The translations under genes were made by a program, and so were the position numbers. Under the pieces are notes generated by a model. It was given only the letters and a program-made list of their open reading frames with translations, had not been told where the DNA came from and did not search any database. Positions 1 to 53,100 of a stretch of DNA of 53,100 bases are shown here, in pieces (the first letter of the stretch is position 1; the number at the start of each line of letters is the position of its first letter). The stretch is from Acidobacteriota bacterium. Its GTDB lineage: Bacteria; Acidobacteriota; Thermoanaerobaculia; Multivoradales; JBCCEF01. Location of the stretch: the NCBI GenBank assembly GCA_039028635.1, contig JBCCHV010000042.1, forward strand, positions 1 through 53,100. Direction: 5' to 3'.

Positions 1-188
1 CCCACCGGGTTAATTTTCCCCCTGTCGGCTCCGTGTTTGCAAAAACCCGCGGCCCCACCGGGGTCCGGGGCCCGCGGGGCCCCGCGGCGGCAAGAGTCGC
101 CGAGGTCGGGGGTGAGGCCGCACGACATGTGCGTGCGGCCGAGGCGGGCGCCTCTAGCCCCCCTGGCCGAGCGCCCCTGAAACAAACG
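1..188. other. GC-rich non-coding stretch with dyads
   Basis: I see no convincing gene here. A 68-codon plus-strand ORF starting at 33 is Pro/Arg/Ala-rich low-complexity translation and has no ribosome binding site. Two perfect inverted repeats are present: GGGGCCC/GGGCCCC (67-73 and 77-83) and ggccgcac/gtgcggcc (116-123 and 133-140). They could belong to the 3' untranslated region of a gene to the left of the window or be structured intergenic DNA. Confidence 0.5.
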
Positions 189-240
189 GCTAGCAGCGCT
201 GGAAAAGCCGCAAGGCGGACTTTTTCAGCAGTCTGCTAGC
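189..240. terminator. Long hairpin terminator overlapping the stop codon of the propeller gene
   Basis: The outer arms gctagcag (189-196) and ctgctagc (233-240) are perfectly complementary. The inner arms pair gctggaaaagccgc with gcggactttttcagc, leaving one mismatch and one bulge. The inner stem has A-rich and T-rich sides, so it could end transcription from either direction. The TAG stop of the minus-strand propeller gene (236-238) lies inside the right outer arm, so ribosomes reaching the stop would disturb the outer stem. The sequence after the hairpin on the minus strand is moderately T-rich. Confidence 0.65.
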
Positions 241-1804
241 GGGCGGCTCGTCGGAGGCCCCAGATCACGACCGTGCCGCTGATCTCGTGGGGGACGACGA
301 GGAGCGCCTCCGGCGGAGCTTCGGCGGGGCTGGTGGCCGAGTCGGGGCCAGCTTGGGCGAGGGAGGTCCACGGAATGAAGGTCACGCCCTCCGGTGAGAC
401 GTCTTCAGCGGGCGAGGGGTGGTAGCCGTCGAAGACCGGTGCTGTCGGCTCGCTGACGTCGAAGACGGCGATGCCGCCGGCGCGCTCGAGGCCGACGAAG
501 GCGTAGTGGCGCTCGCCGACTCGTCCGACCGCGATCCCCTCCGGTTCCGGTCCCTTGTTGTCGCTACGGTGATCGTGGGTGGCGCCGTGGATGGCGGTGA
601 CCGCCCGCTCGAGCTGATCTCCGCTATCCCAGAGGAGACTTCCTCGAGCGTCCCAAACGCTCATCGAGCGGGCGCCGAAGCTGAAGAGGCGGCGATAGGC
701 GCCGGCGCCGTTCTGCTCGGCGTGGGCGCTCACCTGGAGGCGCCCGAGGTGCTTGCTCTTCTGCAGCTTGCCTCGCCGCCGGAAAACTTGCCGGTCGAGC
801 TTCAGGTCACCCACTCGGCGCTCTTCGATTTTCCGGGCGTCACCTTCGTTGGCGCTCACCAGGAAGGTCTCGCCGGCGACCTCGAAGGCGGCGATGGCGT
901 CCGGCTGGTAGAGGCCGGCAACGGGCCAAGGGCGAATCTCGACGCCGCCGTCGCGGTCGCTGGCGTCGAGGCCGGCGCCGGCCCGCGAGTGGTCCTTGCT
1001 ACCGAGGTCGACCAAGGTCTCGACGCGCGGAGTCGCGAGATCGAGGATGGCGAAGGCGTTGTTCTCCTGCAGGGCGACCCAGGCCTTGCTGCCGGCGGCG
1101 TCGAAGGCGATGTACTCGGGCTCCAGGTCTTGGGAGACGGTGGCCTTGGGGCGGATCCGCAGTCCTGGCGGCACCTCCACCGCCCGCGGACCGCCGGCGT
1201 CGAAGTCCGTGAAGGTGAGGGTTGCGACGTGCTCTTGCCGCGGGGCGCCGACGGCGATGGTGATCAACGAAATGCTGCCCGGGGGATCCCGTCGGTAACC
1301 GTCGTCGGGCTCGCCTTCGTTGGCCACCAGCAGGCGCTTGCCGTCTGGGCTGAAGGCGACCATGTCCGGCAGGGCGCCGACGGTGACACTGCCGAGGTCC
1401 TGGCCGTCGCGGTCGAAGAAGGCCACCTTGCCATCGTCCTGGGGCGTCGGGGCGGCCACCGCCACTGCCACCAAGCCATCGTGGACGGCGACGCTGTTGG
1501 GTGCCCCCAGAGAACCGACATCGAGACGAAAGGCGAGACTTGGCCGGCGCGGATCGCTGAGGTCGAGGACGTCGATCTTGCGGGTCGCTCCGTTGACCAC
1601 GAAGAGTCGCCGGGAGGCACCATCCCAGGCCGCGATCTCGGCGGCTTCCTTGCCGTCGCCGCCGTCATAGCGGCCGAGGAGCTCGAGCTCGAGAACGCCC
1701 TCGCCGGAGGCCGGAGGCTCTCCGCCGGCGAAGGGCGGAAGCAGCAGGAACAGGAGGACGGCGAGGCCGCCGGCGACGCTCTGCATCGGTAATCGGTTCG
1801 GCAT
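236..1804 (-). CDS. Exported choice-of-anchor I family beta-propeller protein
   Basis: This is a secreted beta-propeller-type protein of 522 residues. Its sequence matches the choice-of-anchor I family: repeated strand motifs such as FVVNGATRKIDVLDLSDP, LVSANEGDAR, and a late GPEPEGIAVG followed by DVSPEGVTFIP. That family is often found alone or fused to phosphatases; no catalytic domain is present here, so any enzymatic role is unsupported. I chose the ATG at 1804 because the next residues form a clean signal peptide (MPNRLPMQ, then a Leu-rich core and a G-G-E cleavage region). The reading frame stays open 26 codons further upstream without signal-peptide character. An AGGATAGGG stretch lies just before this ATG. 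The gene is convergent with whatever lies left of the window and ends in the hairpin at 189-240. Confidence 0.8.
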   Translation of the reverse strand: MPNRLPMQSVAGGLAVLLFLLLPPFAGGEPPASGEGVLELELLGRYDGGDGKEAAEIAAWDGASRRLFVVNGATRKIDVLDLSDPRRPSLAFRLDVGSLGAPNSVAVHDGLVAVAVAAPTPQDDGKVAFFDRDGQDLGSVTVGALPDMVAFSPDGKRLLVANEGEPDDGYRRDPPGSISLITIAVGAPRQEHVATLTFTDFDAGGPRAVEVPPGLRIRPKATVSQDLEPEYIAFDAAGSKAWVALQENNAFAILDLATPRVETLVDLGSKDHSRAGAGLDASDRDGGVEIRPWPVAGLYQPDAIAAFEVAGETFLVSANEGDARKIEERRVGDLKLDRQVFRRRGKLQKSKHLGRLQVSAHAEQNGAGAYRRLFSFGARSMSVWDARGSLLWDSGDQLERAVTAIHGATHDHRSDNKGPEPEGIAVGRVGERHYAFVGLERAGGIAVFDVSEPTAPVFDGYHPSPAEDVSPEGVTFIPWTSLAQAGPDSATSPAEAPPEALLVVPHEISGTVVIWGLRRAAR

Positions 1805-1884
1805 GGCCCTATCCTGGCATGAGGCGCCGCCAGTGGTGGTGAATCGGAGGTGAAAGGTCGTCTTCCATCCCTCGCCGGTCACAG

Positions 1885-1890
1885 TAGGAT
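1885..1890 (+). promoter_or_regulatory. Candidate -10 element (TAGGAT) upstream of uup
   Basis: TAGGAT resembles a housekeeping -10 hexamer. A weak -35 (TTCCAT, 1863-1868) lies 16 bp upstream. It would start transcription near 1897, about 45 nt before the uup start codon. Similar TAGAAT-like hexamers occur shortly before several other genes in the window. This is inference only. Confidence 0.3.
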
Positions 1891-1941
1891 CGTCGCCATG
1901 ACGATGCTGCCGCCATCTTCACTTCGCGCCGGGAGGGGGCG

Positions 1942-3816
1942 ATGACCCGTCTCGGGTTGCAGGACGTGTCGCTGGCCTTCGGAGCGGCGCCCTTGCTGGA
2001 CAAGGTGCGCTTCTTCGTCGGGGCCGGCGAACGGGTCGGTCTGGTGGGGCGCAATGGCTGTGGCAAGTCGACGTTGCTGCGCCTACTCGGCGGCGACCTC
2101 GAGCCCGATGACGGTGAGGTGGTGCGGTCGGCGGAGTTACGGGTGGCGCGCCTCGCCCAGGAGGTGCCGCAGGAGCTCGCCGGCGAAATCGTCGAGGTGG
2201 TGGCTTCCGGCGCCGAGCACTGGCGTCGGTTGCTCGCCGAGCACGATCGACTGAGCCGCCAGCCGGGAGCGGACCTGGCGCGCCTCGAAGCGGTGCAGTC
2301 ACAGCTCGACGGCAGCGGTGGCTGGGAGCTCGAGCGCCGGGTCGAGCGGGTGATGAGCCGTCTGCAACTGCCCCCCTCGGGCCGCTTCGAGACCCTCTCC
2401 GGTGGGCTCAAGCGCCGCGTCCTGCTGGCCCGGGCGCTGGTCGCCGATCCGGACGTTCTGCTGCTCGACGAGCCCACCAACCATTTCGACCTGCCGGCCA
2501 TCGAGTGGCTCGAGGAGACTCTGCTGGCGGCCCCCGGAGCCCTGGTGTTCGTCACCCACGACCGGTCCTTCCTGCAGCGCCTGGCGACCCGTATCGTGGA
2601 GCTCGACCGCGGCGCGCTGTGGGATTACCCCGGCTCCTACCAGGCCTTTCTCGAAGCGCGCCGGCAGCGTCTCGAGGTCGAGGCCCGTCACGCCGCGCGC
2701 TTCGACAAGAAGCTGGCCCAGGAGGAGGTCTGGATTCGCCAGGGGCTGAAGGCTCGCCGGACCCGCAACGAGGGCCGGGTGCGGGCCCTCGAACGCTTGC
2801 GCGAAGAGCGCCGCGCGCGGCGCAGCGCCCTCGGCCGCGGTCGGCTGCGGGTCGACGAGGCGGAGCGCAGCGGCAAGGTGGTGTTCGAGGCCGACGACCT
2901 GGCCTTCCGCTGGCCGCAGAGTGAGCGGGATGCCTTTCATTCGCTGTCGACGGTGATCCTGCGCGGCGACAAGGTCGGAATCCTGGGTCCCAATGGCTCC
3001 GGCAAGAGCACTCTGTTGAAAGTCCTGCTCGGTGAGCTCGAAGCTACCGCCGGTCGCCTGCGCCACGGCACTCGCCTGGAGGTCGCCTACTTCGATCAGC
3101 ATCGCGAGCAGCTCGATCCCGAGGCGAGTGTGGCGGACAACGTGGCCGAGGGCAACGACAAGGTGGTGGTCGGCGGGAGGACCCGCCACATCATCAGCTA
3201 CCTGGCCGATTTCCTGTTCGCCCCGGAGCAGGTCCGGGGACCGGTCAAAGCCCTTTCCGGAGGCGAGCGCAACCGCCTGCTGCTGGCCCGCCTGTTCACC
3301 CGTCCGGCCAACCTCCTGGTGCTCGACGAGCCGACCAACGACCTCGATGTCGAGACCCTGGAGCTGCTCGAAGGACTGCTCCTGTCCTTCGCCGGAACGG
3401 TGTTGGTGGTGAGCCACGATCGCGCCTTTCTGGACAACGTCGTGACCAGCACCCTGGTGATGGAAAGCGATGGCGGAGTGCGCGAGTACGCCGGCGGCTA
3501 CAGCGACTGGTTGGTCCAGCGCCCCGACCCGAAGACGGAGGCGCCCCCGGCCGCGACTCCTCCTCCGCCGCGCAAGCCCACCGGCGGCCGCCGCAAGCTC
3601 AGCAACCGCGAGCGCGAGGATCTGGCCCAGGCGCCGGAGCGCATCGAGGCCCTCGAGGCGGATCGCGACGCCATCCACGGGGAGCTCAACGATCCCGCCA
3701 CCTACGGCGCCGACTCCGGCGGGCGTGTCGCCGAGCTGCAGGATCGACTGCGCGCCATCGAAACCGATCTCGAGCGCTGGTACGAGCGCTGGTCCGAGCT
3801 CGAAGAGCTTTCCTGA
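1942..3816 (+). CDS. uup: ABC-F family ATPase, Uup-like
   Basis: This is a soluble twin-ATPase protein of 624 residues, the usual length for Uup-type ABC-F proteins. ABC-F proteins act at the ribosome or on branched DNA intermediates rather than in transport. The first ATPase domain has Walker A GRNGCGKST (about residues 36-44), signature LSGGLKRR and Walker B/D-loop LLLDEPTNHFDL. A linker rich in Arg and Glu follows. The second domain has GPNGSGKST, LSGGERNR and LLVLDEPTNDLDVE. The C-terminal part, from about residue 555, is a predicted coiled coil (KLSNRERE through ERIEALEADRDAIHGELND), typical of Uup and of its DNA-binding C-terminal domain. There are no membrane segments. The start ATG is preceded by GGGAGGGGGCG. 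The gene stands alone and is divergent from the propeller gene. Confidence 0.92.
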   Translation: MTRLGLQDVSLAFGAAPLLDKVRFFVGAGERVGLVGRNGCGKSTLLRLLGGDLEPDDGEVVRSAELRVARLAQEVPQELAGEIVEVVASGAEHWRRLLAEHDRLSRQPGADLARLEAVQSQLDGSGGWELERRVERVMSRLQLPPSGRFETLSGGLKRRVLLARALVADPDVLLLDEPTNHFDLPAIEWLEETLLAAPGALVFVTHDRSFLQRLATRIVELDRGALWDYPGSYQAFLEARRQRLEVEARHAARFDKKLAQEEVWIRQGLKARRTRNEGRVRALERLREERRARRSALGRGRLRVDEAERSGKVVFEADDLAFRWPQSERDAFHSLSTVILRGDKVGILGPNGSGKSTLLKVLLGELEATAGRLRHGTRLEVAYFDQHREQLDPEASVADNVAEGNDKVVVGGRTRHIISYLADFLFAPEQVRGPVKALSGGERNRLLLARLFTRPANLLVLDEPTNDLDVETLELLEGLLLSFAGTVLVVSHDRAFLDNVVTSTLVMESDGGVREYAGGYSDWLVQRPDPKTEAPPAATPPPPRKPTGGRRKLSNREREDLAQAPERIEALEADRDAIHGELNDPATYGADSGGRVAELQDRLRAIETDLERWYERWSELEELS

Positions 3817-3992
3817 GAGCGACCTGCGAGCGCGCCCCCGGACACCGTCGGCTCGCTGCTCGAGGCGGTGGAATGGCCTGAGATGTAAGAGCTTAGTTAC
3901 TTCCTCTCGAGGATGAAGGGGGAGGCAAACAGCCGCCCGGTCGGATACGCTTGCGGGCCGAGGCGCAAGCCTCCCTCCGAGAAAAGAGAACG

Positions 3993-6701
3993 ATGGCAGA
4001 GTGGACCCAGTTCGCGATTCTTTGCGGCCAGCTCTTTGTGACCGTTGCGGCCACGCTGGCCTTCTTCCGCCTGCGCCGGCATTTCGGCCTCGTGCCGCTG
4101 GCCGTGTTCGTCGGCTCCAATCAGTACCTGCAGACCCTGCTGTCTTCGACCCACTATCTGCAATTCGGCGAGGACTTCCTGGTCTCCCCCGGTTCGGTGG
4201 TGCTGTTCCCGGCGGGATTGGTGGCCTTGCTCTTGATCTACCACCACGACGGGGTGGAGAAGGCCCGCGGCCTGATCATCGGCGTCTTGTTGGCGAATCT
4301 CTCGCTGACCGTCTTCTCCTGGTTCACCCAGGCGCAGATTCGTCTCGGCGGAGTCGCCAATCTGCTCGGAGTGCCACCGGAGCTGTTCGAGGTCGACGCC
4401 CGCGTATTCCTGGCCGGGTCGTCGGCGCTCGCCGCCGACGCCGTGCTGATCGTCGTTCTCTACGAGGTCGTGACCACCCGCTGGAAGTCCTTCCCGGTGG
4501 CTTTGCGCATGCCGGCGGCGCTCAGCCTGGTGCTGCTCTTCGATGCTGTCGTGTTCTCTTCCCTGGCCTTCCTGGGCAAGCCCGAGTTCGGTCAGATCCT
4601 GCTCACCCAGGTGCTTTCGAAGCTGATCTCCGCCGGCGTCTACGGCCTGCTGCTGGTGACCTACCTGCGCTGGTCGTCGAGCGCGCCGGGAGATTTGGGG
4701 CAGGGGGTCGGCACCGGCGCCTTCGCCATCCTCACCTATCGCGAGCGCTTCGAGCTCCTGCGCAGCCATCAGCAGGCCCAGGAGCAGGCCTTCGAGCGCG
4801 AGCGTGCGCAGTCACGGGCTGCCCTCGACGCCGCCGAAGCGCGCTATCGCTGGCTCTTCCGCACCATGACCGATGGTCTGCTGGTGCTCGACGACCGCGA
4901 CCGCATCGTCGATCTCAATCCCGCCTTCGTCGCGCTCTGCGGCCGCTCGGCGGAAGATCTCATCGGCCGCTCACCGACCCGTTTCGGGCTCTTCGCCCAG
5001 CAGGATCCCTGGCGCACCGAGGGTGTCCCGGTGGAGACCGGGCTGCGGCGCCCCGGCGGTGAGTCCGTCGAGGTCGAGCTGCGCAGCAACCCGCTGCCCG
5101 CCGAAGGCGGCGGCGGGACGGTGATCTCGGTGCACGACATCACCGCCCGCAAGGCCGCCGAGGCGGAGCTCCTCGCCTCCCGCGACACCCTGCGCCAGAC
5201 GGTGGAGCAGAGGACCCGCGAGCTGGTGGAGAAGAACCGCGCCCTGCAGCAGCGAGAGGCGCGCTTCCGGCTGCTCTTCGAGGAAAGCCTGGGGCTGATC
5301 TGCACCTACGACCTCGATGGCCGATTGACTTCCGTCAACCCGGCCGCCGCCGACCTCCTGGGCTACGACCGCACCGAGCTCCTCGGCGAGAGCGTGCTCA
5401 AGTTCATTCCGGAGCAGTTCCGCAACGAAGGCGCCGACGACCTGGCGTCGCTGCGCGCCCAGAGCGGCCATAGCGGGGTGGTGACCTTCGTTGCCCGGGA
5501 CGGCTCCTGGCGGGCCTTGATCTTTCGCTCGCGGCTGATCAACGACGGCGTCAATCCGCCCTTCGTCCTCGGCCACGGTCAGGACGTCACCGCCCTCAAG
5601 AAGACCGAGGCCAAGCTGCGCGACAGCGAGCATCGCTACCGCGATCTCTTCGAGAGCAGTCACGACCTGATCCAGGCGGTCGATGCGGAGGGCCGCTTTC
5701 TGCTCGTCAACGGCGCCTGGCGTCGCCTCCTGGGCTATGACGAGGGAGATCTCGAAGGTCTGCGGGCCCTCGATGTCGTCCATCCCGACCGGCGAGATGC
5801 CTTCCAGGCGGTGCTCGATTCGCTGATGGCCGGCGAGGCCGCCGGCCTGGTGGAGACCGAGCTGCTCACCCGAGAAGGAGTTCCGATGCTGGTGGAGGGC
5901 ACCTTGAGCTGCGCCTTCGAGCGCGGTCGGCCGTCGTCCGTGCGGGCGATCTTCCGCGACATCACCGAGCGTCGGGCCGTCGAGCGTCTGAAGGACGACT
6001 TCTTGTCCACCGTCAGCCACGAGCTGCGCACTCCGGTGACTTCGATCTTCGGCTCCCTCAAGCTGCTCGCGGCGGGCAAGGCCGGTGCTGTGCCGCCGGC
6101 CATGGGGCGCTACCTCGACGTCGCGTCGCGCAATGCCCAGCGGCTGGTTTGGTTGATCGACGACATTCTCGACTTTCAGAAGATCCGCTCCGACCTCTTG
6201 GAGGTGCGACCGGTTTATGTGAAAGTCACGGATCTGGTCGAGCAGGCGTTAGAAGACAATCGGGGTTTTGCGACCGAGCACGGCATCCGCCTGACCCTCG
6301 GGGAGTCGGCGCCGGAAGCGGCGGTCCGGGTCGACCGCGATTGGTTTCTCCAGCTCTTGGCCAACTTGATCTCGAACGCCGTCAAACATTCGCCCCAAGG
6401 GGAACAGGTGATCGTGGCGACCAGCGCTTCGGCGCGCCAGGTGGAGGTTTCCGTTCGGGATCACGGTCCCGGGATCCCGGCCGAGGCGCGGGAGACCATC
6501 TTCCGTCCCTTCTCGCAGCTACAGCAGGAGAAAGAAGCCCGCAAGTCCGGGACCGGTCTCGGTTTGAGCATCGCCCGCGCCGTCGCGGAGCGATTCGACG
6601 GCACCCTGACCTTCGCCAGCGATCTCGGGGCCGGAACCACTTTTCGGGTGACCCTGCCGGTGGCTTCGGCGAGCTTCGCCGGGGATGGCGGCGAGGGCTG
6701 A
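3993..6701 (+). CDS. Membrane sensor histidine kinase with three PAS domains
   Basis: The protein has about 902 residues. Residues 1-225 hold roughly six hydrophobic segments that look like a compact membrane module, including FLVSPGSVVLFPAGLVALL and a conserved-looking HHDGVEKARG loop. Three PAS domains follow (about 283-395, 423-540 and 546-662), with coiled-coil linkers. The HisKA domain carries FLSTVSHELRTPVTS (phospho-acceptor His near residue 676). The HATPase domain has N-box NLISNAVKHS, G1 DHGPGIP and G2 GTGLGLS. I chose the ATG at 3993 because GAGAAAAGAGAACG precedes it and the hydrophobic segment begins directly after; an in-frame TTG at 3951 is the alternative. The stop lies 1 nt before the next start, so the following receiver-Ser/Thr kinase is very likely its partner. 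No receiver domain is fused to this kinase. Confidence 0.9.
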   Translation: MAEWTQFAILCGQLFVTVAATLAFFRLRRHFGLVPLAVFVGSNQYLQTLLSSTHYLQFGEDFLVSPGSVVLFPAGLVALLLIYHHDGVEKARGLIIGVLLANLSLTVFSWFTQAQIRLGGVANLLGVPPELFEVDARVFLAGSSALAADAVLIVVLYEVVTTRWKSFPVALRMPAALSLVLLFDAVVFSSLAFLGKPEFGQILLTQVLSKLISAGVYGLLLVTYLRWSSSAPGDLGQGVGTGAFAILTYRERFELLRSHQQAQEQAFERERAQSRAALDAAEARYRWLFRTMTDGLLVLDDRDRIVDLNPAFVALCGRSAEDLIGRSPTRFGLFAQQDPWRTEGVPVETGLRRPGGESVEVELRSNPLPAEGGGGTVISVHDITARKAAEAELLASRDTLRQTVEQRTRELVEKNRALQQREARFRLLFEESLGLICTYDLDGRLTSVNPAAADLLGYDRTELLGESVLKFIPEQFRNEGADDLASLRAQSGHSGVVTFVARDGSWRALIFRSRLINDGVNPPFVLGHGQDVTALKKTEAKLRDSEHRYRDLFESSHDLIQAVDAEGRFLLVNGAWRRLLGYDEGDLEGLRALDVVHPDRRDAFQAVLDSLMAGEAAGLVETELLTREGVPMLVEGTLSCAFERGRPSSVRAIFRDITERRAVERLKDDFLSTVSHELRTPVTSIFGSLKLLAAGKAGAVPPAMGRYLDVASRNAQRLVWLIDDILDFQKIRSDLLEVRPVYVKVTDLVEQALEDNRGFATEHGIRLTLGESAPEAAVRVDRDWFLQLLANLISNAVKHSPQGEQVIVATSASARQVEVSVRDHGPGIPAEARETIFRPFSQLQQEKEARKSGTGLGLSIARAVAERFDGTLTFASDLGAGTTFRVTLPVASASFAGDGGEG

Positions 6702-6702
6702 G

Positions 6703-7965
6703 ATGGCGACCGTTCTCGCCATCGACGACGATCCCGACATCCTGGTGGTCATCGCCGGCGCTCTGGAGAGTGCCGGCCATGTGGTGGTCACCGAGACGGT
6801 GGCGCAGGACGTCGTGACGATGAGTCTCGATCACGGCGTCGACGTGGTCGTTCTCGACGTCAACATGCCCGACTTCTCCGGCTTCGATGCCCTGGCGGCG
6901 CTGCGCGACGATGCCCGCACCGGAGGCCTGCCGGTGCTCTTCCTCTCGGCCCTCGGCGACAGTCACCACCGCATTCGCGGCCTGCGGCGCGGCGCCGACG
7001 ACTATCTCGGCAAGCCCTTCGAGCCGGAAGAGCTGGTGCTGCGAGTGGAGAAGCTGCAGACCAAGATGCTGCGCGCCGGCAGTATCGACTCGACCCCCGC
7101 CCAGAGCCTCCGGGAAGCCCTGCTCCATGGCGACCTGACCACCGGTCAGGTCTTCTTGGGCCGCTACCAGGTGCTGGAGAAGGTCGGCAAAGGGGCGACC
7201 GGCGTCGTCTTGCGCGGCTGGGATGCCCGTCTGCGCCGGCCGGTGGCCCTCAAGGTCTTCCTGCGCACCGGACCCCTCGAAGGCGTTGCCGAGCTCGATC
7301 TGCTGGCGGCGCTCACCGAGGAGGCGGCCATCCTGGCCCGCTTCAGCCATCCCAACATCGTTTCCGTCTACGACGCCGGCGTCGATCGCGGGGTCGGCTT
7401 CATCGTCATGGAGTTCGTCACCGGGGTCTCGCTCCTCACCCGCTTGCGCGACCAGGTGCTGCTGCCGCGGCGCGAGGTGGTGCGCCTGGGAATCGAAGTC
7501 TGTCGGGCCTTGCAAACCGCCCATGACCAGCAGCTGGTGCATCGCGACATCACCCCGAGCAACATCCTTCTCGGCTCCGCCGGCGAAGCCAAGGTGACCG
7601 ACTTCGGCGTCGCCGGCATCGTCACTTCGCTGTCGCGAGAGGATGTCGGCATCATCGGGACTCCCGGCTACGTGCCACCGGAAGCTCTGCGCGGTGAGGT
7701 CCATGGTGCCGCCGGGGATATTTTCAGCCTCGGTGCCGTGCTCTACTTCTGTCTCACTGGAAGATTGGCCTACTGTGCTCCCAACGGTTCCTTGCGCGAC
7801 CTTCTTCGGGGCACCCTCGAGGGCGAGCTGGTGGCGATCGAAGAGCTCCGCCCGGGGACCTCGCCGGAGCTCTGTGAGCTGGTGCTGCGGATGCTGTCGC
7901 GGCAGCCTGAGCAGCGGCCGCTGCCCTGGGAGACGGAGAAACGGCTACGGGCCCTGGTTCCGTGA
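6703..7965 (+). CDS. Response regulator receiver fused to Ser/Thr protein kinase
   Basis: This is a 420-residue fusion protein. The N-terminal receiver has acidic residues at 8-10 (AIDDDPD), the phospho-acceptor Asp52 in VVVLDVNMP, and Lys104 in LGKPF. After a short linker comes a Hanks-type kinase from about residue 151: glycine loop GKGATGVV, Lys184 in VALKVF, catalytic loop HRDITPSN (280-287), DFG (300-302) and activation-segment end GTPGYVPPEAL. The usual catalytic-loop Lys of HRDLKP is Thr, a variation common in bacterial kinases. No transmembrane segment or TPR tail follows, so it should be cytosolic. I chose the ATG at 6703 because GGCGAGGG lies just upstream; an in-frame ATG at 6685 would overlap the histidine kinase. 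The arrangement implies a phosphorelay from the upstream histidine kinase that gates Ser/Thr phosphorylation of an unknown target. Confidence 0.9.
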   Translation: MATVLAIDDDPDILVVIAGALESAGHVVVTETVAQDVVTMSLDHGVDVVVLDVNMPDFSGFDALAALRDDARTGGLPVLFLSALGDSHHRIRGLRRGADDYLGKPFEPEELVLRVEKLQTKMLRAGSIDSTPAQSLREALLHGDLTTGQVFLGRYQVLEKVGKGATGVVLRGWDARLRRPVALKVFLRTGPLEGVAELDLLAALTEEAAILARFSHPNIVSVYDAGVDRGVGFIVMEFVTGVSLLTRLRDQVLLPRREVVRLGIEVCRALQTAHDQQLVHRDITPSNILLGSAGEAKVTDFGVAGIVTSLSREDVGIIGTPGYVPPEALRGEVHGAAGDIFSLGAVLYFCLTGRLAYCAPNGSLRDLLRGTLEGELVAIEELRPGTSPELCELVLRMLSRQPEQRPLPWETEKRLRALVP

Positions 7966-8050
7966 AGAATCGCGAGTTTCGTTTCTCCCGTTCGCCCCGC
8001 CGCGAGCAGCGATTCGAAGCCGATCGAACGACCGTCGAGGAAGCCAGACC

Positions 8051-8584
8051 ATGAAGATCGAGCCCCCGTTGCAGGACGAGTTCCAGCCTTTCGCCTCGCT
8101 CTACGTCGACCGCGTGCCGACGGATGGCGCCGTCCTCGACCACTTGCGGGCCAACGGCGAAGCCCTCAGGTCGCTCTTGGAGCCCCTGTCGGACACGCAA
8201 TGGCACTTTCGCTATGCCCCCGGAAAGTGGTCCGTGAAGGAGGTCCTGCTCCACGTCATCGACACGGAGCGCATCCTGACCTACCGAGCCCTGCGCGTCG
8301 GTCGTGGCGATCCCACCGAGCTTTCCGGCTTCGATCAGGACCTGCTGATGCAGCAGGTCATCGCCGACCACCGTTCGGCCGCCAGCCTGCTGGCGGAGCA
8401 CGCCGTCGTTCGGAACGCCACCCTGAGTCTTTTCGAGAGCTTCGACGAGGCCGCCTGGCAGCGCCGCGGAGTGGTCGGCGGAGGACCCTTGAGCGTGCGA
8501 GCCGTGGCCTATTTCGTGGCCGGTCACGAGCTCCATCACCGGGAGATCTTGCAGCGCCGATACCTGGCGTCCGACGCCGGCTGA
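8051..8584 (+). CDS. DinB family protein
   Basis: This is a 177-residue four-helix-bundle protein of the DinB/YfiT type. The expected metal-binding histidines are visible: one in KEVLLHVIDTERI and two in AGHELHHREIL near the C terminus. APGKWSVKE is a characteristic family motif. DinB-like proteins are metal-dependent enzymes, many of them thiol transferases (bacillithiol or mycothiol dependent) in other phyla. The substrate here is unknown. The start ATG follows GAGGAAGCCAGACC. An open frame extends far upstream (to 7643) but only as a shadow of the kinase gene. The gap of 85 nt from the kinase stop suggests a separate or weakly linked transcription unit. Confidence 0.85.
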   Translation: MKIEPPLQDEFQPFASLYVDRVPTDGAVLDHLRANGEALRSLLEPLSDTQWHFRYAPGKWSVKEVLLHVIDTERILTYRALRVGRGDPTELSGFDQDLLMQQVIADHRSAASLLAEHAVVRNATLSLFESFDEAAWQRRGVVGGGPLSVRAVAYFVAGHELHHREILQRRYLASDAG

Positions 8585-8668
8585 AGAAACCTTCTGCGTC
8601 GTTGTCGTACCAAGAGGATGGACCCGCAGAAGCGGTGGTTTCGAGGACATTCCGGATGGAGGCGGACG

Positions 8669-9175
8669 ATGCTTGCAAAGTCGAAGGGGGTGGGATGGCT
8701 GCTGGGGCTGATCGTGTTGCTGGCAGCGCCGTTGGTGAGCGCCGACGACGAGGCGCCGAAGGGTTTCGAAGGGCAGGCCTTCTTCTTCGCCCTGTCGGTG
8801 GCCGATGTCGAAGCCAGCGTCGCCTGGTACCAGCGAGTGCTGGGCTTCGAGCCGGTCCGGGAGGTCGATGTCGCGGCGCGCGGCCTGCGCATTCGCTTGC
8901 TGCGCCGGCCCGGGGCATATCTCGAGCTGATCGAGCTCGCCGGTGCCCGCTCCGCGGCCGAGATCGATCCCGAGATCGCCAAGGCCTATGAGGTCCTCGG
9001 TCCCTTCAAGATCGGTTTCCAGGTCGAGAGCCTGGATCGTACGCTGCAGCTCTTCGAGGCTCAGAAAGTGCCGCTGCGGGGCTCGGTGATCGCCGAAGAC
9101 GACCTCCGCCTGCGGTCGACTCAGATCGTCGATCCGGACGGCAACGTCCTGCAGATCTTCGAGTCCCTCGACTGA
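8669..9175 (+). CDS. Exported VOC/glyoxalase-fold protein
   Basis: This is a 168-residue protein with an N-terminal signal peptide (MLAKSKGVGWLLGLIVLLAAP, cleavage near VSADD). A single vicinal-oxygen-chelate domain follows: FFFALSVADVEASVAWYQRV opens the first beta-alpha-beta module and QIVDPDGNVLQIFE closes the second. Most VOC proteins of this size are cytosolic, so the signal peptide makes a periplasmic role likely. The substrate cannot be read from the sequence. The ATG at 8669 is preceded by a strong GGAGG at 8658-8662; an in-frame ATG at 8618 would add a non-signal extension and is less likely. The gene sits 84 nt after the DinB-like gene and ends at the terminator at 9219-9262. Confidence 0.85.
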   Translation: MLAKSKGVGWLLGLIVLLAAPLVSADDEAPKGFEGQAFFFALSVADVEASVAWYQRVLGFEPVREVDVAARGLRIRLLRRPGAYLELIELAGARSAAEIDPEIAKAYEVLGPFKIGFQVESLDRTLQLFEAQKVPLRGSVIAEDDLRLRSTQIVDPDGNVLQIFESLD

Positions 9176-9218
9176 GTCTCTGGAGGGTCGCTGCGAGACG
9201 CTCACGGTCTCGCTGACG

Positions 9219-9262
9219 GGCGCTGAAAGAGTCGCGTGGCGACTTCTTCAGCGCCTGTTTTT
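9219..9262 (+). terminator. Rho-independent terminator
   Basis: Arms of 17 nt (9219-9235 and 9239-9255) pair with only two mismatches across a GTG loop. A T-rich tail (tgttttt) follows directly. It ends the DinB/VOC unit and insulates the sigma-54 promoter region downstream. Confidence 0.85.
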
Positions 9263-9347
9263 CTTTCCGGCGGTCTAGAGGCGCCTTGCCGTCGCAGCCC
9301 GGCGTCATCCACTTCCATCCCCATTCGGGCTTCTAACCGGCCGCCCG

Positions 9348-9379
9348 GACAGGTGTCCGGGTGGCGCCGGACACCTGTC
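9348..9379. promoter_or_regulatory. Perfect 13-bp dyad, candidate enhancer site for the NtrC-type regulator
   Basis: GACAGGTGTCCGG and CCGGACACCTGTC form perfect 13-bp arms around a 6-nt spacer. The dyad is centred about 120 bp upstream of the predicted transcription start (near 9483), which is the usual position of upstream activator sites for sigma-54 enhancer-binding proteins. No T-tract follows, so a terminator is unlikely. The matching regulator would be the Fis-type response regulator encoded at 14118-15530; that link is inferred. Confidence 0.55.
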
Positions 9380-9455
9380 AACGGCTTTGCCGTCATTCTA
9401 TTCGTTGATTCCCTTCAAGTACCTGATGGGTAGTGGTTTAGGTCTTTATCGAGGG

Positions 9456-9472
9456 TTGGCCCGAGACTTGCT
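9456..9472 (+). promoter_or_regulatory. Sigma-54 (-24/-12) promoter
   Basis: TTGGCCCGAGACTTGCT matches the sigma-54 consensus TTGGCACG-N4-TTGCA. The invariant GG (9458-9459) and GC (9470-9471) have the required 10-nt spacing. Transcription should start near 9483. That gives a leader of only about 17 nt that contains the GGAGG site (9487-9491) of the adaptor gene. Confidence 0.75.
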
Positions 9473-9499
9473 GTAGAGAGCAGACGGGAGGATGAAGAC

Positions 9500-10765
9500 G
9501 TGATTCGAGATAGCTCAGCCATGGATCGCTCGGTCGACCGGCCGCGCCGCCGTCGTTGGCCCCTGCTGTTGCTGCTGGCGGCCTCGATCGCCGGAGCGAT
9601 CTATGCCTATCCGTCGGTCAAGCGGTGGGCCAGCTCGGAGACCTCCGTGTCGCTGGCAGAGATTCGTATCGGCACCGTCGAACGCGGCGACCTGGTGCAC
9701 GACGTTTCCGTGCAGGGCAACGTGGTGGCGGCCTTTCGGCCGACCCTGGTGAGCCCGGTGCGGGGCATCGTGCGGGTGGTCGCCGAGGCCGGCAAGCTGG
9801 CCGAAGCCGGCGAAGTGCTGGCCCGCCTGTCGAATCCGGAGATCGAGAGTCGCCTGCAGCAGGAGCGCTCGACTCTCGAGTCGCTGCGCTCGGAGGTCGA
9901 GCGGCAGCGCATCCTGGCCAAGCAGGGCAGCCTGCAGGGGGAGCAGGACATCCGCCTGCTCGAGGTCGAGGTCGAGGCCGCCCGGCGCGCCCTCGAGCGC
10001 GCCGAGCGCTCGCGGGCCGAGGGCTTGCTCAACGTCGTCGAGCTGGAAAAGGCTCAGGACGAGGTCGAGGTCTCGACCCTCGAGCTCGAGCTCGCCCGCC
10101 AGCGCCTCGCCCTCGACCGCGAAATGCTCGACTTCGAGGTGCGCGAGAAGGAGGCCGAGGTGGTGCGCCAGGGATTGGTGGTGGCGGATCTCGAGCGTCA
10201 GGTCGACGAGCTGACGGTGCGGGCGCCGGTTTCGAGCCTGGTGTCACGAGTCGAGGTCACCGACCGCGAATCGGTGACCGTCGGCCAGGCTCTGGTGGCG
10301 CTGGTCGACCTGTCCGCCTTCGAGATCGAAGTATCCGTGCCGGAGAGCTACACCCAGCAGCTCGGTCCCGGCACGGAGGCGGTGATCTCGGTCGGCGGGC
10401 GTGATTTTCGCGGCGTGCTGGAGTCGCTGTCGGCGGAGGTTCGGGGGAGCCGGGTGCAGGGCGTGGTGGCCTTCTCCGGTGAGGCCCCGGAGGGTTTGAA
10501 GCAAAACCAGCGAGTCACCACTCGGCTGCTCCTCGACACCCGTAGCGACACCCTCAAGGTGCCGCGCGGGGCGTTTCTGGAGAGCGGCGGCGGTCGTCTG
10601 GCCTATGTCGTCGAAGACGGTCTGGCGGTGCTGCGCGACATCGAGGTCGGAGCGCGCAGCGTGGCCGAGGTCGAGATCCTCTCGGGGCTCGACGTCGGCG
10701 ATCGCATCGTGTTGTCGGATACCAACCGCTTCGAGGGAGCGGAGAAGATACTTCTGCGTCGCTGA
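9500..10765 (+). CDS. Periplasmic adaptor subunit, HlyD/MacA type
   Basis: This is a 421-residue membrane-fusion protein. After a cytosolic Arg-rich start there is one membrane anchor (WPLLLLLAASIAGAIYAYP, about residues 16-34). The lipoyl half-motif RGDLVHDVSVQG begins the barrel-sandwich region. A long coiled-coil hairpin of Glu/Leu/Arg heptads runs from about residue 110 to 230. The second lipoyl half ADLERQVDELTVRAPVSS follows, then the beta-barrel and membrane-proximal domains. Such subunits bridge inner-membrane ABC permeases to an outer-membrane TolC-like channel; none is encoded nearby. The GTG at 9500 is the best start because GGAGG lies 8 nt upstream; an ATG at 9521 is the alternative. 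It is the first gene of the sigma-54-driven unit. Confidence 0.88.
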   Translation: MIRDSSAMDRSVDRPRRRRWPLLLLLAASIAGAIYAYPSVKRWASSETSVSLAEIRIGTVERGDLVHDVSVQGNVVAAFRPTLVSPVRGIVRVVAEAGKLAEAGEVLARLSNPEIESRLQQERSTLESLRSEVERQRILAKQGSLQGEQDIRLLEVEVEAARRALERAERSRAEGLLNVVELEKAQDEVEVSTLELELARQRLALDREMLDFEVREKEAEVVRQGLVVADLERQVDELTVRAPVSSLVSRVEVTDRESVTVGQALVALVDLSAFEIEVSVPESYTQQLGPGTEAVISVGGRDFRGVLESLSAEVRGSRVQGVVAFSGEAPEGLKQNQRVTTRLLLDTRSDTLKVPRGAFLESGGGRLAYVVEDGLAVLRDIEVGARSVAEVEILSGLDVGDRIVLSDTNRFEGAEKILLRR

Positions 10766-10800
10766 GGCGACGACAGAGCTTGCGGGAAGGAGAGATCGGG

Positions 10801-11526
10801 ATGATCAGAATGAGCAACATCACGCGGGTCTACCGCACCCAGCATGTCGAGACCCATGCCCTGAGTGGCTTCAACCTCGAGGTCGAAGCCGGGGAGTTCG
10901 TCTCCGTCACCGGCCCCAGTGGCTCCGGCAAGACGACTTTTCTCAACGTCTCCGGGCTGCTCGACACCTTCGACTCCGGGACCTACATCCTCGATGGGCG
11001 CGACGTCAGCCGCCTGTCGGACCGCGAGATGTCGAAGATCCGCAACGAGAAGATCGGCTTCATCTTTCAGGGCTTCAACCTGATTCCGGACCTCAACGTG
11101 TTCGACAACATCGACGTCCCCTTGCGCTACCGGGGTACCTCGGCGAAGGCACGGCGAGCGGCGATCGAAGAGGCCCTCGAGGTGGTCGGCCTGAGCTCCC
11201 GCATTCGCCACTTCCCGGCGCAGCTCTCCGGCGGTCAGCAGCAGCGGGTGGCGGTGGCGCGGGCCCTGGTCGGCACGCCGCACCTGATTCTGGCCGACGA
11301 GCCGACCGGCAACCTCGACTCCGAGATGGCGAGCGAGATCATGGATCTGCTCGAGAAGATCAACGGCGCCGGCACGACGGTGATCGTGGTCACCCACGAT
11401 CCCGACCTGGCGGCACGGGCGCCGCGGCAGATCCACCTGCTCGACGGCAAGCTGCTCGATGTCCACGAGCAAGAGCGCCCCTTGCCCTTGCTCGATTCCG
11501 CTCACCGCGACGGCGTGACCGCCTAG
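10801..11526 (+). CDS. ABC transporter ATP-binding protein, MacB/LolD type
   Basis: This is a 241-residue nucleotide-binding subunit. It has Walker A GPSGSGKTT, Q-loop IFQGFNLIPDLNVFDNI, signature LSGGQQQRVAVARAL, Walker B LILADEPTGNLDS and H-loop VVTHDPDLA. The N-LIPxxxxxxN pattern after the Q-loop is typical of the type VII (MacB/LolD/FtsE) family, which drives mechanotransmission rather than substrate passage through the membrane. The start ATG follows AAGGAG with 8-nt spacing. It lies 35 nt after the adaptor gene and 13 nt before the first permease, so it is clearly in one operon. Confidence 0.93.
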   Translation: MIRMSNITRVYRTQHVETHALSGFNLEVEAGEFVSVTGPSGSGKTTFLNVSGLLDTFDSGTYILDGRDVSRLSDREMSKIRNEKIGFIFQGFNLIPDLNVFDNIDVPLRYRGTSAKARRAAIEEALEVVGLSSRIRHFPAQLSGGQQQRVAVARALVGTPHLILADEPTGNLDSEMASEIMDLLEKINGAGTTVIVVTHDPDLAARAPRQIHLLDGKLLDVHEQERPLPLLDSAHRDGVTA

Positions 11527-11539
11527 GGGAGGCGAGATC

Positions 11540-12853
11540 ATGTTGGCCTACCAAATTCGGATGGCGTTCCTGAGCTTGCGCCGGAACCCCTATCTCTCGA
11601 CTTTGTTGATCGCCGGCATCGCCGTCGGCATCGCGGTGGCGACGTCCTTCGTGACCATCCACCACCTGATGGGCAAGGACCCCCTGCCGAGCAAGAGCTC
11701 GCGGGTGGTCTACGTCCAGGTCGATGCCTGGGACCCGGACGGTCCCTACGACGACGACAACCCCACGGAGCCGCCCGACCAGCTCACCTACCGCGATGCC
11801 CGGGCCCTCCTCGAAAGCGACATCCCGACCCACCAGTCGGCGATGTTCAAAGCCCAGCTCACGGTTCATCCGGAGGAGGCCGGAGCCCGACCCTTCCGCG
11901 CCATGACCCGCATGTGCACCGGGGGCTTCTTCCCCATGTTCGAGGTCCCCTTCCTCTACGGCGGCGGCTGGAATCAGCAGGCCGACGATGGTCCCGAGCA
12001 GGTCGCCGTGCTGAGCTTCGAGACCAACGTCAAGCTGTTCGGTGGCGACGACAGCGTCGGTCGCCGGGTGCGCATCGAGGATCGTGACTTCACGGTGGTC
12101 GGGGTGATGGCGCCCTGGAGCCCGTCGCCGAAGTTCTACGACACCCTCAACGGCGCCTTCGATCCGGCGGAGGAGATCTATCTGCCCTTCCGCCTGGTCG
12201 AGCCGATGGAGATCGACACCGCCGGCAACACCAACGGCTGGAAGTTCTGGTCCGGCACCGAGTTCGAGGAGTTTCTCGAAACGGAGTACACCTGGGTGCA
12301 GATGTGGGCCCAGGTCGATACCCCCGAGCAGCGCGACCGCTACATGGCCTTCCTCAACGCCTACGCTCAGCAGCAGAAGGACCTCGGGCGCCACGGCCGG
12401 CCGATCAACAACCGCCTCAAGTCGGTCACCGAATGGCTCGATTTCCAGGAGGTGGTGGCCGAGGAGGTCACCAGCCTGGCATTGATCGCCGTGCTCTTCC
12501 TGGTGGTCTGTGCCTTCAACCTGATCGGCATCCTGCTCGGCAAGTTCCTGGCCCGGGCGCCGGAGGTCGGGGTGCGTCGCGCCCTCGGAGCGAGCAAGGC
12601 CTCGGTCTTCCTGCAGCATCTCATCGAGTGTCAGGTGATCGGGGTCCTGGGGGGAGTCTTCGGCCTTCTGTTGGCCACTCTCTCGCTACGCGTGATCGGT
12701 CGCATGGTGCAGGTCGAAGAAGTCTTGCGGCTCGATTTCGAGATGGCCGTACTGGGGATTCTGATGTCCCTCGGAGCGGCCTTCGTCGCCGGCACCTATC
12801 CCGCCTGGCGGATCTGCCGGATCGCCCCGGCGGCCTACCTCAAACTGCAGTGA
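11540..12853 (+). CDS. MacB-like ABC permease (first of two)
   Basis: This is a 437-residue permease with the type VII layout: one N-terminal membrane helix (about residues 20-40), a large periplasmic core domain to about residue 310, then three C-terminal helices beginning LALIAVLFLVVCAFNLIGI. The motif EVGVRRALGASKASVFLQ between helices 2 and 3 is the conserved FtsX-family coupling loop. The periplasmic part is larger and more acidic than in the second permease. GGGGAGG precedes the ATG. With the second permease it probably forms a heterodimer served by the shared ATPase. The substrate is unknown; lipids, peptides and antibiotics are all handled by relatives. Confidence 0.9.
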   Translation: MLAYQIRMAFLSLRRNPYLSTLLIAGIAVGIAVATSFVTIHHLMGKDPLPSKSSRVVYVQVDAWDPDGPYDDDNPTEPPDQLTYRDARALLESDIPTHQSAMFKAQLTVHPEEAGARPFRAMTRMCTGGFFPMFEVPFLYGGGWNQQADDGPEQVAVLSFETNVKLFGGDDSVGRRVRIEDRDFTVVGVMAPWSPSPKFYDTLNGAFDPAEEIYLPFRLVEPMEIDTAGNTNGWKFWSGTEFEEFLETEYTWVQMWAQVDTPEQRDRYMAFLNAYAQQQKDLGRHGRPINNRLKSVTEWLDFQEVVAEEVTSLALIAVLFLVVCAFNLIGILLGKFLARAPEVGVRRALGASKASVFLQHLIECQVIGVLGGVFGLLLATLSLRVIGRMVQVEEVLRLDFEMAVLGILMSLGAAFVAGTYPAWRICRIAPAAYLKLQ

Positions 12854-12869
12854 CAAGGAGCGAATAGCC

Positions 12870-14096
12870 ATGGAGCTCGGACCGATCTTTCGATCTTTGA
12901 TGCACAACAAGGTGCGTTTCTGGCTGATCGCCCTCGAGGTGGCCTTCACCCTGGCGATCGTCGTCAACTGCGTCAACATGGTGCTCGACCTGCACGGGCA
13001 GTACGTCGAGGACACCGGTCAGGACGAGAAGAACATGCTGATGGTGATCGTCGAGCCCTTCGACAAGCAATTCGAGGACGACGACTTCATCGACACCGTG
13101 CGGGCTCAGGACATCGCCCGCCTGCGGGCTACGCCGGGGGTCGTCGAAGCCATCGCCACCAGCGCGATTCCGCTGAGTGGCGGCGGTAGCGGAACAGGCC
13201 GCCGGCCGGTGGACGCCGTCGACCAGGAAGACGGCGTCGGCCTCGGCTATTTCTCGGTCACCGAAGGGGCGGTCGCGGCCTTCGGCACTCGCCTGGTCGC
13301 CGGTCGCACCTTCGAGGCCAGCGATTTCCAGTTCGAGCCCAACGAGGACGGCCTCGTGCTGGAGCGCAATGTCATCGTCACCAAGTCTCTGGCGGACAAG
13401 CTCTTCCCGGACGGGAATGCCCTCGGCAAGGTGATTCAGAACGACTCCGGCGAGGCTCGGGAAACGATCATCGGCGTGGTCGACCGGCTGCAGAACTTCT
13501 GGCCCTGGTCGAGCGTCGGCTGGGACACCATGCTGCGCGCCGGCGAGCCCGGCGACAGCCGCAGCATGCGCTATTTGCTGCGCACCGAGGCGGGGGCCAT
13601 CGACGCGGTGGCCGCCGGCCTCGAGGAGCGCATGCTGGAGGCCGAGCCGGGGCGCCTGGTCACGGTGCGGGCGGTGAGCGAGTTCAAGCGTCGCCTGTAC
13701 AACGACGAGCTGGCGCTGATCAACATTCTGTTGGTGGTCACCGTGCTGATGATTCTGGTGACTTCCCTGGGCATCATCGGCCTGACCTCCTTCTCGGTGA
13801 CCGAGCGAACGCGGCAGATCGGGACCCGCCGGGCCCTCGGCGCCACCAAGGGCGACATCGTGCGCTATTTCTTGACCGAGAACTGGTTGATCACTGGCGT
13901 CGGCCTCTTCGTCGGGTTGATTCTCAGTCTGGGCCTCAACTACACCTTGGTGCAGGTCGCAGGCATGCCCAAGATCGATTGGAAGCTGTTGGCCGGCGGC
14001 ATGCTGCTGCTGTGGGGATCGGGTATCTTGGCGGCTCTGGCACCGGCCCTGCGCGCCACCTCGGTGGCGCCGGAAGTTGCCACCCGCACAGTCTGA
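12870..14096 (+). CDS. MacB-like ABC permease (second of two)
   Basis: This is a 408-residue permease with the same type VII topology. It has an N-terminal helix FWLIALEVAFTLAIVVNCV, a periplasmic core, and three C-terminal helices starting LINILLVVTVLMILVTSLGI. The coupling loop reads RQIGTRRALGATKGDIVRYF. It starts 16 nt after the first permease, with AAGGAG upstream. Two unequal permease genes under one ATPase indicate a heterodimeric complex rather than the MacB homodimer. The next gene, a regulator, begins only 21 nt downstream, so transporter and regulator are probably co-transcribed. Confidence 0.9.
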   Translation: MELGPIFRSLMHNKVRFWLIALEVAFTLAIVVNCVNMVLDLHGQYVEDTGQDEKNMLMVIVEPFDKQFEDDDFIDTVRAQDIARLRATPGVVEAIATSAIPLSGGGSGTGRRPVDAVDQEDGVGLGYFSVTEGAVAAFGTRLVAGRTFEASDFQFEPNEDGLVLERNVIVTKSLADKLFPDGNALGKVIQNDSGEARETIIGVVDRLQNFWPWSSVGWDTMLRAGEPGDSRSMRYLLRTEAGAIDAVAAGLEERMLEAEPGRLVTVRAVSEFKRRLYNDELALINILLVVTVLMILVTSLGIIGLTSFSVTERTRQIGTRRALGATKGDIVRYFLTENWLITGVGLFVGLILSLGLNYTLVQVAGMPKIDWKLLAGGMLLLWGSGILAALAPALRATSVAPEVATRTV

Positions 14097-14117
14097 GGGG
14101 ATGGGGAGGGGACGTTG

Positions 14118-15530
14118 ATGAACCAAGAGCCCTTGAAGGTACTGATCGTCGACGACCAGGAGGCGGTGCTCAGCGCCCTGACGGTGCTCTTCGAGATCCA
14201 TGACGTTCCCTATGTCACTGCCACCACCCCGGAGAGTGCCCTCGAGCAGGTGCGGAGTCACTCTCTCGGGGTGGTGGTCCAGGACATGAACTTCCGCCGC
14301 GACGAGACCTCCGGCGCGGCGGGGATCGAGCTCTTTCGCCAGATCCGCGAGGCGCAGCCAGGGGTACCCATCCTGCTGATGACCGCCTGGGCTTCCCTCG
14401 AAACCGCCGTCGAGCTGGTGCGCGAAGGCGCCGCCGATTACCTGCAGAAGCCGTGGAACGACGAGAAGCTCCTGGCGACCGTCGAAAACCTGCTCCGCAT
14501 GCGTCGCCTCGAGCTCGAAAACGAAGCGCTGCGTTCGGAGCTGCGGCAATCCCGGCAGGATCTGGCCGAGGACCACGATCTGCGCGGCCTGGTCTACGCC
14601 AGCGAGGCGATGCATCGGGTGGTCAGCCTGGCGGTGAGCGTCGCCGATTCGGAGGCGCCGGTGATGATCACCGGCGCCAGCGGCTCCGGCAAAGAGAAGA
14701 TCGCCGAGATCGTGCAGGCCAACTCGCGGCGCAGTGACCGACCCTTTGTGAAGGTCAATGTCGGTGCCTTGCCGGAGGAGCTGCTCGAAGCCGAGCTCTT
14801 CGGTGCCGAGGCCGGCGCCTTCACCGGCTCGCGCAGTCGGCGCATCGGCCACTTCGAGACCGCCGATGGCGGCACGCTATTCCTCGACGAGGTCGATTCC
14901 CTCTCCCTGCAGGGGCAGGTCAAGCTCTTGCGCGTCTTGCAGAGCGGGGAGTTTCAGCGCCTCGGCAGTAGCGAGACGCGACGCGTCGATGTGCGCGTGC
15001 TGAGCGCCACCAACAGCGATCTCTCCGCTGCCTTGGCCGCGGGGCGTTTTCGGGAAGATCTCTTCTTTCGCCTCAACGTGGTCGAGATCAAGATTCCCGG
15101 ACTCGACCAGCGGCAGCGAGACATTCTTCCCCTGGCGCGCCACTTTCTCGAGGTCTTCGCGCGCCGCGAAGGGGCCGCGCCCAAGGTGCTCGGCGAGGAG
15201 GCCGAGCGCGCCCTCCTCGGGCATTCCTGGAGCGGCAACGTGCGAGAGCTCCAGAACCGCGTTCAGCGGGCCACGGTGGTGGCCCAGGAGCGCGAGATCC
15301 GAGTCTCCGACCTCGGTCTCGAAGCGGCCGACTCGCCTGCCGAGTCGGATGCGCTGCCGGCCGATCTGGCGCCCTCGGAGCTCGAAGACCGGGCTCGTCT
15401 GGTGCAGGTGCTGGCCGAGGAGGGCGGGGTGGTCACCCGCGTCGCCGAACGCCTCGGCCTCAGCCGTCAGGCTCTCTACCGGCGGATGGCCCGCCTCGGC
15501 ATCGAGCTCGAAAGGCGTCCAAAGGTCTAA
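14118..15530 (+). CDS. Sigma-54-dependent Fis-family response regulator (NtrC type)
   Basis: This is a 470-residue regulator in three parts. The receiver (about 1-125) has VDDQ at the acidic pocket, the phospho-acceptor Asp in VVVQDMNF and Lys in LQKPW. The AAA+ domain (about 160-395) has Walker A GASGSGKE, Walker B GGTLFLDEVDSL and arginine-finger region FREDLFFRLNVVEIKIPGL. The sigma-54 contact loop reads GAFTGS (residues 233-238) instead of the nearly universal GAFTGA. The C-terminal Fis-type HTH ends SRQALYRRMARLGIEL. The start is the ATG at 14118 behind GGGAGGGGACGTTG. The promoter upstream of the adaptor gene is of the class this protein activates, so autoregulation of the whole locus is likely. 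Its presumed sensor is the NtrY-like kinase downstream. Confidence 0.93.
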   Translation: MNQEPLKVLIVDDQEAVLSALTVLFEIHDVPYVTATTPESALEQVRSHSLGVVVQDMNFRRDETSGAAGIELFRQIREAQPGVPILLMTAWASLETAVELVREGAADYLQKPWNDEKLLATVENLLRMRRLELENEALRSELRQSRQDLAEDHDLRGLVYASEAMHRVVSLAVSVADSEAPVMITGASGSGKEKIAEIVQANSRRSDRPFVKVNVGALPEELLEAELFGAEAGAFTGSRSRRIGHFETADGGTLFLDEVDSLSLQGQVKLLRVLQSGEFQRLGSSETRRVDVRVLSATNSDLSAALAAGRFREDLFFRLNVVEIKIPGLDQRQRDILPLARHFLEVFARREGAAPKVLGEEAERALLGHSWSGNVRELQNRVQRATVVAQEREIRVSDLGLEAADSPAESDALPADLAPSELEDRARLVQVLAEEGGVVTRVAERLGLSRQALYRRMARLGIELERRPKV

Positions 15531-15706
15531 CCCGCCCTTCTCACGAGCTTTCCGCTGCGCGTCCGTATGTCCCCGAATCTGCTGCGTTTTCCGTCGCCTG
15601 CTCTCCTTGCAGTATGTCGAGTACGGCGTCGTCGTTGCAGCGACGGATGCCTTGCATCTTCAAGAACCTACGGCCTCTCGCCAGGAAACCTCGTGAGAAG
15701 GGCGGG
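15531..15706. repeat. 176-nt near-palindromic element between regulator and sensor genes
   Basis: The first and last 23 nt (15531-15553 and 15684-15706) are reverse complements with one mismatch; the outermost 17 nt are perfect. The interior keeps pairing at matching offsets (CCGTA, GT, GAA, TGC, then CCGTCGC with GCGACGG). Almost the whole segment could therefore fold into one long imperfect hairpin with a loop near 15600-15640. It begins directly after the TAA stop of the regulator and contains no supported ORF. No T-tract follows, so it is not a classical terminator. It looks like a MITE-type insertion or a structured RNA processing/attenuation element. Confidence 0.6.
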
Positions 15707-15736
15707 CTAAATCACTCTGGGTTCGGCGGCGCCCGC

Positions 15737-15742
15737 TAGAAT
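15737..15742 (+). promoter_or_regulatory. Candidate -10 (TAGAAT) just before the sensor kinase gene
   Basis: TAGAAT ends 6 nt before the GTG start at 15749 and lies just beyond the palindromic element. If used, it would give an essentially leaderless sensor mRNA independent of the sigma-54 operon. No good -35 is visible. Confidence 0.35.
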
Positions 15743-15748
15743 CGCGCC

Positions 15749-17134
15749 GTGGAGCAATCGACGGCATCTGCCCCCGCCACCGTGCTGACGGGACGTCCGG
15801 CGCGCGATCTTCCGAAGCCGCGACGGTTCTCCCTCGCCGGCAAGGTGACGCTGGTCTTTCTGGTGCTGCTGACGGTGATGGCGGCGTTGGCCGCCGCCGC
15901 CACCCTCCTCGGCCTGTCGCCGTGGTTCACCTTTCTCCTGATTCTGGCCGTCGGCCTGCCCTCCGGGGCCTGGGCCATCGGCGCCGTCCTCGAGCCGCTC
16001 AATCGCGTGGTGACCGGCGTCTCCGACGGCATCCGGAGCTTCCGCGACCGCGACTTCAGCGTGCGCCTGGCCTATCAGCGCAAGGACGAGCTCGGCGAGA
16101 TGGTGGAGCTCTACAACGAGGTGCGCGAGATTCTGCGCGAGGATCGGTTGGCGGTGCGCCAGCGCGAGCTGTTGCTGCAGACCGCCCTCGATCGCTCGCC
16201 GGCGGCGATTCTGCTGGTCAATCCCCTCGAGCGGGTGATCTATTCGAACCGCGAGGCGCGGCGTCTGCTGATGGCGGGCAGGAAGCTCGAAGGGCAGGAT
16301 TTCGAGCTCATCCGGGAGGGCTTTCCGGCGGAGATGCGCGACATGCTGGAGGGCGAGTCGGACGGCATCTTCACCGTTCCCGGCAGCGAGCCGCCGGAGA
16401 CCTACCTGCTCTCCCAGCGGGTCTTTCGCCTCAACCGCCGACGCCATCGGCTGATCCTGCTGCGGCGCATGACCGGCGACCTCGGTCGGCGCGAGGCGGA
16501 AGCTTGGAAGAAGGTCATCCGGGTGATCTCCCACGAGCTCAACAACTCCCTGACGCCGGTGTCGTCCCTGATTCACTCGGCCAGCGTCATCGCTCGCCAG
16601 CCGAAGCATGCGGCGCGCTCGGAAGAGGTCTTTCGGTTGATCCGCGAGCGCCTCGACCACCTGCAGGGCTTCATCGAGGGCTACGCTCGATTCGCTCGCC
16701 TGCCGCGGCCGCGCCGCGAGGAGGTCGACTGGAGCGAGCTGGTCGACAGTCTCGGCGAATTTCCGACCCTGAACATCGTCGGCAAGCTGCCGGCACGACC
16801 CGGCTACTTCGATCCCGCTCAGATCCGTCAGGTGCTGATCAACCTGATCAAGAACGCCGTCGAAGCGAGCGATGAGGGTGAAAGGGTCGAGCTGCGAGTG
16901 CGGGTGATCGACGGCGGCGGCACCTACCTTCAGGTGCGCGATCACGGCAGCGGCATGGATGCCGAGACGATGGAGAAGGCGCTGCTGCCGTTCTACTCCA
17001 CCAAGCAGACCGGCAGCGGCCTCGGCCTTCCTCTGTGTCGCGAAATCCTCGAAGCCCACGGCGGCAAGATCAGCCTGCAGGCTGCCGAAAACCGTGGTGT
17101 GGTGGTCACCTGCTGGCTGCCGGGCAAGGCCTGA
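15749..17134 (+). CDS. NtrY-like sensor histidine kinase
   Basis: This is a 461-residue membrane kinase. There are two hydrophobic helices (about residues 31-52 and 56-78) with almost no periplasmic loop. A HAMP-like segment (LEPLNRVVTGVSDGIRSF) and a PAS-like region (ALDRSPAAILLVNPLERVIY) follow. The HisKA box is VISHELNNSLTPVSSL, of the NtrY type. The ATPase core has N-box NLIKNAVEAS, G1 DHGSGMD and G2 TGSGLGLPLC. The tiny extracytoplasmic loop suggests it senses a membrane or cytosolic cue. The start is uncertain: GTG at 15749 is the longest option and no clear Shine-Dalgarno is present. Its place after an NtrC-type regulator, across the palindromic element, makes it the likely cognate kinase. 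Confidence 0.88.
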   Translation: MEQSTASAPATVLTGRPARDLPKPRRFSLAGKVTLVFLVLLTVMAALAAAATLLGLSPWFTFLLILAVGLPSGAWAIGAVLEPLNRVVTGVSDGIRSFRDRDFSVRLAYQRKDELGEMVELYNEVREILREDRLAVRQRELLLQTALDRSPAAILLVNPLERVIYSNREARRLLMAGRKLEGQDFELIREGFPAEMRDMLEGESDGIFTVPGSEPPETYLLSQRVFRLNRRRHRLILLRRMTGDLGRREAEAWKKVIRVISHELNNSLTPVSSLIHSASVIARQPKHAARSEEVFRLIRERLDHLQGFIEGYARFARLPRPRREEVDWSELVDSLGEFPTLNIVGKLPARPGYFDPAQIRQVLINLIKNAVEASDEGERVELRVRVIDGGGTYLQVRDHGSGMDAETMEKALLPFYSTKQTGSGLGLPLCREILEAHGGKISLQAAENRGVVVTCWLPGKA

Positions 17135-17158
17135 ACGGGCGCCCGCTCTCCTCCCCTG

Positions 17159-17182
17159 GAGACCCTCTGGGGTCAGGGTCTC
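17159..17182 (+). terminator. Candidate hairpin after the sensor kinase gene
   Basis: GAGACCCT and AGGGTCTC form perfect 8-bp arms around an 8-nt loop, 24 nt after the sensor stop codon. A TTTTT run occurs only about 19 nt later, so it is a weak intrinsic terminator at best. The rest of 17183-17400 shows no gene. Confidence 0.4.
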
Positions 17183-17402
17183 GACCCCGCCGGCCTCGAG
17201 TTTTTGCGGGATTTGGTGTCGGTCGGCGAACCGAGGCGATTTTTCTTGTCGCAAGAAGGAGGCGCGTGATCGCACGCTTTGCGATTGAGCGGAAGTAGGC
17301 CCTTCGGCAGTGCATGCAGTCTTTCAAATATTTACAGGCAAAGGATGTAGAAGGGCTCCGGCGGGGCTCTCGATGCCGATCCGTGGTGTCTCTGGCGAGC
17401 AA

Positions 17403-17453
17403 TTGAGACGGGGTTGAGATGGCATTGAGACGAGGGTCTCACGGTCGTCTCAA
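17403..17453. promoter_or_regulatory. Phased TTGAGA repeats, candidate operator of the TonB receptor gene
   Basis: TTGAGA begins at 17403, 17414 and 17425, exactly 11 bp apart. An inverted copy follows, so that ttgagacga (17425-17433) and tcgtctcaa (17445-17453) form a perfect 9-bp dyad. This lies about 130-180 bp upstream of the receptor start. The spacing of one helical turn suggests cooperative binding by a regulator on one DNA face. The identity of the regulator is not visible. Confidence 0.5.
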
Positions 17454-17581
17454 CAGTGGCTCGAAGCGTGCTGAAAGGCCTTGACTCGCGGTGCTACTGT
17501 GATTTTCGTCCACAACGGATGCCCGTGGATTCCCCCTCAACGACCGGCCGGTGACGCCGCTGGCCGAAAGGACCTAGGAAC

Positions 17582-19813
17582 ATGTTGACTTGGCTCACGA
17601 AGGAGCGCGGTGCGTTCCTGAATTTGCTCGTGCTGTCGGCTGCGTGCTCGCTCGTGGTGTTCTCCGGAGGTGCGCTGGTCGCGCAGCAGGCAGGGGACGA
17701 GTCGGCGAGCGACTCACAGGTCGAGGACTCGGCTTCGCAAGAGGAGCAGGAGGGCTCGGAGCAGAATCCGGTTGAAGACGAGATCATCGTGCTGGCGTCC
17801 CGCACCGAGTTGCCGGCCAGTGCGACCCCTGCATCGGTGGTTCTGATCGACACCGAGACGGTCGAATCGAACACCGTGATCAGCGACGAGCTGGCGAGCG
17901 TGCTCTCCCGCACCGTCCCAGGCTTCGCCCCCAGCATCCAGAAGCTCACCGGCCGCGGCGAAACGCTACGCGGTCGCAACCCGCTCTATCTGGTGGATGG
18001 GGTGCCGCAACACAACGCCACCCGCGATGGCAGCCGCGACGGTCACACCATCGACCTCGCCTTTGTCGAGCGCATCGAGGTGATCAACGGCTCGAACGCC
18101 ATCCAGGGTGTCGGGGCCACCGGCGGGGTGGTCAACGTCGTCACCCGCAGCTCGGACCTGGTGTCCGACTGGAACACTTCGATCGATCTCCGCCTGACCG
18201 GTTCGGCGGACCTCGAGTCCGATTCGCTGGGTTACAAGGCCTCGGCCCTGACCGGCTGGGGCGGCGAGCGGGCGGGCTTCCTGGTCGGGGCGTCGCTCTT
18301 CGAGCGTGGCCTGTTCTTCGACGCCAACGGTGATCCGGTGGGCCTCTACCCGACCCAGGGCGACATCATGGACTCGCAGACCGTCGGCCTCTTCGGCAAC
18401 GGTCGTTGGGTGCTCTCGGACGAGATCGCCCTCAACCTGATGATCAACGACTTCGATCTCGAGCGAAACGGCGACTTCCGCGCCGTGCGCGGTGATCGGA
18501 CCCTGGGTATTCCGACCGGCACCGTCGAGGGCGATCCCTCCTCGGAGGTCGGCAATCCGGCCCGCAACGAGACCACCGCTTACTCGTTGACGTTGATCCA
18601 CAGCGACCTGGCCGGCGGGAGCCTCACCGCCCAGGTCTATGATCAGGACTACAAGGCGCTGTTCGAGGGCGGTACTTTCGGTGGCTTCTTCCGGTTGACG
18701 GTCGATGGCGAGCCGTTCCTCGATCAATCGGCGGTGGTTTCCAACAAGACCGGCCTCAAGCTCTCCTACAACCGCCTCTTGGCGAACGATGACCTGCGGG
18801 TGACCGCCGGCCTCGACGTGTTTCGCGACGAGTCGGCGCAGGTGCTCGACCGCAGTGGTCGCGAGTGGGTTCCCGAGACCCTGTTCGAGACCGTTTCACC
18901 CTTCCTGCAGCTCAACTATGACCTCGGGGACCGAGTCTCTCTGTCGGGCGGTGCGCGCTACGAGGATGCCCGCCTCGAGGTCGATGACTACACCACCATT
19001 GCGGCGGCGAACTCGACCTTCGTCGGCGGCGGTGAGCCGAGCTTCGAGGAGACCCTGGTCAATGTCGGCTTGATCGTGCGCCCGGCGGAGGGATGGAACC
19101 TCTACGGCGCCTACAACGAGAGCTTCACCATGCCCGATGCCGGCCGCGTGCTGCGCGCCGTCAACGTCCCCGGCCTGAATGTCGATTCGCTGTTCAACCT
19201 CGAGCCGGTGATCGCGGACAATGTGGAGCTCGGCGTCGAGTACTCGGGGCGTCGCTTCACCGGTCGCGCGGCGCTGTTCGATTCCACCGCCGAAAACGGC
19301 TCACGGCTGTCGAGCAACGATCAGGGAATTTTCGAGGTGGTGCGGCAGCGCACGGAGATCGACGGCTTCGAGATCTTCGCCGAGTACATCATCAACCAGA
19401 GCTTCTCGATCGGTGCGAACTACGGCGCCACGAACGGTGAGTTCGACTCCAATGGCGACGATCGCGTCGACACCGACCTCGACGGTCTGAACATCGGTCC
19501 GGATCGCTTGAATCTCTTCCTGCACGGCCGCTTGAACGATCGCTTCGGCGGTACCCTGCAGGTGTCGAACTTCGCCGATCGTGACTTCCGCGGTCCGGCG
19601 GCTCGGGTCGGGCGCGACTTCGATGGCTACACCCTCGTCGACCTCAGCCTGTGGCTCGACATCCCGGTCGGTCAGCTTCGCCTCGGCCTCGAGAACGTGC
19701 TCAACGAGGACTACTTCAACTACTTTGCGCAGACCGAGCCCTTCGCCCGGACTGACACCTACTTCAAGGGCAACGGCCGCACCGTGGGCCTGAGCTGGCG
19801 GGTCGACCTCTAG
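17582..19813 (+). CDS. TonB-dependent outer-membrane receptor, siderophore type
   Basis: This is a 743-residue receptor. A signal peptide (FLNLLVLSAACSLVVFSGG, cleavage near VAQQA) is followed by a Ser/Glu-rich linker and a TonB-box-like DEIIVLASRTE. The plug domain spans about residues 80-190 (VVLIDTETV, RGETLRGRNPLYLVDGVPQ, FVERIEVINGSNAIQGVGATGGVVNVVT). The rest is a beta-barrel with alternating strands, including GYTLVDLSLWLDIPVGQLRL and LGLENVLNEDYFNYF. The last residues are SWRVDL, so the usual terminal Phe is replaced by Leu. The plug and C-terminal motifs resemble ferric-siderophore receptors; the ligand cannot be named. AAAGGA lies 9 nt before the ATG. It appears monocistronic, with the TTGAGA operator region upstream and a hairpin downstream. 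Confidence 0.9.
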   Translation: MLTWLTKERGAFLNLLVLSAACSLVVFSGGALVAQQAGDESASDSQVEDSASQEEQEGSEQNPVEDEIIVLASRTELPASATPASVVLIDTETVESNTVISDELASVLSRTVPGFAPSIQKLTGRGETLRGRNPLYLVDGVPQHNATRDGSRDGHTIDLAFVERIEVINGSNAIQGVGATGGVVNVVTRSSDLVSDWNTSIDLRLTGSADLESDSLGYKASALTGWGGERAGFLVGASLFERGLFFDANGDPVGLYPTQGDIMDSQTVGLFGNGRWVLSDEIALNLMINDFDLERNGDFRAVRGDRTLGIPTGTVEGDPSSEVGNPARNETTAYSLTLIHSDLAGGSLTAQVYDQDYKALFEGGTFGGFFRLTVDGEPFLDQSAVVSNKTGLKLSYNRLLANDDLRVTAGLDVFRDESAQVLDRSGREWVPETLFETVSPFLQLNYDLGDRVSLSGGARYEDARLEVDDYTTIAAANSTFVGGGEPSFEETLVNVGLIVRPAEGWNLYGAYNESFTMPDAGRVLRAVNVPGLNVDSLFNLEPVIADNVELGVEYSGRRFTGRAALFDSTAENGSRLSSNDQGIFEVVRQRTEIDGFEIFAEYIINQSFSIGANYGATNGEFDSNGDDRVDTDLDGLNIGPDRLNLFLHGRLNDRFGGTLQVSNFADRDFRGPAARVGRDFDGYTLVDLSLWLDIPVGQLRLGLENVLNEDYFNYFAQTEPFARTDTYFKGNGRTVGLSWRVDL

Positions 19814-19819
19814 ACGGAG

Positions 19820-19851
19820 GCTGAGCAAGCCGCAGAGGCGGCTCGCTCAGC
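19820..19851. terminator. Hairpin after the TonB receptor gene
   Basis: gctgagcaagccgc (19820-19833) pairs with gcggctcgctcagc (19838-19851) with one mismatch around an AGAG loop. It starts 7 nt after the receptor stop. No T-tract follows on the plus strand, so it may need Rho or act to stabilise the 3' end. The remaining bases up to 19952 contain no gene. Confidence 0.6.
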
Positions 19852-19952
19852 GCCCTCCTCGGGCCTGCTGGCCTCTTTGTTCAGACCTCAGCAACGGGCC
19901 GTGCAGCCGCCCCGGAGCGATCGCTCCGGGGCGCGCCCGATCGAGGGTCGCT

Positions 19953-22900
19953 TCAGGGCTGCAGGCGGCGCCAAGCCGCGGCCACCAAGAGCGTCATCAT
20001 GGCGATCAGCCCCCATTGGCCGAGGGTCGGAATCTCCAGGATCGTGGGGACTTCGACCAGGATCGGGGTCGGGTCGTTTTCCCCGTCCTCGTTGGCGTTG
20101 TCGTCGCCGTCCGGGTCCGGCTCGGGACCATCGTGGGACAGGTCGGTGGTGCTGCCATTGAGGCTCTCTCCAGTCGCCACCGCCTGGTTGTCGAAGGCCA
20201 TGATGCCTGCCGGATCGATGGTGACCTCGAAGGCGATCTCACCCATCGCGCCGATATCGAGGGTGCTCGATGCGGACACCAGCAGGGTGGTGTCTCCGAG
20301 GCCGTCGTAGCCGGCGTTGGCCATCAACGTTCCGGTGCCTCCGGTCAGCGTCGCCGTCGGCGATGTGACCGCGATGACCGACGCCGGAGCCGGGAAGGTC
20401 GCGTTCAGATCGTCGGTCACCTGGACGTCGAAGAGATCGAGCGGACCGAGGTTTTCGACCAAGATCAGAATTGGCACGGTGTAGGTGCCGTCGCCGTTGT
20501 CGACCGTCAGGCCGGCGGACTTGGCGATTCCGATGCTCGGATCAGGAGGCGTGACCGAGATGTCCACGCTGTCGCTCGCGGTGACCATCGTTCCGGCGGG
20601 GCTGCTGCCTTCGCCTTCAACGGTATTGGTGAAGGGACCTCCGATTCCCGCCGAAGTGAAGGTCACCGAGAAGGAGATGGTCTCGACGGCCGCCAAGGGC
20701 AGGGTGCTCGCAGCGGCATCGAGCAGGCTCGTGTCGCCGTCGCCGTCGAAGCCGCCGTTGGCGGTCAGGGTCCCGGAAGCGACCGGCACCGTCACGGAGC
20801 TCACCGACGATGGTGGCGGGAAGGTCGCCGTCAGGTCATCGGTGACCTGTACCTCTGTGAGCACCACATTGCCGGTGTTGCTGACGGTCAGCAGATAGGG
20901 CACGGTGAAGGTGCCGTCCAGGTTGTCGACCACCGGGCCATCGACGGTCTTGGTGACGGAGATCGCCGGGTTCTCGACGATCGACACGTCGGCCGTGTCG
21001 GTGTCGGTGACCGGCGTACCGGCCGGGCTGCTGGCGTCGGCCGTTGCCGAGTTGGTGAACGGTCCGAGCTCGCCGTTGGGCTCGAGCACCACCGTGAGGT
21101 CGAGGGTGACGGTCGCCGCCGGTGCCAAAGAGCTGGCGCTGGCGTCGAGGAGCGTGGTGTCCGTGGGGCCGGTGAAGTCGAGGGTGACAGTGCCACAGCT
21201 ACCGGCGCTGCAGGCCGCCATCGCCGACACCAGGTTGACCGGTGCCGGGAAGGTCGTGACCAGATCGTCGGTCACCTGCACCATCGAGAGGTCGACGTTG
21301 CCGGGGTTGGTCACCACCAGGCTGAAGGTGGCTTCGAACTGCCCGCCCCCGATGTCGGTGATCGCGCCGGCGGTCTTGACGATGGTGATGGCGGGTGTCT
21401 CGGATACCGAGATCTCGACCGCGTCATCGTCAGTCACCGGATTGCCGATCGGGTCCTGCGCCGAACCGTTGGCGGTGTTGTTGAACGGACCGGCCAAGCC
21501 GTTGGGATCGAAGCGCACCGTGAACCCGATGGTCTCGCTGTCGCCGATCGGCAGGGTACTCCCTGCGGCGACCAGCAGACTCGAGTCGCCATCGCCATCG
21601 AAGGCGCCGTTGGCGGAGAGGCTGCCGCTGGCGGTCGGTCCGGTGATGACGGCGAAGGTCGCCGGCGGGGGGAAGGTGGCCGTCAGATCGTCGGCCACCT
21701 GGACCATCACCAGATCGGTGGCGCCGGTGTTCTCGAGGGTCACGGTGTAGGGAACCTCGAACTGGCCAGGATTGCCCGCCGAATCGACGACCGCGCCGGC
21801 TGTCTTGGTGACGGTCAGTCCGGGCGCTCCGACAGTGGTGACCTCCGCCGTCAGGCGGCAGAGCGGACCGAACCGGGTGGTCGCCCGGGAGAGGGCCGCG
21901 CTGGCACACGCCGAGGTGCTGCCGCCGGCATCGGCGCAGGTCTCGTCGAGGAAAGTCGCGGTGGTTCCCGTGCCCGGCGCCGGCGCGTCCGGTGGCGGGC
22001 CGCCGGTCAAGTCGAGGGTGCCGGTAGCGGTTGGCAGAACATCGATGTCATAGGTCAAGGAGGCGCTGGTTCCGGCGGCCACCACGCCCGGTGCGAAGGT
22101 CAGGGTCCAGGGGCCGGCACCGGCCTCTGCGGTGGCCGACGAGGTGCCGCCTGCGATCGCCGCCGAGCCGGCGACATAGGTGGTCTGTCCGCCGTTGGTC
22201 GGCACCGTTGCCACGGCCACATTCGTGCCGCCGGTGGCGGCGTCGAGCTGGATTGGATACTCGGTGGGGTTGGTGACGGTGACCGTCACCCGAACCCGAC
22301 TGGTGACGCCGACGGCGAGGGGCGGCTCGCCGGCCAGTAGCGCCCACGAGTGCCCGACCCAGGGCTTGACGGGGGCGATGACGACGTCGTCCGCTCCGCC
22401 CCGCTCGCCGAAGAAGCGGCTGCCGTCGGCCGGCAGGTAGAGGCGAACGGCGCCGGCTTCGGGCTGCATATCCGGTCCGCCGCTGGCGGGAGTGGTCGCC
22501 CCGTCGGCCGGATTGTCGGAGGTGGGATCTCCCACCCACCAGGTGACGTGGTTGAACAAGCCGATGATCCAGCGCGCGCTCCACAGTCCATAGTCCGAGG
22601 CATCGCTGGCGGAGGCGAAATCGGTCACCGCGTTCTCGGCCCAAACCCCATTGCCACTGAAGGTGGGTGTGAAGGTCGGTGAGGCGCCGGCGCGGGTCGT
22701 CCAGGTCAAGGACTCGTCGCCGTCCACGTCGACGTCGAAGTCATTGCAGCTCAGCGAACAGTAGCCCTGCACGTAAGGATAGAAGTCGTGGGTTCTGCTG
22801 TACCCCGGATCGCTCGCGAAGCTCGCCGCGTAGACCTGGCCGATGCCGACGTAGGAGTCGGCGTAGACATTGATCTCGTTGGCTCCGGCGCCGGCCGAGC

Positions 22901-23546
22901 CATCGTGGGCGCGGATGCCGAAGGCGTTGGCGTCGTCTTCGTCGGTGGGGCCGGAGTTGGGGCTACTGACGGCCATCCGCCAATGACCCGGCGCTGGATT
23001 GGAGACGGAGAAAACGCCCAGGTCGGACCAGGCGTTGTTGCAGAAGGTCTGCAAGCCGACGGTGACGGGGTCGCAGTCCTGGCCCGGCAGGCTGATCGAT
23101 GCGACGCTCGTGCCGTCGGGAGCGAAGAGCTCGAAGGTGGTCGCCGCATCCCAGCCGCTCGTCGTGTTGTCCTGATCGTGCTCTTCGGTGCCGGCCACGT
23201 CGCCGGCCCCCAGATCGGCATCGAAAACCTCCACCACCAGCATGCCCGCCGACAATGACGGCGGGACTTCAATGTAGAAGTCGTGGCTGACCGCGCCGAG
23301 GCTTTGGAGACCTTGGTTCGAGAGCAGATAGTCGCCGAAATTGAAACCGCGATCGGGCCCGAGGGTGGCCAACAGCTGGTTTTCGTTGTCCGGTAGCGTA
23401 TCGGCGTCGCCGCTGTCTTCGACCAGGGGACTGGTACCCGGGTCCGGGGTGCCGCCGGCCGAGCCGGTTTGCGGGATGAAGGAAAACGCCAAGGCCAAGA
23501 ACAAGGCGAGCGTCGACACTCGGAAGGTGGAAATCGGGCTCCACAT
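19953..23546 (-). CDS. IPTL-CTERM surface protein with DUF11-type repeats
   Basis: This is a large exported protein of 1197 residues. The signal peptide begins MWSPISTFRVSTLALFLALAF. The N-terminal 400 residues look beta-rich with many Asp and Asn. From about residue 600 there are four DUF11-like repeats, each opening with a VTKTAG- or AKSAGLTV-like motif and continuing with QV(T/A)DDL.(A/T)TFP.P. The C terminus is a canonical IPTL-CTERM tag: IPTLGQWGLIAMM, a hydrophobic helix, and a basic end (AWRRLQP). That tag is known to go with the exosortase-H sorting system, which is not in this window. The protein is thus likely processed and displayed at or released from the cell surface. GAGGAG sits 7 nt before the ATG, which rules out the upstream extension. 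Some repeats are nearly identical in part, so assembly or recombination errors are possible. Confidence 0.85.
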   Translation of the reverse strand: MWSPISTFRVSTLALFLALAFSFIPQTGSAGGTPDPGTSPLVEDSGDADTLPDNENQLLATLGPDRGFNFGDYLLSNQGLQSLGAVSHDFYIEVPPSLSAGMLVVEVFDADLGAGDVAGTEEHDQDNTTSGWDAATTFELFAPDGTSVASISLPGQDCDPVTVGLQTFCNNAWSDLGVFSVSNPAPGHWRMAVSSPNSGPTDEDDANAFGIRAHDGSAGAGANEINVYADSYVGIGQVYAASFASDPGYSRTHDFYPYVQGYCSLSCNDFDVDVDGDESLTWTTRAGASPTFTPTFSGNGVWAENAVTDFASASDASDYGLWSARWIIGLFNHVTWWVGDPTSDNPADGATTPASGGPDMQPEAGAVRLYLPADGSRFFGERGGADDVVIAPVKPWVGHSWALLAGEPPLAVGVTSRVRVTVTVTNPTEYPIQLDAATGGTNVAVATVPTNGGQTTYVAGSAAIAGGTSSATAEAGAGPWTLTFAPGVVAAGTSASLTYDIDVLPTATGTLDLTGGPPPDAPAPGTGTTATFLDETCADAGGSTSACASAALSRATTRFGPLCRLTAEVTTVGAPGLTVTKTAGAVVDSAGNPGQFEVPYTVTLENTGATDLVMVQVADDLTATFPPPATFAVITGPTASGSLSANGAFDGDGDSSLLVAAGSTLPIGDSETIGFTVRFDPNGLAGPFNNTANGSAQDPIGNPVTDDDAVEISVSETPAITIVKTAGAITDIGGGQFEATFSLVVTNPGNVDLSMVQVTDDLVTTFPAPVNLVSAMAACSAGSCGTVTLDFTGPTDTTLLDASASSLAPAATVTLDLTVVLEPNGELGPFTNSATADASSPAGTPVTDTDTADVSIVENPAISVTKTVDGPVVDNLDGTFTVPYLLTVSNTGNVVLTEVQVTDDLTATFPPPSSVSSVTVPVASGTLTANGGFDGDGDTSLLDAAASTLPLAAVETISFSVTFTSAGIGGPFTNTVEGEGSSPAGTMVTASDSVDISVTPPDPSIGIAKSAGLTVDNGDGTYTVPILILVENLGPLDLFDVQVTDDLNATFPAPASVIAVTSPTATLTGGTGTLMANAGYDGLGDTTLLVSASSTLDIGAMGEIAFEVTIDPAGIMAFDNQAVATGESLNGSTTDLSHDGPEPDPDGDDNANEDGENDPTPILVEVPTILEIPTLGQWGLIAMMTLLVAAAWRRLQP

Positions 23547-23611
23547 CGGATGCGCTCCTCTGGCTGGGAATGGGGGCAGGTTCGGTGGGTGGTGCCTGCG
23601 ATCAGGCAAGG

Positions 23612-23650
23612 CTATTGAAATATCAATAAAAAACTTCAATAAAGAAAACT
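23612..23650 (-). promoter_or_regulatory. AT-rich promoter/operator region of the IPTL-CTERM gene
   Basis: This is a strikingly AT-rich patch in otherwise GC-rich DNA. It contains the perfect dyad TATTGA-AATA-TCAATA (23613-23628) and ATTGAA/TTCAAT arms (23614-23619 and 23635-23640). It lies 66-104 nt upstream of the minus-strand start codon, where a promoter and operator would be expected. The rest of 23547-23890 has no supported gene. Confidence 0.45.
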
Positions 23651-23890
23651 GTAGCACACATCCAGGGTGGCAAGCGGCTCATGCTGGTGGCCGATGGGGC
23701 CACCGCGGCCCTGGCATCGCAACCTCCTGTTCAGGGTTTCAGGTCATCCTGGCGAGGAGCGCGCTTCTCGGTGCGCCGAGCTGACTCGGGTGAGCTGGAT
23801 AATCTGCCCTGCGGAGAGGAGAGTCTTCTGCTTTCTTGGAGTGGGGCGGCGGTGACGTGCTTGCGCCCGACGTCAGGGGGCTCGAGCTGA

Positions 23891-24703
23891 ATGGGCATAC
23901 GAATGATACTGCGAAATCTCAGGTACATCCTCCCGATGGGCGCTCTCTTTGGGGCTGCGATGGCACTCCTTGCCTGCGGGGCCCGGCAGGAGAGCGGTGA
24001 CCTTCCCGACGAAATGCTGTGGGCCTGGCGGCGGCCGGAGGTGCTGACGTTCGTCGACCCGCAGCGCACCGGGGTGGCGGCGTGGATGGCGACGATTCAC
24101 CTCGCCGGGGACTCCCTGCAAATCGAGCCCAGGGAGTGGCGACTCGCCGTGCCGTCGGGCACCTATCTGGCGGCGGTGGTGCGGCTGGAGAGCTCGGCCG
24201 AACGGCCTCCGGATTTGAGCCCGGAGCTTCGCTCGAAGCTGTCCGATCGCCTGCTCGAGCTGTGGCGTGAGACGGGCTGGCCTGAGCTGCAGCTCGATTT
24301 CGACGCCCGGGTTTCGGAGCGCGAGTTCTACCGCCTTCTGTTGGCGGACCTGCGGTCCGGTATGGCCGGTGGGCGCCTTTCGATCACGGCGCTCCTTTCG
24401 TGGTGCTGGGAGCCTGGCTGGCTCGACGATCTGGCGGTGGATGAGGTGGTGCCGATGATCTATCGCCTCGGGCCCGAAGCGGAGCTGTTTCGGCGGCGTT
24501 TGGCGGCGGGAGAGCCCTTCGTCGCCCAGGCCTGCCTCGAAGCCATCGGAGTTTCGAGCGATGAGCCCATCCCGAGCTTCGCGGTGGAGGGGCGAAAGTA
24601 CTTCTTCCACCATCTGCCCTGGACGGCTGATCGTCAGCGGGAAGAGCAGGAGCGGCTGGCGAACGCTTCGAGGACGATGGGCGCGGCCTCCGGCTCGCCT
24701 TGA
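23891..24703 (+). CDS. DUF3142 lipoprotein
   Basis: This is a 270-residue protein that fits the DUF3142 family: LWAWRRPEVLTFVDP near the start, LQLDFDARVSEREFYRLLL in the middle, and the block LSITALLSWCWEPGW followed by VDEVVPMIYRLG. A signal peptide with lipobox LLAC (Cys at about residue 30) predicts a lipid-anchored protein. The family's function is unknown to me; its Asp-rich LDFDA strand is reminiscent of TIM-barrel glycoside hydrolases, but this is only an impression. The start could be 23891 or the in-frame ATG at 23903; neither has a strong Shine-Dalgarno. The next gene begins 43 nt downstream and is probably co-transcribed. Confidence 0.8.
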   Translation: MGIRMILRNLRYILPMGALFGAAMALLACGARQESGDLPDEMLWAWRRPEVLTFVDPQRTGVAAWMATIHLAGDSLQIEPREWRLAVPSGTYLAAVVRLESSAERPPDLSPELRSKLSDRLLELWRETGWPELQLDFDARVSEREFYRLLLADLRSGMAGGRLSITALLSWCWEPGWLDDLAVDEVVPMIYRLGPEAELFRRRLAAGEPFVAQACLEAIGVSSDEPIPSFAVEGRKYFFHHLPWTADRQREEQERLANASRTMGAASGSP

Positions 24704-24746
24704 TTCGGCCATCGATCGGCCGAGGAACCGTGAGAGGCTGGAGTCT

Positions 24747-26942
24747 ATGAGGCTGGAACGGCTGTCGATCGTGCTCCTCGTGGTCTTTCTCGCAGGTCTG
24801 CCGGCGGCGAGGATCTGTGCCTCCGGAAGCTCCTATCTTCGCAACTGGTTCGTCGATCCGACGCGGCCGTCGTCGCCGGCTGAGCGATTCCTCGCCGGGG
24901 AGCTCGGCATCGTCGAGGCGGATCGCCTGAAGACGGTGCACCAGGTGGTGGTCTTCCGTCATTTGACCGGTCTCGGGATGACCCCCGGAGCGGTGCAGGC
25001 CTTCGGGGAGCTCGAACCGGCGCGGCAACCCTGGTTCACGGCGCGAGATGGCTACGATCGCTGGCGAGAGGTGCTGAACCACTACCAGCGCAGAAGCGGG
25101 CCGGCCCATTTCCGGTCCGATCACCGCGAAGTCGACGGAGTGAAGACTTTCCGCTACTTCCTCAACTGTCTCGATCCCGCCTTCGCGACGGCAGCCGAAA
25201 CCTGGGAGGCGCGACGCGCCACCTATGGTGAGGACAGTCCGTGGCTCGAAGACTGGTTCGAGGCCCAGGTCGTGGTCTTCGAGAATTGCGGCAAGGGCCC
25301 GCTTCGCCTGCCCGCCGCCTTGCCTCCGGAGGCGCCGGAGCTGGCTCGACAGGATCGCCGCTATCAGACCGCCGCGGCGCATTTCTACGCCACCGACAAC
25401 GGCCAGGCCGAGAGCCTCTTCCGCGCTCTGGCGGAGGACGAGGGATCGCCCTGGCAGAGCCTCGGCCGGTATCTGGCGCTGCGCAGCAGAGTTCGCCTGG
25501 GCTCGGTGGGGGGAGGAGGGCCGGAGGCCCTGAGGGCCGCTGCCGAGGAGCTCACGGCAGTCCTTGCCGACCCATCCGAGTCGGCGCAACACGAGCGCTG
25601 TCGTCGCCTGCTCGATTGGGTTCTCCTGCGTTTGGAGCCTGATCTTCAGCGCCTGCGGTTGGCTCGTGAGCTGCTGGTTCCCGATCCGCCGGAAAGTCTC
25701 TCCCAAACCCTCGTCGACTTCGCAGAGCTCCATGGCGGTCGTCGCACCTTCGCGTCCCGGAAGCTTCCCTGTGAGACCGTCGGAGAGGCCGCTGCCGCCT
25801 GGCTCGTGGAGTGGGTCGCCTGTCTGGGAGATCCCCGCCGAGAGGCGACATTGGGCCACCTCGAGGGCCGCTGGCACAGCGCCGAAGAGCCGTTCCGAGA
25901 TGCCTGGCTGCTGGCTCTGGCTTCGCGTGCCCGGGGCGAAGATGGCGTCGTGCCAGACCTCTTGGCGGCTCTGGCGGCGATCCCTTCCGACCATCCGCTG
26001 GCGCCGAGTGCCGTCTTCCATCGGGCGCGCCTCTTGATCGAGGCAGGGGAGGGGGAGACGGCTCGAACCCTCCTCGACGTCGAGCTGGCGCGGCCCGCCC
26101 GGACCGTTCATCGCAGCGACGAGAACCGCCTCCGTGGTCTCCGCCTGCGTACCGCCCATCGCCTCTCGGAGCTGGTGGCCGACGGCTTTCAGCGGCCGGT
26201 GACCACGTCCTATGACGACGGCGTCGGGGGTCCTCCGGCGGTTCCGGTGAAGCCGGAGAATCTCACTCAGCCGGTGCTGATCGCACCCGTGACCGACATC
26301 CTCAACGCTCAGGCCGGGCCGCAGTTTTTGGCGCAGGTGGTCGAGGATCTGCCGGATCTGCCCCCCGGGCAACGGGATGCGCTGCTATTCCGCGCCTGGA
26401 CCCTTTCTCTGCTCTTCGGTAGGCACGCCGAAGGCGAGGATCTTGCTGCGCGGCTGGAGGCGGCCGTGCCTGCCTTGAAGGCGCCGTTGGCGGCCTACCG
26501 CGCCGCCGAGTCGGATACCGGCCGGGAGCTGGCGGCGGCGCTGCTCTTTCTCGATGAATGGGTGCCGGCGATCGTGGTGCCGACGGGACGCTACGCTCTT
26601 CAGGATTGGTACCCGTGGTGTTCCGGGGCACTGAAGGGGGGGACTCTGAGAAATCCCTCGCCGAAGCTGCTGCCGCGGGACGACCGCGAGGCCTTGCTCG
26701 CCGATGGTCTGCGCCTTGGGTCGGTGCCGCTGCCGCGGCGCTGGGTGGCCGATACGATCTTCTCCTGGGCGGATCGCCAGCGCCAGGACTCGCGAGTGCC
26801 GGAGGCGCTGCATCTGCTGGTGAGGAGGACTCGCTTCAGCGCCTGTCGCGATGGCGACATCTCCAAGGGGGCCTTCGATCGCCTCCACCGGCGCTACGGC
26901 GACAGCGAGTGGGCCGGGCGCACTCCCTACTGGTACAAGTAG
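24747..26942 (+). CDS. Large exported protein of unknown function, helical/TPR-like
   Basis: This is a 731-residue protein I do not recognise as a named family. The N terminus is a signal peptide (SIVLLVVFLAGLPAARICA). The mature part opens GSSYLRNWFVDPTRPSSPAERFLAGELGI. From about residue 200 it is rich in Ala/Leu/Glu/Arg helical hairpins of the kind seen in TPR or Sel1 repeats (for example AAHFYATDNGQAESLFRALA and ASRARGEDGVVPDLLAALAA). It has no obvious catalytic motif. I chose the ATG at 24747 because the signal peptide begins there; the frame is open to 24561, but that part overlaps the DUF3142 gene. The close pairing with a DUF3142 lipoprotein suggests they work together in the envelope. 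It converges on the rhodanese gene. Confidence 0.7.
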   Translation: MRLERLSIVLLVVFLAGLPAARICASGSSYLRNWFVDPTRPSSPAERFLAGELGIVEADRLKTVHQVVVFRHLTGLGMTPGAVQAFGELEPARQPWFTARDGYDRWREVLNHYQRRSGPAHFRSDHREVDGVKTFRYFLNCLDPAFATAAETWEARRATYGEDSPWLEDWFEAQVVVFENCGKGPLRLPAALPPEAPELARQDRRYQTAAAHFYATDNGQAESLFRALAEDEGSPWQSLGRYLALRSRVRLGSVGGGGPEALRAAAEELTAVLADPSESAQHERCRRLLDWVLLRLEPDLQRLRLARELLVPDPPESLSQTLVDFAELHGGRRTFASRKLPCETVGEAAAAWLVEWVACLGDPRREATLGHLEGRWHSAEEPFRDAWLLALASRARGEDGVVPDLLAALAAIPSDHPLAPSAVFHRARLLIEAGEGETARTLLDVELARPARTVHRSDENRLRGLRLRTAHRLSELVADGFQRPVTTSYDDGVGGPPAVPVKPENLTQPVLIAPVTDILNAQAGPQFLAQVVEDLPDLPPGQRDALLFRAWTLSLLFGRHAEGEDLAARLEAAVPALKAPLAAYRAAESDTGRELAAALLFLDEWVPAIVVPTGRYALQDWYPWCSGALKGGTLRNPSPKLLPRDDREALLADGLRLGSVPLPRRWVADTIFSWADRQRQDSRVPEALHLLVRRTRFSACRDGDISKGAFDRLHRRYGDSEWAGRTPYWYK

Positions 26943-26961
26943 CCGGCCCTTCTCGGGGCCA

Positions 26962-26986
26962 CGGCGAGCCGCCGCGAATCTCGCCG
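26962..26986. terminator. Hairpin between convergent genes
   Basis: CGGCGAG (26962-26968) and CTCGCCG (26980-26986) form perfect 7-bp arms with an 11-nt loop in the 48-nt gap between two convergent genes. There is no T-tract, so the strength is uncertain. Confidence 0.4.
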
Positions 26987-26990
26987 GGGC

Positions 26991-27506
26991 CTACCAGACG
27001 GCCTCGAAAGCCTCCGGCGCCAGGTTCCACTTCTTGCCGTAGACGTGTAGGCGCTTGGTCGGACCTTCGGCGTCGACCAGGTCGCCCCCGGCGTGGGCCC
27101 AGGACAGCAGGCTGCCGGCGAGGTTCTTGACCTCGATCCCCTGGCGGCGAAGCTTGTCGGCATGGAGGCCGCTGCGGTAGCCGACGGTGCAGTAGGTGAC
27201 CACCAGGGCGCCCTCCGGCAGCGTTCCGAGCTCCTCGGGAGTGATCGCGCCGGGGATTGTCGAAATGCGACGCTCCTTGGTCTTGCGGACATCGACGATC
27301 ACCACCGGACGATTCTCACGCAGCGCCAGGAGCTCCTCGGCGGAGATGTCTTCGACCTCGGGGAAGTCACTGCGGTAGCCGTCGTACATCTGGCGGATCT
27401 CGGCGAGCTTCTCGGCGTCGGTCATGGCGCTTCCAGGGTCGTCGGCGCCGGCACAGGCGGCCAGCGTCAGAATTGCAGACAGGGCGAGGATCAGGCTCTT
27501 GGTCAT
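26991..27506 (-). CDS. Rhodanese-domain lipoprotein
   Basis: This is a 171-residue protein. The signal peptide ends in lipobox LAAC (Cys at about residue 18). A single rhodanese domain follows, with the strand PVVIVDVRKTKERRISTIPG and active-site loop VVTYCTVGYRSG, in which the Cys is the expected sulfur or selenium carrier. The C-terminal LLSWAHAGGDLVDAEGP extension resembles envelope-associated rhodanese proteins. Location in the envelope argues against a role in tRNA modification. It is divergent from the SelD fusion gene with 123 nt between them; a link to selenium handling is tempting but unproven. Confidence 0.88.
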   Translation of the reverse strand: MTKSLILALSAILTLAACAGADDPGSAMTDAEKLAEIRQMYDGYRSDFPEVEDISAEELLALRENRPVVIVDVRKTKERRISTIPGAITPEELGTLPEGALVVTYCTVGYRSGLHADKLRRQGIEVKNLAGSLLSWAHAGGDLVDAEGPTKRLHVYGKKWNLAPEAFEAVW

Positions 27507-27629
27507 GGGCTCGAAGGTCGGGTTTCGGGGCTCAGCAGTTTGGAAGATGTCTTCACCCCTTCGCGCGAGTAGAATGCGCGGGCTTGGCCGCGATATTCAA
27601 CTCCATGCCCGACTCCTCGCCACCGTAAC

Positions 27630-29876
27630 ATGACGCCGATTTCGCATCCGCAGAGAGAGTTGGTGTTGGTGGGAGGGGGGCATTCCCACGTCCAGGTGCT
27701 GCGGCGCTTGGCGATGGAACCCCTCCCCGAAACCCACGTGACGGTGGTGCTGGATGTCCCGATCGCCGTTTACTCCGGCATGGTGCCGGGATTCGTGGCG
27801 GGCCAGTACCGTGCCGAGGAGCTCGAGATCGACGTCGTCCCCCTGGCCCGCCGGGCCCAGGCGCGGGTCATCCTGTCGCCGGCCACCGGGGTCGATCCGG
27901 GCGAGAAGCGCATCCACCTGGCGGATCGGCCGTCCATTCCCTACGACATCGCTTCCTTCGACATCGGCTCGACGGTGGCTGGCCTCGAGTTGCCGGGGAT
28001 TCGCGAGCACGCTTTGCCGACCCGCCCCATCGCTCGCCTGGTGCGGCGCGTCGAGGCGCTGGTGGAGCGCATTCAGCAGCGCCCGGTCGGGGAACCCTAT
28101 CGGGTGGTGGTGGTCGGTGGCGGAGCGGGCGGCGTCGAGCTGGTGTTCGCCCTCTGGCAGCGCTTGGGGGCGAAGGACGATCCCAGCCTCGAGCTGGCGC
28201 TGGTTCAGGGAGCCGATCGCGTCCTGCCCGGCGCCCCGGCCGGGTTGGTACGGCGGGTTTTGCGCCACGCCGCGGAGCGCGGCATCGCGGTGCACACCGG
28301 CCGTCGGGTGAAGGCTGCCGACGCCGAGCGGGTGACCTTCGAGGACGATTCCGAGATGCCCTGCGATGCCCTCGTCTGGGTCGCCGGTGCGGTGTCGCAG
28401 GATCTCTTCGACAGCTCCGGCTTGGCCTGTGACGACCGCGGCTTCGCCTTGATTCGCCCGACGTTGCAGGTCAAAGGCTATGACGACCTCTTCGCGGTCG
28501 GCGATTGCGCCACCCTCGAGGACTTCCCGCAGACGCCCAAGGCCGGCGTCTATGCGGTGCGTCAAGGGCCGTACCTGAGCGACAACCTGCGGGCCCATGT
28601 GGTGGGCGAGCCGTTGCAGCCTTACCGGCCGCAGAGCGACTTTCTTTCGCTGCTCAATCTCGGCGACGGCGTCGCCCTGGGAGCCAAGTGGGGGCTGTCC
28701 TTCGAGGGGCGCTGGGTGATGAACCTCAAGGACCGCATCGATCGCCGCTTCATGGAGCGCTTTCAGGTGCTCGACTCGGCCGGGGTGGTCTCCGAGGCCT
28801 TCGAGGGCGACGGCGACATGGGCGACGACAGTCCCATGCTGTGCGGCGGCTGTGCCGCCAAGGTGGGGCAGTCGACGCTCTCCCGGGCGCTCTCACGCCT
28901 GCCGCCGGTGCCGGCCGACGACAGCGTGCGCCTGGGCCTCGAAAAGCCCGACGATGCCGCCGCCTTCGTCACCCGCAGCGGTGATTTGCTGCTGTCGACG
29001 GTGGATGTCTTCCGGCCCTTTTCGGACGATCCCTTCCTGGTCGGCAAGATCTCCGCGATCAATGCCCTGTCGGATCTCTTCGCTAAGGGCATCGCCCCGC
29101 GTCATGCCCAGGCGCTGGTGGCGATCCCGAATCACCTCGAGAGCGACGACGAGGAGGAGATGCTCTTCCAGGTGCTCTCTGGCGCCCGCGAGGTGCTCGA
29201 CGGCGCCGGAGTCACCCTCCTCGGCGGGCACACCACCACCGCGCCGGAGCTGTTGGTCGGCTTCGCCGTCGACGGTGAAGCCGATCCCGACCGGCCGGTG
29301 CTGTCCCTCGACCGCCTGGCCGCCGGCCAGGAGCTGATCCTGACCAAGCCCCTGGGCACCGGCGTGCTGCTGCATGCGGACATGCACGGACGCCTGCGTG
29401 GCCCCTGGCTCGAGCACGTGCTCGAGGCCATGCTGCAGCTCAACGACGAGGCGGCACGCATCGCGGTTGCTTGCGGCGCGACGGCGATGACCGACGTCAC
29501 CGGCTTCGGCCTAGTGGGCCATCTCGCCGAGATGGCCCGCACCAGCGGGGTGGCGGCGGAGATCGAGGTCGCCGACCTGCCGGCCTATCTCGGGGCTCTC
29601 GAGCTGATGGCGCAGGGGCTGCGCAGCACCTTCCATCCGGAGAACGCCAAGGCCAAGAAGGGCATCTACTCGCCGGTCGAGGCGATGCGTCATCCGGCCT
29701 TCGACCTGCTGTTCGACCCCCAAACCTCCGGAGGGCTGCTCTTTGGGGTGGAACCGTCAGAGGTCGAGGCGACCCTCGATCGGCTGCGCCGCGCCGGCTA
29801 CGACGGTGCCGCGCGCATCGGCCGGGCCCTACCCCTCGAAGACCGCCCACCGGTGGCGGTGACGCGCCGCGGCTGA
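27630..29876 (+). CDS. selD: FAD-dependent oxidoreductase fused to selenide, water dikinase (SelD)
   Basis: This is a 748-residue fusion. Residues 1 to about 380 form an NDH-2-like flavin oxidoreductase: dinucleotide motifs LVLVGGGHSHVQVL and VVVVGGGAGGVELVF, then LFAVGDCATLEDFPQTPKAGVYAVRQG. Residues from about 400 form SelD, which makes selenophosphate from selenide and ATP. It has the catalytic Cys/Lys motif CGGCAAK (405-411), LLSTVDVFRPFSDDPFLVGK, LLGGHTTTAPEL and DPQTSGGLLFGV. Such fusions are known; the flavin domain may supply reduced selenium. No SelA, SelB, selenouridine synthase or selenoprotein gene occurs in the window. The start ATG has no clear Shine-Dalgarno. A TAGAAT hexamer lies 55 nt upstream. 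Confidence 0.92.
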   Translation: MTPISHPQRELVLVGGGHSHVQVLRRLAMEPLPETHVTVVLDVPIAVYSGMVPGFVAGQYRAEELEIDVVPLARRAQARVILSPATGVDPGEKRIHLADRPSIPYDIASFDIGSTVAGLELPGIREHALPTRPIARLVRRVEALVERIQQRPVGEPYRVVVVGGGAGGVELVFALWQRLGAKDDPSLELALVQGADRVLPGAPAGLVRRVLRHAAERGIAVHTGRRVKAADAERVTFEDDSEMPCDALVWVAGAVSQDLFDSSGLACDDRGFALIRPTLQVKGYDDLFAVGDCATLEDFPQTPKAGVYAVRQGPYLSDNLRAHVVGEPLQPYRPQSDFLSLLNLGDGVALGAKWGLSFEGRWVMNLKDRIDRRFMERFQVLDSAGVVSEAFEGDGDMGDDSPMLCGGCAAKVGQSTLSRALSRLPPVPADDSVRLGLEKPDDAAAFVTRSGDLLLSTVDVFRPFSDDPFLVGKISAINALSDLFAKGIAPRHAQALVAIPNHLESDDEEEMLFQVLSGAREVLDGAGVTLLGGHTTTAPELLVGFAVDGEADPDRPVLSLDRLAAGQELILTKPLGTGVLLHADMHGRLRGPWLEHVLEAMLQLNDEAARIAVACGATAMTDVTGFGLVGHLAEMARTSGVAAEIEVADLPAYLGALELMAQGLRSTFHPENAKAKKGIYSPVEAMRHPAFDLLFDPQTSGGLLFGVEPSEVEATLDRLRRAGYDGAARIGRALPLEDRPPVAVTRRG

Positions 29877-29919
29877 TCGCGCGATGTGCCGGTGGAATCC
29901 GGTGGAAAAAACTTGGGCT

Positions 29920-29972
29920 AAAATAAAAAGGGCTTCGGGACCTCCGGAGGACGAAGGTGGGGGCCCGAAGCC
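29920..29972 (-). terminator. Rho-independent terminator on the minus strand, downstream of arginase
   Basis: ggcttcggg (29931-29939) pairs with cccgaagcc (29964-29972), with an inner CCTCCGGAGG palindrome. Read on the minus strand, the hairpin is followed by a T-rich run (ctttttatttta). It would stop arginase transcripts before they run into the convergent selD gene. Confidence 0.65.
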
Positions 29973-30066
29973 GAAGAACTACCACTCGCTTGGTCGGCCA
30001 CCCAGGAAAGATTGCCGACGCGCGATAATGATAACTCATTATTGATTGGAATCACAGCCCTTCTTT

Positions 30067-30130
30067 GGCCTCGATTTCCTGATTGCCCTGCGGCGCTTCG
30101 CTTCGCCGCGGTTTCAGGAGCTTCGAGGCC
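30067..30130. terminator. Second hairpin downstream of arginase
   Basis: Outer arms ggcctcga and tcgaggcc (30067-30074 and 30123-30130) enclose further pairing (cctga/tcagg and gcggcg/cgccgc) around a cttcgctt loop. It lies 23 nt past the arginase stop codon. The rest of the 276-nt gap between the convergent genes shows no ORF. Confidence 0.45.
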
Positions 30131-30152
30131 GGGTTTCTTCCCTCTCCGCGCT

Positions 30153-31043
30153 TCAGAAGATCGACTTGCCGAGCAGTGAGGTCAGCAGGTCGACGGCCAG
30201 GGTGGCGGTCTGGTTGCGGTCGTCGAGGATCGGATTGACCTCGACGATGTCGATCGAGCCGATGGTCGCCTCGGAGGCGAGGATCTCCATCAGCAGATGG
30301 GCTTCGCGATAGCTCAGGCCGCCGGTCACCGGGGTGCCGACGCCGGGGGCTTCGCGAGGGTCGAGGCTGTCCATGTCCAGGCTGACGTGGATCTTGGGCA
30401 GATGGGCGAGGCGGCGCAGGGCCTCCTCGGCGACGGCGCCGATGCCGAGCTGATCGATCTCGCGCATGGTGTAAACGCCGGCGCCGCTGTCGCGCAGCAT
30501 GGTGCGCTCCTGCGAGTCGAGATCGCGAATCCCGATCAACACCACGTCGGCCGGGTCGACCTTCGGTCCGGGCCGCCCGAGGTTGACCAGCTCCGGGTGC
30601 CCGAGGCCGGTGAGGGCGGCCAGGGGCATGCCGTGGATGTTGCCGCTGGGCGAGGACTCGGGGGTGTTGAAGTCGCCGTGGGCGTCGATCCAGACGACGC
30701 CTACCGGGCCGTGGTGGGTGGCGGCGCCGACGGTGCCGGCGGCGATCGAGTGGTCACCGCCGAGGAACAGCGGCAAATTGCCGGCGGCGATGGTCTCCTG
30801 GCCGGCCTGATAGATCGCTTCGCAGGCCGCCACCACTGAAGGCAGGAACTCGAGGCCCCCCTCCTCGGGCAGCGTGTCGCGAACCGGGATTTCGATGTTG
30901 CCGCCGTCGCGGACGGTGTAGCCGAGCTCCCGAACCTTGTCGCCGAGGCCAGCGTAGCGCAGCGCGCTCGGACCCATGTCGACGCCGCGTCGCGCCTGGC
31001 CGAGGTCCATGGGGACACCGATGGTGCAGATCTCCCGTGACAT
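30153..31043 (-). CDS. rocF: Arginase
   Basis: This is a 296-residue ureohydrolase that should convert arginine to ornithine and urea using two Mn ions. Family motifs are complete: [14 protein letters not shown], metal ligand His in [32 protein letters not shown] with the Asp and His ligands, and [23 protein letters not shown] with the last two Asp ligands. The NTPE..PSGNIHG signature points to arginase rather than agmatinase. It is cytosolic and has no signal peptide. AGGAGG lies 8 nt upstream of the ATG. The 5' region is shared with the divergent thioesterase gene. No other arginine or urease genes are nearby, so it probably serves nitrogen or polyamine metabolism alone. Confidence 0.92.
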
Positions 31044-31223
31044 GACTCAAACCTCCTCTTGATCGAATGTTGACGGCCCCGGTTCTCGCCGCCTGCGGCT
31101 CAGGCCATGCTCGGCGGCGGGGCGCGATCTTATCTCGCCCGCGCGGAGAGTTCGAGAGGTCGATCGCTGGCGCCGGGAAGGTTCGAGTAGAGTCGCGCCA
31201 GGATGATCCGAGAGGAGGCGATG

Positions 31224-31676
31224 ATGCGAGAGCAGTTCCGGGTTTTCGAGCCGGTGCGGGTGCGTTGGGCGGACATGGACTCCTTCGGTCATGTCAACAA
31301 CGCCTGCTACTTCACCTTCTGCGAGTCGGCACGAATTCGCTACTTCGAGGAGATCGGCATGGGCGAGTTCGCGCCCGCCTTCGCCGGCGATGAGGCGGTC
31401 GATGGGGAAGACGAGCGGCCGGGCCCGGCGCTGGCCCAGGCATCGCTCGATTTTCGCGCTCAGGTGCACTACCCGGCCCGTCTCGAGGCCAGCGCGCGAG
31501 CCACCCGGATCGGTCGCAGCAGCTTCGCCCTCGACTACGCCATCTTCGAGGAAGGGCGGGACGAGCCGGTGGCCGAGGGCACCTCGGTGGTGGTGTGGAT
31601 CGACTACGCGGTCGGCAAGTCGCGACCGTTGCCGGAAGAGCTGCGGCGCCGGATTTGCGACCTCGACGGTCTTTAG
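31224..31676 (+). CDS. Hotdog-fold acyl-CoA thioesterase (4HBT family)
   Basis: This is a protein of about 150 residues. The motif RVRWADMDSFGHVNNACYF is the classic 4-hydroxybenzoyl-CoA thioesterase signature with the catalytic Asp, followed by ESARIRYFEEIG. The strands RAQVHYPARLEAS and AEGTSVVVWIDYAVGKSRPLP complete the single hotdog domain. It probably hydrolyses a cytosolic acyl-CoA, chain length unknown. Three in-frame ATGs (31203, 31221 and 31224) are possible; AGGAGG at 31213-31218 favours 31224. A TAGAGT hexamer lies at 31188-31193. It converges on the histidine phosphatase gene with a 31-nt gap. Confidence 0.85.
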   Translation: MREQFRVFEPVRVRWADMDSFGHVNNACYFTFCESARIRYFEEIGMGEFAPAFAGDEAVDGEDERPGPALAQASLDFRAQVHYPARLEASARATRIGRSSFALDYAIFEEGRDEPVAEGTSVVVWIDYAVGKSRPLPEELRRRICDLDGL

Positions 31677-31707
31677 GGGCCGGCGATCCGGGGGAAGCGA
31701 TCCGGCC

Positions 31708-32427
31708 TCACACGAAGGTGCGGAGCGGTTCCTCGAGGGTGTGGGGCAGTAGATTGAGATTGCGCAGCACCAACCCGTAGGGCGCGAAGTGCAGCTCCGT
31801 GGAGCTGATGTTCGGCACCATCCAGCTCAGCTCGAGAACCTTCTCATCGTGCAGCTCGAGGACATGGCCGGCGGCGGCGGCGACGGCGCCGGCCGAGGTG
31901 AAAGCGACGACCTTCTCGTCCGGTTGGTGGTTGGCGCCGAGGTCGGTCAGCACGGTCGCCACCCGGCGACGAAACTCCGTCCACGATTCGAGATGGGGCG
32001 GTGCCTCCGCCAGCTCGCCGCGCACCCAGCGCCGGGTGAGCTTGCGAAAGATGCGGAAGTAGAGCTCGATCCGGCGTTCCGGATGGCGCTCGAGCTCGTC
32101 ATGCCAGGCCGCGATCTCGGCGTCGTGCTGGGCCACCTGCGGCGCCGCTTCCCGGACCACCTCCATCGCCTGATGCTCTGAGAGGGCCGGCAGCTCCTGA
32201 ACCTCGGGCCAGGGCCGGCCGCGGCGCGCGAAGACTTCGGCGACCGCCCGCTCCGTTTGGCGCTGGCGCCGCAGCGGACCGGCATAGACCGCACTGGGCT
32301 CGAAGCCCTGCTCGATCCAGGCTTCGCCGAGGGCCTGGCCCTGGCGAGCGCCGAGGTCCGAGAGGTGATCGTAGTCGTCCGAGTTGGCGGAAGCCTGACC
32401 GTGGCGGATGAGGAGTAGGCGGCTCAT
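31708..32427 (-). CDS. Histidine phosphatase family protein
   Basis: This is a 239-residue protein of the phosphoglycerate-mutase-like superfamily. The N-terminal LLLIRHGQASANSDDYDHLSD carries the catalytic RHG (His9). Further family residues are the AVYAGPLRRQRQTER stretch with the second Arg and a late FTSAGAVAAAAGH replacing the usual SHG motif, so the second catalytic His needs checking. The substrate is unknown. Its ATG overlaps the stop of the upstream kinase gene by four bases (ATGA), which implies translational coupling. A phosphatase coupled to a Ser/Thr kinase suggests it might counteract kinase signalling, but many family members act on small metabolites. Confidence 0.87.
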   Translation of the reverse strand: MSRLLLIRHGQASANSDDYDHLSDLGARQGQALGEAWIEQGFEPSAVYAGPLRRQRQTERAVAEVFARRGRPWPEVQELPALSEHQAMEVVREAAPQVAQHDAEIAAWHDELERHPERRIELYFRIFRKLTRRWVRGELAEAPPHLESWTEFRRRVATVLTDLGANHQPDEKVVAFTSAGAVAAAAGHVLELHDEKVLELSWMVPNISSTELHFAPYGLVLRNLNLLPHTLEEPLRTFV

Positions 32428-35400
32428 GGCGAGGGCACAAGATACCCGAGATGGGGGAACTGGTCGAGGCTCTGGCGCGAAATCTCCTCACCCGCTTCGA
32501 GAGCGTCGAGGGAGCGGGCGAGGGCGATGGCGACCGGGGCCTCGGGATAGTGCCGCTCGAAGGCCGCCAGATGGCGTCGCGCCAGGTCCAGGGACTCCCG
32601 CTGCCCGGCGGCGGCGCGGCGCCAGGCCAGCTCGGCGGCGGCCAACGGCAGACGCGGATCCTGGAGAGCCAGCTCGGAGGCGCGATCGAGAGATTTCTGG
32701 GCTCGTTGCCAGAGCTCTGCCGGATCTTGCCCCGCCTTCTGCCGGCGCCGGCTCTCCACCAAGGCCATGCGGACGCTCTCGAGGAGGGCCGTGTCGGGAG
32801 AGCCACTGAGCTCGCGGGCCCGCTCCAGGTCACGCTCGGCGGCGGTCCTCCAACCCCGGGAGAGCCCCTTCTGCTGGAGGTCGCGAATGGCCGCCAGGCG
32901 AGCCAGCTTGGCGCGCAGCTCGTAGCCCTGGCTGAGCTCCGCGGCGATGACGAGGAGTGCGGCGGTCGCGCTGCGGGCCCGGTCATAATGCGCCGCCGTC
33001 GCCTGACCGCTACTCAGGGCTTCGCGAAAGCTCAAGAGCTCGAGCTCGGCGTCGGCACTCGCTTCGAAGGCCGCTGTTCCGCCGATCTCGCGGGCGGTAT
33101 CGAGAACCTGGCGGACACTCGCCAGCCGGGAGGCGATGGCCTCGCCGCGTAAGAATGAGTACTCAGCCGCCGCCAGCTGTACGCCGGCGAAGTGGATGTA
33201 GGCATGGGAGAAGTGGGCGCCGAGATTCTCCATCGATGCCAGGGCTTGTCGAGCGTCGGCAACGGAGCCCTGGGGATCGATGCCGCGGGTCACCTGCCAG
33301 CGAGCCCGCCTCTGGAAGGCATTGATCATGTTGCCGTAGACGGCGGCGTAACCCGGATCGAGGCGCACGGCGTCGCGGTAGGAGGCGATCGAGGCCACCA
33401 GGGTGGGCAGCGGATCTTCTCCCCGCTGGCTGAGGATCTCGCCGAGCTTCGAGAGGCTGTTGCCGAGGGAGTTGGCGATGCTCGAGTCGTTCGGGGCGAG
33501 TGCTTTGGCCTCGCGGTAGGAGTTCACCATCGGCTCTGCGAGGTGATCCACCGGCAGTCCGTAGAACAGACCACGATCGACCTCGACAGAGTAGACGTGG
33601 CCCAAGATCTTCCAGGCTTGGGCGTTCTCCGGTGCTCTCTCGAGGGCCTCGCGCGCCACGGCCTCGGCGCGGCGGAGCACCGGCCCCGGATCGACGATGT
33701 CGCCCTCCCATTCCCCCTGCCGGAGGAGCAGGTCGGCGGTGGCGACGCGTGCCGCGACGTGCTCCGGGTCGAGCTGGAGGACCGTTCGGCAGGCGGCCAG
33801 ACCGCGACTCAAGGTCGGCTCGAGGGTGGCGTCCGCCGGGCCCGAGTAGAGATCCAGCACGATGCGTTCGAGATGGTTCTGGCACAGGCCGAGATGGCCC
33901 CGGGGCTCGCTGCGGGCGGCCTCGGCGGCGGTCTCCAGAGCGCTGCGGGCACGGTCGTAGGCGGCGACCGCCTGCGGGTAGCTGCCGCTGAGCTGGAAGG
34001 CCTTGGCGCGGGCGCCGTGCACCCGCCCGCGAAGCAGGTGCCATTCGTATTCCCGGGGGCTCTCGACCGCCTCGCGATCGGCGATCTCGAGGGTGCGGTC
34101 CCAGCGGTCTTCGTAGAAGGCGATCAGCGCCTCGGCGTAGTCGCTCGAAGCCAGGGGACCGCTGTAGAGGTCCCTCGAGGAACCCTGGGCGAGGTCTTGG
34201 CGGCCTTGCTCTAGGAAGGCGACCGAGGGATCCCGCAGCTCGCGATGGAGCTCCTCGAGCTGGCGCTGCTTCTCTTCCGGATTGCGAATCCGCGCCACCC
34301 GTTCGCGCTCCTGCCGGTAGACCTCGAAGCTGGCCAGGCCGATGGCGGAGGCCACTTGCGGTGGCCGATAGCCACTTTCCCAGGCGTTCGAAAGGTGGTG
34401 CCGGGCGCGCTCGAAGTCGCCGAGGGCGAGATGCACCCGGCCAAGGGCGTACTCTCCCGGTCCGCGGCCGACGGTGCGCAGGCTGGTCATGCGTTCGGCG
34501 AGGGCGTCGGTGCGGGCTCGGACCTTGGCGAGGGCCGGCTGTAGATCGTGTACCGGCGCCATGTGCTCGAGGCGCAGGAAGGCCTCAATCTCCGCCGCTT
34601 CGCGACTGAACTGCTGGGCGATCTCACCCTGCTGACGGGCCTGGCCTCGCTGGTAGAGCCAGCCGCCGAAGGCGGCGAGGGCGAGCAGCGCGGCCAAGGC
34701 CGCCGACAGCCGCCGTCGCCGGCGTTTGGCCTGGCGCTCCGGTTTGGCCAGCAGGTGCCGAATGCGCCGCAGGGCTTGCTTGGCGCTCGGGCGGCCTTCC
34801 GGCTGGGGATCTTGAAGCTGGCGCAGGAGAGCGGCGAGATCGGGCGCGAGGCCGGGCGTCGGCAAGGTGTCTCCCTGGCGCACTCGCTCGAGGAGGTCAT
34901 CCCGCGACAGGCTCGGATAGGCCCGCTGGTCGGTGAGCAGCTCCTGCAGCACGAGGCCGAAGGAGTAGAGGTCGCTGGCCAGCGAAATGTCCTCGCGCCG
35001 GGCCTGCTCGGGGCTCATATAGGTGACCGTCCCGGCGGTCGAATCGGGCCGGGTACGGAAGGTCTCCGGCAGGCCGGCGCCGGCGCCGAGATCGACCGGG
35101 ACGGCGCGCAGGGTGGCGTCCGGATCGTCGGACGCCGGTGCTGCCAGCAGGCGGCTTTCCGGGGCCTCCGGTCGCGCGCCGTCGCTGGCCGAGCGGGCGA
35201 TACCGAAGTCGAGGACCTTCACCTGGCCGTCGGCCGTGATCATGATGTTGTCCGGCTTGAGATCGCGGTGCACGATCTGCTCGGCATGGGCCGCCGCCAT
35301 CGCCTGGCACACCGCCTCCGCCAGGCGTAGCTTGGCCTCGAGGGACAGCGAGGAGGTGTCGTGCTGGCGCAGCGTTTCGCCCTCGATCAGCTCGAGCACC

Positions 35401-35657
35401 AGGACGTCCTGGTCGCCGTCCGAGAGCAGGTCGTAGACCTGGCAGATATTGGGGTGGTTGAGGCGCGACAGGATGCGAGCCTCGCGCAGAAAGCGGGCCC
35501 GGGCTTCGCTCGAGAAGGCGAAAGCGGTGTGCAGCATCTTGACCGCCACCGGGCGCTGCAGCTTCTCGTCGAAGCCGCGGTAGACGGCTCCCATGCCGCC
35601 TTCTCCCAGCAGCGCGTCGATGCGGATATTGCCGATCCGCCGACCCAGCGGGCTCAT
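32424..35657 (-). CDS. Membrane Ser/Thr protein kinase with C-terminal TPR-like region
   Basis: This is a 1077-residue protein. The N-terminal Hanks kinase (about 1-300) has glycine loop LLGEGGMGAVYRG, Lys40 in VAVKML, HRDLKPDN (from 130), DFG (150-152) and GTVTYMSPEQA (from 209). The DFG-to-GT interval is about 57 residues, longer than usual, and the extra part is Ala/Pro/Asp-rich. A basic stretch and one membrane helix (about 318-334) follow. The remaining 740 residues are helical repeats of TPR type (for example ALGRVHLALGDFERARHHLS). This layout puts the TPR part outside the cytoplasm if the kinase is inside. It is transcribed with the histidine phosphatase gene. A six-codon ORF overlaps its start codon. 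Confidence 0.9.
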   Translation of the reverse strand: MSPLGRRIGNIRIDALLGEGGMGAVYRGFDEKLQRPVAVKMLHTAFAFSSEARARFLREARILSRLNHPNICQVYDLLSDGDQDVLVLELIEGETLRQHDTSSLSLEAKLRLAEAVCQAMAAAHAEQIVHRDLKPDNIMITADGQVKVLDFGIARSASDGARPEAPESRLLAAPASDDPDATLRAVPVDLGAGAGLPETFRTRPDSTAGTVTYMSPEQARREDISLASDLYSFGLVLQELLTDQRAYPSLSRDDLLERVRQGDTLPTPGLAPDLAALLRQLQDPQPEGRPSAKQALRRIRHLLAKPERQAKRRRRRLSAALAALLALAAFGGWLYQRGQARQQGEIAQQFSREAAEIEAFLRLEHMAPVHDLQPALAKVRARTDALAERMTSLRTVGRGPGEYALGRVHLALGDFERARHHLSNAWESGYRPPQVASAIGLASFEVYRQERERVARIRNPEEKQRQLEELHRELRDPSVAFLEQGRQDLAQGSSRDLYSGPLASSDYAEALIAFYEDRWDRTLEIADREAVESPREYEWHLLRGRVHGARAKAFQLSGSYPQAVAAYDRARSALETAAEAARSEPRGHLGLCQNHLERIVLDLYSGPADATLEPTLSRGLAACRTVLQLDPEHVAARVATADLLLRQGEWEGDIVDPGPVLRRAEAVAREALERAPENAQAWKILGHVYSVEVDRGLFYGLPVDHLAEPMVNSYREAKALAPNDSSIANSLGNSLSKLGEILSQRGEDPLPTLVASIASYRDAVRLDPGYAAVYGNMINAFQRRARWQVTRGIDPQGSVADARQALASMENLGAHFSHAYIHFAGVQLAAAEYSFLRGEAIASRLASVRQVLDTAREIGGTAAFEASADAELELLSFREALSSGQATAAHYDRARSATAALLVIAAELSQGYELRAKLARLAAIRDLQQKGLSRGWRTAAERDLERARELSGSPDTALLESVRMALVESRRRQKAGQDPAELWQRAQKSLDRASELALQDPRLPLAAAELAWRRAAAGQRESLDLARRHLAAFERHYPEAPVAIALARSLDALEAGEEISRQSLDQFPHLGYLVPSP

Positions 35658-35674
35658 CGACCGTCGGCTGTCAT
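35654..35674 (-). promoter_or_regulatory. Possible six-codon upstream ORF coupled to the kinase start
   Basis: An ATG at 35674 follows GAGGGAG and encodes MTADGR. Its TGA overlaps the kinase ATG (ATGA). This could set kinase translation by re-initiation, or the ATG could be chance. The region 35675-35764 shows no other feature. Confidence 0.3.
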
Positions 35675-35764
35675 GGCGGCCGCTCCCTCACGAGATGAAG
35701 TCAATCCTCCACAAGACCGGGCCATTTTATCCGCCGGAGCGGGGCGGCTGGGATCACGCCTTGG

Positions 35765-36580
35765 CTATGTACTGAGCCGCATCAAGTCGTCGGAGGGCAC
35801 GATCTCGCGCCGCAGCCGCCGCATGGCGCGCAGCCAGCGATCGTAGTCGGCGGCCTTGTGGCGCATGTAGTCGGCCACCTGCGGGTGCGGCAGGATGAGG
35901 AAGCGCTCTTCCTCGAGGCCGGCGACGACGGCGTCGGCCACTGCCTCTGGCTCGATGACGCCGTCGTAGCTGGCGGCGCGGATCGGAATCTCGTGCAGGG
36001 ACTGGGTCAGCAGGTTGGTGCGCACCCCCTGGGGGCAGAGCACCGACACACCGATGCCCTGCTCACCGTGGGTGATCGCCAGGTTCTCGGCGAAGCCGAT
36101 GGCGGCATGCTTGGTGGTGCCGTAGGCGGCATCGCCGATCTGGTTGAGGAGCCCTGCCGCCGAAACCGTGTTGAGGAGCCAGCCAGCGCCGCGGCGAATC
36201 ATCCCCGGCAGCACGGCGCGGGCGCCCCAGACGTGGGACATGACGTTGACCCGCCAGATCTTGTCCCACTGGTCGTTGGTCTGCGAGGTCGACATCCAAC
36301 CGGGGGCGTCGGAGTAGCCGAAGCCGGCGTTCGAGCACAGCAGGTCGATCGGGCCCAGCTCCGCCTCGGTGGTGGCGACGGCTTGGCGCAGGCTGTCCTC
36401 TTCGGTGACGTCGGTGGACAGAGCGAGGCCGGAGATGCCCTCGGCGACCGCTTGCGCCGCGTCGCCATCGAGATCCGCCACCGCGACTTGCGCGCCTTCG
36501 CGATGGAAGCGCTCCGCCAGTGCCCGGCCGATGCCGTGGGCGCCGCCGGTGATCAGCACCACCTTGCCGTCTACCCGCAA
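35765..36580 (-). CDS. SDR family oxidoreductase
   Basis: This is a 271-residue short-chain dehydrogenase. The cofactor motif is TGGAHGIG, with VAVADLDG after the second strand, suggesting NAD preference. NAG is in LCSNAGFGYSD. The catalytic Ser is in LLNTVSAAGLL and Tyr/Lys in YGTTKHAA. The start is a TTG at 36580 because GGAGGTGA lies directly before it; no better ATG is available. It is the last gene of the minus-strand acyl-CoA cluster, 28 nt after the second SDR. In that context it could oxidise or reduce a hydroxyacyl-CoA or keto intermediate, but the substrate is not readable. Confidence 0.88.
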   Translation of the reverse strand: MRVDGKVVLITGGAHGIGRALAERFHREGAQVAVADLDGDAAQAVAEGISGLALSTDVTEEDSLRQAVATTEAELGPIDLLCSNAGFGYSDAPGWMSTSQTNDQWDKIWRVNVMSHVWGARAVLPGMIRRGAGWLLNTVSAAGLLNQIGDAAYGTTKHAAIGFAENLAITHGEQGIGVSVLCPQGVRTNLLTQSLHEIPIRAASYDGVIEPEAVADAVVAGLEEERFLILPHPQVADYMRHKAADYDRWLRAMRRLRREIVPSDDLMRLST

Positions 36581-36608
36581 ATGTCACCTCCAGCCCGCTG
36601 ACGGTCGG

Positions 36609-37538
36609 TCACGAGCCGCCGCCGAGGTCGAGGCCGCGGGCCTTGGCGGCGGTGGTGAGCTGATGCTGCGTCTGGTCGAAGCCCGCCTTGTGCACCAGCT
36701 GACCTTCCTGCGCGGTGATCTCGTCCCAGCGCGCTGCGACCGCCTCCGGCGACCAATCCTGCGGCTCGATGTGGACGCCGCGGGATTCGAACAGCGTGGT
36801 GGTGGAGTAGACCCCGGCGCCGGCACACAGCACGGTGCGATTGGGCGCTGCTTCACCGACCAGCACCAGCAGGCCGGCGGTGACCGCGGCGGGATCGAGC
36901 AGGGCGAGAATCTCCGGCCCCATCAGGTCCTCAGTCATGCGGGTGGCGGCGCAGGGCGCCAGGCAGTTGACCCGAATGTCGTACTTCTTGCCCTCCTGCA
37001 CCAGCGTGTTCATCAAACCCACCAGGGCGAGCTTGGCGGCGCCGTAGTTGGCCTGGCCGAAGTTGCCGTAGAGGCCGGTCGAGGAGGTGGTCATGGCGAT
37101 GCGGCCGTAGCCGCGCTCGCGCATGCCGGGCCACGCCGCCTTGGTGCAGTGGACGCTGCCCATCAGGTGGACATCGACCACCATCCGGAAGTCCTCCAGG
37201 GTCATCTTCTGGAAGCTCTTGTCGCGCAGGATGCCGGCGTTGTTGACCAGCACGTCGACCCGGCCCCAGCGCTCCTCGGCCTCCCGCACCATCGCCTCGA
37301 CCTGCTCGACATCGGTGACGTCGGCACCGTTGGCGAGGGCATCCCCACCCTGCGAGCGGATCTCTTCGACCACTTCCTGGGCCGCCGTGCTCGAAGCGCC
37401 GGTGCCGTCCCGGGCTCCGCCGAGGTCGTTGACCACCACTTTGGCGCCGCGGGCGGCGAGGCCGAGGGCATGGGAGCGGCCGAGGCCGTTGCCGGCTCCG
37501 GTGACGATGGCGACGCGATCATCGAATCGATGGCTCAT
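36609..37538 (-). CDS. SDR family oxidoreductase, HSD17B4-like
   Basis: This is a 309-residue SDR of the multifunctional-enzyme-2 type. It has cofactor motif TGAGNGLGRSHALGLA, a VVVNDLGG turn with DGTG following, and NAG in VLVNNAGILRDKSF. The catalytic residues are in MTTSSTGLYGNFGQANYGAAK (Ser, Tyr and Lys). The NDLGG and ILRDKSF signatures are typical of (3R)-hydroxyacyl-CoA dehydrogenase domains of peroxisomal bifunctional enzymes. The C-terminal 60 residues extend beyond a minimal SDR. GAGGAG lies 11 nt upstream of the ATG. It lies 15 nt downstream of the MaoC gene, so the two could act in sequence on (3R)-hydroxyacyl-CoA. Confidence 0.88.
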   Translation of the reverse strand: MSHRFDDRVAIVTGAGNGLGRSHALGLAARGAKVVVNDLGGARDGTGASSTAAQEVVEEIRSQGGDALANGADVTDVEQVEAMVREAEERWGRVDVLVNNAGILRDKSFQKMTLEDFRMVVDVHLMGSVHCTKAAWPGMRERGYGRIAMTTSSTGLYGNFGQANYGAAKLALVGLMNTLVQEGKKYDIRVNCLAPCAATRMTEDLMGPEILALLDPAAVTAGLLVLVGEAAPNRTVLCAGAGVYSTTTLFESRGVHIEPQDWSPEAVAARWDEITAQEGQLVHKAGFDQTQHQLTTAAKARGLDLGGGS

Positions 37539-37553
37539 GGATCTCGAATCTCC

Positions 37554-38015
37554 TCAGGCGAGGATGAAAAGGGCCAGGGTTTCGGCGAGCAGGGCGGGCT
37601 TGTCCTCGCCCTTGATCTCGACCTGGACTTCGGTGGTGATCAGCAGGTGACCGGCGCGCTTCTCGACGACCGAAGCGATCTTCGAATGCAGCCGAACCTC
37701 GCTGCCGGCTTTCACCGGCTGCAGGAAGCGCACCTTGTTGAGGCCGTAGTTGATGCCCATCTGGGTGTTCTCCGGCCACACCGAGGTCTCCTCGGCGAGG
37801 TGGGGGAGCAGTGACAGGGTGAGGAAGCCGTGGGCGATGGTGGAGCCGAATGGGGTCTGCGCGGCGCGCTCCGGATCGACATGGATGAACTGGTGATCGT
37901 CGGTGGCGTCGGCGAACAGGTTGATGCGCTCCTGGTTCACCTTCACCCAGGCCGAGGTCTCCAGTGGTTGGCCCGCCATCTGCAGCAGCTCGTCCTTCGG
38001 TACCAGCTTGGGCAT
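37554..38015 (-). CDS. MaoC family (R)-specific enoyl-CoA hydratase
   Basis: This is a 153-residue single-hotdog hydratase. The hydratase-2 motif is present: FADATDDHQFIHVDPERA, with catalytic Asp and His, followed by FGSTIAHGFLTLSLLP. The C-terminal strand is TTEVQVEIKGEDKPALLAETL. The enzyme should hydrate a trans-2-enoyl-CoA to the (3R)-hydroxyacyl-CoA. I chose the ATG at 38015 because GGAG lies 9 nt upstream; a GTG at 38021 is possible. It lies 12 nt after the phosphotransferase gene and 15 nt before the HSD17B4-like SDR. Confidence 0.9.
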   Translation of the reverse strand: MPKLVPKDELLQMAGQPLETSAWVKVNQERINLFADATDDHQFIHVDPERAAQTPFGSTIAHGFLTLSLLPHLAEETSVWPENTQMGINYGLNKVRFLQPVKAGSEVRLHSKIASVVEKRAGHLLITTEVQVEIKGEDKPALLAETLALFILA

Positions 38016-38027
38016 GGTCACTTTCTC

Positions 38028-39116
38028 CTAGTCGAACAGTCGGTCGATGCGGCCGCGATCGATCGCCTGCAGCGCCGTCTGGGCGCAGGCTTCGACGGCT
38101 CGGTCGAGATGGGCGAAACGGGGATCCTGGGTGTGTCCCTGGCGGTAACGGGCATAGATCTGCTGCACGATGACGGCGATCTTGAACAGGCCGTAGACGT
38201 AGTGGAAAACGGCGTTGCCGGGGTCTCGGCCGCTGGCCCGGGCGTAGGCCTCGGCGATCTCCCGGCGCTGCGGATTGCCGGGCAAAGTGGTCGGGCTCAA
38301 GGCCAGGGCGCGCAGTGCCGGCGGATCGTCCGGGTCGACCCAGTAGCCGAGGGTGGTGCCGAGGTCGAAGAGCGGATCTCCCAGGGTGGCCATCTCCCAG
38401 TCGAGAACGGCGATCACCTGGCTCGGGTCTTCCGGCGCCAGCACCAAATTGTCGTACTTGAAGTCGTTGTGGACCAGGGACGCCTCGCTGGCGGTTGGCA
38501 GCTCGTCGGCGAGCCAGCGAGCGGTTCGCTCCATGGCCGGCACGTCGTCGATGCGGGCCTTCTGCCAGCGCTTCGTCCAGCCCGCGACCTGGCGCTCGCC
38601 GTAGCCCTGCGGGCGACCCAGGTCGCCGAGACCGGCGGCGGCGAAGTCCACCCGATGCAGCTCGGCGAGGGTGTCGACGAAGGCTCCGGCGATCTTTCCC
38701 ATGGTGGCGGAATCCGGGGCGTCGTCGGGCTCGAGGTGCGGGCGCAGAATGATCCCCTCGACCCGTTCCATGATGTAGAAGGGCGCGCCGAGCACCGTCT
38801 CGTCCTCACAGAACAACACCGGCCGAGGCACCTTGCCGTAGGTGGGGGCCAGGGCTTCGAGAATGCGGAACTCGCGGCCCATATCGTGGGCGGTCGCGAT
38901 GCGCGCCCCGAAGGGTGGTCGGCGCAGCACCCACTGGTGCGCACCGGCGCGCAGTAGATAGGTGAGATTCGAGAACCCGCTGGGGAACTGCTCGACCTCG
39001 AGAGGGCCTGCGGAAAGCTCGGGGATACGGCTCTCGAGGTAGCTGGTGAGGCGGTCGAGCTCGAGCTCTTCACCGGGGCGAATCGGGGCAGAGCGATCAC
39101 GGGTCGGCGCAGCCAT
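38028..39116 (-). CDS. APH-like phosphotransferase (ACAD10/11 kinase-domain type)
   Basis: This is a 362-residue aminoglycoside-phosphotransferase-fold kinase. It has the N-lobe motif FPSGFSNLTYLLRAG, WVLRRPPFG with the ATP-binding region, catalytic loop LVHNDFKYDNLVL, and metal-binding VLDWEMATLGDPLFDL. This pattern matches the kinase domains of ACAD10/ACAD11 and LvaA of Pseudomonas putida, which phosphorylate the 4-hydroxyl of 4-hydroxyacyl-CoAs, rather than antibiotic kinases. The ATG at 39116 is preferred; the frame is open to 39203 but that part overlaps the promoter region shared with the divergent dehydrogenase. It is the first gene of the minus-strand operon and lies 131 nt from the dehydrogenase start. 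Confidence 0.88.
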   Translation of the reverse strand: MAAPTRDRSAPIRPGEELELDRLTSYLESRIPELSAGPLEVEQFPSGFSNLTYLLRAGAHQWVLRRPPFGARIATAHDMGREFRILEALAPTYGKVPRPVLFCEDETVLGAPFYIMERVEGIILRPHLEPDDAPDSATMGKIAGAFVDTLAELHRVDFAAAGLGDLGRPQGYGERQVAGWTKRWQKARIDDVPAMERTARWLADELPTASEASLVHNDFKYDNLVLAPEDPSQVIAVLDWEMATLGDPLFDLGTTLGYWVDPDDPPALRALALSPTTLPGNPQRREIAEAYARASGRDPGNAVFHYVYGLFKIAVIVQQIYARYRQGHTQDPRFAHLDRAVEACAQTALQAIDRGRIDRLFD

Positions 39117-39247
39117 GGGCGAGGAGTCTACCGCGAACGTTGGGCCCCGGAGCCGGGCGCTCTGAACCGGCCTTGGCGCCGCCATCGTCCACTCCAGTAC
39201 CATGGCCGCTCCGGGGGAATTTGCCCCCTCCGTCGAGGAGAAAAGGG

Positions 39248-40438
39248 ATGGATTTCGAGATCAAGGCCGAAACCCGCGAGCGCCTGGCGCGCATCGACGA
39301 GTTCGTGGAGCAGGAGCTGTTTCCCCTCGAAGAGAGGTTTCTCTCGCAGCCCTTCGCGGAGCTGCTGCCGGCGGTCGAAGAGAAGCGGCGCCAGGTGAAG
39401 GAACTGGGCCTGTGGGCGCCGGGGCATCCGCGCGAGCACGGTGGCCTCGGCCTCGGGCTGGTCGAGCTCGGCCTGATCTCCGAAGCACTCGGCCGTTCAC
39501 CGCTCGGCCACTTCACCTTCGGCTGTCACGCTCCGGACGCCGGCAACATCGAGATCCTGCACCAGTACGGCTCCGAGGCCCAGAAAGAGCAGTATCTCGA
39601 CGACCTGATCGCCGGCCGCAAGCGGAGCTGCTTCTCGATGACCGAGCCCGACATGCCGGGCTCGAATCCCGTCCTGCTCGAAACCTCCGCCGTTCGCGAT
39701 GGTGACGAATGGGTGATCAACGGCCGCAAGTGGTACACCACCGCCGCCGACGGTGCCGACCTCGCGGTCGTCATGGCAGTCACTGATCCCGACCAGCCAC
39801 GGCACCGGCGCGCCAGCATGATCCTGGTGCCCGCCGACACCCCGGGCTTCGTCCACCTGCGCCGCCTGCCGGTGATGGGGGAAGAGGGCGACGGCTACTT
39901 CAGCCACTCGGAGATCCTCTACGAAAACTGCCGCGTGCCGGTGGACAACCTCCTCGGCCCGCAAGGCCAGGCCTTCGTCATCGCCCAGGAGCGCCTCGGC
40001 CCCGGACGCATCCACCACTGCATGCGCTGGCTAGGCATCTGCCGTCGAGCCTTCGACCTCCTCTGCTCCCGCGCCACCCAGCGCACCATCGCCGACGGCC
40101 AGACCCTCGCCGACCGCGAGCTCATCCAAGCCTGGATCGCCGAGCTCTACGGCGAAATCCGCGCCGCCCGACTGATCACTCTCCACACCGCCTGGCAAAT
40201 CGAGCGCGAAGGCTGGCGGGCGGCGAGGGAAGACATCTCAATGATCAAATTCCAAGTGGCTGGCACCCTGCAGAAAGTGCTCGATCGAGCCCTGCAAGTG
40301 CATGGCGGACTCGGCATGGTGGACGACACGCCGATTGCCTGGTTTTTCCGGCACGAGCGGGCGGCGCGAATCTATGACGGGCCGGATGAGGTTCATAAGT
40401 TGTCGCTGGCGAGAAGAATATTGCGGGGGTGGCGGTAG
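39248..40438 (+). CDS. Acyl-CoA dehydrogenase family protein, ACAD10/11-like
   Basis: This is a 396-residue flavoprotein. The N-terminal helical domain leads to CFSMTEPDMPGSNP (flavin-binding region), then the middle beta-domain (INGRKWYTTAADGADLAVVM), and the C-terminal helical domain with ALQVHGGLGMVDDTPIAWFFRHERAA split around the usual QVhGG motif. The end reads RIYDGPDEVHKLSLARRIL. The DGPDEVH ending marks the ACAD10/11 and LvaC group, where the catalytic Glu of ordinary dehydrogenases is absent and the enzyme removes a 4-phosphate. GAGGAGAAAAGGG precedes the ATG. Its partner kinase is divergent next door, so the two genes correspond to the two halves of ACAD11. Confidence 0.9.
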   Translation: MDFEIKAETRERLARIDEFVEQELFPLEERFLSQPFAELLPAVEEKRRQVKELGLWAPGHPREHGGLGLGLVELGLISEALGRSPLGHFTFGCHAPDAGNIEILHQYGSEAQKEQYLDDLIAGRKRSCFSMTEPDMPGSNPVLLETSAVRDGDEWVINGRKWYTTAADGADLAVVMAVTDPDQPRHRRASMILVPADTPGFVHLRRLPVMGEEGDGYFSHSEILYENCRVPVDNLLGPQGQAFVIAQERLGPGRIHHCMRWLGICRRAFDLLCSRATQRTIADGQTLADRELIQAWIAELYGEIRAARLITLHTAWQIEREGWRAAREDISMIKFQVAGTLQKVLDRALQVHGGLGMVDDTPIAWFFRHERAARIYDGPDEVHKLSLARRILRGWR

Positions 40439-40947
40439 GAGGCGGGGGAACGATTTGGGTCTCGACCGGTTAGGAGAGCGGGCCGCGGGTGAGAGTCTCT
40501 TCAATCTCAGGGTACTCGGCTATTTGCCGCTCTACGTTTGCCCGGAGATGATGGGGCGTCGGGCGGCCCTCGCAGAAAAAATCCTTGTCAGTCGGCCAAT
40601 ACGCCGCCCGGAAGACAGGCGGTTGTCTGCCTACTCGACAATGGATTGTGTCGTCTAGGCGATCCTTGTCCTTTTGCAAACTCCTGGAGCACGCCGAGAT
40701 GTCACGTCTGGCCAATCGCCTCAACGGCACGGGTGTCCAATTAGCAGGAAACGAGGCGACACAGAGGCAATCCGCCGCCTATTGGACAATCGCCACCGTC
40801 GTTGACCCGGGAGACCGCGGAATTGTAGACTTCAGGGATTAAGCGAATAACTAGGGAGGTCTCTGCGTGACTTGGGCTCCTGCTGTCGTCTAGGCAGATG
40901 GCGGGCTGAGGGATTCAGTCTAAGGTTAGCTGCCAAAGGTGTAGAGA
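40439..40947. other. Intergenic region at the edge of the accessory island
   Basis: No gene is convincing here. A minus-strand frame of 86 codons (40470-40730) lacks a recognisable family and a good start. GC content falls visibly from about 40600 onward. A 12-nt direct repeat (tgtcgtctaggc) occurs at 40649-40660 and 40884-40895. The first copy forms the right side of an imperfect hairpin with gcctactcgaca (40629-40640). A ggccaat motif recurs in direct orientation (40594 and 40709). The region may be a remnant of an insertion. Confidence 0.4.
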
Positions 40948-42021
40948 ATGAGTAAGCCGCGAGTTTTCATAGGTTCTTCGGTTGAAGGTGTAAGAATTGC
41001 GGAAGCAGTATTCGCATGCTTGAGACATTCCACAGTGCCTACGCTCTGGAGCCATGGCCTCTTTCGGCCTGGCAGATACCCACTGCAAGAACTAGAAAGG
41101 CAATTGAAGCGGCACTCATTCGCGGTGCTGGTAGCGTCGGCCGATGACAAACTCTTCAAGCGAGGGGAGGAAGGGGCGGCCATGAGGGACAATCTGCTCG
41201 TTGAGTTCGGGATGTTCACTGGAGGAATCGGTAGCAGGCAAGTCTTCTTCGTTTGTCCCAGTGAGCCAGCGCTCGTACTTCCGTCTGACCTGGCCGGAAT
41301 CATCCATGCGAAATATGACGCTGAACGAGTGCAGGGAGACGCGTCGGAGATCGCAGCGGCCGTCCAAGTTCCGTGTCTACAGATTCGCGATGTGGTCGAG
41401 GAAGAGTGGAGCAGGATTGAGAGAGATCGGGAGTCGGCACGGACAGCAGTCCTGAAGTCCAAGCGGGGCAAGGCGCTTGCGCGCCTTCATGGCGCTGCTG
41501 TGCAACTGCGAGATGCGCTTATGGCAGTACAACGCGACGCATTTGCTGCTTTCTCGGATGAGGCCGCCTTTAGAGAAGTGAAGACTTCCGCGGCCCACCG
41601 AGTGAAAGAGATCTCGGCTTCCTTTTCGGACGACGCTGAGCTGATAGAAGTCCAACAAGAGTTGGACCTGTTGACGGAGAAGACAGCCGCTGCTCTTGCA
41701 GACTTGCCCTTTCCACGGGAGCTTGGACTTGGCAAGGATGCAGCGCGAGCGAAAGCGCTCGACGTAGGGGCTGGAGCTCTTTCAGTCTGGTTGTCTGGAG
41801 GTGATGCGGTTGGACATGTGAGCCGGGCTGCTTCGTCTGAAGCGGGCGGGCGCGTTGAGAGCTTGAAACAAAGATTTACGGAGTGGTGGGAGCAGCACTC
41901 TCCGCCTCTCCAGGCAGCAACTAGGGAGCTTCAAGACGCGCTCTTCAGGTCGGCGATGAGCTTGCCCTCTGAAGGTGTCGACCCCCTCTCCGAGGTTCCA
42001 CCCACTTGTCGCATGCCCTAG
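40948..42021 (+). CDS. TIR-like nucleotide-binding protein (CAP12/Pycsar effector type)
   Basis: This is a 357-residue protein. Residues 1-145 match the TIR-like predicted nucleotide-binding family (PF10137 type): RVFIGSSVEGVRIAEAV, LWSHGLFRPG, SFAVLVASADDKLF, then the conserved RDNLLVEFGMFTGGIG. Glu86 in that last motif is the residue expected to act in NAD cleavage. The family contains effectors of CBASS (Cap12) and Pycsar (PycTIR) anti-phage systems, which deplete NAD when triggered. The C-terminal half (about 150-357) is helical and soluble with no membrane segment and no family I recognise. No nucleotide cyclase or other partner is adjacent. Codon use and GC differ visibly from neighbours, suggesting transfer. 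AGGTG lies 7 nt before the ATG. The stop codon falls inside the downstream tandem repeat. Confidence 0.82.
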   Translation: MSKPRVFIGSSVEGVRIAEAVFACLRHSTVPTLWSHGLFRPGRYPLQELERQLKRHSFAVLVASADDKLFKRGEEGAAMRDNLLVEFGMFTGGIGSRQVFFVCPSEPALVLPSDLAGIIHAKYDAERVQGDASEIAAAVQVPCLQIRDVVEEEWSRIERDRESARTAVLKSKRGKALARLHGAAVQLRDALMAVQRDAFAAFSDEAAFREVKTSAAHRVKEISASFSDDAELIEVQQELDLLTEKTAAALADLPFPRELGLGKDAARAKALDVGAGALSVWLSGGDAVGHVSRAASSEAGGRVESLKQRFTEWWEQHSPPLQAATRELQDALFRSAMSLPSEGVDPLSEVPPTCRMP

Positions 42022-42383
42022 CCGTTGTCGCTGATCTGCCAGCGGCGAATCTTCTTCAGGAAGCTTTACCCCGGTCTCTTCAGAGTCCATGAGCGATCCT
42101 GGACCTCTCTTGGTTCGTTCAACCTGCCTTCAAAGGTGACCTCGTTCGTTGCTTTTCGGCAGTCAGGGCACGATGAGCTGCCCCCCTCCAAAGAGGTTCC
42201 ACCCACTTGTTGTAGGCCCTAGGCGTTTTCGCCCTCAGCGGCGCGCGATTCTCCTTTTGGAGGCTCTTCCTCAGCCTGTTCAAGCGCCTTGATCGATCCT
42301 CGAGTCCTGGTTGTCAGGGCAAACTGCCCTTAACGGTGAATTCTTTGGGCGCTTTCCGGCATTCGAGGCACGATGAGCTGCCC
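41992..42383. repeat. Diverged tandem duplication, two units of about 190 bp
   Basis: Unit 1 (41992-42183) and unit 2 (42193-42383) start with the identical gaggttccacccacttgt and end with the identical cacgatgagctgccc. Recognisable blocks in between keep the same order (ccctag, cagcggcg, cgatcct, ggtga, ttc.gg). The period is about 201 bp. Unit 1 contains the last codons and the stop of the TIR gene. Unit 2 contains a perfect hairpin AGGGCA-aac-TGCCCT (42316-42330). Neither unit carries a supported ORF, and no gene occurs in 42022-42446. The origin could be decayed insertion sequences or a duplicated structured element. Confidence 0.7.
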
Positions 42384-42446
42384 TGATTTGGGCTCAGGGA
42401 TGTAGGAACTGGGGGTGGCGGTTTGGGGTTTTCCTTCTGGGAGGCC

Positions 42447-43367
42447 CTAGGGCCGCATTGGAACGAAGGGCATTGGGGGCGGAAAGCAGCCCTCGGGAAA
42501 TTGGACGTTACGGTGCCCTTGCTTGAGATGTCGAGCAGCACTTCGGTAGGCGAGGAGGAAGGCTCTGTACGCTTCAGTGAGGGCGCGTCGAGCTTCTCGA
42601 GCGAAGCAGTGGAATTGCGGCGCCGGCGATCTCTTGGAGTGAGCAGGTTGTTTGTGAGGGTGCTGTCGAAGAATCTGTTGAACGCCGAGAGGCGAGCTCT
42701 GGGCTGCCTGGTTTCTTACCCGGCAATCGTTCTCTATCTGAGCTAGGAGCGCTTGGACTCGTTCTCGGAGCACTGGCTCGGAAAGATGGGCCCAGCAGGG
42801 AATGGGCTCCAGCGTGAGAACTTCCGCTTCTGCAAAGTTGGACTCCGGAGACTCGATGCCTCGGGCTCGGTACTTTCGGGTGCGGTCGATCCATAACCCT
42901 TCGAGGGACTCTCCTAGGGTGAGGGCGTTGGCCGAGTGGATGCCTGGCCAATCCTGGGGCCTCGCGACAAGGCCTTCCTTGACTCCATGGGCGAGGAGGT
43001 AGCGCAGACGGTCGACCTGCGCTTCGGGTTCTTGGCTTACGAGGGTGGCTCGATACCTTCGGCCCCAGAAGCGCTCACGCCACTGGTGGAGGCGACCTGC
43101 TTCCTTGGCGAGATTCCCGTTGATGAAGTTCATGAAAGAGGCCAGCTGCCAGGCGTTCTCGACGGAGAGAAGCAGGTGGTAGTGGTTCGACAGGATCACG
43201 ATGGCGTGAATCGAGACGTCGTAGCGCCTCTGGGCCCGGGCAATGACACCGATCGCCAAGGCGTTGAGTTTCTCGCTGGGACGGAGGAGGAAGCGGCCCT
43301 GGATCGTGCGGGTGGTCACCAGGAACAGGCCTCCGCCGGGCGGGACATAGAGAATGGGTCTCGGCAC
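42447..43367 (-). CDS. REP-associated tyrosine transposase (Y1/HUH)
   Basis: This is a protein of about 306 residues. It has the HUH motif in VILSNHYHLLLS, a preceding RYDVSIHAI strand, and a downstream FWGRRYRATLV and VDRLRYLLAHGVKEGLV region where the catalytic Tyr is expected. This is the layout of RAYT/IS200-like transposases, which cut at REP hairpins. I placed the start at a GTG (43367, PRPILYVPPGGGLFLVT) because family members begin with a similar PRP motif. The frame is open to 43583, but that part merely translates the 35-nt repeats twice (YWCQPLGKF). The gene may be active: there are no frameshifts. It lies just downstream of its probable REP substrates. Confidence 0.85.
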   Translation of the reverse strand: MPRPILYVPPGGGLFLVTTRTIQGRFLLRPSEKLNALAIGVIARAQRRYDVSIHAIVILSNHYHLLLSVENAWQLASFMNFINGNLAKEAGRLHQWRERFWGRRYRATLVSQEPEAQVDRLRYLLAHGVKEGLVARPQDWPGIHSANALTLGESLEGLWIDRTRKYRARGIESPESNFAEAEVLTLEPIPCWAHLSEPVLRERVQALLAQIENDCRVRNQAAQSSPLGVQQILRQHPHKQPAHSKRSPAPQFHCFAREARRALTEAYRAFLLAYRSAARHLKQGHRNVQFPEGCFPPPMPFVPMRP

Positions 43368-43451
43368 GCCTAGGAGGACGTGAAGTGGGTCGCTCAACCT
43401 CCCGGCGGTGAGCGCCGAACGGTTCGTTCTGCGATTTAAACGACAGAAAAG

Positions 43452-43525
43452 AATGAACTTACCAAGTGGCTGGCACCAGTAGGTTGCAGAAATGAACTTA
43501 CCAAGTGGCTGGCACCAGTAGGTTG
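43452..43525. repeat. Two perfect 35-nt REP-like repeats
   Basis: Identical 35-nt copies at 43452-43486 and 43491-43525 contain the core ttaccaagtggctggcacc and end in agtaggttg. CCAA/TTGG and GTG/CAC pairs allow a small imperfect hairpin. They lie 85 nt upstream of the transposase start and share their core with the repeats at 46569-46777. Confidence 0.8.
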
Positions 43526-43731
43526 GGCTTGAGACTTTTTGAGATTCGATTAGCATTATCATGCTGATCTCGGTGACACCCATGGAACTGGGTGGGAGCC
43601 TCGAGTTACATCGAGTCCACGCAAGCTCTCTGCGCCGAGGCCTAGCTCTGACGGCGTGATCCCACCTTGAGATTTCTCATCTTCGAACCAGCGACCCTCT
43701 TTCGATCGTTGCCCACCGGGAGGACGTGCCC

Positions 43732-44934
43732 ATGAAATCCCGTCTCAGCCGACGAGAGGTGCTTACCTCGGCGCTCGCATTTGCTTGGTCCGCTCAGGCT
43801 GGCGCCATCGACTTCCAGAAGCTCCCTGTCGGGGATATCGCCGATCGGGTGGATCCTTGGATCGAGCTCATTCCTGAGGCCTACCAGCGGAATATCGCTG
43901 CGATTACGGCGCGAGCCGGGGGCCGGCCGGTGATCGCGGTGCTCAAGAACAACGCCTATGGCCTCGGGGTGACCGAGGTCGCTTCGATTCTCGAACAGGT
44001 CGAAGGGGTCTGGGGCTTCGCCTTGGTCCAGGCCGAGGATGCCCTGTCGCTGCGAGCGGCAGGAATCCGCAAGCCGATCCTTCTCATGGCCCGTCACGCA
44101 ACGGGCGAGGGCGAACCGTTGGCCCGCGCCTCGGTGACGCTGTCGGCCTTCGACGATGATGATCCGGAGCGACTTGACCGCCTCGCTCGCTCCCTGGGTC
44201 GACCGGTGGGAGTTCACCTCTACGTCGACACCGGCCTCGGCAGGATGGGGCGCTTCCACACCCGGCTCGGCTCTTGGCTGGATTCTCTTGCCGAGGCGGC
44301 GCGGATCGAGGGAGCGTTCACCATGCTCACCTCGGACAAGAGCTTCGCCGGCGAGCAGCTGCGACGGTTTCGAGAGGTACGCACGGCTCTCAGTCGCAGG
44401 GGGCTCGCGGACGGTCTGTTCCACGCGGCCTCCTCGGCGCCGCTCCTCCATGAGCCGGCCGCTCGTCTCGATGCGGTTCGCCCGGGCATCCTCCTGCACG
44501 GCTCGCCGCCCGGTGCGGAGCCCGACGAATCTCGCCTGATCGATCTCGAGGTCGCCTTCCGCCTGTGTGCGCGGGTGGTGCGCCTCGAGCGTCTGCCGGC
44601 CGGTACGACGCTGGGATTCTCACGCTTCTACAAGATCGAGTCTCCGACCTGGATTGCGACCCTTCCCACGGGATGGGGGGACGGTTACCCGAGCGCCGCT
44701 GAGAACGGAGCCGTCGTCCTGGCGAAGGGGCGTTCCTTCAAGGTGGTCAACGTCAACAGTAACCACACCAATGTCCTGGTCGGTTCCGAGAAGAAGCTAG
44801 AGGTCGGCGATGCCGTCACCCTCGTCGGGCCCGATGATCCGGCGGTGACTCCGGAAGGCCTTGCCAAGAGCATCGGTGGACACAACTATCGCCAGATCGA
44901 CTTGAAGGGTTACTTGCCGAAATTCATCCGATGA
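43732..44934 (+). CDS. Tat-exported alanine-racemase-like PLP protein with altered catalytic residue
   Basis: This is a 400-residue fold-III PLP protein. The N terminus MKSRLSRREVLTSALAFAW carries a twin-arginine motif (SRREVL), fitting export of a folded cofactor protein. The PLP-binding Lys72 is in VIAVLKNNAYGLG, VDTGLGRMGRF is the next family motif, and VRPGILLHG follows. In alanine racemases the second catalytic base is the Tyr of GYGDGY; here the sequence is GWGDGY with Trp315. The HxANS segment reads HAASSA. The enzyme may therefore not be an alanine racemase; another amino-acid substrate or a decarboxylase-like role is possible. GGGAGG lies 8 nt before the ATG. Its stop overlaps the start of the hydrolase gene (ATGA). 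Confidence 0.8.
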   Translation: MKSRLSRREVLTSALAFAWSAQAGAIDFQKLPVGDIADRVDPWIELIPEAYQRNIAAITARAGGRPVIAVLKNNAYGLGVTEVASILEQVEGVWGFALVQAEDALSLRAAGIRKPILLMARHATGEGEPLARASVTLSAFDDDDPERLDRLARSLGRPVGVHLYVDTGLGRMGRFHTRLGSWLDSLAEAARIEGAFTMLTSDKSFAGEQLRRFREVRTALSRRGLADGLFHAASSAPLLHEPAARLDAVRPGILLHGSPPGAEPDESRLIDLEVAFRLCARVVRLERLPAGTTLGFSRFYKIESPTWIATLPTGWGDGYPSAAENGAVVLAKGRSFKVVNVNSNHTNVLVGSEKKLEVGDAVTLVGPDDPAVTPEGLAKSIGGHNYRQIDLKGYLPKFIR

Positions 44935-45848
44935 GACTTCTGCAACTCCTCGTCCTAGCTCTCGTCCTCACGCCCTCTCTCCTTGCGGCCGACCGGGTGC
45001 CGGTGGCCCCCGGCGTCGAGCTTCACTATGTCGAGGCCGGCGAGGGGGCACCGATGGTCTTCGTTCCCGGCTGGACCATGACCAGTGACCTGTTCCGCGC
45101 CCAGATCGAGGCCTTCTCCGATAACCATCGGGTCTTGAGCTTCGATCCCCGCAGCCATGGCAAGAGCACCAAGGTTGGTGAGGGCAACACCTACGCCCAG
45201 CACGGCCGTGACCTCGGAGCTCTACTCGACCAGCTCGGGCTCGACGAGGTCGTTCTGATCGGCTGGTCTTCGGGTTGCCACGACGTGCTCGCTTATGTGC
45301 GGGAGTACGGTGTCGCCAAACTGCGCGGCGTGGTTCTCGTCGATGAGCCGCCGAAAGCCGTTGGCGACCCCGAGGCGGAGTGGGTCTATGGAGACTTCGA
45401 CGACTATCGCGGGACCCTGGAGTCTCTCCTTTATCGTCGGCGAGAGTCCGCCGAAGGACTGGCGCGCTGGATGACGGCTCGGGATCTCGAAGAGGAGGAG
45501 CTACGCTGGGTGGTGGATCAATCTCTCGCCACGCCAACCGAGGCGGCGCTCTCGCTGATGGTCGATACGATGCTGCTCGACTACACAGCCGAAGCGCGCT
45601 CCCTCGACGGCCGGGTGCCGGTGCTCTTCATGGTGCGGGAGGGCTGGGTCGACACCGCCCGGGCCTGGATCGAGAAGAGTATTCCGGCGGCGCAAGTGGA
45701 AGTCCTGAGCTCCCATGCGGAGCATTGGGAGCGGCCGCGAGAATTCAACCGCAAGCTCAGGAAGTTCCTCGACAGCATCGATCTCCCCTCCCAATGGGGT
45801 GGGGAAAGATCGTCCCGGAGCGGACCGCCACCGGCTCAGTCCGATTGA
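44931..45848 (+). CDS. Exported alpha/beta hydrolase
   Basis: This is a 305-residue protein. A signal peptide (LLQLLVLALVLTPSLLAA) is followed by an alpha/beta-hydrolase fold: oxyanion-hole region MVFVPGWTMTSDLF, RVLSFDPRSHGKS, nucleophile elbow LIGWSSGCHDVLA (Ser of GWSSG), and the C-terminal SSHAEHWERPREF with the catalytic His. The substrate is unknown; it could be an ester or amide in the periplasm. The ATG overlaps the racemase-like gene stop, so the two are translationally coupled and probably act on the same pathway outside the cytoplasm. The C-terminal tail (DLPSQWGGERSSRSGPPPA) looks disordered. Confidence 0.87.
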   Translation: MRLLQLLVLALVLTPSLLAADRVPVAPGVELHYVEAGEGAPMVFVPGWTMTSDLFRAQIEAFSDNHRVLSFDPRSHGKSTKVGEGNTYAQHGRDLGALLDQLGLDEVVLIGWSSGCHDVLAYVREYGVAKLRGVVLVDEPPKAVGDPEAEWVYGDFDDYRGTLESLLYRRRESAEGLARWMTARDLEEEELRWVVDQSLATPTEAALSLMVDTMLLDYTAEARSLDGRVPVLFMVREGWVDTARAWIEKSIPAAQVEVLSSHAEHWERPREFNRKLRKFLDSIDLPSQWGGERSSRSGPPPAQSD

Positions 45849-45971
45849 CCTTGGCTGCCGTCTGGCGGCACACTGTGTCGGCAGGATTAGGTCGGGCCAG
45901 CGCTGTTGCCCGCCGGTTGACGCCCATCTGTTCGGCGGCGAGTTCATCTGCCGCATTCAACAAGGATTCTC

Positions 45972-46469
45972 ATGGGAACAGTCCACTTGGTCTTCGGACC
46001 CCAAGGTGCCGGGAAGTCGACCTACGCGCGTCGGCTCTCCGACGAGACTCGAGCGGTCTACTTTTCGATCGACGACTGGATGCATCAGCTCTACGGTCCG
46101 GACCTCCCAAAGCCTCTCGACTTTTCCTGGATCATGGAGAGGGTTCGGAGGTCTGAGCAGCGCATCTGGGCGACGGCCTCCGAGGTTGCAGGGATCGGAA
46201 GCGACGTGGTGTTGGATCTCGGATTCATGAAGGTCGCGAATCGCAGTGAATTCGTAGATCTGGCTCGAGCCGCTGAGCTTCCGGTCCAGTTACATTTCAT
46301 TGATGCGCCTCACGATATTCGCAGAAGCCGTGTTCTCGCTCGAAACTCCGCCAAGGGCGAGACTTTCTCTTTCGAGGTCACGCCTGCCATGTTCGACTTC
46401 ATGGAAAGTCAGTTTCAACGGCCGACTCCTGCCGAGCTCTCGACTGCGACAGTGGTGAATTCGGAGTAG
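45972..46469 (+). CDS. Small P-loop kinase-like protein (AAA_33 type)
   Basis: This is a 165-residue protein with Walker A FGPQGAGKST near the N terminus and a VVLDLGFMKVANR strand in the Walker B position. The LARAAELPVQLHFIDAP and RRSRVLARN segments resemble the lid region of small-molecule and nucleic-acid kinases of the AAA_33/zeta-toxin-like group. The substrate is unknown. It could be a small-molecule kinase or an antibiotic- or nucleotide-modifying enzyme. AAGGA lies a few bases before the ATG. It is separated by 123 nt from the hydrolase gene and followed by the REP-like repeats. Confidence 0.75.
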   Translation: MGTVHLVFGPQGAGKSTYARRLSDETRAVYFSIDDWMHQLYGPDLPKPLDFSWIMERVRRSEQRIWATASEVAGIGSDVVLDLGFMKVANRSEFVDLARAAELPVQLHFIDAPHDIRRSRVLARNSAKGETFSFEVTPAMFDFMESQFQRPTPAELSTATVVNSE

Positions 46470-46568
46470 AGACTGCCGAGGGGCCGCTCTTCGAGAAGAA
46501 GCTTCAGTCGCCGGTCGATGCCTGCCAAGCAGTTGGCGTGTGTGAAGGGTAGGTAGCCAGCGAGAGGT

Positions 46569-46777
46569 CGGACTCTCGAGTCTGTATCGTCAAGAAAACA
46601 AGGCGTTTACCAAGTGGCTGGCGCCTGCTCTACTGAGAACCGGACTCTCGAGTCTGTATCGTCAAGAAAACAAGGCGTTTACCAAGTGGCTGGCACCTGC
46701 TCTATTGGGCACCTGCTCTATTGGCTTCATCGTCAAGAAAACAAGGCGTTTACCAAGTGGCTGGCACCTGCTCTACT
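46569..46777. repeat. Three REP-like repeat copies sharing the core of the transposase-linked repeats
   Basis: Copies 1 (46569-46634) and 2 (46641-46706) are 66-nt units that differ at only a few positions, with a period of 72. Copy 3 (46729-46777) is a shorter unit. All contain tcgtcaagaaaacaaggcg and then ttaccaagtggctggc. The latter matches the repeats at 43452-43525, about 3 kb away. A short extra cacctgctctattg duplicate lies between copies 2 and 3. Copy 3 overlaps the stop codon of the adjacent minus-strand kinase gene. The stretch 46470-46568 has no gene. Confidence 0.8.
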
Positions 46778-49676
46778 CAACGCTCGCGAGAGCTTCGCGA
46801 GCCGATGGTGCCCCCTGGGGCGGGCGGTCCCAGGACTCCGGAAGGGTCGCGACCGCACGTTCTAGGTGGCCGCGGGCTTCGTCTTTACGCCCCTGGCCGA
46901 GGAGGGCGAGGCCGAGGGAGAGCTCGAGCTGACCGGCGGCGAGGCTGGTGGGGCCGACCGAGTCGAGGGCTTGGTCGAGGTTGCTGCGGGCGAGGCGCTC
47001 GGCGCGCTCGAAGCGCTGGTCGACGAGGGCGAGGGCGCTTTCCAGGTTAGCGACCTGAAGGCGATCGTGGATCTCGAGGGACTCGCGTTCGGATTGGCCG
47101 ATGCCGTCGAAAATCTCCTCCGCGGTGGTCGTGTCGCCGCGCCTGAGGGCGAGGCTGGCGCGGGCCGCGAGACCCCGGAGTAAGAGCTTTCCGTCGCGAC
47201 CTCGGGACCATTCGGCCCAGGTGTCGAGGAGTCGATCGGCGTCCTCGAGGCGATCGTTCTGGATCGCGTCTTCGGCCAGATAAAGGTGGCTGTAGGCTTG
47301 GGTCGAGGGGGCTTTGTCTTGCTGGCGGTCGGCCAGCGCCAGGGCTTGCTCCAAGAGCCGACGGCTGGCCGCGGCTCGGCCGGCGAGGCGCTCGGCCAAG
47401 GCCTGATGGTGAAGGCAGCTGATCACCGCGCGATGGGTCTCGGGGAAAATCCGCGCGGCCATGGCGTAGGCCGCTGCCGCCCGTTCGGCGGCGGCTTCCG
47501 GACGGCCGCTGTCGAGGGCGACGCGACTGAACCACATCCTCGTGAAAACGAGTTGGGGATGATCCGACTCGTAGGTGGCCTCCATCCGAGCGATGGCGTC
47601 CTCGAGGAACTGCTCGGCGCTGTCGAATCGCCCCTGGGCCGCTGCCAGGGCGCCGAGGTTGTAAAGGCTGGCGATCACTTCCGGGTGGTTTTCGCCGAGG
47701 GTCCGCCGGCGGTTCTCGATCACCTGGTCCATCAGCTCCTGGGCCATCTGCCAGTCCCCGAGATCGAAGAGCACGGTGCCGAGGGCTTCGGTGGCGCCCA
47801 TGGTGCGGGGATGCTCCGGCCCGAGACGTTGCCGAGTGCGGTCGACGGCTTCTTCGATGACCTCCCGGGCGGCGGAGAACTCTTTGCGGTGGCGGTGGAT
47901 GGTGCCGAGCTCGAGGAGAGCCGCTTCGAGGGTCGCGTCGTCACGGGGACGGAGGGCTCGCAACTCGGCGAGCGCTGCCTTCCCATGGCCTACCGCCAAC
48001 TCGAGCTCGCCTTGGAGGCGTGCCGCCCGGGCGCGCAAAAGCCGACCTTGGGCTGCGTCCACGGAACGTCCTCCTTGTCCAGGTGGGCGTGCCCGTTCGG
48101 CGGCGGCGAGGGCCTCCTTGGCCGCCGCGACCTTGCCGACGCTGAGCTCCGCAGCCGCCACCTGGAGCAAGAACCCCTCCCGCTCGCTGCTCTCGCCTTC
48201 CGGAATCAGCTCGAGAGCGCGGTTCGCGAGCTGTCGTTGGCGATCGCGATGGCCCAGGTCGCCATAGATTCGCGCCAGCACGGCGAGTATTTCGAGGCGC
48301 ATGGCCGGTTGCTCGGCGAGCTCGCGCTCGACCCGCTCGGCGCCGCGGTCGAGCATTTCGAGGGCGGTGACCGGCTGAGGTTCTCCCTCGAAGGGGTTGA
48401 AGCCCTCGAACAGGCTTTGCAGATAGCCGGTGACGGCTTCGGCGCGGATCTTTTCGCGCTGGGTCTTGCGTTGCTCCGTGAACAGAGCGCCGAGGAAGGT
48501 GAGGGCGAGGAGGGCCACCACCACGGCGGCGCCGACGGCCAAGCGATTTCGACGGAGGAACCGACCGCTACGGTATCGCCAGGTGCCGGAACGGGCCCGC
48601 ACCGGTCGAGCGGCGCGAAAGCGCTCGAGGTCGTCGACCAGCGCAGCGACGGATTCGAATCGCGCCTCGGGCTCCTTGCGCAGGGCGCACAGCACAATGG
48701 CGTCGAGATCACCGCGCAGCCGTTTGCGCCGCTCTTCCGGAGCGACCTGGCTGGGGCGCGGTGGTTGGCGCTCGCAGACCATGGTGGAGACTTCTTGGTA
48801 GCTCTTGCCCTCGGCGGGGAAGGGCGAGAGGTCGGTGAGCAGCTCGTAAAGCAGGACGCCGAGGCCGAAGATATCGGCGGCGGTGGTGATCGGGCCGCCT
48901 TGGATCTGCTCCGGGCTGGCGTAGCCGGGCGTCAGGAAGCGCAGCTCGTGGGCGGTTTGGGTCGACGAGACATCCTCGAGCAGCTTGGCGGTGCCGAAGT
49001 CGAGGAGCTTGGGCTGACCGTCGCCGGTGACCAGGATGTTGCTCGGCTTGAGGTCGCGGTGGATGACCAACTGGCGGTGTGAGGACCGCACCGCGTCGCA
49101 GACCTCGAGGAAAAGCTCGAGGCGGGCCTCGAGGCCGAGGTTGCGGGAGGATACGAAGACATCGATCGGCACGCCCTCGATGTACTCCATCACCAGGTAG
49201 GGCCGGCCGTCCGCGGTGGCGCCGCCGTCCAGGAGCTTGGCGATGCCGGGATGATCGAGCTGGGCCAGGATTTGGCGCTCGCGGCGGAAGCGGGCGAGCA
49301 AGAAATCGGTGTCCATACCGCGCTTGATCACCTTGAGGGCGACCCGCTGGTCGTACTGGCCGTCGCTGCGTTCGGCGAGGTAAACGACGCCCATGCCACC
49401 GCGGCCGATGGGCTCGAGGAGGCGGTACTGGCCGACCTCGGCGTCGGCCGGCAGGGCAGGGTCGGTCGACAGCAGATCGATGGCGCGGTTGGCGGCGGAG
49501 CCATCGAGCCAGCCGGTGGGCGAGCCAGCCGAAGCCAGCAGTGATTCGACATCGGCGCGCAGGCTCGAGTCATCGCCGCAGGCTTCGTCGAGGAGCGCGG
49601 CGCGGCGTTGCGGCGGGCTCTCCCAAATCCGCTGAAAAATTCGATCGAGCTTCTGCCAGCGTTCTCTGTTGCTCAT
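46773..49676 (-). CDS. Membrane Ser/Thr protein kinase with TPR tail, copy 1 of a tandem pair
   Basis: This is a 967-residue protein. A short N-terminal region (RIFQRIWESPPQRRAALLDE through SLRADVESLL) precedes the Hanks kinase: GRGGMGVVYL loop, Lys115 in VALKVI, HRDLKPSN (206-213), DFG (226-228) and TPGYASPEQI. A single membrane helix lies at about 379-399. The C-terminal 560 residues are TPR-like, including GEGESSEREG, HPRTMGATEALGTVLFDLGD and NHPEVIASLYNLGALAAAQG. The ATG at 49676 aligns with the start of the neighbouring paralogue. The last residues, ALASVE and stop, fall inside REP copy 3, whereas the paralogue continues for about 20 more residues. A terminator-like hairpin lies 41 nt upstream of the start. 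Confidence 0.9.
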   Translation of the reverse strand: MSNRERWQKLDRIFQRIWESPPQRRAALLDEACGDDSSLRADVESLLASAGSPTGWLDGSAANRAIDLLSTDPALPADAEVGQYRLLEPIGRGGMGVVYLAERSDGQYDQRVALKVIKRGMDTDFLLARFRRERQILAQLDHPGIAKLLDGGATADGRPYLVMEYIEGVPIDVFVSSRNLGLEARLELFLEVCDAVRSSHRQLVIHRDLKPSNILVTGDGQPKLLDFGTAKLLEDVSSTQTAHELRFLTPGYASPEQIQGGPITTAADIFGLGVLLYELLTDLSPFPAEGKSYQEVSTMVCERQPPRPSQVAPEERRKRLRGDLDAIVLCALRKEPEARFESVAALVDDLERFRAARPVRARSGTWRYRSGRFLRRNRLAVGAAVVVALLALTFLGALFTEQRKTQREKIRAEAVTGYLQSLFEGFNPFEGEPQPVTALEMLDRGAERVERELAEQPAMRLEILAVLARIYGDLGHRDRQRQLANRALELIPEGESSEREGFLLQVAAAELSVGKVAAAKEALAAAERARPPGQGGRSVDAAQGRLLRARAARLQGELELAVGHGKAALAELRALRPRDDATLEAALLELGTIHRHRKEFSAAREVIEEAVDRTRQRLGPEHPRTMGATEALGTVLFDLGDWQMAQELMDQVIENRRRTLGENHPEVIASLYNLGALAAAQGRFDSAEQFLEDAIARMEATYESDHPQLVFTRMWFSRVALDSGRPEAAAERAAAAYAMAARIFPETHRAVISCLHHQALAERLAGRAAASRRLLEQALALADRQQDKAPSTQAYSHLYLAEDAIQNDRLEDADRLLDTWAEWSRGRDGKLLLRGLAARASLALRRGDTTTAEEIFDGIGQSERESLEIHDRLQVANLESALALVDQRFERAERLARSNLDQALDSVGPTSLAAGQLELSLGLALLGQGRKDEARGHLERAVATLPESWDRPPQGAPSAREALASVE

Positions 49677-49708
49677 CCGTTCTCGCAGACCTTCGGCTCG
49701 GGCGGTGG

Positions 49709-49749
49709 AAAAAATGGTCGGGGCACCCCCCCGATGAGGGCGCCCCGAC
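49709..49749 (-). terminator. Hairpin plus T-tract in the leader of kinase copy 1
   Basis: GTCGGGGC (49717-49724) pairs with GCCCCGAC (49742-49749). On the minus strand the hairpin is followed by a T-run (49714-49709), so it has all the marks of an intrinsic terminator. It may end the transcript of kinase copy 2, or act as an attenuator, since only about 33 nt remain to the kinase copy 1 start codon. Confidence 0.7.
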
Positions 49750-50035
49750 TGCCAGGATGACGGATCCGAAGATCCGACGTCAAAACATCGCACTCGATCT
49801 TCGTGCGGCGTGGGACCTCCGAGGTCCCTCCTCGGAAGAGGCCTCGAGACGGCTCAGAATCTCAGCGACAAATCCCGAGGATTTCGGTCATTGGACCGGG
49901 ATTCCCTTGTCCTTAACGGCGGTCACGCGGCGTGGCGCGACCTTGGTTGCACACTTTAATAAAGGCGAAAATTTCCTCGCCAATGCCTCATGGTGGAGGC
50001 GAGATCGCCACCGGCGCCGATCGATGGCGCTGGAT
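49750..50035. promoter_or_regulatory. Intergenic region between the two kinase genes
   Basis: No gene is supported. It holds a perfect 8-bp dyad GGGACCTC-c-GAGGTCCC (49812-49828), a small UUCG-type hairpin (GGATC/GATCC) near 49763, a TTGACG hexamer on the minus strand near 49783, and an AT-rich ctttattaaag motif near 49960. Any promoter of kinase copy 1 must lie here. Confidence 0.45.
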
Positions 50036-52984
50036 CTAGGGCTTGGCAGCGGTGAGCGGGCGAGAATGCCGGGCTTCGCGGGCCGCGACTTCGGCGAGAG
50101 CCTGGCGGGCGGAAGGTGTGCCTTGGGGTGGGCGGTCCCAGGTTTCGGGGAGGGCGGCGACAGCTTGCTGGAGGTGATCGCGAGCTTCCTCGAGGCGTTC
50201 CTGGCCGAGCAGAGCGAGGCCGAGGGAGAGCTCGATCTGGCCTGCCGCCAGAGACCTGGGACCAACCGTTTCGAGGGCCCGGTCGAGGTTGCGACGGGCG
50301 AGCTTCTCGGCCCGCTCGAAGCGATTCGAGGCGAGGGCGAGGGCGGTGGTGAGATTGTCCAGCAGGAGCAGATGGTAGATCTCGAGGGAATCGCGTTCAG
50401 CAGTGCTGATCCCACTCATCAGCTTCTCGGCAGCCTCGAGATCTCCTCGCTGGAGGGCGAGGCTGGTCTGGGCCGCAACGCCTTGGAGTCGGAGCTTGCT
50501 GATGCCGTCGTCGGCCCAGTGGGCCCAGCGCTCGAGGCTCTCTTGGGCGAGGTCGAGTCGTCGGTTCTGGAGCAGATCTTGGGCCAGGTAGAGGTGGCAG
50601 TAGGCATGGGTCGACGCGGCCTTGGTGATTTGCTCCTCGGCGAGCGCGAGAGCACGCTCGAGCAGGTCGCGACTCGCTGCCGCGCGGCCCGCGAGGCGCT
50701 CGGCGAGTCCCTCGAGATGGAGAGCGTTGACGATCACCGGGTGGGTTTCCGGAAAGAGCCGAGTCGCCATCGCTCCGGCCTCCGCGGCGCGCTGGCGAGC
50801 GATCTCCGGGTTCCCACGATGGAGCGCGGCACGGCCCAGCCAGAGCGTCGTGAAGACCATCTGTGGATGCTCACCTTCGTAGGTCGCGGTCATACGCTCG
50901 AGGGTTTCCGAGAGGAGCCGCTCGGCGGTATCGAAGCGGCCTTGGGCAGAGGCCATGGCCCCGAGGTTGTAGAGGCTGGCGATCACCTCCGGGTGGTTCT
51001 CGCCGAGAGTGCGGCGGCGGTTGGCGAGCACCTGGTCCATCAGCTCTTGGGCCCGCTGCGCCTCGCCGGTGTCGAAGAGCACGGTTCCGAGGGCTTCGGT
51101 GGCGACCATCGTGCGTGGATGCTCTGGGCCGAGTCGCCGGTGGATGCGGGCGACGGCTTCTTCGATGACCTCGCGAGCTGACCACTGCTCATCGCTCTGC
51201 AGCAACGTGGCGCCGAGCTCGAGCAGCGCCAATTCGAGGCTCGAGGGGTCCTGAGGGCGTAGCGAGCGCAGGGTCTCGAGGGCTTCCATACCGAGGCTCT
51301 TGGCTCCCAGGATGTCGCCTTCGAGGCGAGCGGCACGGGCCCTCAGCAAGAGGCCCTTGGCGAGCTGGAGAGGATTCTCTTTCGATTCAGATAGCCCGAC
51401 CTGGTCGGCTTCTTCGAGGGCCGCCTTGGCCTCTGCGACATTGCCGACACTGAGCTCGGCCTCCGCCACCTGGTGCAGGAACCGCCCCCGCCCCGTGCTT
51501 TCGTCCGCCGGAATCAGCTCGAGGGCGCGGTGGGCGAGCTGCCGCTGCTGATCACGATGTCCGAGATCGCCGTAGATTTGCGCCAGGACGGCGAGCATTT
51601 CGAGATGCATGGCCGGTTGCTCGGCGAGCTCGAGCTCAATGCGCTGGACACCGCGATCGAGCATCTCGAGGGCAGTGACCGGCTGGGGTTCTCCCTGGAA
51701 GGGATTGAGGCCCTCGAACAGGCTCTGCAGGTAGCCGGTCACGGCCTCGGCCTTGGCCTTCTCGCGCTCGGTCTTGCGCTGCTCCGCGACCAGGGCTCCT
51801 AGGAAGGTGAGGATGAAGGAGGCCACGACGATGGTGGCCCCGACGGCCAGGCGATTGCGCCTGAGAAACCTCGCGGTGCGGTAGCGCCAGGTGCCGGAAC
51901 GAGCCGCGACGGGCCGTGCTTGGCGGAAGCGCTCGAGGTCGTCGACCAGGGTGGCGACCGATTCGTAGCGAGCCTGTGGCTCCTTCCGGAGGGCGAACAG
52001 GGTGATGGCGTCGAGGTCGCCGCGCAGGCGCTTGCGTCGGCTCTCAGGAGCCACCTGGCTGGGCCGCGGCGGCTGCCGCTCGCAGACCATGGTGATGACT
52101 TCCTGGTAGCTCTTGCCCTCGGCCGGAAAAGGCGATCGATCGGTCAGCAGCCCGTAGAGCAGAACCCCGAGGCCGAAGACGTCGGTCGCGGTGGTGACCG
52201 GTCCGCCGCGGATCTGTTCCGGGCTGGCGTAGCCAGGAGTCAGGAAGCGAGTCTCCTGGTCGGTTTGGGTGGACGAGACGTCGGCGAGCAGCTTGGCCGT
52301 TCCGAAGTCGAGGAGCTTGGGCTGGCCGGCGCTGGTGACCAGGATGTTGCTCGGCTTGAGGTCGCGGTGAATGACCAACTGGCGGTGCGACGACCGCACC
52401 GCATCGCAGACCTCGAGAAAGAGCGCGAGGCGGGCCTCGAGGTCGAGGTCTCGGGAGGACACGAAGACGTCGATGGGAACGCCCTCGATGTACTCCATCA
52501 CCAGGTAGGGGCGGCCGTCGGTGGTGGCGCCGCCATCGAGCAGCTTGGCGATGCCGGGATGATCGAGCTGGGCCAGGATCTGGCGCTCGCGGCGGAAGCG
52601 GGCGAGCAGGAGGTCGGTGTCCATGCCGCGCTTGATCACCTTGAGGGCGACCCGCTGGGCGTATTGGCCGTCGCTGCGTTCGGCGAGGTAGACGACTCCC
52701 ATGCCACCTCGGCCGATGGGGGCGAGCAGGCGATACTGGCCGACTTCGGCGCCCACCGGCAAGGTGGGGTCGGTCGACAGCAGGTCGAGGGCGCGGCTGG
52801 CGGCGGTGCCGTCGAGCCAGCCGGTGGGCGAGCCGGCCGAATCGAGCAGCGATTCGACGTCGGCGCGCAGCCCTGAGTCGGCGCCGCAGGCCTCGTCGAG
52901 CACCTCTGCGCGTCGCTCCGGGGGACTCTCCCAGGCGCGCTGGAAGATTCGGTCGAGCTGCTGCCAGTACTCCGCTTTGCTCAC
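50036..52984 (-). CDS. Membrane Ser/Thr protein kinase with TPR tail, copy 2 of a tandem pair
   Basis: This is a 982-residue paralogue of the neighbouring kinase. The kinase domain is nearly the same: GRGGMGVVYL, VALKVIKRGMDTD, HRDLKPSN, LLDFGTAKLL and TPGYASPEQI. The N-terminal region (RIFQRAWESPPERRAEVLDE) and the membrane helix (about 379-399) also match. The TPR part (about 410-960) has drifted more. It ends AAREARHSRPLTAAKP, a tail missing in copy 1. The start is a GTG at 52984 because AGGAGG lies about 10 nt upstream; the frame extends to 53089 but that part is Gly/Pro/Arg-rich leader sequence. Its leader holds a candidate promoter and a hairpin with T-tract. Confidence 0.9.
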   Translation of the reverse strand: MSKAEYWQQLDRIFQRAWESPPERRAEVLDEACGADSGLRADVESLLDSAGSPTGWLDGTAASRALDLLSTDPTLPVGAEVGQYRLLAPIGRGGMGVVYLAERSDGQYAQRVALKVIKRGMDTDLLLARFRRERQILAQLDHPGIAKLLDGGATTDGRPYLVMEYIEGVPIDVFVSSRDLDLEARLALFLEVCDAVRSSHRQLVIHRDLKPSNILVTSAGQPKLLDFGTAKLLADVSSTQTDQETRFLTPGYASPEQIRGGPVTTATDVFGLGVLLYGLLTDRSPFPAEGKSYQEVITMVCERQPPRPSQVAPESRRKRLRGDLDAITLFALRKEPQARYESVATLVDDLERFRQARPVAARSGTWRYRTARFLRRNRLAVGATIVVASFILTFLGALVAEQRKTEREKAKAEAVTGYLQSLFEGLNPFQGEPQPVTALEMLDRGVQRIELELAEQPAMHLEMLAVLAQIYGDLGHRDQQRQLAHRALELIPADESTGRGRFLHQVAEAELSVGNVAEAKAALEEADQVGLSESKENPLQLAKGLLLRARAARLEGDILGAKSLGMEALETLRSLRPQDPSSLELALLELGATLLQSDEQWSAREVIEEAVARIHRRLGPEHPRTMVATEALGTVLFDTGEAQRAQELMDQVLANRRRTLGENHPEVIASLYNLGAMASAQGRFDTAERLLSETLERMTATYEGEHPQMVFTTLWLGRAALHRGNPEIARQRAAEAGAMATRLFPETHPVIVNALHLEGLAERLAGRAAASRDLLERALALAEEQITKAASTHAYCHLYLAQDLLQNRRLDLAQESLERWAHWADDGISKLRLQGVAAQTSLALQRGDLEAAEKLMSGISTAERDSLEIYHLLLLDNLTTALALASNRFERAEKLARRNLDRALETVGPRSLAAGQIELSLGLALLGQERLEEARDHLQQAVAALPETWDRPPQGTPSARQALAEVAAREARHSRPLTAAKP

Positions 52985-53018
52985 GGAGCCAGTCCCTCCT
53001 CGGTATCGCACCGTTACG

Positions 53019-53066
53019 AAAAAAGAGTCGAGGCGCCCGGGGGGCCGGGCGCCACGACCGGGCGCC
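53019..53066 (-). terminator. Hairpin plus T-tract in the leader of kinase copy 2, with a competing arm
   Basis: On the minus strand GGCGCCCGG (53053-53045) and CCGGGCGCC (53040-53032) form a 9-bp stem with a 4-nt loop, followed by a T-run (53024-53019). A second copy of the left arm (53066-53058) could pair with the same right arm. It lies between the candidate promoter and the start codon, so it could attenuate the gene. Confidence 0.6.
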
Positions 53067-53075
53067 TGTCCCCCA

Positions 53076-53084
53076 ACATTAGCA
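53076..53084 (-). promoter_or_regulatory. Candidate extended -10 promoter of kinase copy 2
   Basis: On the minus strand TGCTAATGT reads as an extended -10 (TG-N-TAATGT). It would start transcription near 53069, just before the leader hairpin. The -35 region runs off or close to the window edge. Confidence 0.4.
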
Positions 53085-53100
53085 CCCAAGACAGGGGGGG

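Follow-up and report, generated by a model that had tools for sequence, protein, structure and literature searches.

Our data suggest that positions 9346-9483 of the window, by which we mean the whole stretch of DNA analysed (53,100 nucleotides), very probably control a dedicated sigma-54 regulon, run by the operon's own NtrC-type regulator and kinase and activating the operon's own exporter. The elements themselves, their conservation, their near-exclusive association with this operon and their co-occurrence with the regulator come directly from computation. A first-pass annotation of the same DNA had already proposed a sigma-54 loop closed by a self-encoded regulator, and the conserved promoter, the near-exclusive element and the co-occurrence of regulator and transporter all support that proposal. 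The features discussed below are these:

9219..9266, + strand: hairpin stem followed by a T-run, probably the intrinsic terminator of the glyoxalase-like gene upstream (8618-9175)
9346..9359, no strand: putative operator site A, CGGACAGGTGTCCG, 12/12 consensus positions, conserved in orthologous promoters
9368..9381, no strand: putative operator site B, CGGACACCTGTCAA, 10/12 consensus positions, conserved in orthologous promoters
9457..9472, + strand: predicted sigma-54 -24/-12 promoter, TGGCCCGAGACTTGCT, from direct reading of the window, a pattern scan and the relatives' alignment
9500..10765, + strand: periplasmic adaptor, MacA/RND-MFP type, GTG start (TIGR01730, 104.4 bits, cut-off 94.9)
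10780..11526, + strand: ABC ATPase, MacB/LolD/DarD-like (PF00005; NF038007 DarD, 262 bits, under the cut-off of 375); its start may be the ATG at 10801
11540..12853, + strand: MacB-type permease 1 (PF12704, PF02687; first half of ADOP TIGR03434, under cut-off)
12870..14096, + strand: MacB-type permease 2 (PF02687, PF12704; second half of ADOP TIGR03434, under cut-off)
14115..15530, + strand: NtrC-type response regulator (PF00072, PF00158, PF02954)
15531..15707, no strand: repeat element of 177 nt whose ends are inverted; it starts right behind the stop codon of the regulator gene and has CTAA on either flank
15749..17134, + strand: histidine kinase (PF02518 over cut-off; HAMP, HisKA and PAS under cut-off)

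Read directly, the window has GG at 9458-9459 and GC at 9470-9471 with N10 between them, at the place where the first-pass annotation had put a -24/-12 element with this exact spacing. These dinucleotides predict a transcription start at about 9483 and hence a 17-nt leader, as long as claimed earlier, before the GTG at 9500; in the promoter alignment this GTG stands where the relatives have their start codons. With at most one mismatch, TGGCACN5TTGCW has a single match in the 53-kb window, namely TGGCCCGAGACTTGCT; with at most two mismatches there are 19 sites vs 15.5 expected, so that a -24/-12 sequence by itself is suggestive rather than strong evidence. On a weighted score (our own weights, based on the sigma-54 consensus; maximum 20.9), TGGCCCGAGACTTGCT reaches 19.9/20.9, and 60 simulations give 0.18 such sites per window on both strands and, for an 80-nt stretch of one strand, a chance of about 1.4e-4. 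Sigma-54 itself is encoded once in the genome (a single Sigma54_DBD match, E 5e-66). The GG-N10-GC element, the conserved candidate sites upstream of it and the genome-encoded sigma-54 are together what is expected of a sigma-54-dependent, activator-driven promoter.

Activator sites of sigma-54 promoters lie roughly 80-200 bp upstream. Centred at about -120, the window has a perfect 13-bp inverted repeat with a 6-nt gap (9348-9379), one of only two in the window (the other at 19908-19933) with arms of at least 13 and a gap of at most 20, vs 0.025 expected in 40 simulations. The shorter pattern TGTCCGG-N6-CCGGACA has one exact match in the window and, with up to three mismatches, two matches vs 5.1 expected. 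The position and perfect repeat of this 13-bp dyad were correctly described in the first-pass annotation; its nature was not, the relatives showing two palindromic sites and keeping these while losing the long 13-bp pairing (for example CGGACATCTGTCCG with TGGACACCTGTCAA in G042). Read through this comparison, the dyad is two tandem palindromic candidate sites CGGACAnnTGTCCG, 22 bp apart from centre to centre, with a half-site that reads TGTYCG across the family. From centre to the -12 base, site A lies at 118.5 bp and site B at 96.5 bp.

The first-pass annotation had named the lack of dyad and GG/GC pair before orthologous operons as evidence that would count against it, and this comparison, once made, left the proposal standing. 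The adaptor is present at E <= 1e-80 in 15/59 same-order genomes, at 17 places, of which 15 could be scored over 400 nt upstream (L014 starts inside the gene and L011 has only 67 nt upstream). A sigma-54 site scoring at least 18.4 precedes 14/15 of these orthologues and paralogues, and the CGGACAnnTGTCCG palindrome, with at least 11/12 matches, lies within 400 nt in 12/15. G044 is a thirteenth case and an outlier, its pair standing about 500 nt upstream of the aligned start and about 430 bp from -24. The two without the palindrome, L029 and L030, are second copies in G010 and G002; these paralogues (the same operons as L072 and L073) have a weaker -24/-12 (16.5 and 18.4) and half-sites in another arrangement. 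It is this conservation in relatives that confirms the predicted promoter and dyad as a real observation.

The geometry is conserved as well. In an alignment of 16 promoters, picked for having the element and with a mean column identity of 39%, the invariant columns are GACnnnTGTC, GGACnnnTGT, TGGC, TTGC and the AT of the second codon. Among 22 tabulated promoters, also chosen for having the element, 19 carry two sites at a centre-to-centre distance of 19-23 bp (22 bp in nine cases), and the other three are G015, with a single good site, and L082 and L088, with sites 14-15 bp apart. The distance from site centre to -12 clusters on one helix face in these 22 promoters, with a mean resultant length of 0.54 at 10.5 bp, one site per promoter having been chosen by hand (in principle the stronger, or either of an equal pair) from a sample that includes close kin (R 0.58 without three of them). 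The period of 10.5 bp is the peak of a 7-15 bp scan, with P about 0.002, and 0.0013 under a jitter null.

The paired element is also nearly exclusive to this operon. The exact paired pattern occurs in 8/59 same-order genomes at eight places, seven of them before the adaptor, and in 9/396 phylum genomes at nine places, eight of which precede the adaptor and have a sigma-54 site of at least 17.7 each. The two sets overlap by 24 genomes and make 431 together, in which the exact pair stands at 14 places, 12 before this transporter's adaptor, and the reversed pattern at 0. One off-operon pair (G415:C63) is without a sigma-54-like site; the other (G031:C119) is followed by such a site and then by a small secreted protein, which has no homologue in the other 58 genomes and is therefore not a conserved regulon member. 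When palindrome and sigma-54 site were sought together at the right distance, one scan returned eight places, seven at the operon (the exception being G043:C34), and another returned 10 matches in nine promoters, all at the operon; combined, they give 11 promoters in 59 genomes, 10 at the operon, with controls at 0. At this stringency the predicted regulon is one target per genome. A larger regulon was considered and rejected, single palindromes in the window's own genome being near background (15 forward within one mismatch, three of them exact, vs nine reversed). L033 and L043 were also rejected as further targets; both have sigma-54-like sites in the vicinity, but the operon at L043 is another one, and its repeats are spaced differently. 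Among viral contigs, 0/35 pattern matches encode a relative of the adaptor.

The operator goes with the regulator. We tabulated 72 loci, consisting of 65 of the 80 adaptor matches (15 were dropped, their contigs ending too early) and seven others. A sigma-54 score of at least 18.4 was found in 18/20 regulator-linked loci and the palindrome in 17/20, vs 2/52 and 2/52 in unlinked loci. Those two unlinked cases, G033 and Sulfidibacter corallicola, both have an orthologous regulator with an adjacent kinase elsewhere in the genome, as do G044 and G014; in G028 the regulator is also elsewhere, on a contig that ends before a kinase could be seen. The regulator thus stands apart from the transporter in five genomes, and the operator is kept in all three whose promoter can be read; in G014 and G028 the promoter lies off the contig. 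In the three linked loci that lack the palindrome, the same half-site forms arrays with a different order; five copies of TGTTCG, spaced with an 11-bp period, occur in an Alteromonadaceae locus. Counted as TGTYCG/CGRACA between -260 and -60, half-sites number at least two in 20/20 linked loci and at most one in 59/59 other cassettes, which include loci whose downstream is unseen, and the reversed motif is alike in both (0.20 in linked vs 0.24 in other loci). Left out of this count were L142 (six half-sites, regulator elsewhere), L075, L079 and L129 (downstream unseen) and L081, L085 and L126 (no upstream); L079 has both palindrome and sigma-54 site.

The phylogenetic weight of these counts is bounded by the adaptor tree, on which the contrast between linked and unlinked loci is mostly one split, Acidobacteriota vs Gammaproteobacteria, with four changes needed for linkage and three for the motif. 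The tree holds too few independent pairs for a sign test to reach significance, and the Fisher tests of linkage and of co-occurrence ignore kinship and are not to stand alone. In the 59 genomes, regulator (E <= 1e-115) and adaptor are both present in 14 and both absent from 42; the regulator alone is found in two (G021, at 46% identity, and G037) and the adaptor alone in one, G015, which has a regulator behind the permeases, split by a 100-N assembly gap.

The regulator has the features of an NtrC-type activator, with a receiver carrying the phospho-Asp, an AAA+ sigma-54 interaction domain with a GAFTGA-type loop (the window has GAFTGS, its relatives GAFTGA, GAYTGA or the like) and a Fis-type HTH with SRQALYRRM. 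The motif QDMNF is present in 23/24 aligned regulator rows, the exception, L065, having an assembly gap, and the recognition helix reads (S/T)RQA(L/F)YR in the rows that reach that far, except in L127 (SRSALYR). The kinase is laid out as two TM segments, a HAMP-like and a weak PAS-like stretch, an H-box HELNNSL and a HATPase, and HELNNSL-type H-boxes are found in the aligned kinases. The first-pass annotation rightly called it a kinase, and its term "NtrY-like" is loose, since the best NCBIfam match is AtoS, far under cut-off.

Intramembrane-sensing histidine kinases have two TM helices with fewer than about 25 residues between them and no other recognisable input domain. A crude hydropathy script placed two hydrophobic segments 3-17 residues apart in 19/19 sequences, a loop as short as in that class; in the window kinase it measures 11 residues by script and about 4 by eye. 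Between HAMP and H-box, the window kinase matches PF00989 (E 0.004) and PF13188 (E 0.006), both under cut-off, and in a loose Pfam scan of nine kinases PF13188 is over cut-off in two (L068, L071) and some PAS model appears at E <= 1 in 9/9. The kinase thus has no external sensor and is probably equipped with a cytoplasmic one. A sensor with almost no external domain had been claimed in the first-pass annotation, together with envelope or efflux control; the short loop bears out the former, and given the weak PAS domain a missing external domain is not in itself a sign of an envelope signal.

Following what is known of these protein families for phosphorylation, binding and open-complex formation, the operon's kinase would phosphorylate the operon's NtrC-type response regulator, which would bind the neighbouring pair of CGGACAnnTGTCCG sites, whose centres lie 97 and 119 bp upstream of -12. 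The regulator would oligomerise at both sites, the DNA would loop to RNA polymerase-sigma-54 at TGGCCCGAGACTTGCT, and the AAA+ ATPase of the regulator would open the promoter at about 9483. The output would be a MacAB-like exporter (adaptor, ATPase, two permeases) with more regulator and kinase, making a positive feedback loop that we expect to be off without signal. The signal could be read by the PAS domain in the cytoplasm, in the membrane, or from the transporter itself.

Two other explanations of the control region have to be weighed. The promoter could depend on sigma-54 with another genome-encoded activator binding both sites and the operon's regulator having other targets, an option opened by the 17 matches to this regulator in its own genome (E <= 1e-60, own included) and by a recognition helix, RQALYRR, that is common to the paralogues L072/L073, which are without the paired palindrome. 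We regard it as improbable, however, given that the operator stays with the regulator orthologue in a genome even when the two are unlinked, that the element has almost no target besides this operon in the genomes searched, and that the paralogues and the Alteromonadaceae homologue have TGTYCG half-site arrays in another arrangement. A reading that dispenses with an activator altogether takes the dyad as an RNA hairpin (terminator, attenuator or mRNA element) that lies near a -24/-12 look-alike by accident. As RNA the dyad does fold well (-34.7 kcal/mol, z -4.4), but it lies upstream of the predicted start, relatives lose the long 13-bp pairing and keep the two palindromes, the distance between operator and promoter is helically phased, and a probable terminator of its own follows the upstream gene at 9219-9266. 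The stretch 9212-9272 around this terminator folds to -35.5 kcal/mol (z -5.5), and the hairpin, which a pattern-based terminator scan did not pick up, probably separates the glyoxalase-like gene from the promoter region. Rfam has no match anywhere in the window. From the relatives and the separate upstream terminator we reject the RNA-element reading, which we consider extremely improbable.

Under the preferred reading, in which the operon's own regulator acts at the two sites, what the kinase senses is a separate matter. The same wiring could serve an ordinary inducible pump whose kinase responds to a cytoplasmic signal, through its PAS-like domain, or to a membrane-lipid signal; with PF13188 over cut-off in 2/9 kinases and some PAS model in 9/9, we find this somewhat likely. 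The near-absent external domain (19/19) would also fit a kinase that senses the transporter, as would the co-occurrence of kinase and transporter even when they are unlinked. By analogy with BceS, a signal from the transporter itself is possible, if doubtful, and is weakened by the PAS-like stretch. That the operon is a transporter-sensing module evolved independently of Bce, its kinase reading the working state of a MacB-type exporter and its one-target sigma-54 regulon with a helically phased two-site operator making the exporter on demand, seems to us unlikely.

Comparison with known systems places the exporter near MacAB-TolC. It has a MacA-like adaptor, and among solved structures the nearest by sequence are MacA for the adaptor and MacB for both permeases; unlike MacAB-TolC, it has its ATPase in a separate gene (10780-11526) and two permease genes in place of a fused MacB, and domain profiles run on the operon recognised no outer-membrane factor there. 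Permease 1 and permease 2 align to one half each of ADOP TIGR03434, under the curated cut-off, and differ from that duplicated permease in being split into two genes. The ATPase and adaptor resemble DarD and DarC of the darobactin exporter DarBCD, again under curated cut-offs. A Bce module has a single BceB-type permease with a large extracellular domain and 10 TM helices, and an OmpR-type regulator. The window operon differs in combining a MacA-like adaptor and an ATPase with two MacB_PCD/FtsX permeases of MacB type, a sigma-54 NtrC-type regulator and a weak PAS-like kinase domain. The likeness to Bce, as described in the portion of the source used here, is in the association of an ABC transporter, a kinase without an external domain and a response regulator (PMC10314905). 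There, the BceAB transporter is accompanied by BceR and by the kinase BceS, which is without a dedicated sensing domain and is proposed to read its transporter, and the regulator raises the transporter's own expression (PMC10314905).

Sigma-54 control of MacB-type systems was already predicted in 2025 for other classes. In the sections of that paper relied on here, an enrichment of sigma-54 promoters is described for COG0577 (Gammaproteobacteria, Opitutia, Bacteroidia) and COG1136 (Opitutia); the authors call this link to MacB/FtsX-type ABC systems the first such evidence (Carrera-Reyna et al., 2025; PMC12316311). The window operon shares with those systems a predicted sigma-54 promoter before a MacB/FtsX-type ABC system and differs in two respects: the main text of PMC12316311 contains neither "Acidobacteri" nor "upstream activating", and the same sections name no cognate activator or operator. 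Desulfovibrio regulons predicted for EBPs, in the part of the source consulted, resemble ours in having the EBP gene by its target operon and a conserved inverted repeat upstream of the sigma-54 promoter, and differ in operator sequence, two-site geometry and target (PMC4641369). The main text of Francke et al. (PMC3162934) contains none of the terms ABC transporter, MacB, efflux, permease, Acidobacter or autoregul. In the literature searched, mostly titles and the starts of abstracts, we found no description of this operator, regulator or operon, and to that extent operator and regulator are new. Our study complements the link drawn in PMC12316311, which in those sections is statistical only and concerns other classes, by naming a concrete candidate for each of operator, activator and sensor in the sigma-54 control of MacB-type exporters. 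The layout of one regulator and one target, the cases with an unlinked regulator and the relatives without regulator and operator would make a clean test system for operator geometry, and the same arrangement a clean test of how a kinase without an external domain gets switched.

The operon itself is a conserved unit. All six genes in the order adaptor-ATPase-permease-permease-regulator-kinase were found in 8/16 loci read; five of the others are cut by contig ends, and three (G033, G014, G028) have no regulator following. The first-pass annotation had let the operon end with the regulator and put the kinase next to it; both genes are there, and the kinase gene belongs to the conserved order. 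The adaptor's best named matches include Acidobacteriota and Thermoanaerobaculia, with Gammaproteobacteria and one record labelled Planctomycetota lower down. Among 29 loci compared, no neighbouring family recurs in three or more of the acidobacterial ones, frames overlapping operon genes aside; a GAF-like frame recurs in six gammaproteobacterial loci, and a few more families in three. In the window, a TonB-dependent receptor gene lies 447 nt after the kinase gene. It has no match above 80 bits in the 16 loci read and only 28-29% matches elsewhere, in three gammaproteobacterial loci. The sigma-54-like site before it (17457-17472) was rejected as a candidate, being one of five in the window at that score vs 3.8 expected, and no operator array was read there.

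Regulator and kinase are separated in the window by the 177-nt repeat element. Its arms (15528-15553 and 15684-15709) are 92% complementary, and the predicted fold of 15525-15712 has -84.8 kcal/mol (z -6.8). The window's own genome has 80 matches to the element, at about 40 distinct places besides 15531-15707, the rest being inverted ends that match each other; around 15 copies that were read, the flanking letters are mostly CTAG-like. In G001 there are 37 matches, and only a short gap separates regulator and kinase. In the strain of the window, the element may reduce or otherwise alter expression of the kinase.

Within the order, the exact operator pair (two palindromic sites with half-site TGTYCG) occurs away from the adaptor operon at a single place, a locus of genome G031 (L049), where it is followed by a sigma-54-like site and by the gene of a small protein (about 125 aa) that looks secreted. 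Among the 58 other genomes of the order we found no homologue of this protein.

L049 (G031:C119), 1016-1560, minus strand: exact operator pair, then sigma-54-like site CGGCACGCTGTTTGCG, then small protein gene

Thirteen distant paralogous loci (L016-L028), carrying the order's other MacA-like adaptor genes, were read up to 400 nt upstream. In 8 of the 13 this sequence includes a sigma-54-like site with a score of 18.4 or more (maximum 20.9); in none is there a palindrome with at least 11 matches to the 12 consensus positions. Judging from these upstream sequences, the order could hold several sigma-54-controlled MacB-type pumps, each with its own operators. Upstream of position 10001 in the Alteromonadaceae homologue (L127), five TGTTCG direct repeats at exactly 11-bp spacing stand 5' of a near-consensus sigma-54 site, an array that shares its half-site with the window operator but differs in architecture.

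Further features, in the window and elsewhere in its own genome, are as follows.

3951-6701: long reading frame, multi-PAS histidine kinase-like (by eye), adjoining the next gene
6685-7965: Ser/Thr protein kinase carrying a fused receiver domain
15531-15707: MITE-like repeat of 177 nt with inverted ends and CTAA/CTAG-type flanks
17457-17472: sigma-54-like site TGGCTCGAAGCGTGCT; the gene of a TonB-dependent receptor, at 17582, lies 109 nt further on
19908-19933: perfect 13-bp palindrome CGCCCCGGAGCGATCGCTCCGGGGCG
L043 (own genome, contig C52), 240-1750: sigma-54-like promoter TGGCAGAGCCTTTGCT, read by eye

The site before the TonB-dependent receptor gene is no better than the chance level for the window. 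The 13-bp palindrome sits between that gene and a convergent long reading frame (19953-23657), and is perhaps a two-way terminator. The two genes spanning 3951-7965 appear to form a mixed two-component/STPK arrangement.

TTTGTCC/GGACA-like repeats lie upstream of the L043 promoter, and the genes behind it encode, by our reading, a membrane-like peptide of 54 aa and two proteins, one an RsbW-like ATPase and the other STAS-like.

Within the window operon, the regulator stop codon directly precedes the 177-nt repeat, which recurs at about 40 further places in its own genome and has diverged relatives in the sister genome; its 4-bp CTAR-type flank is reminiscent of IS5-group insertions.
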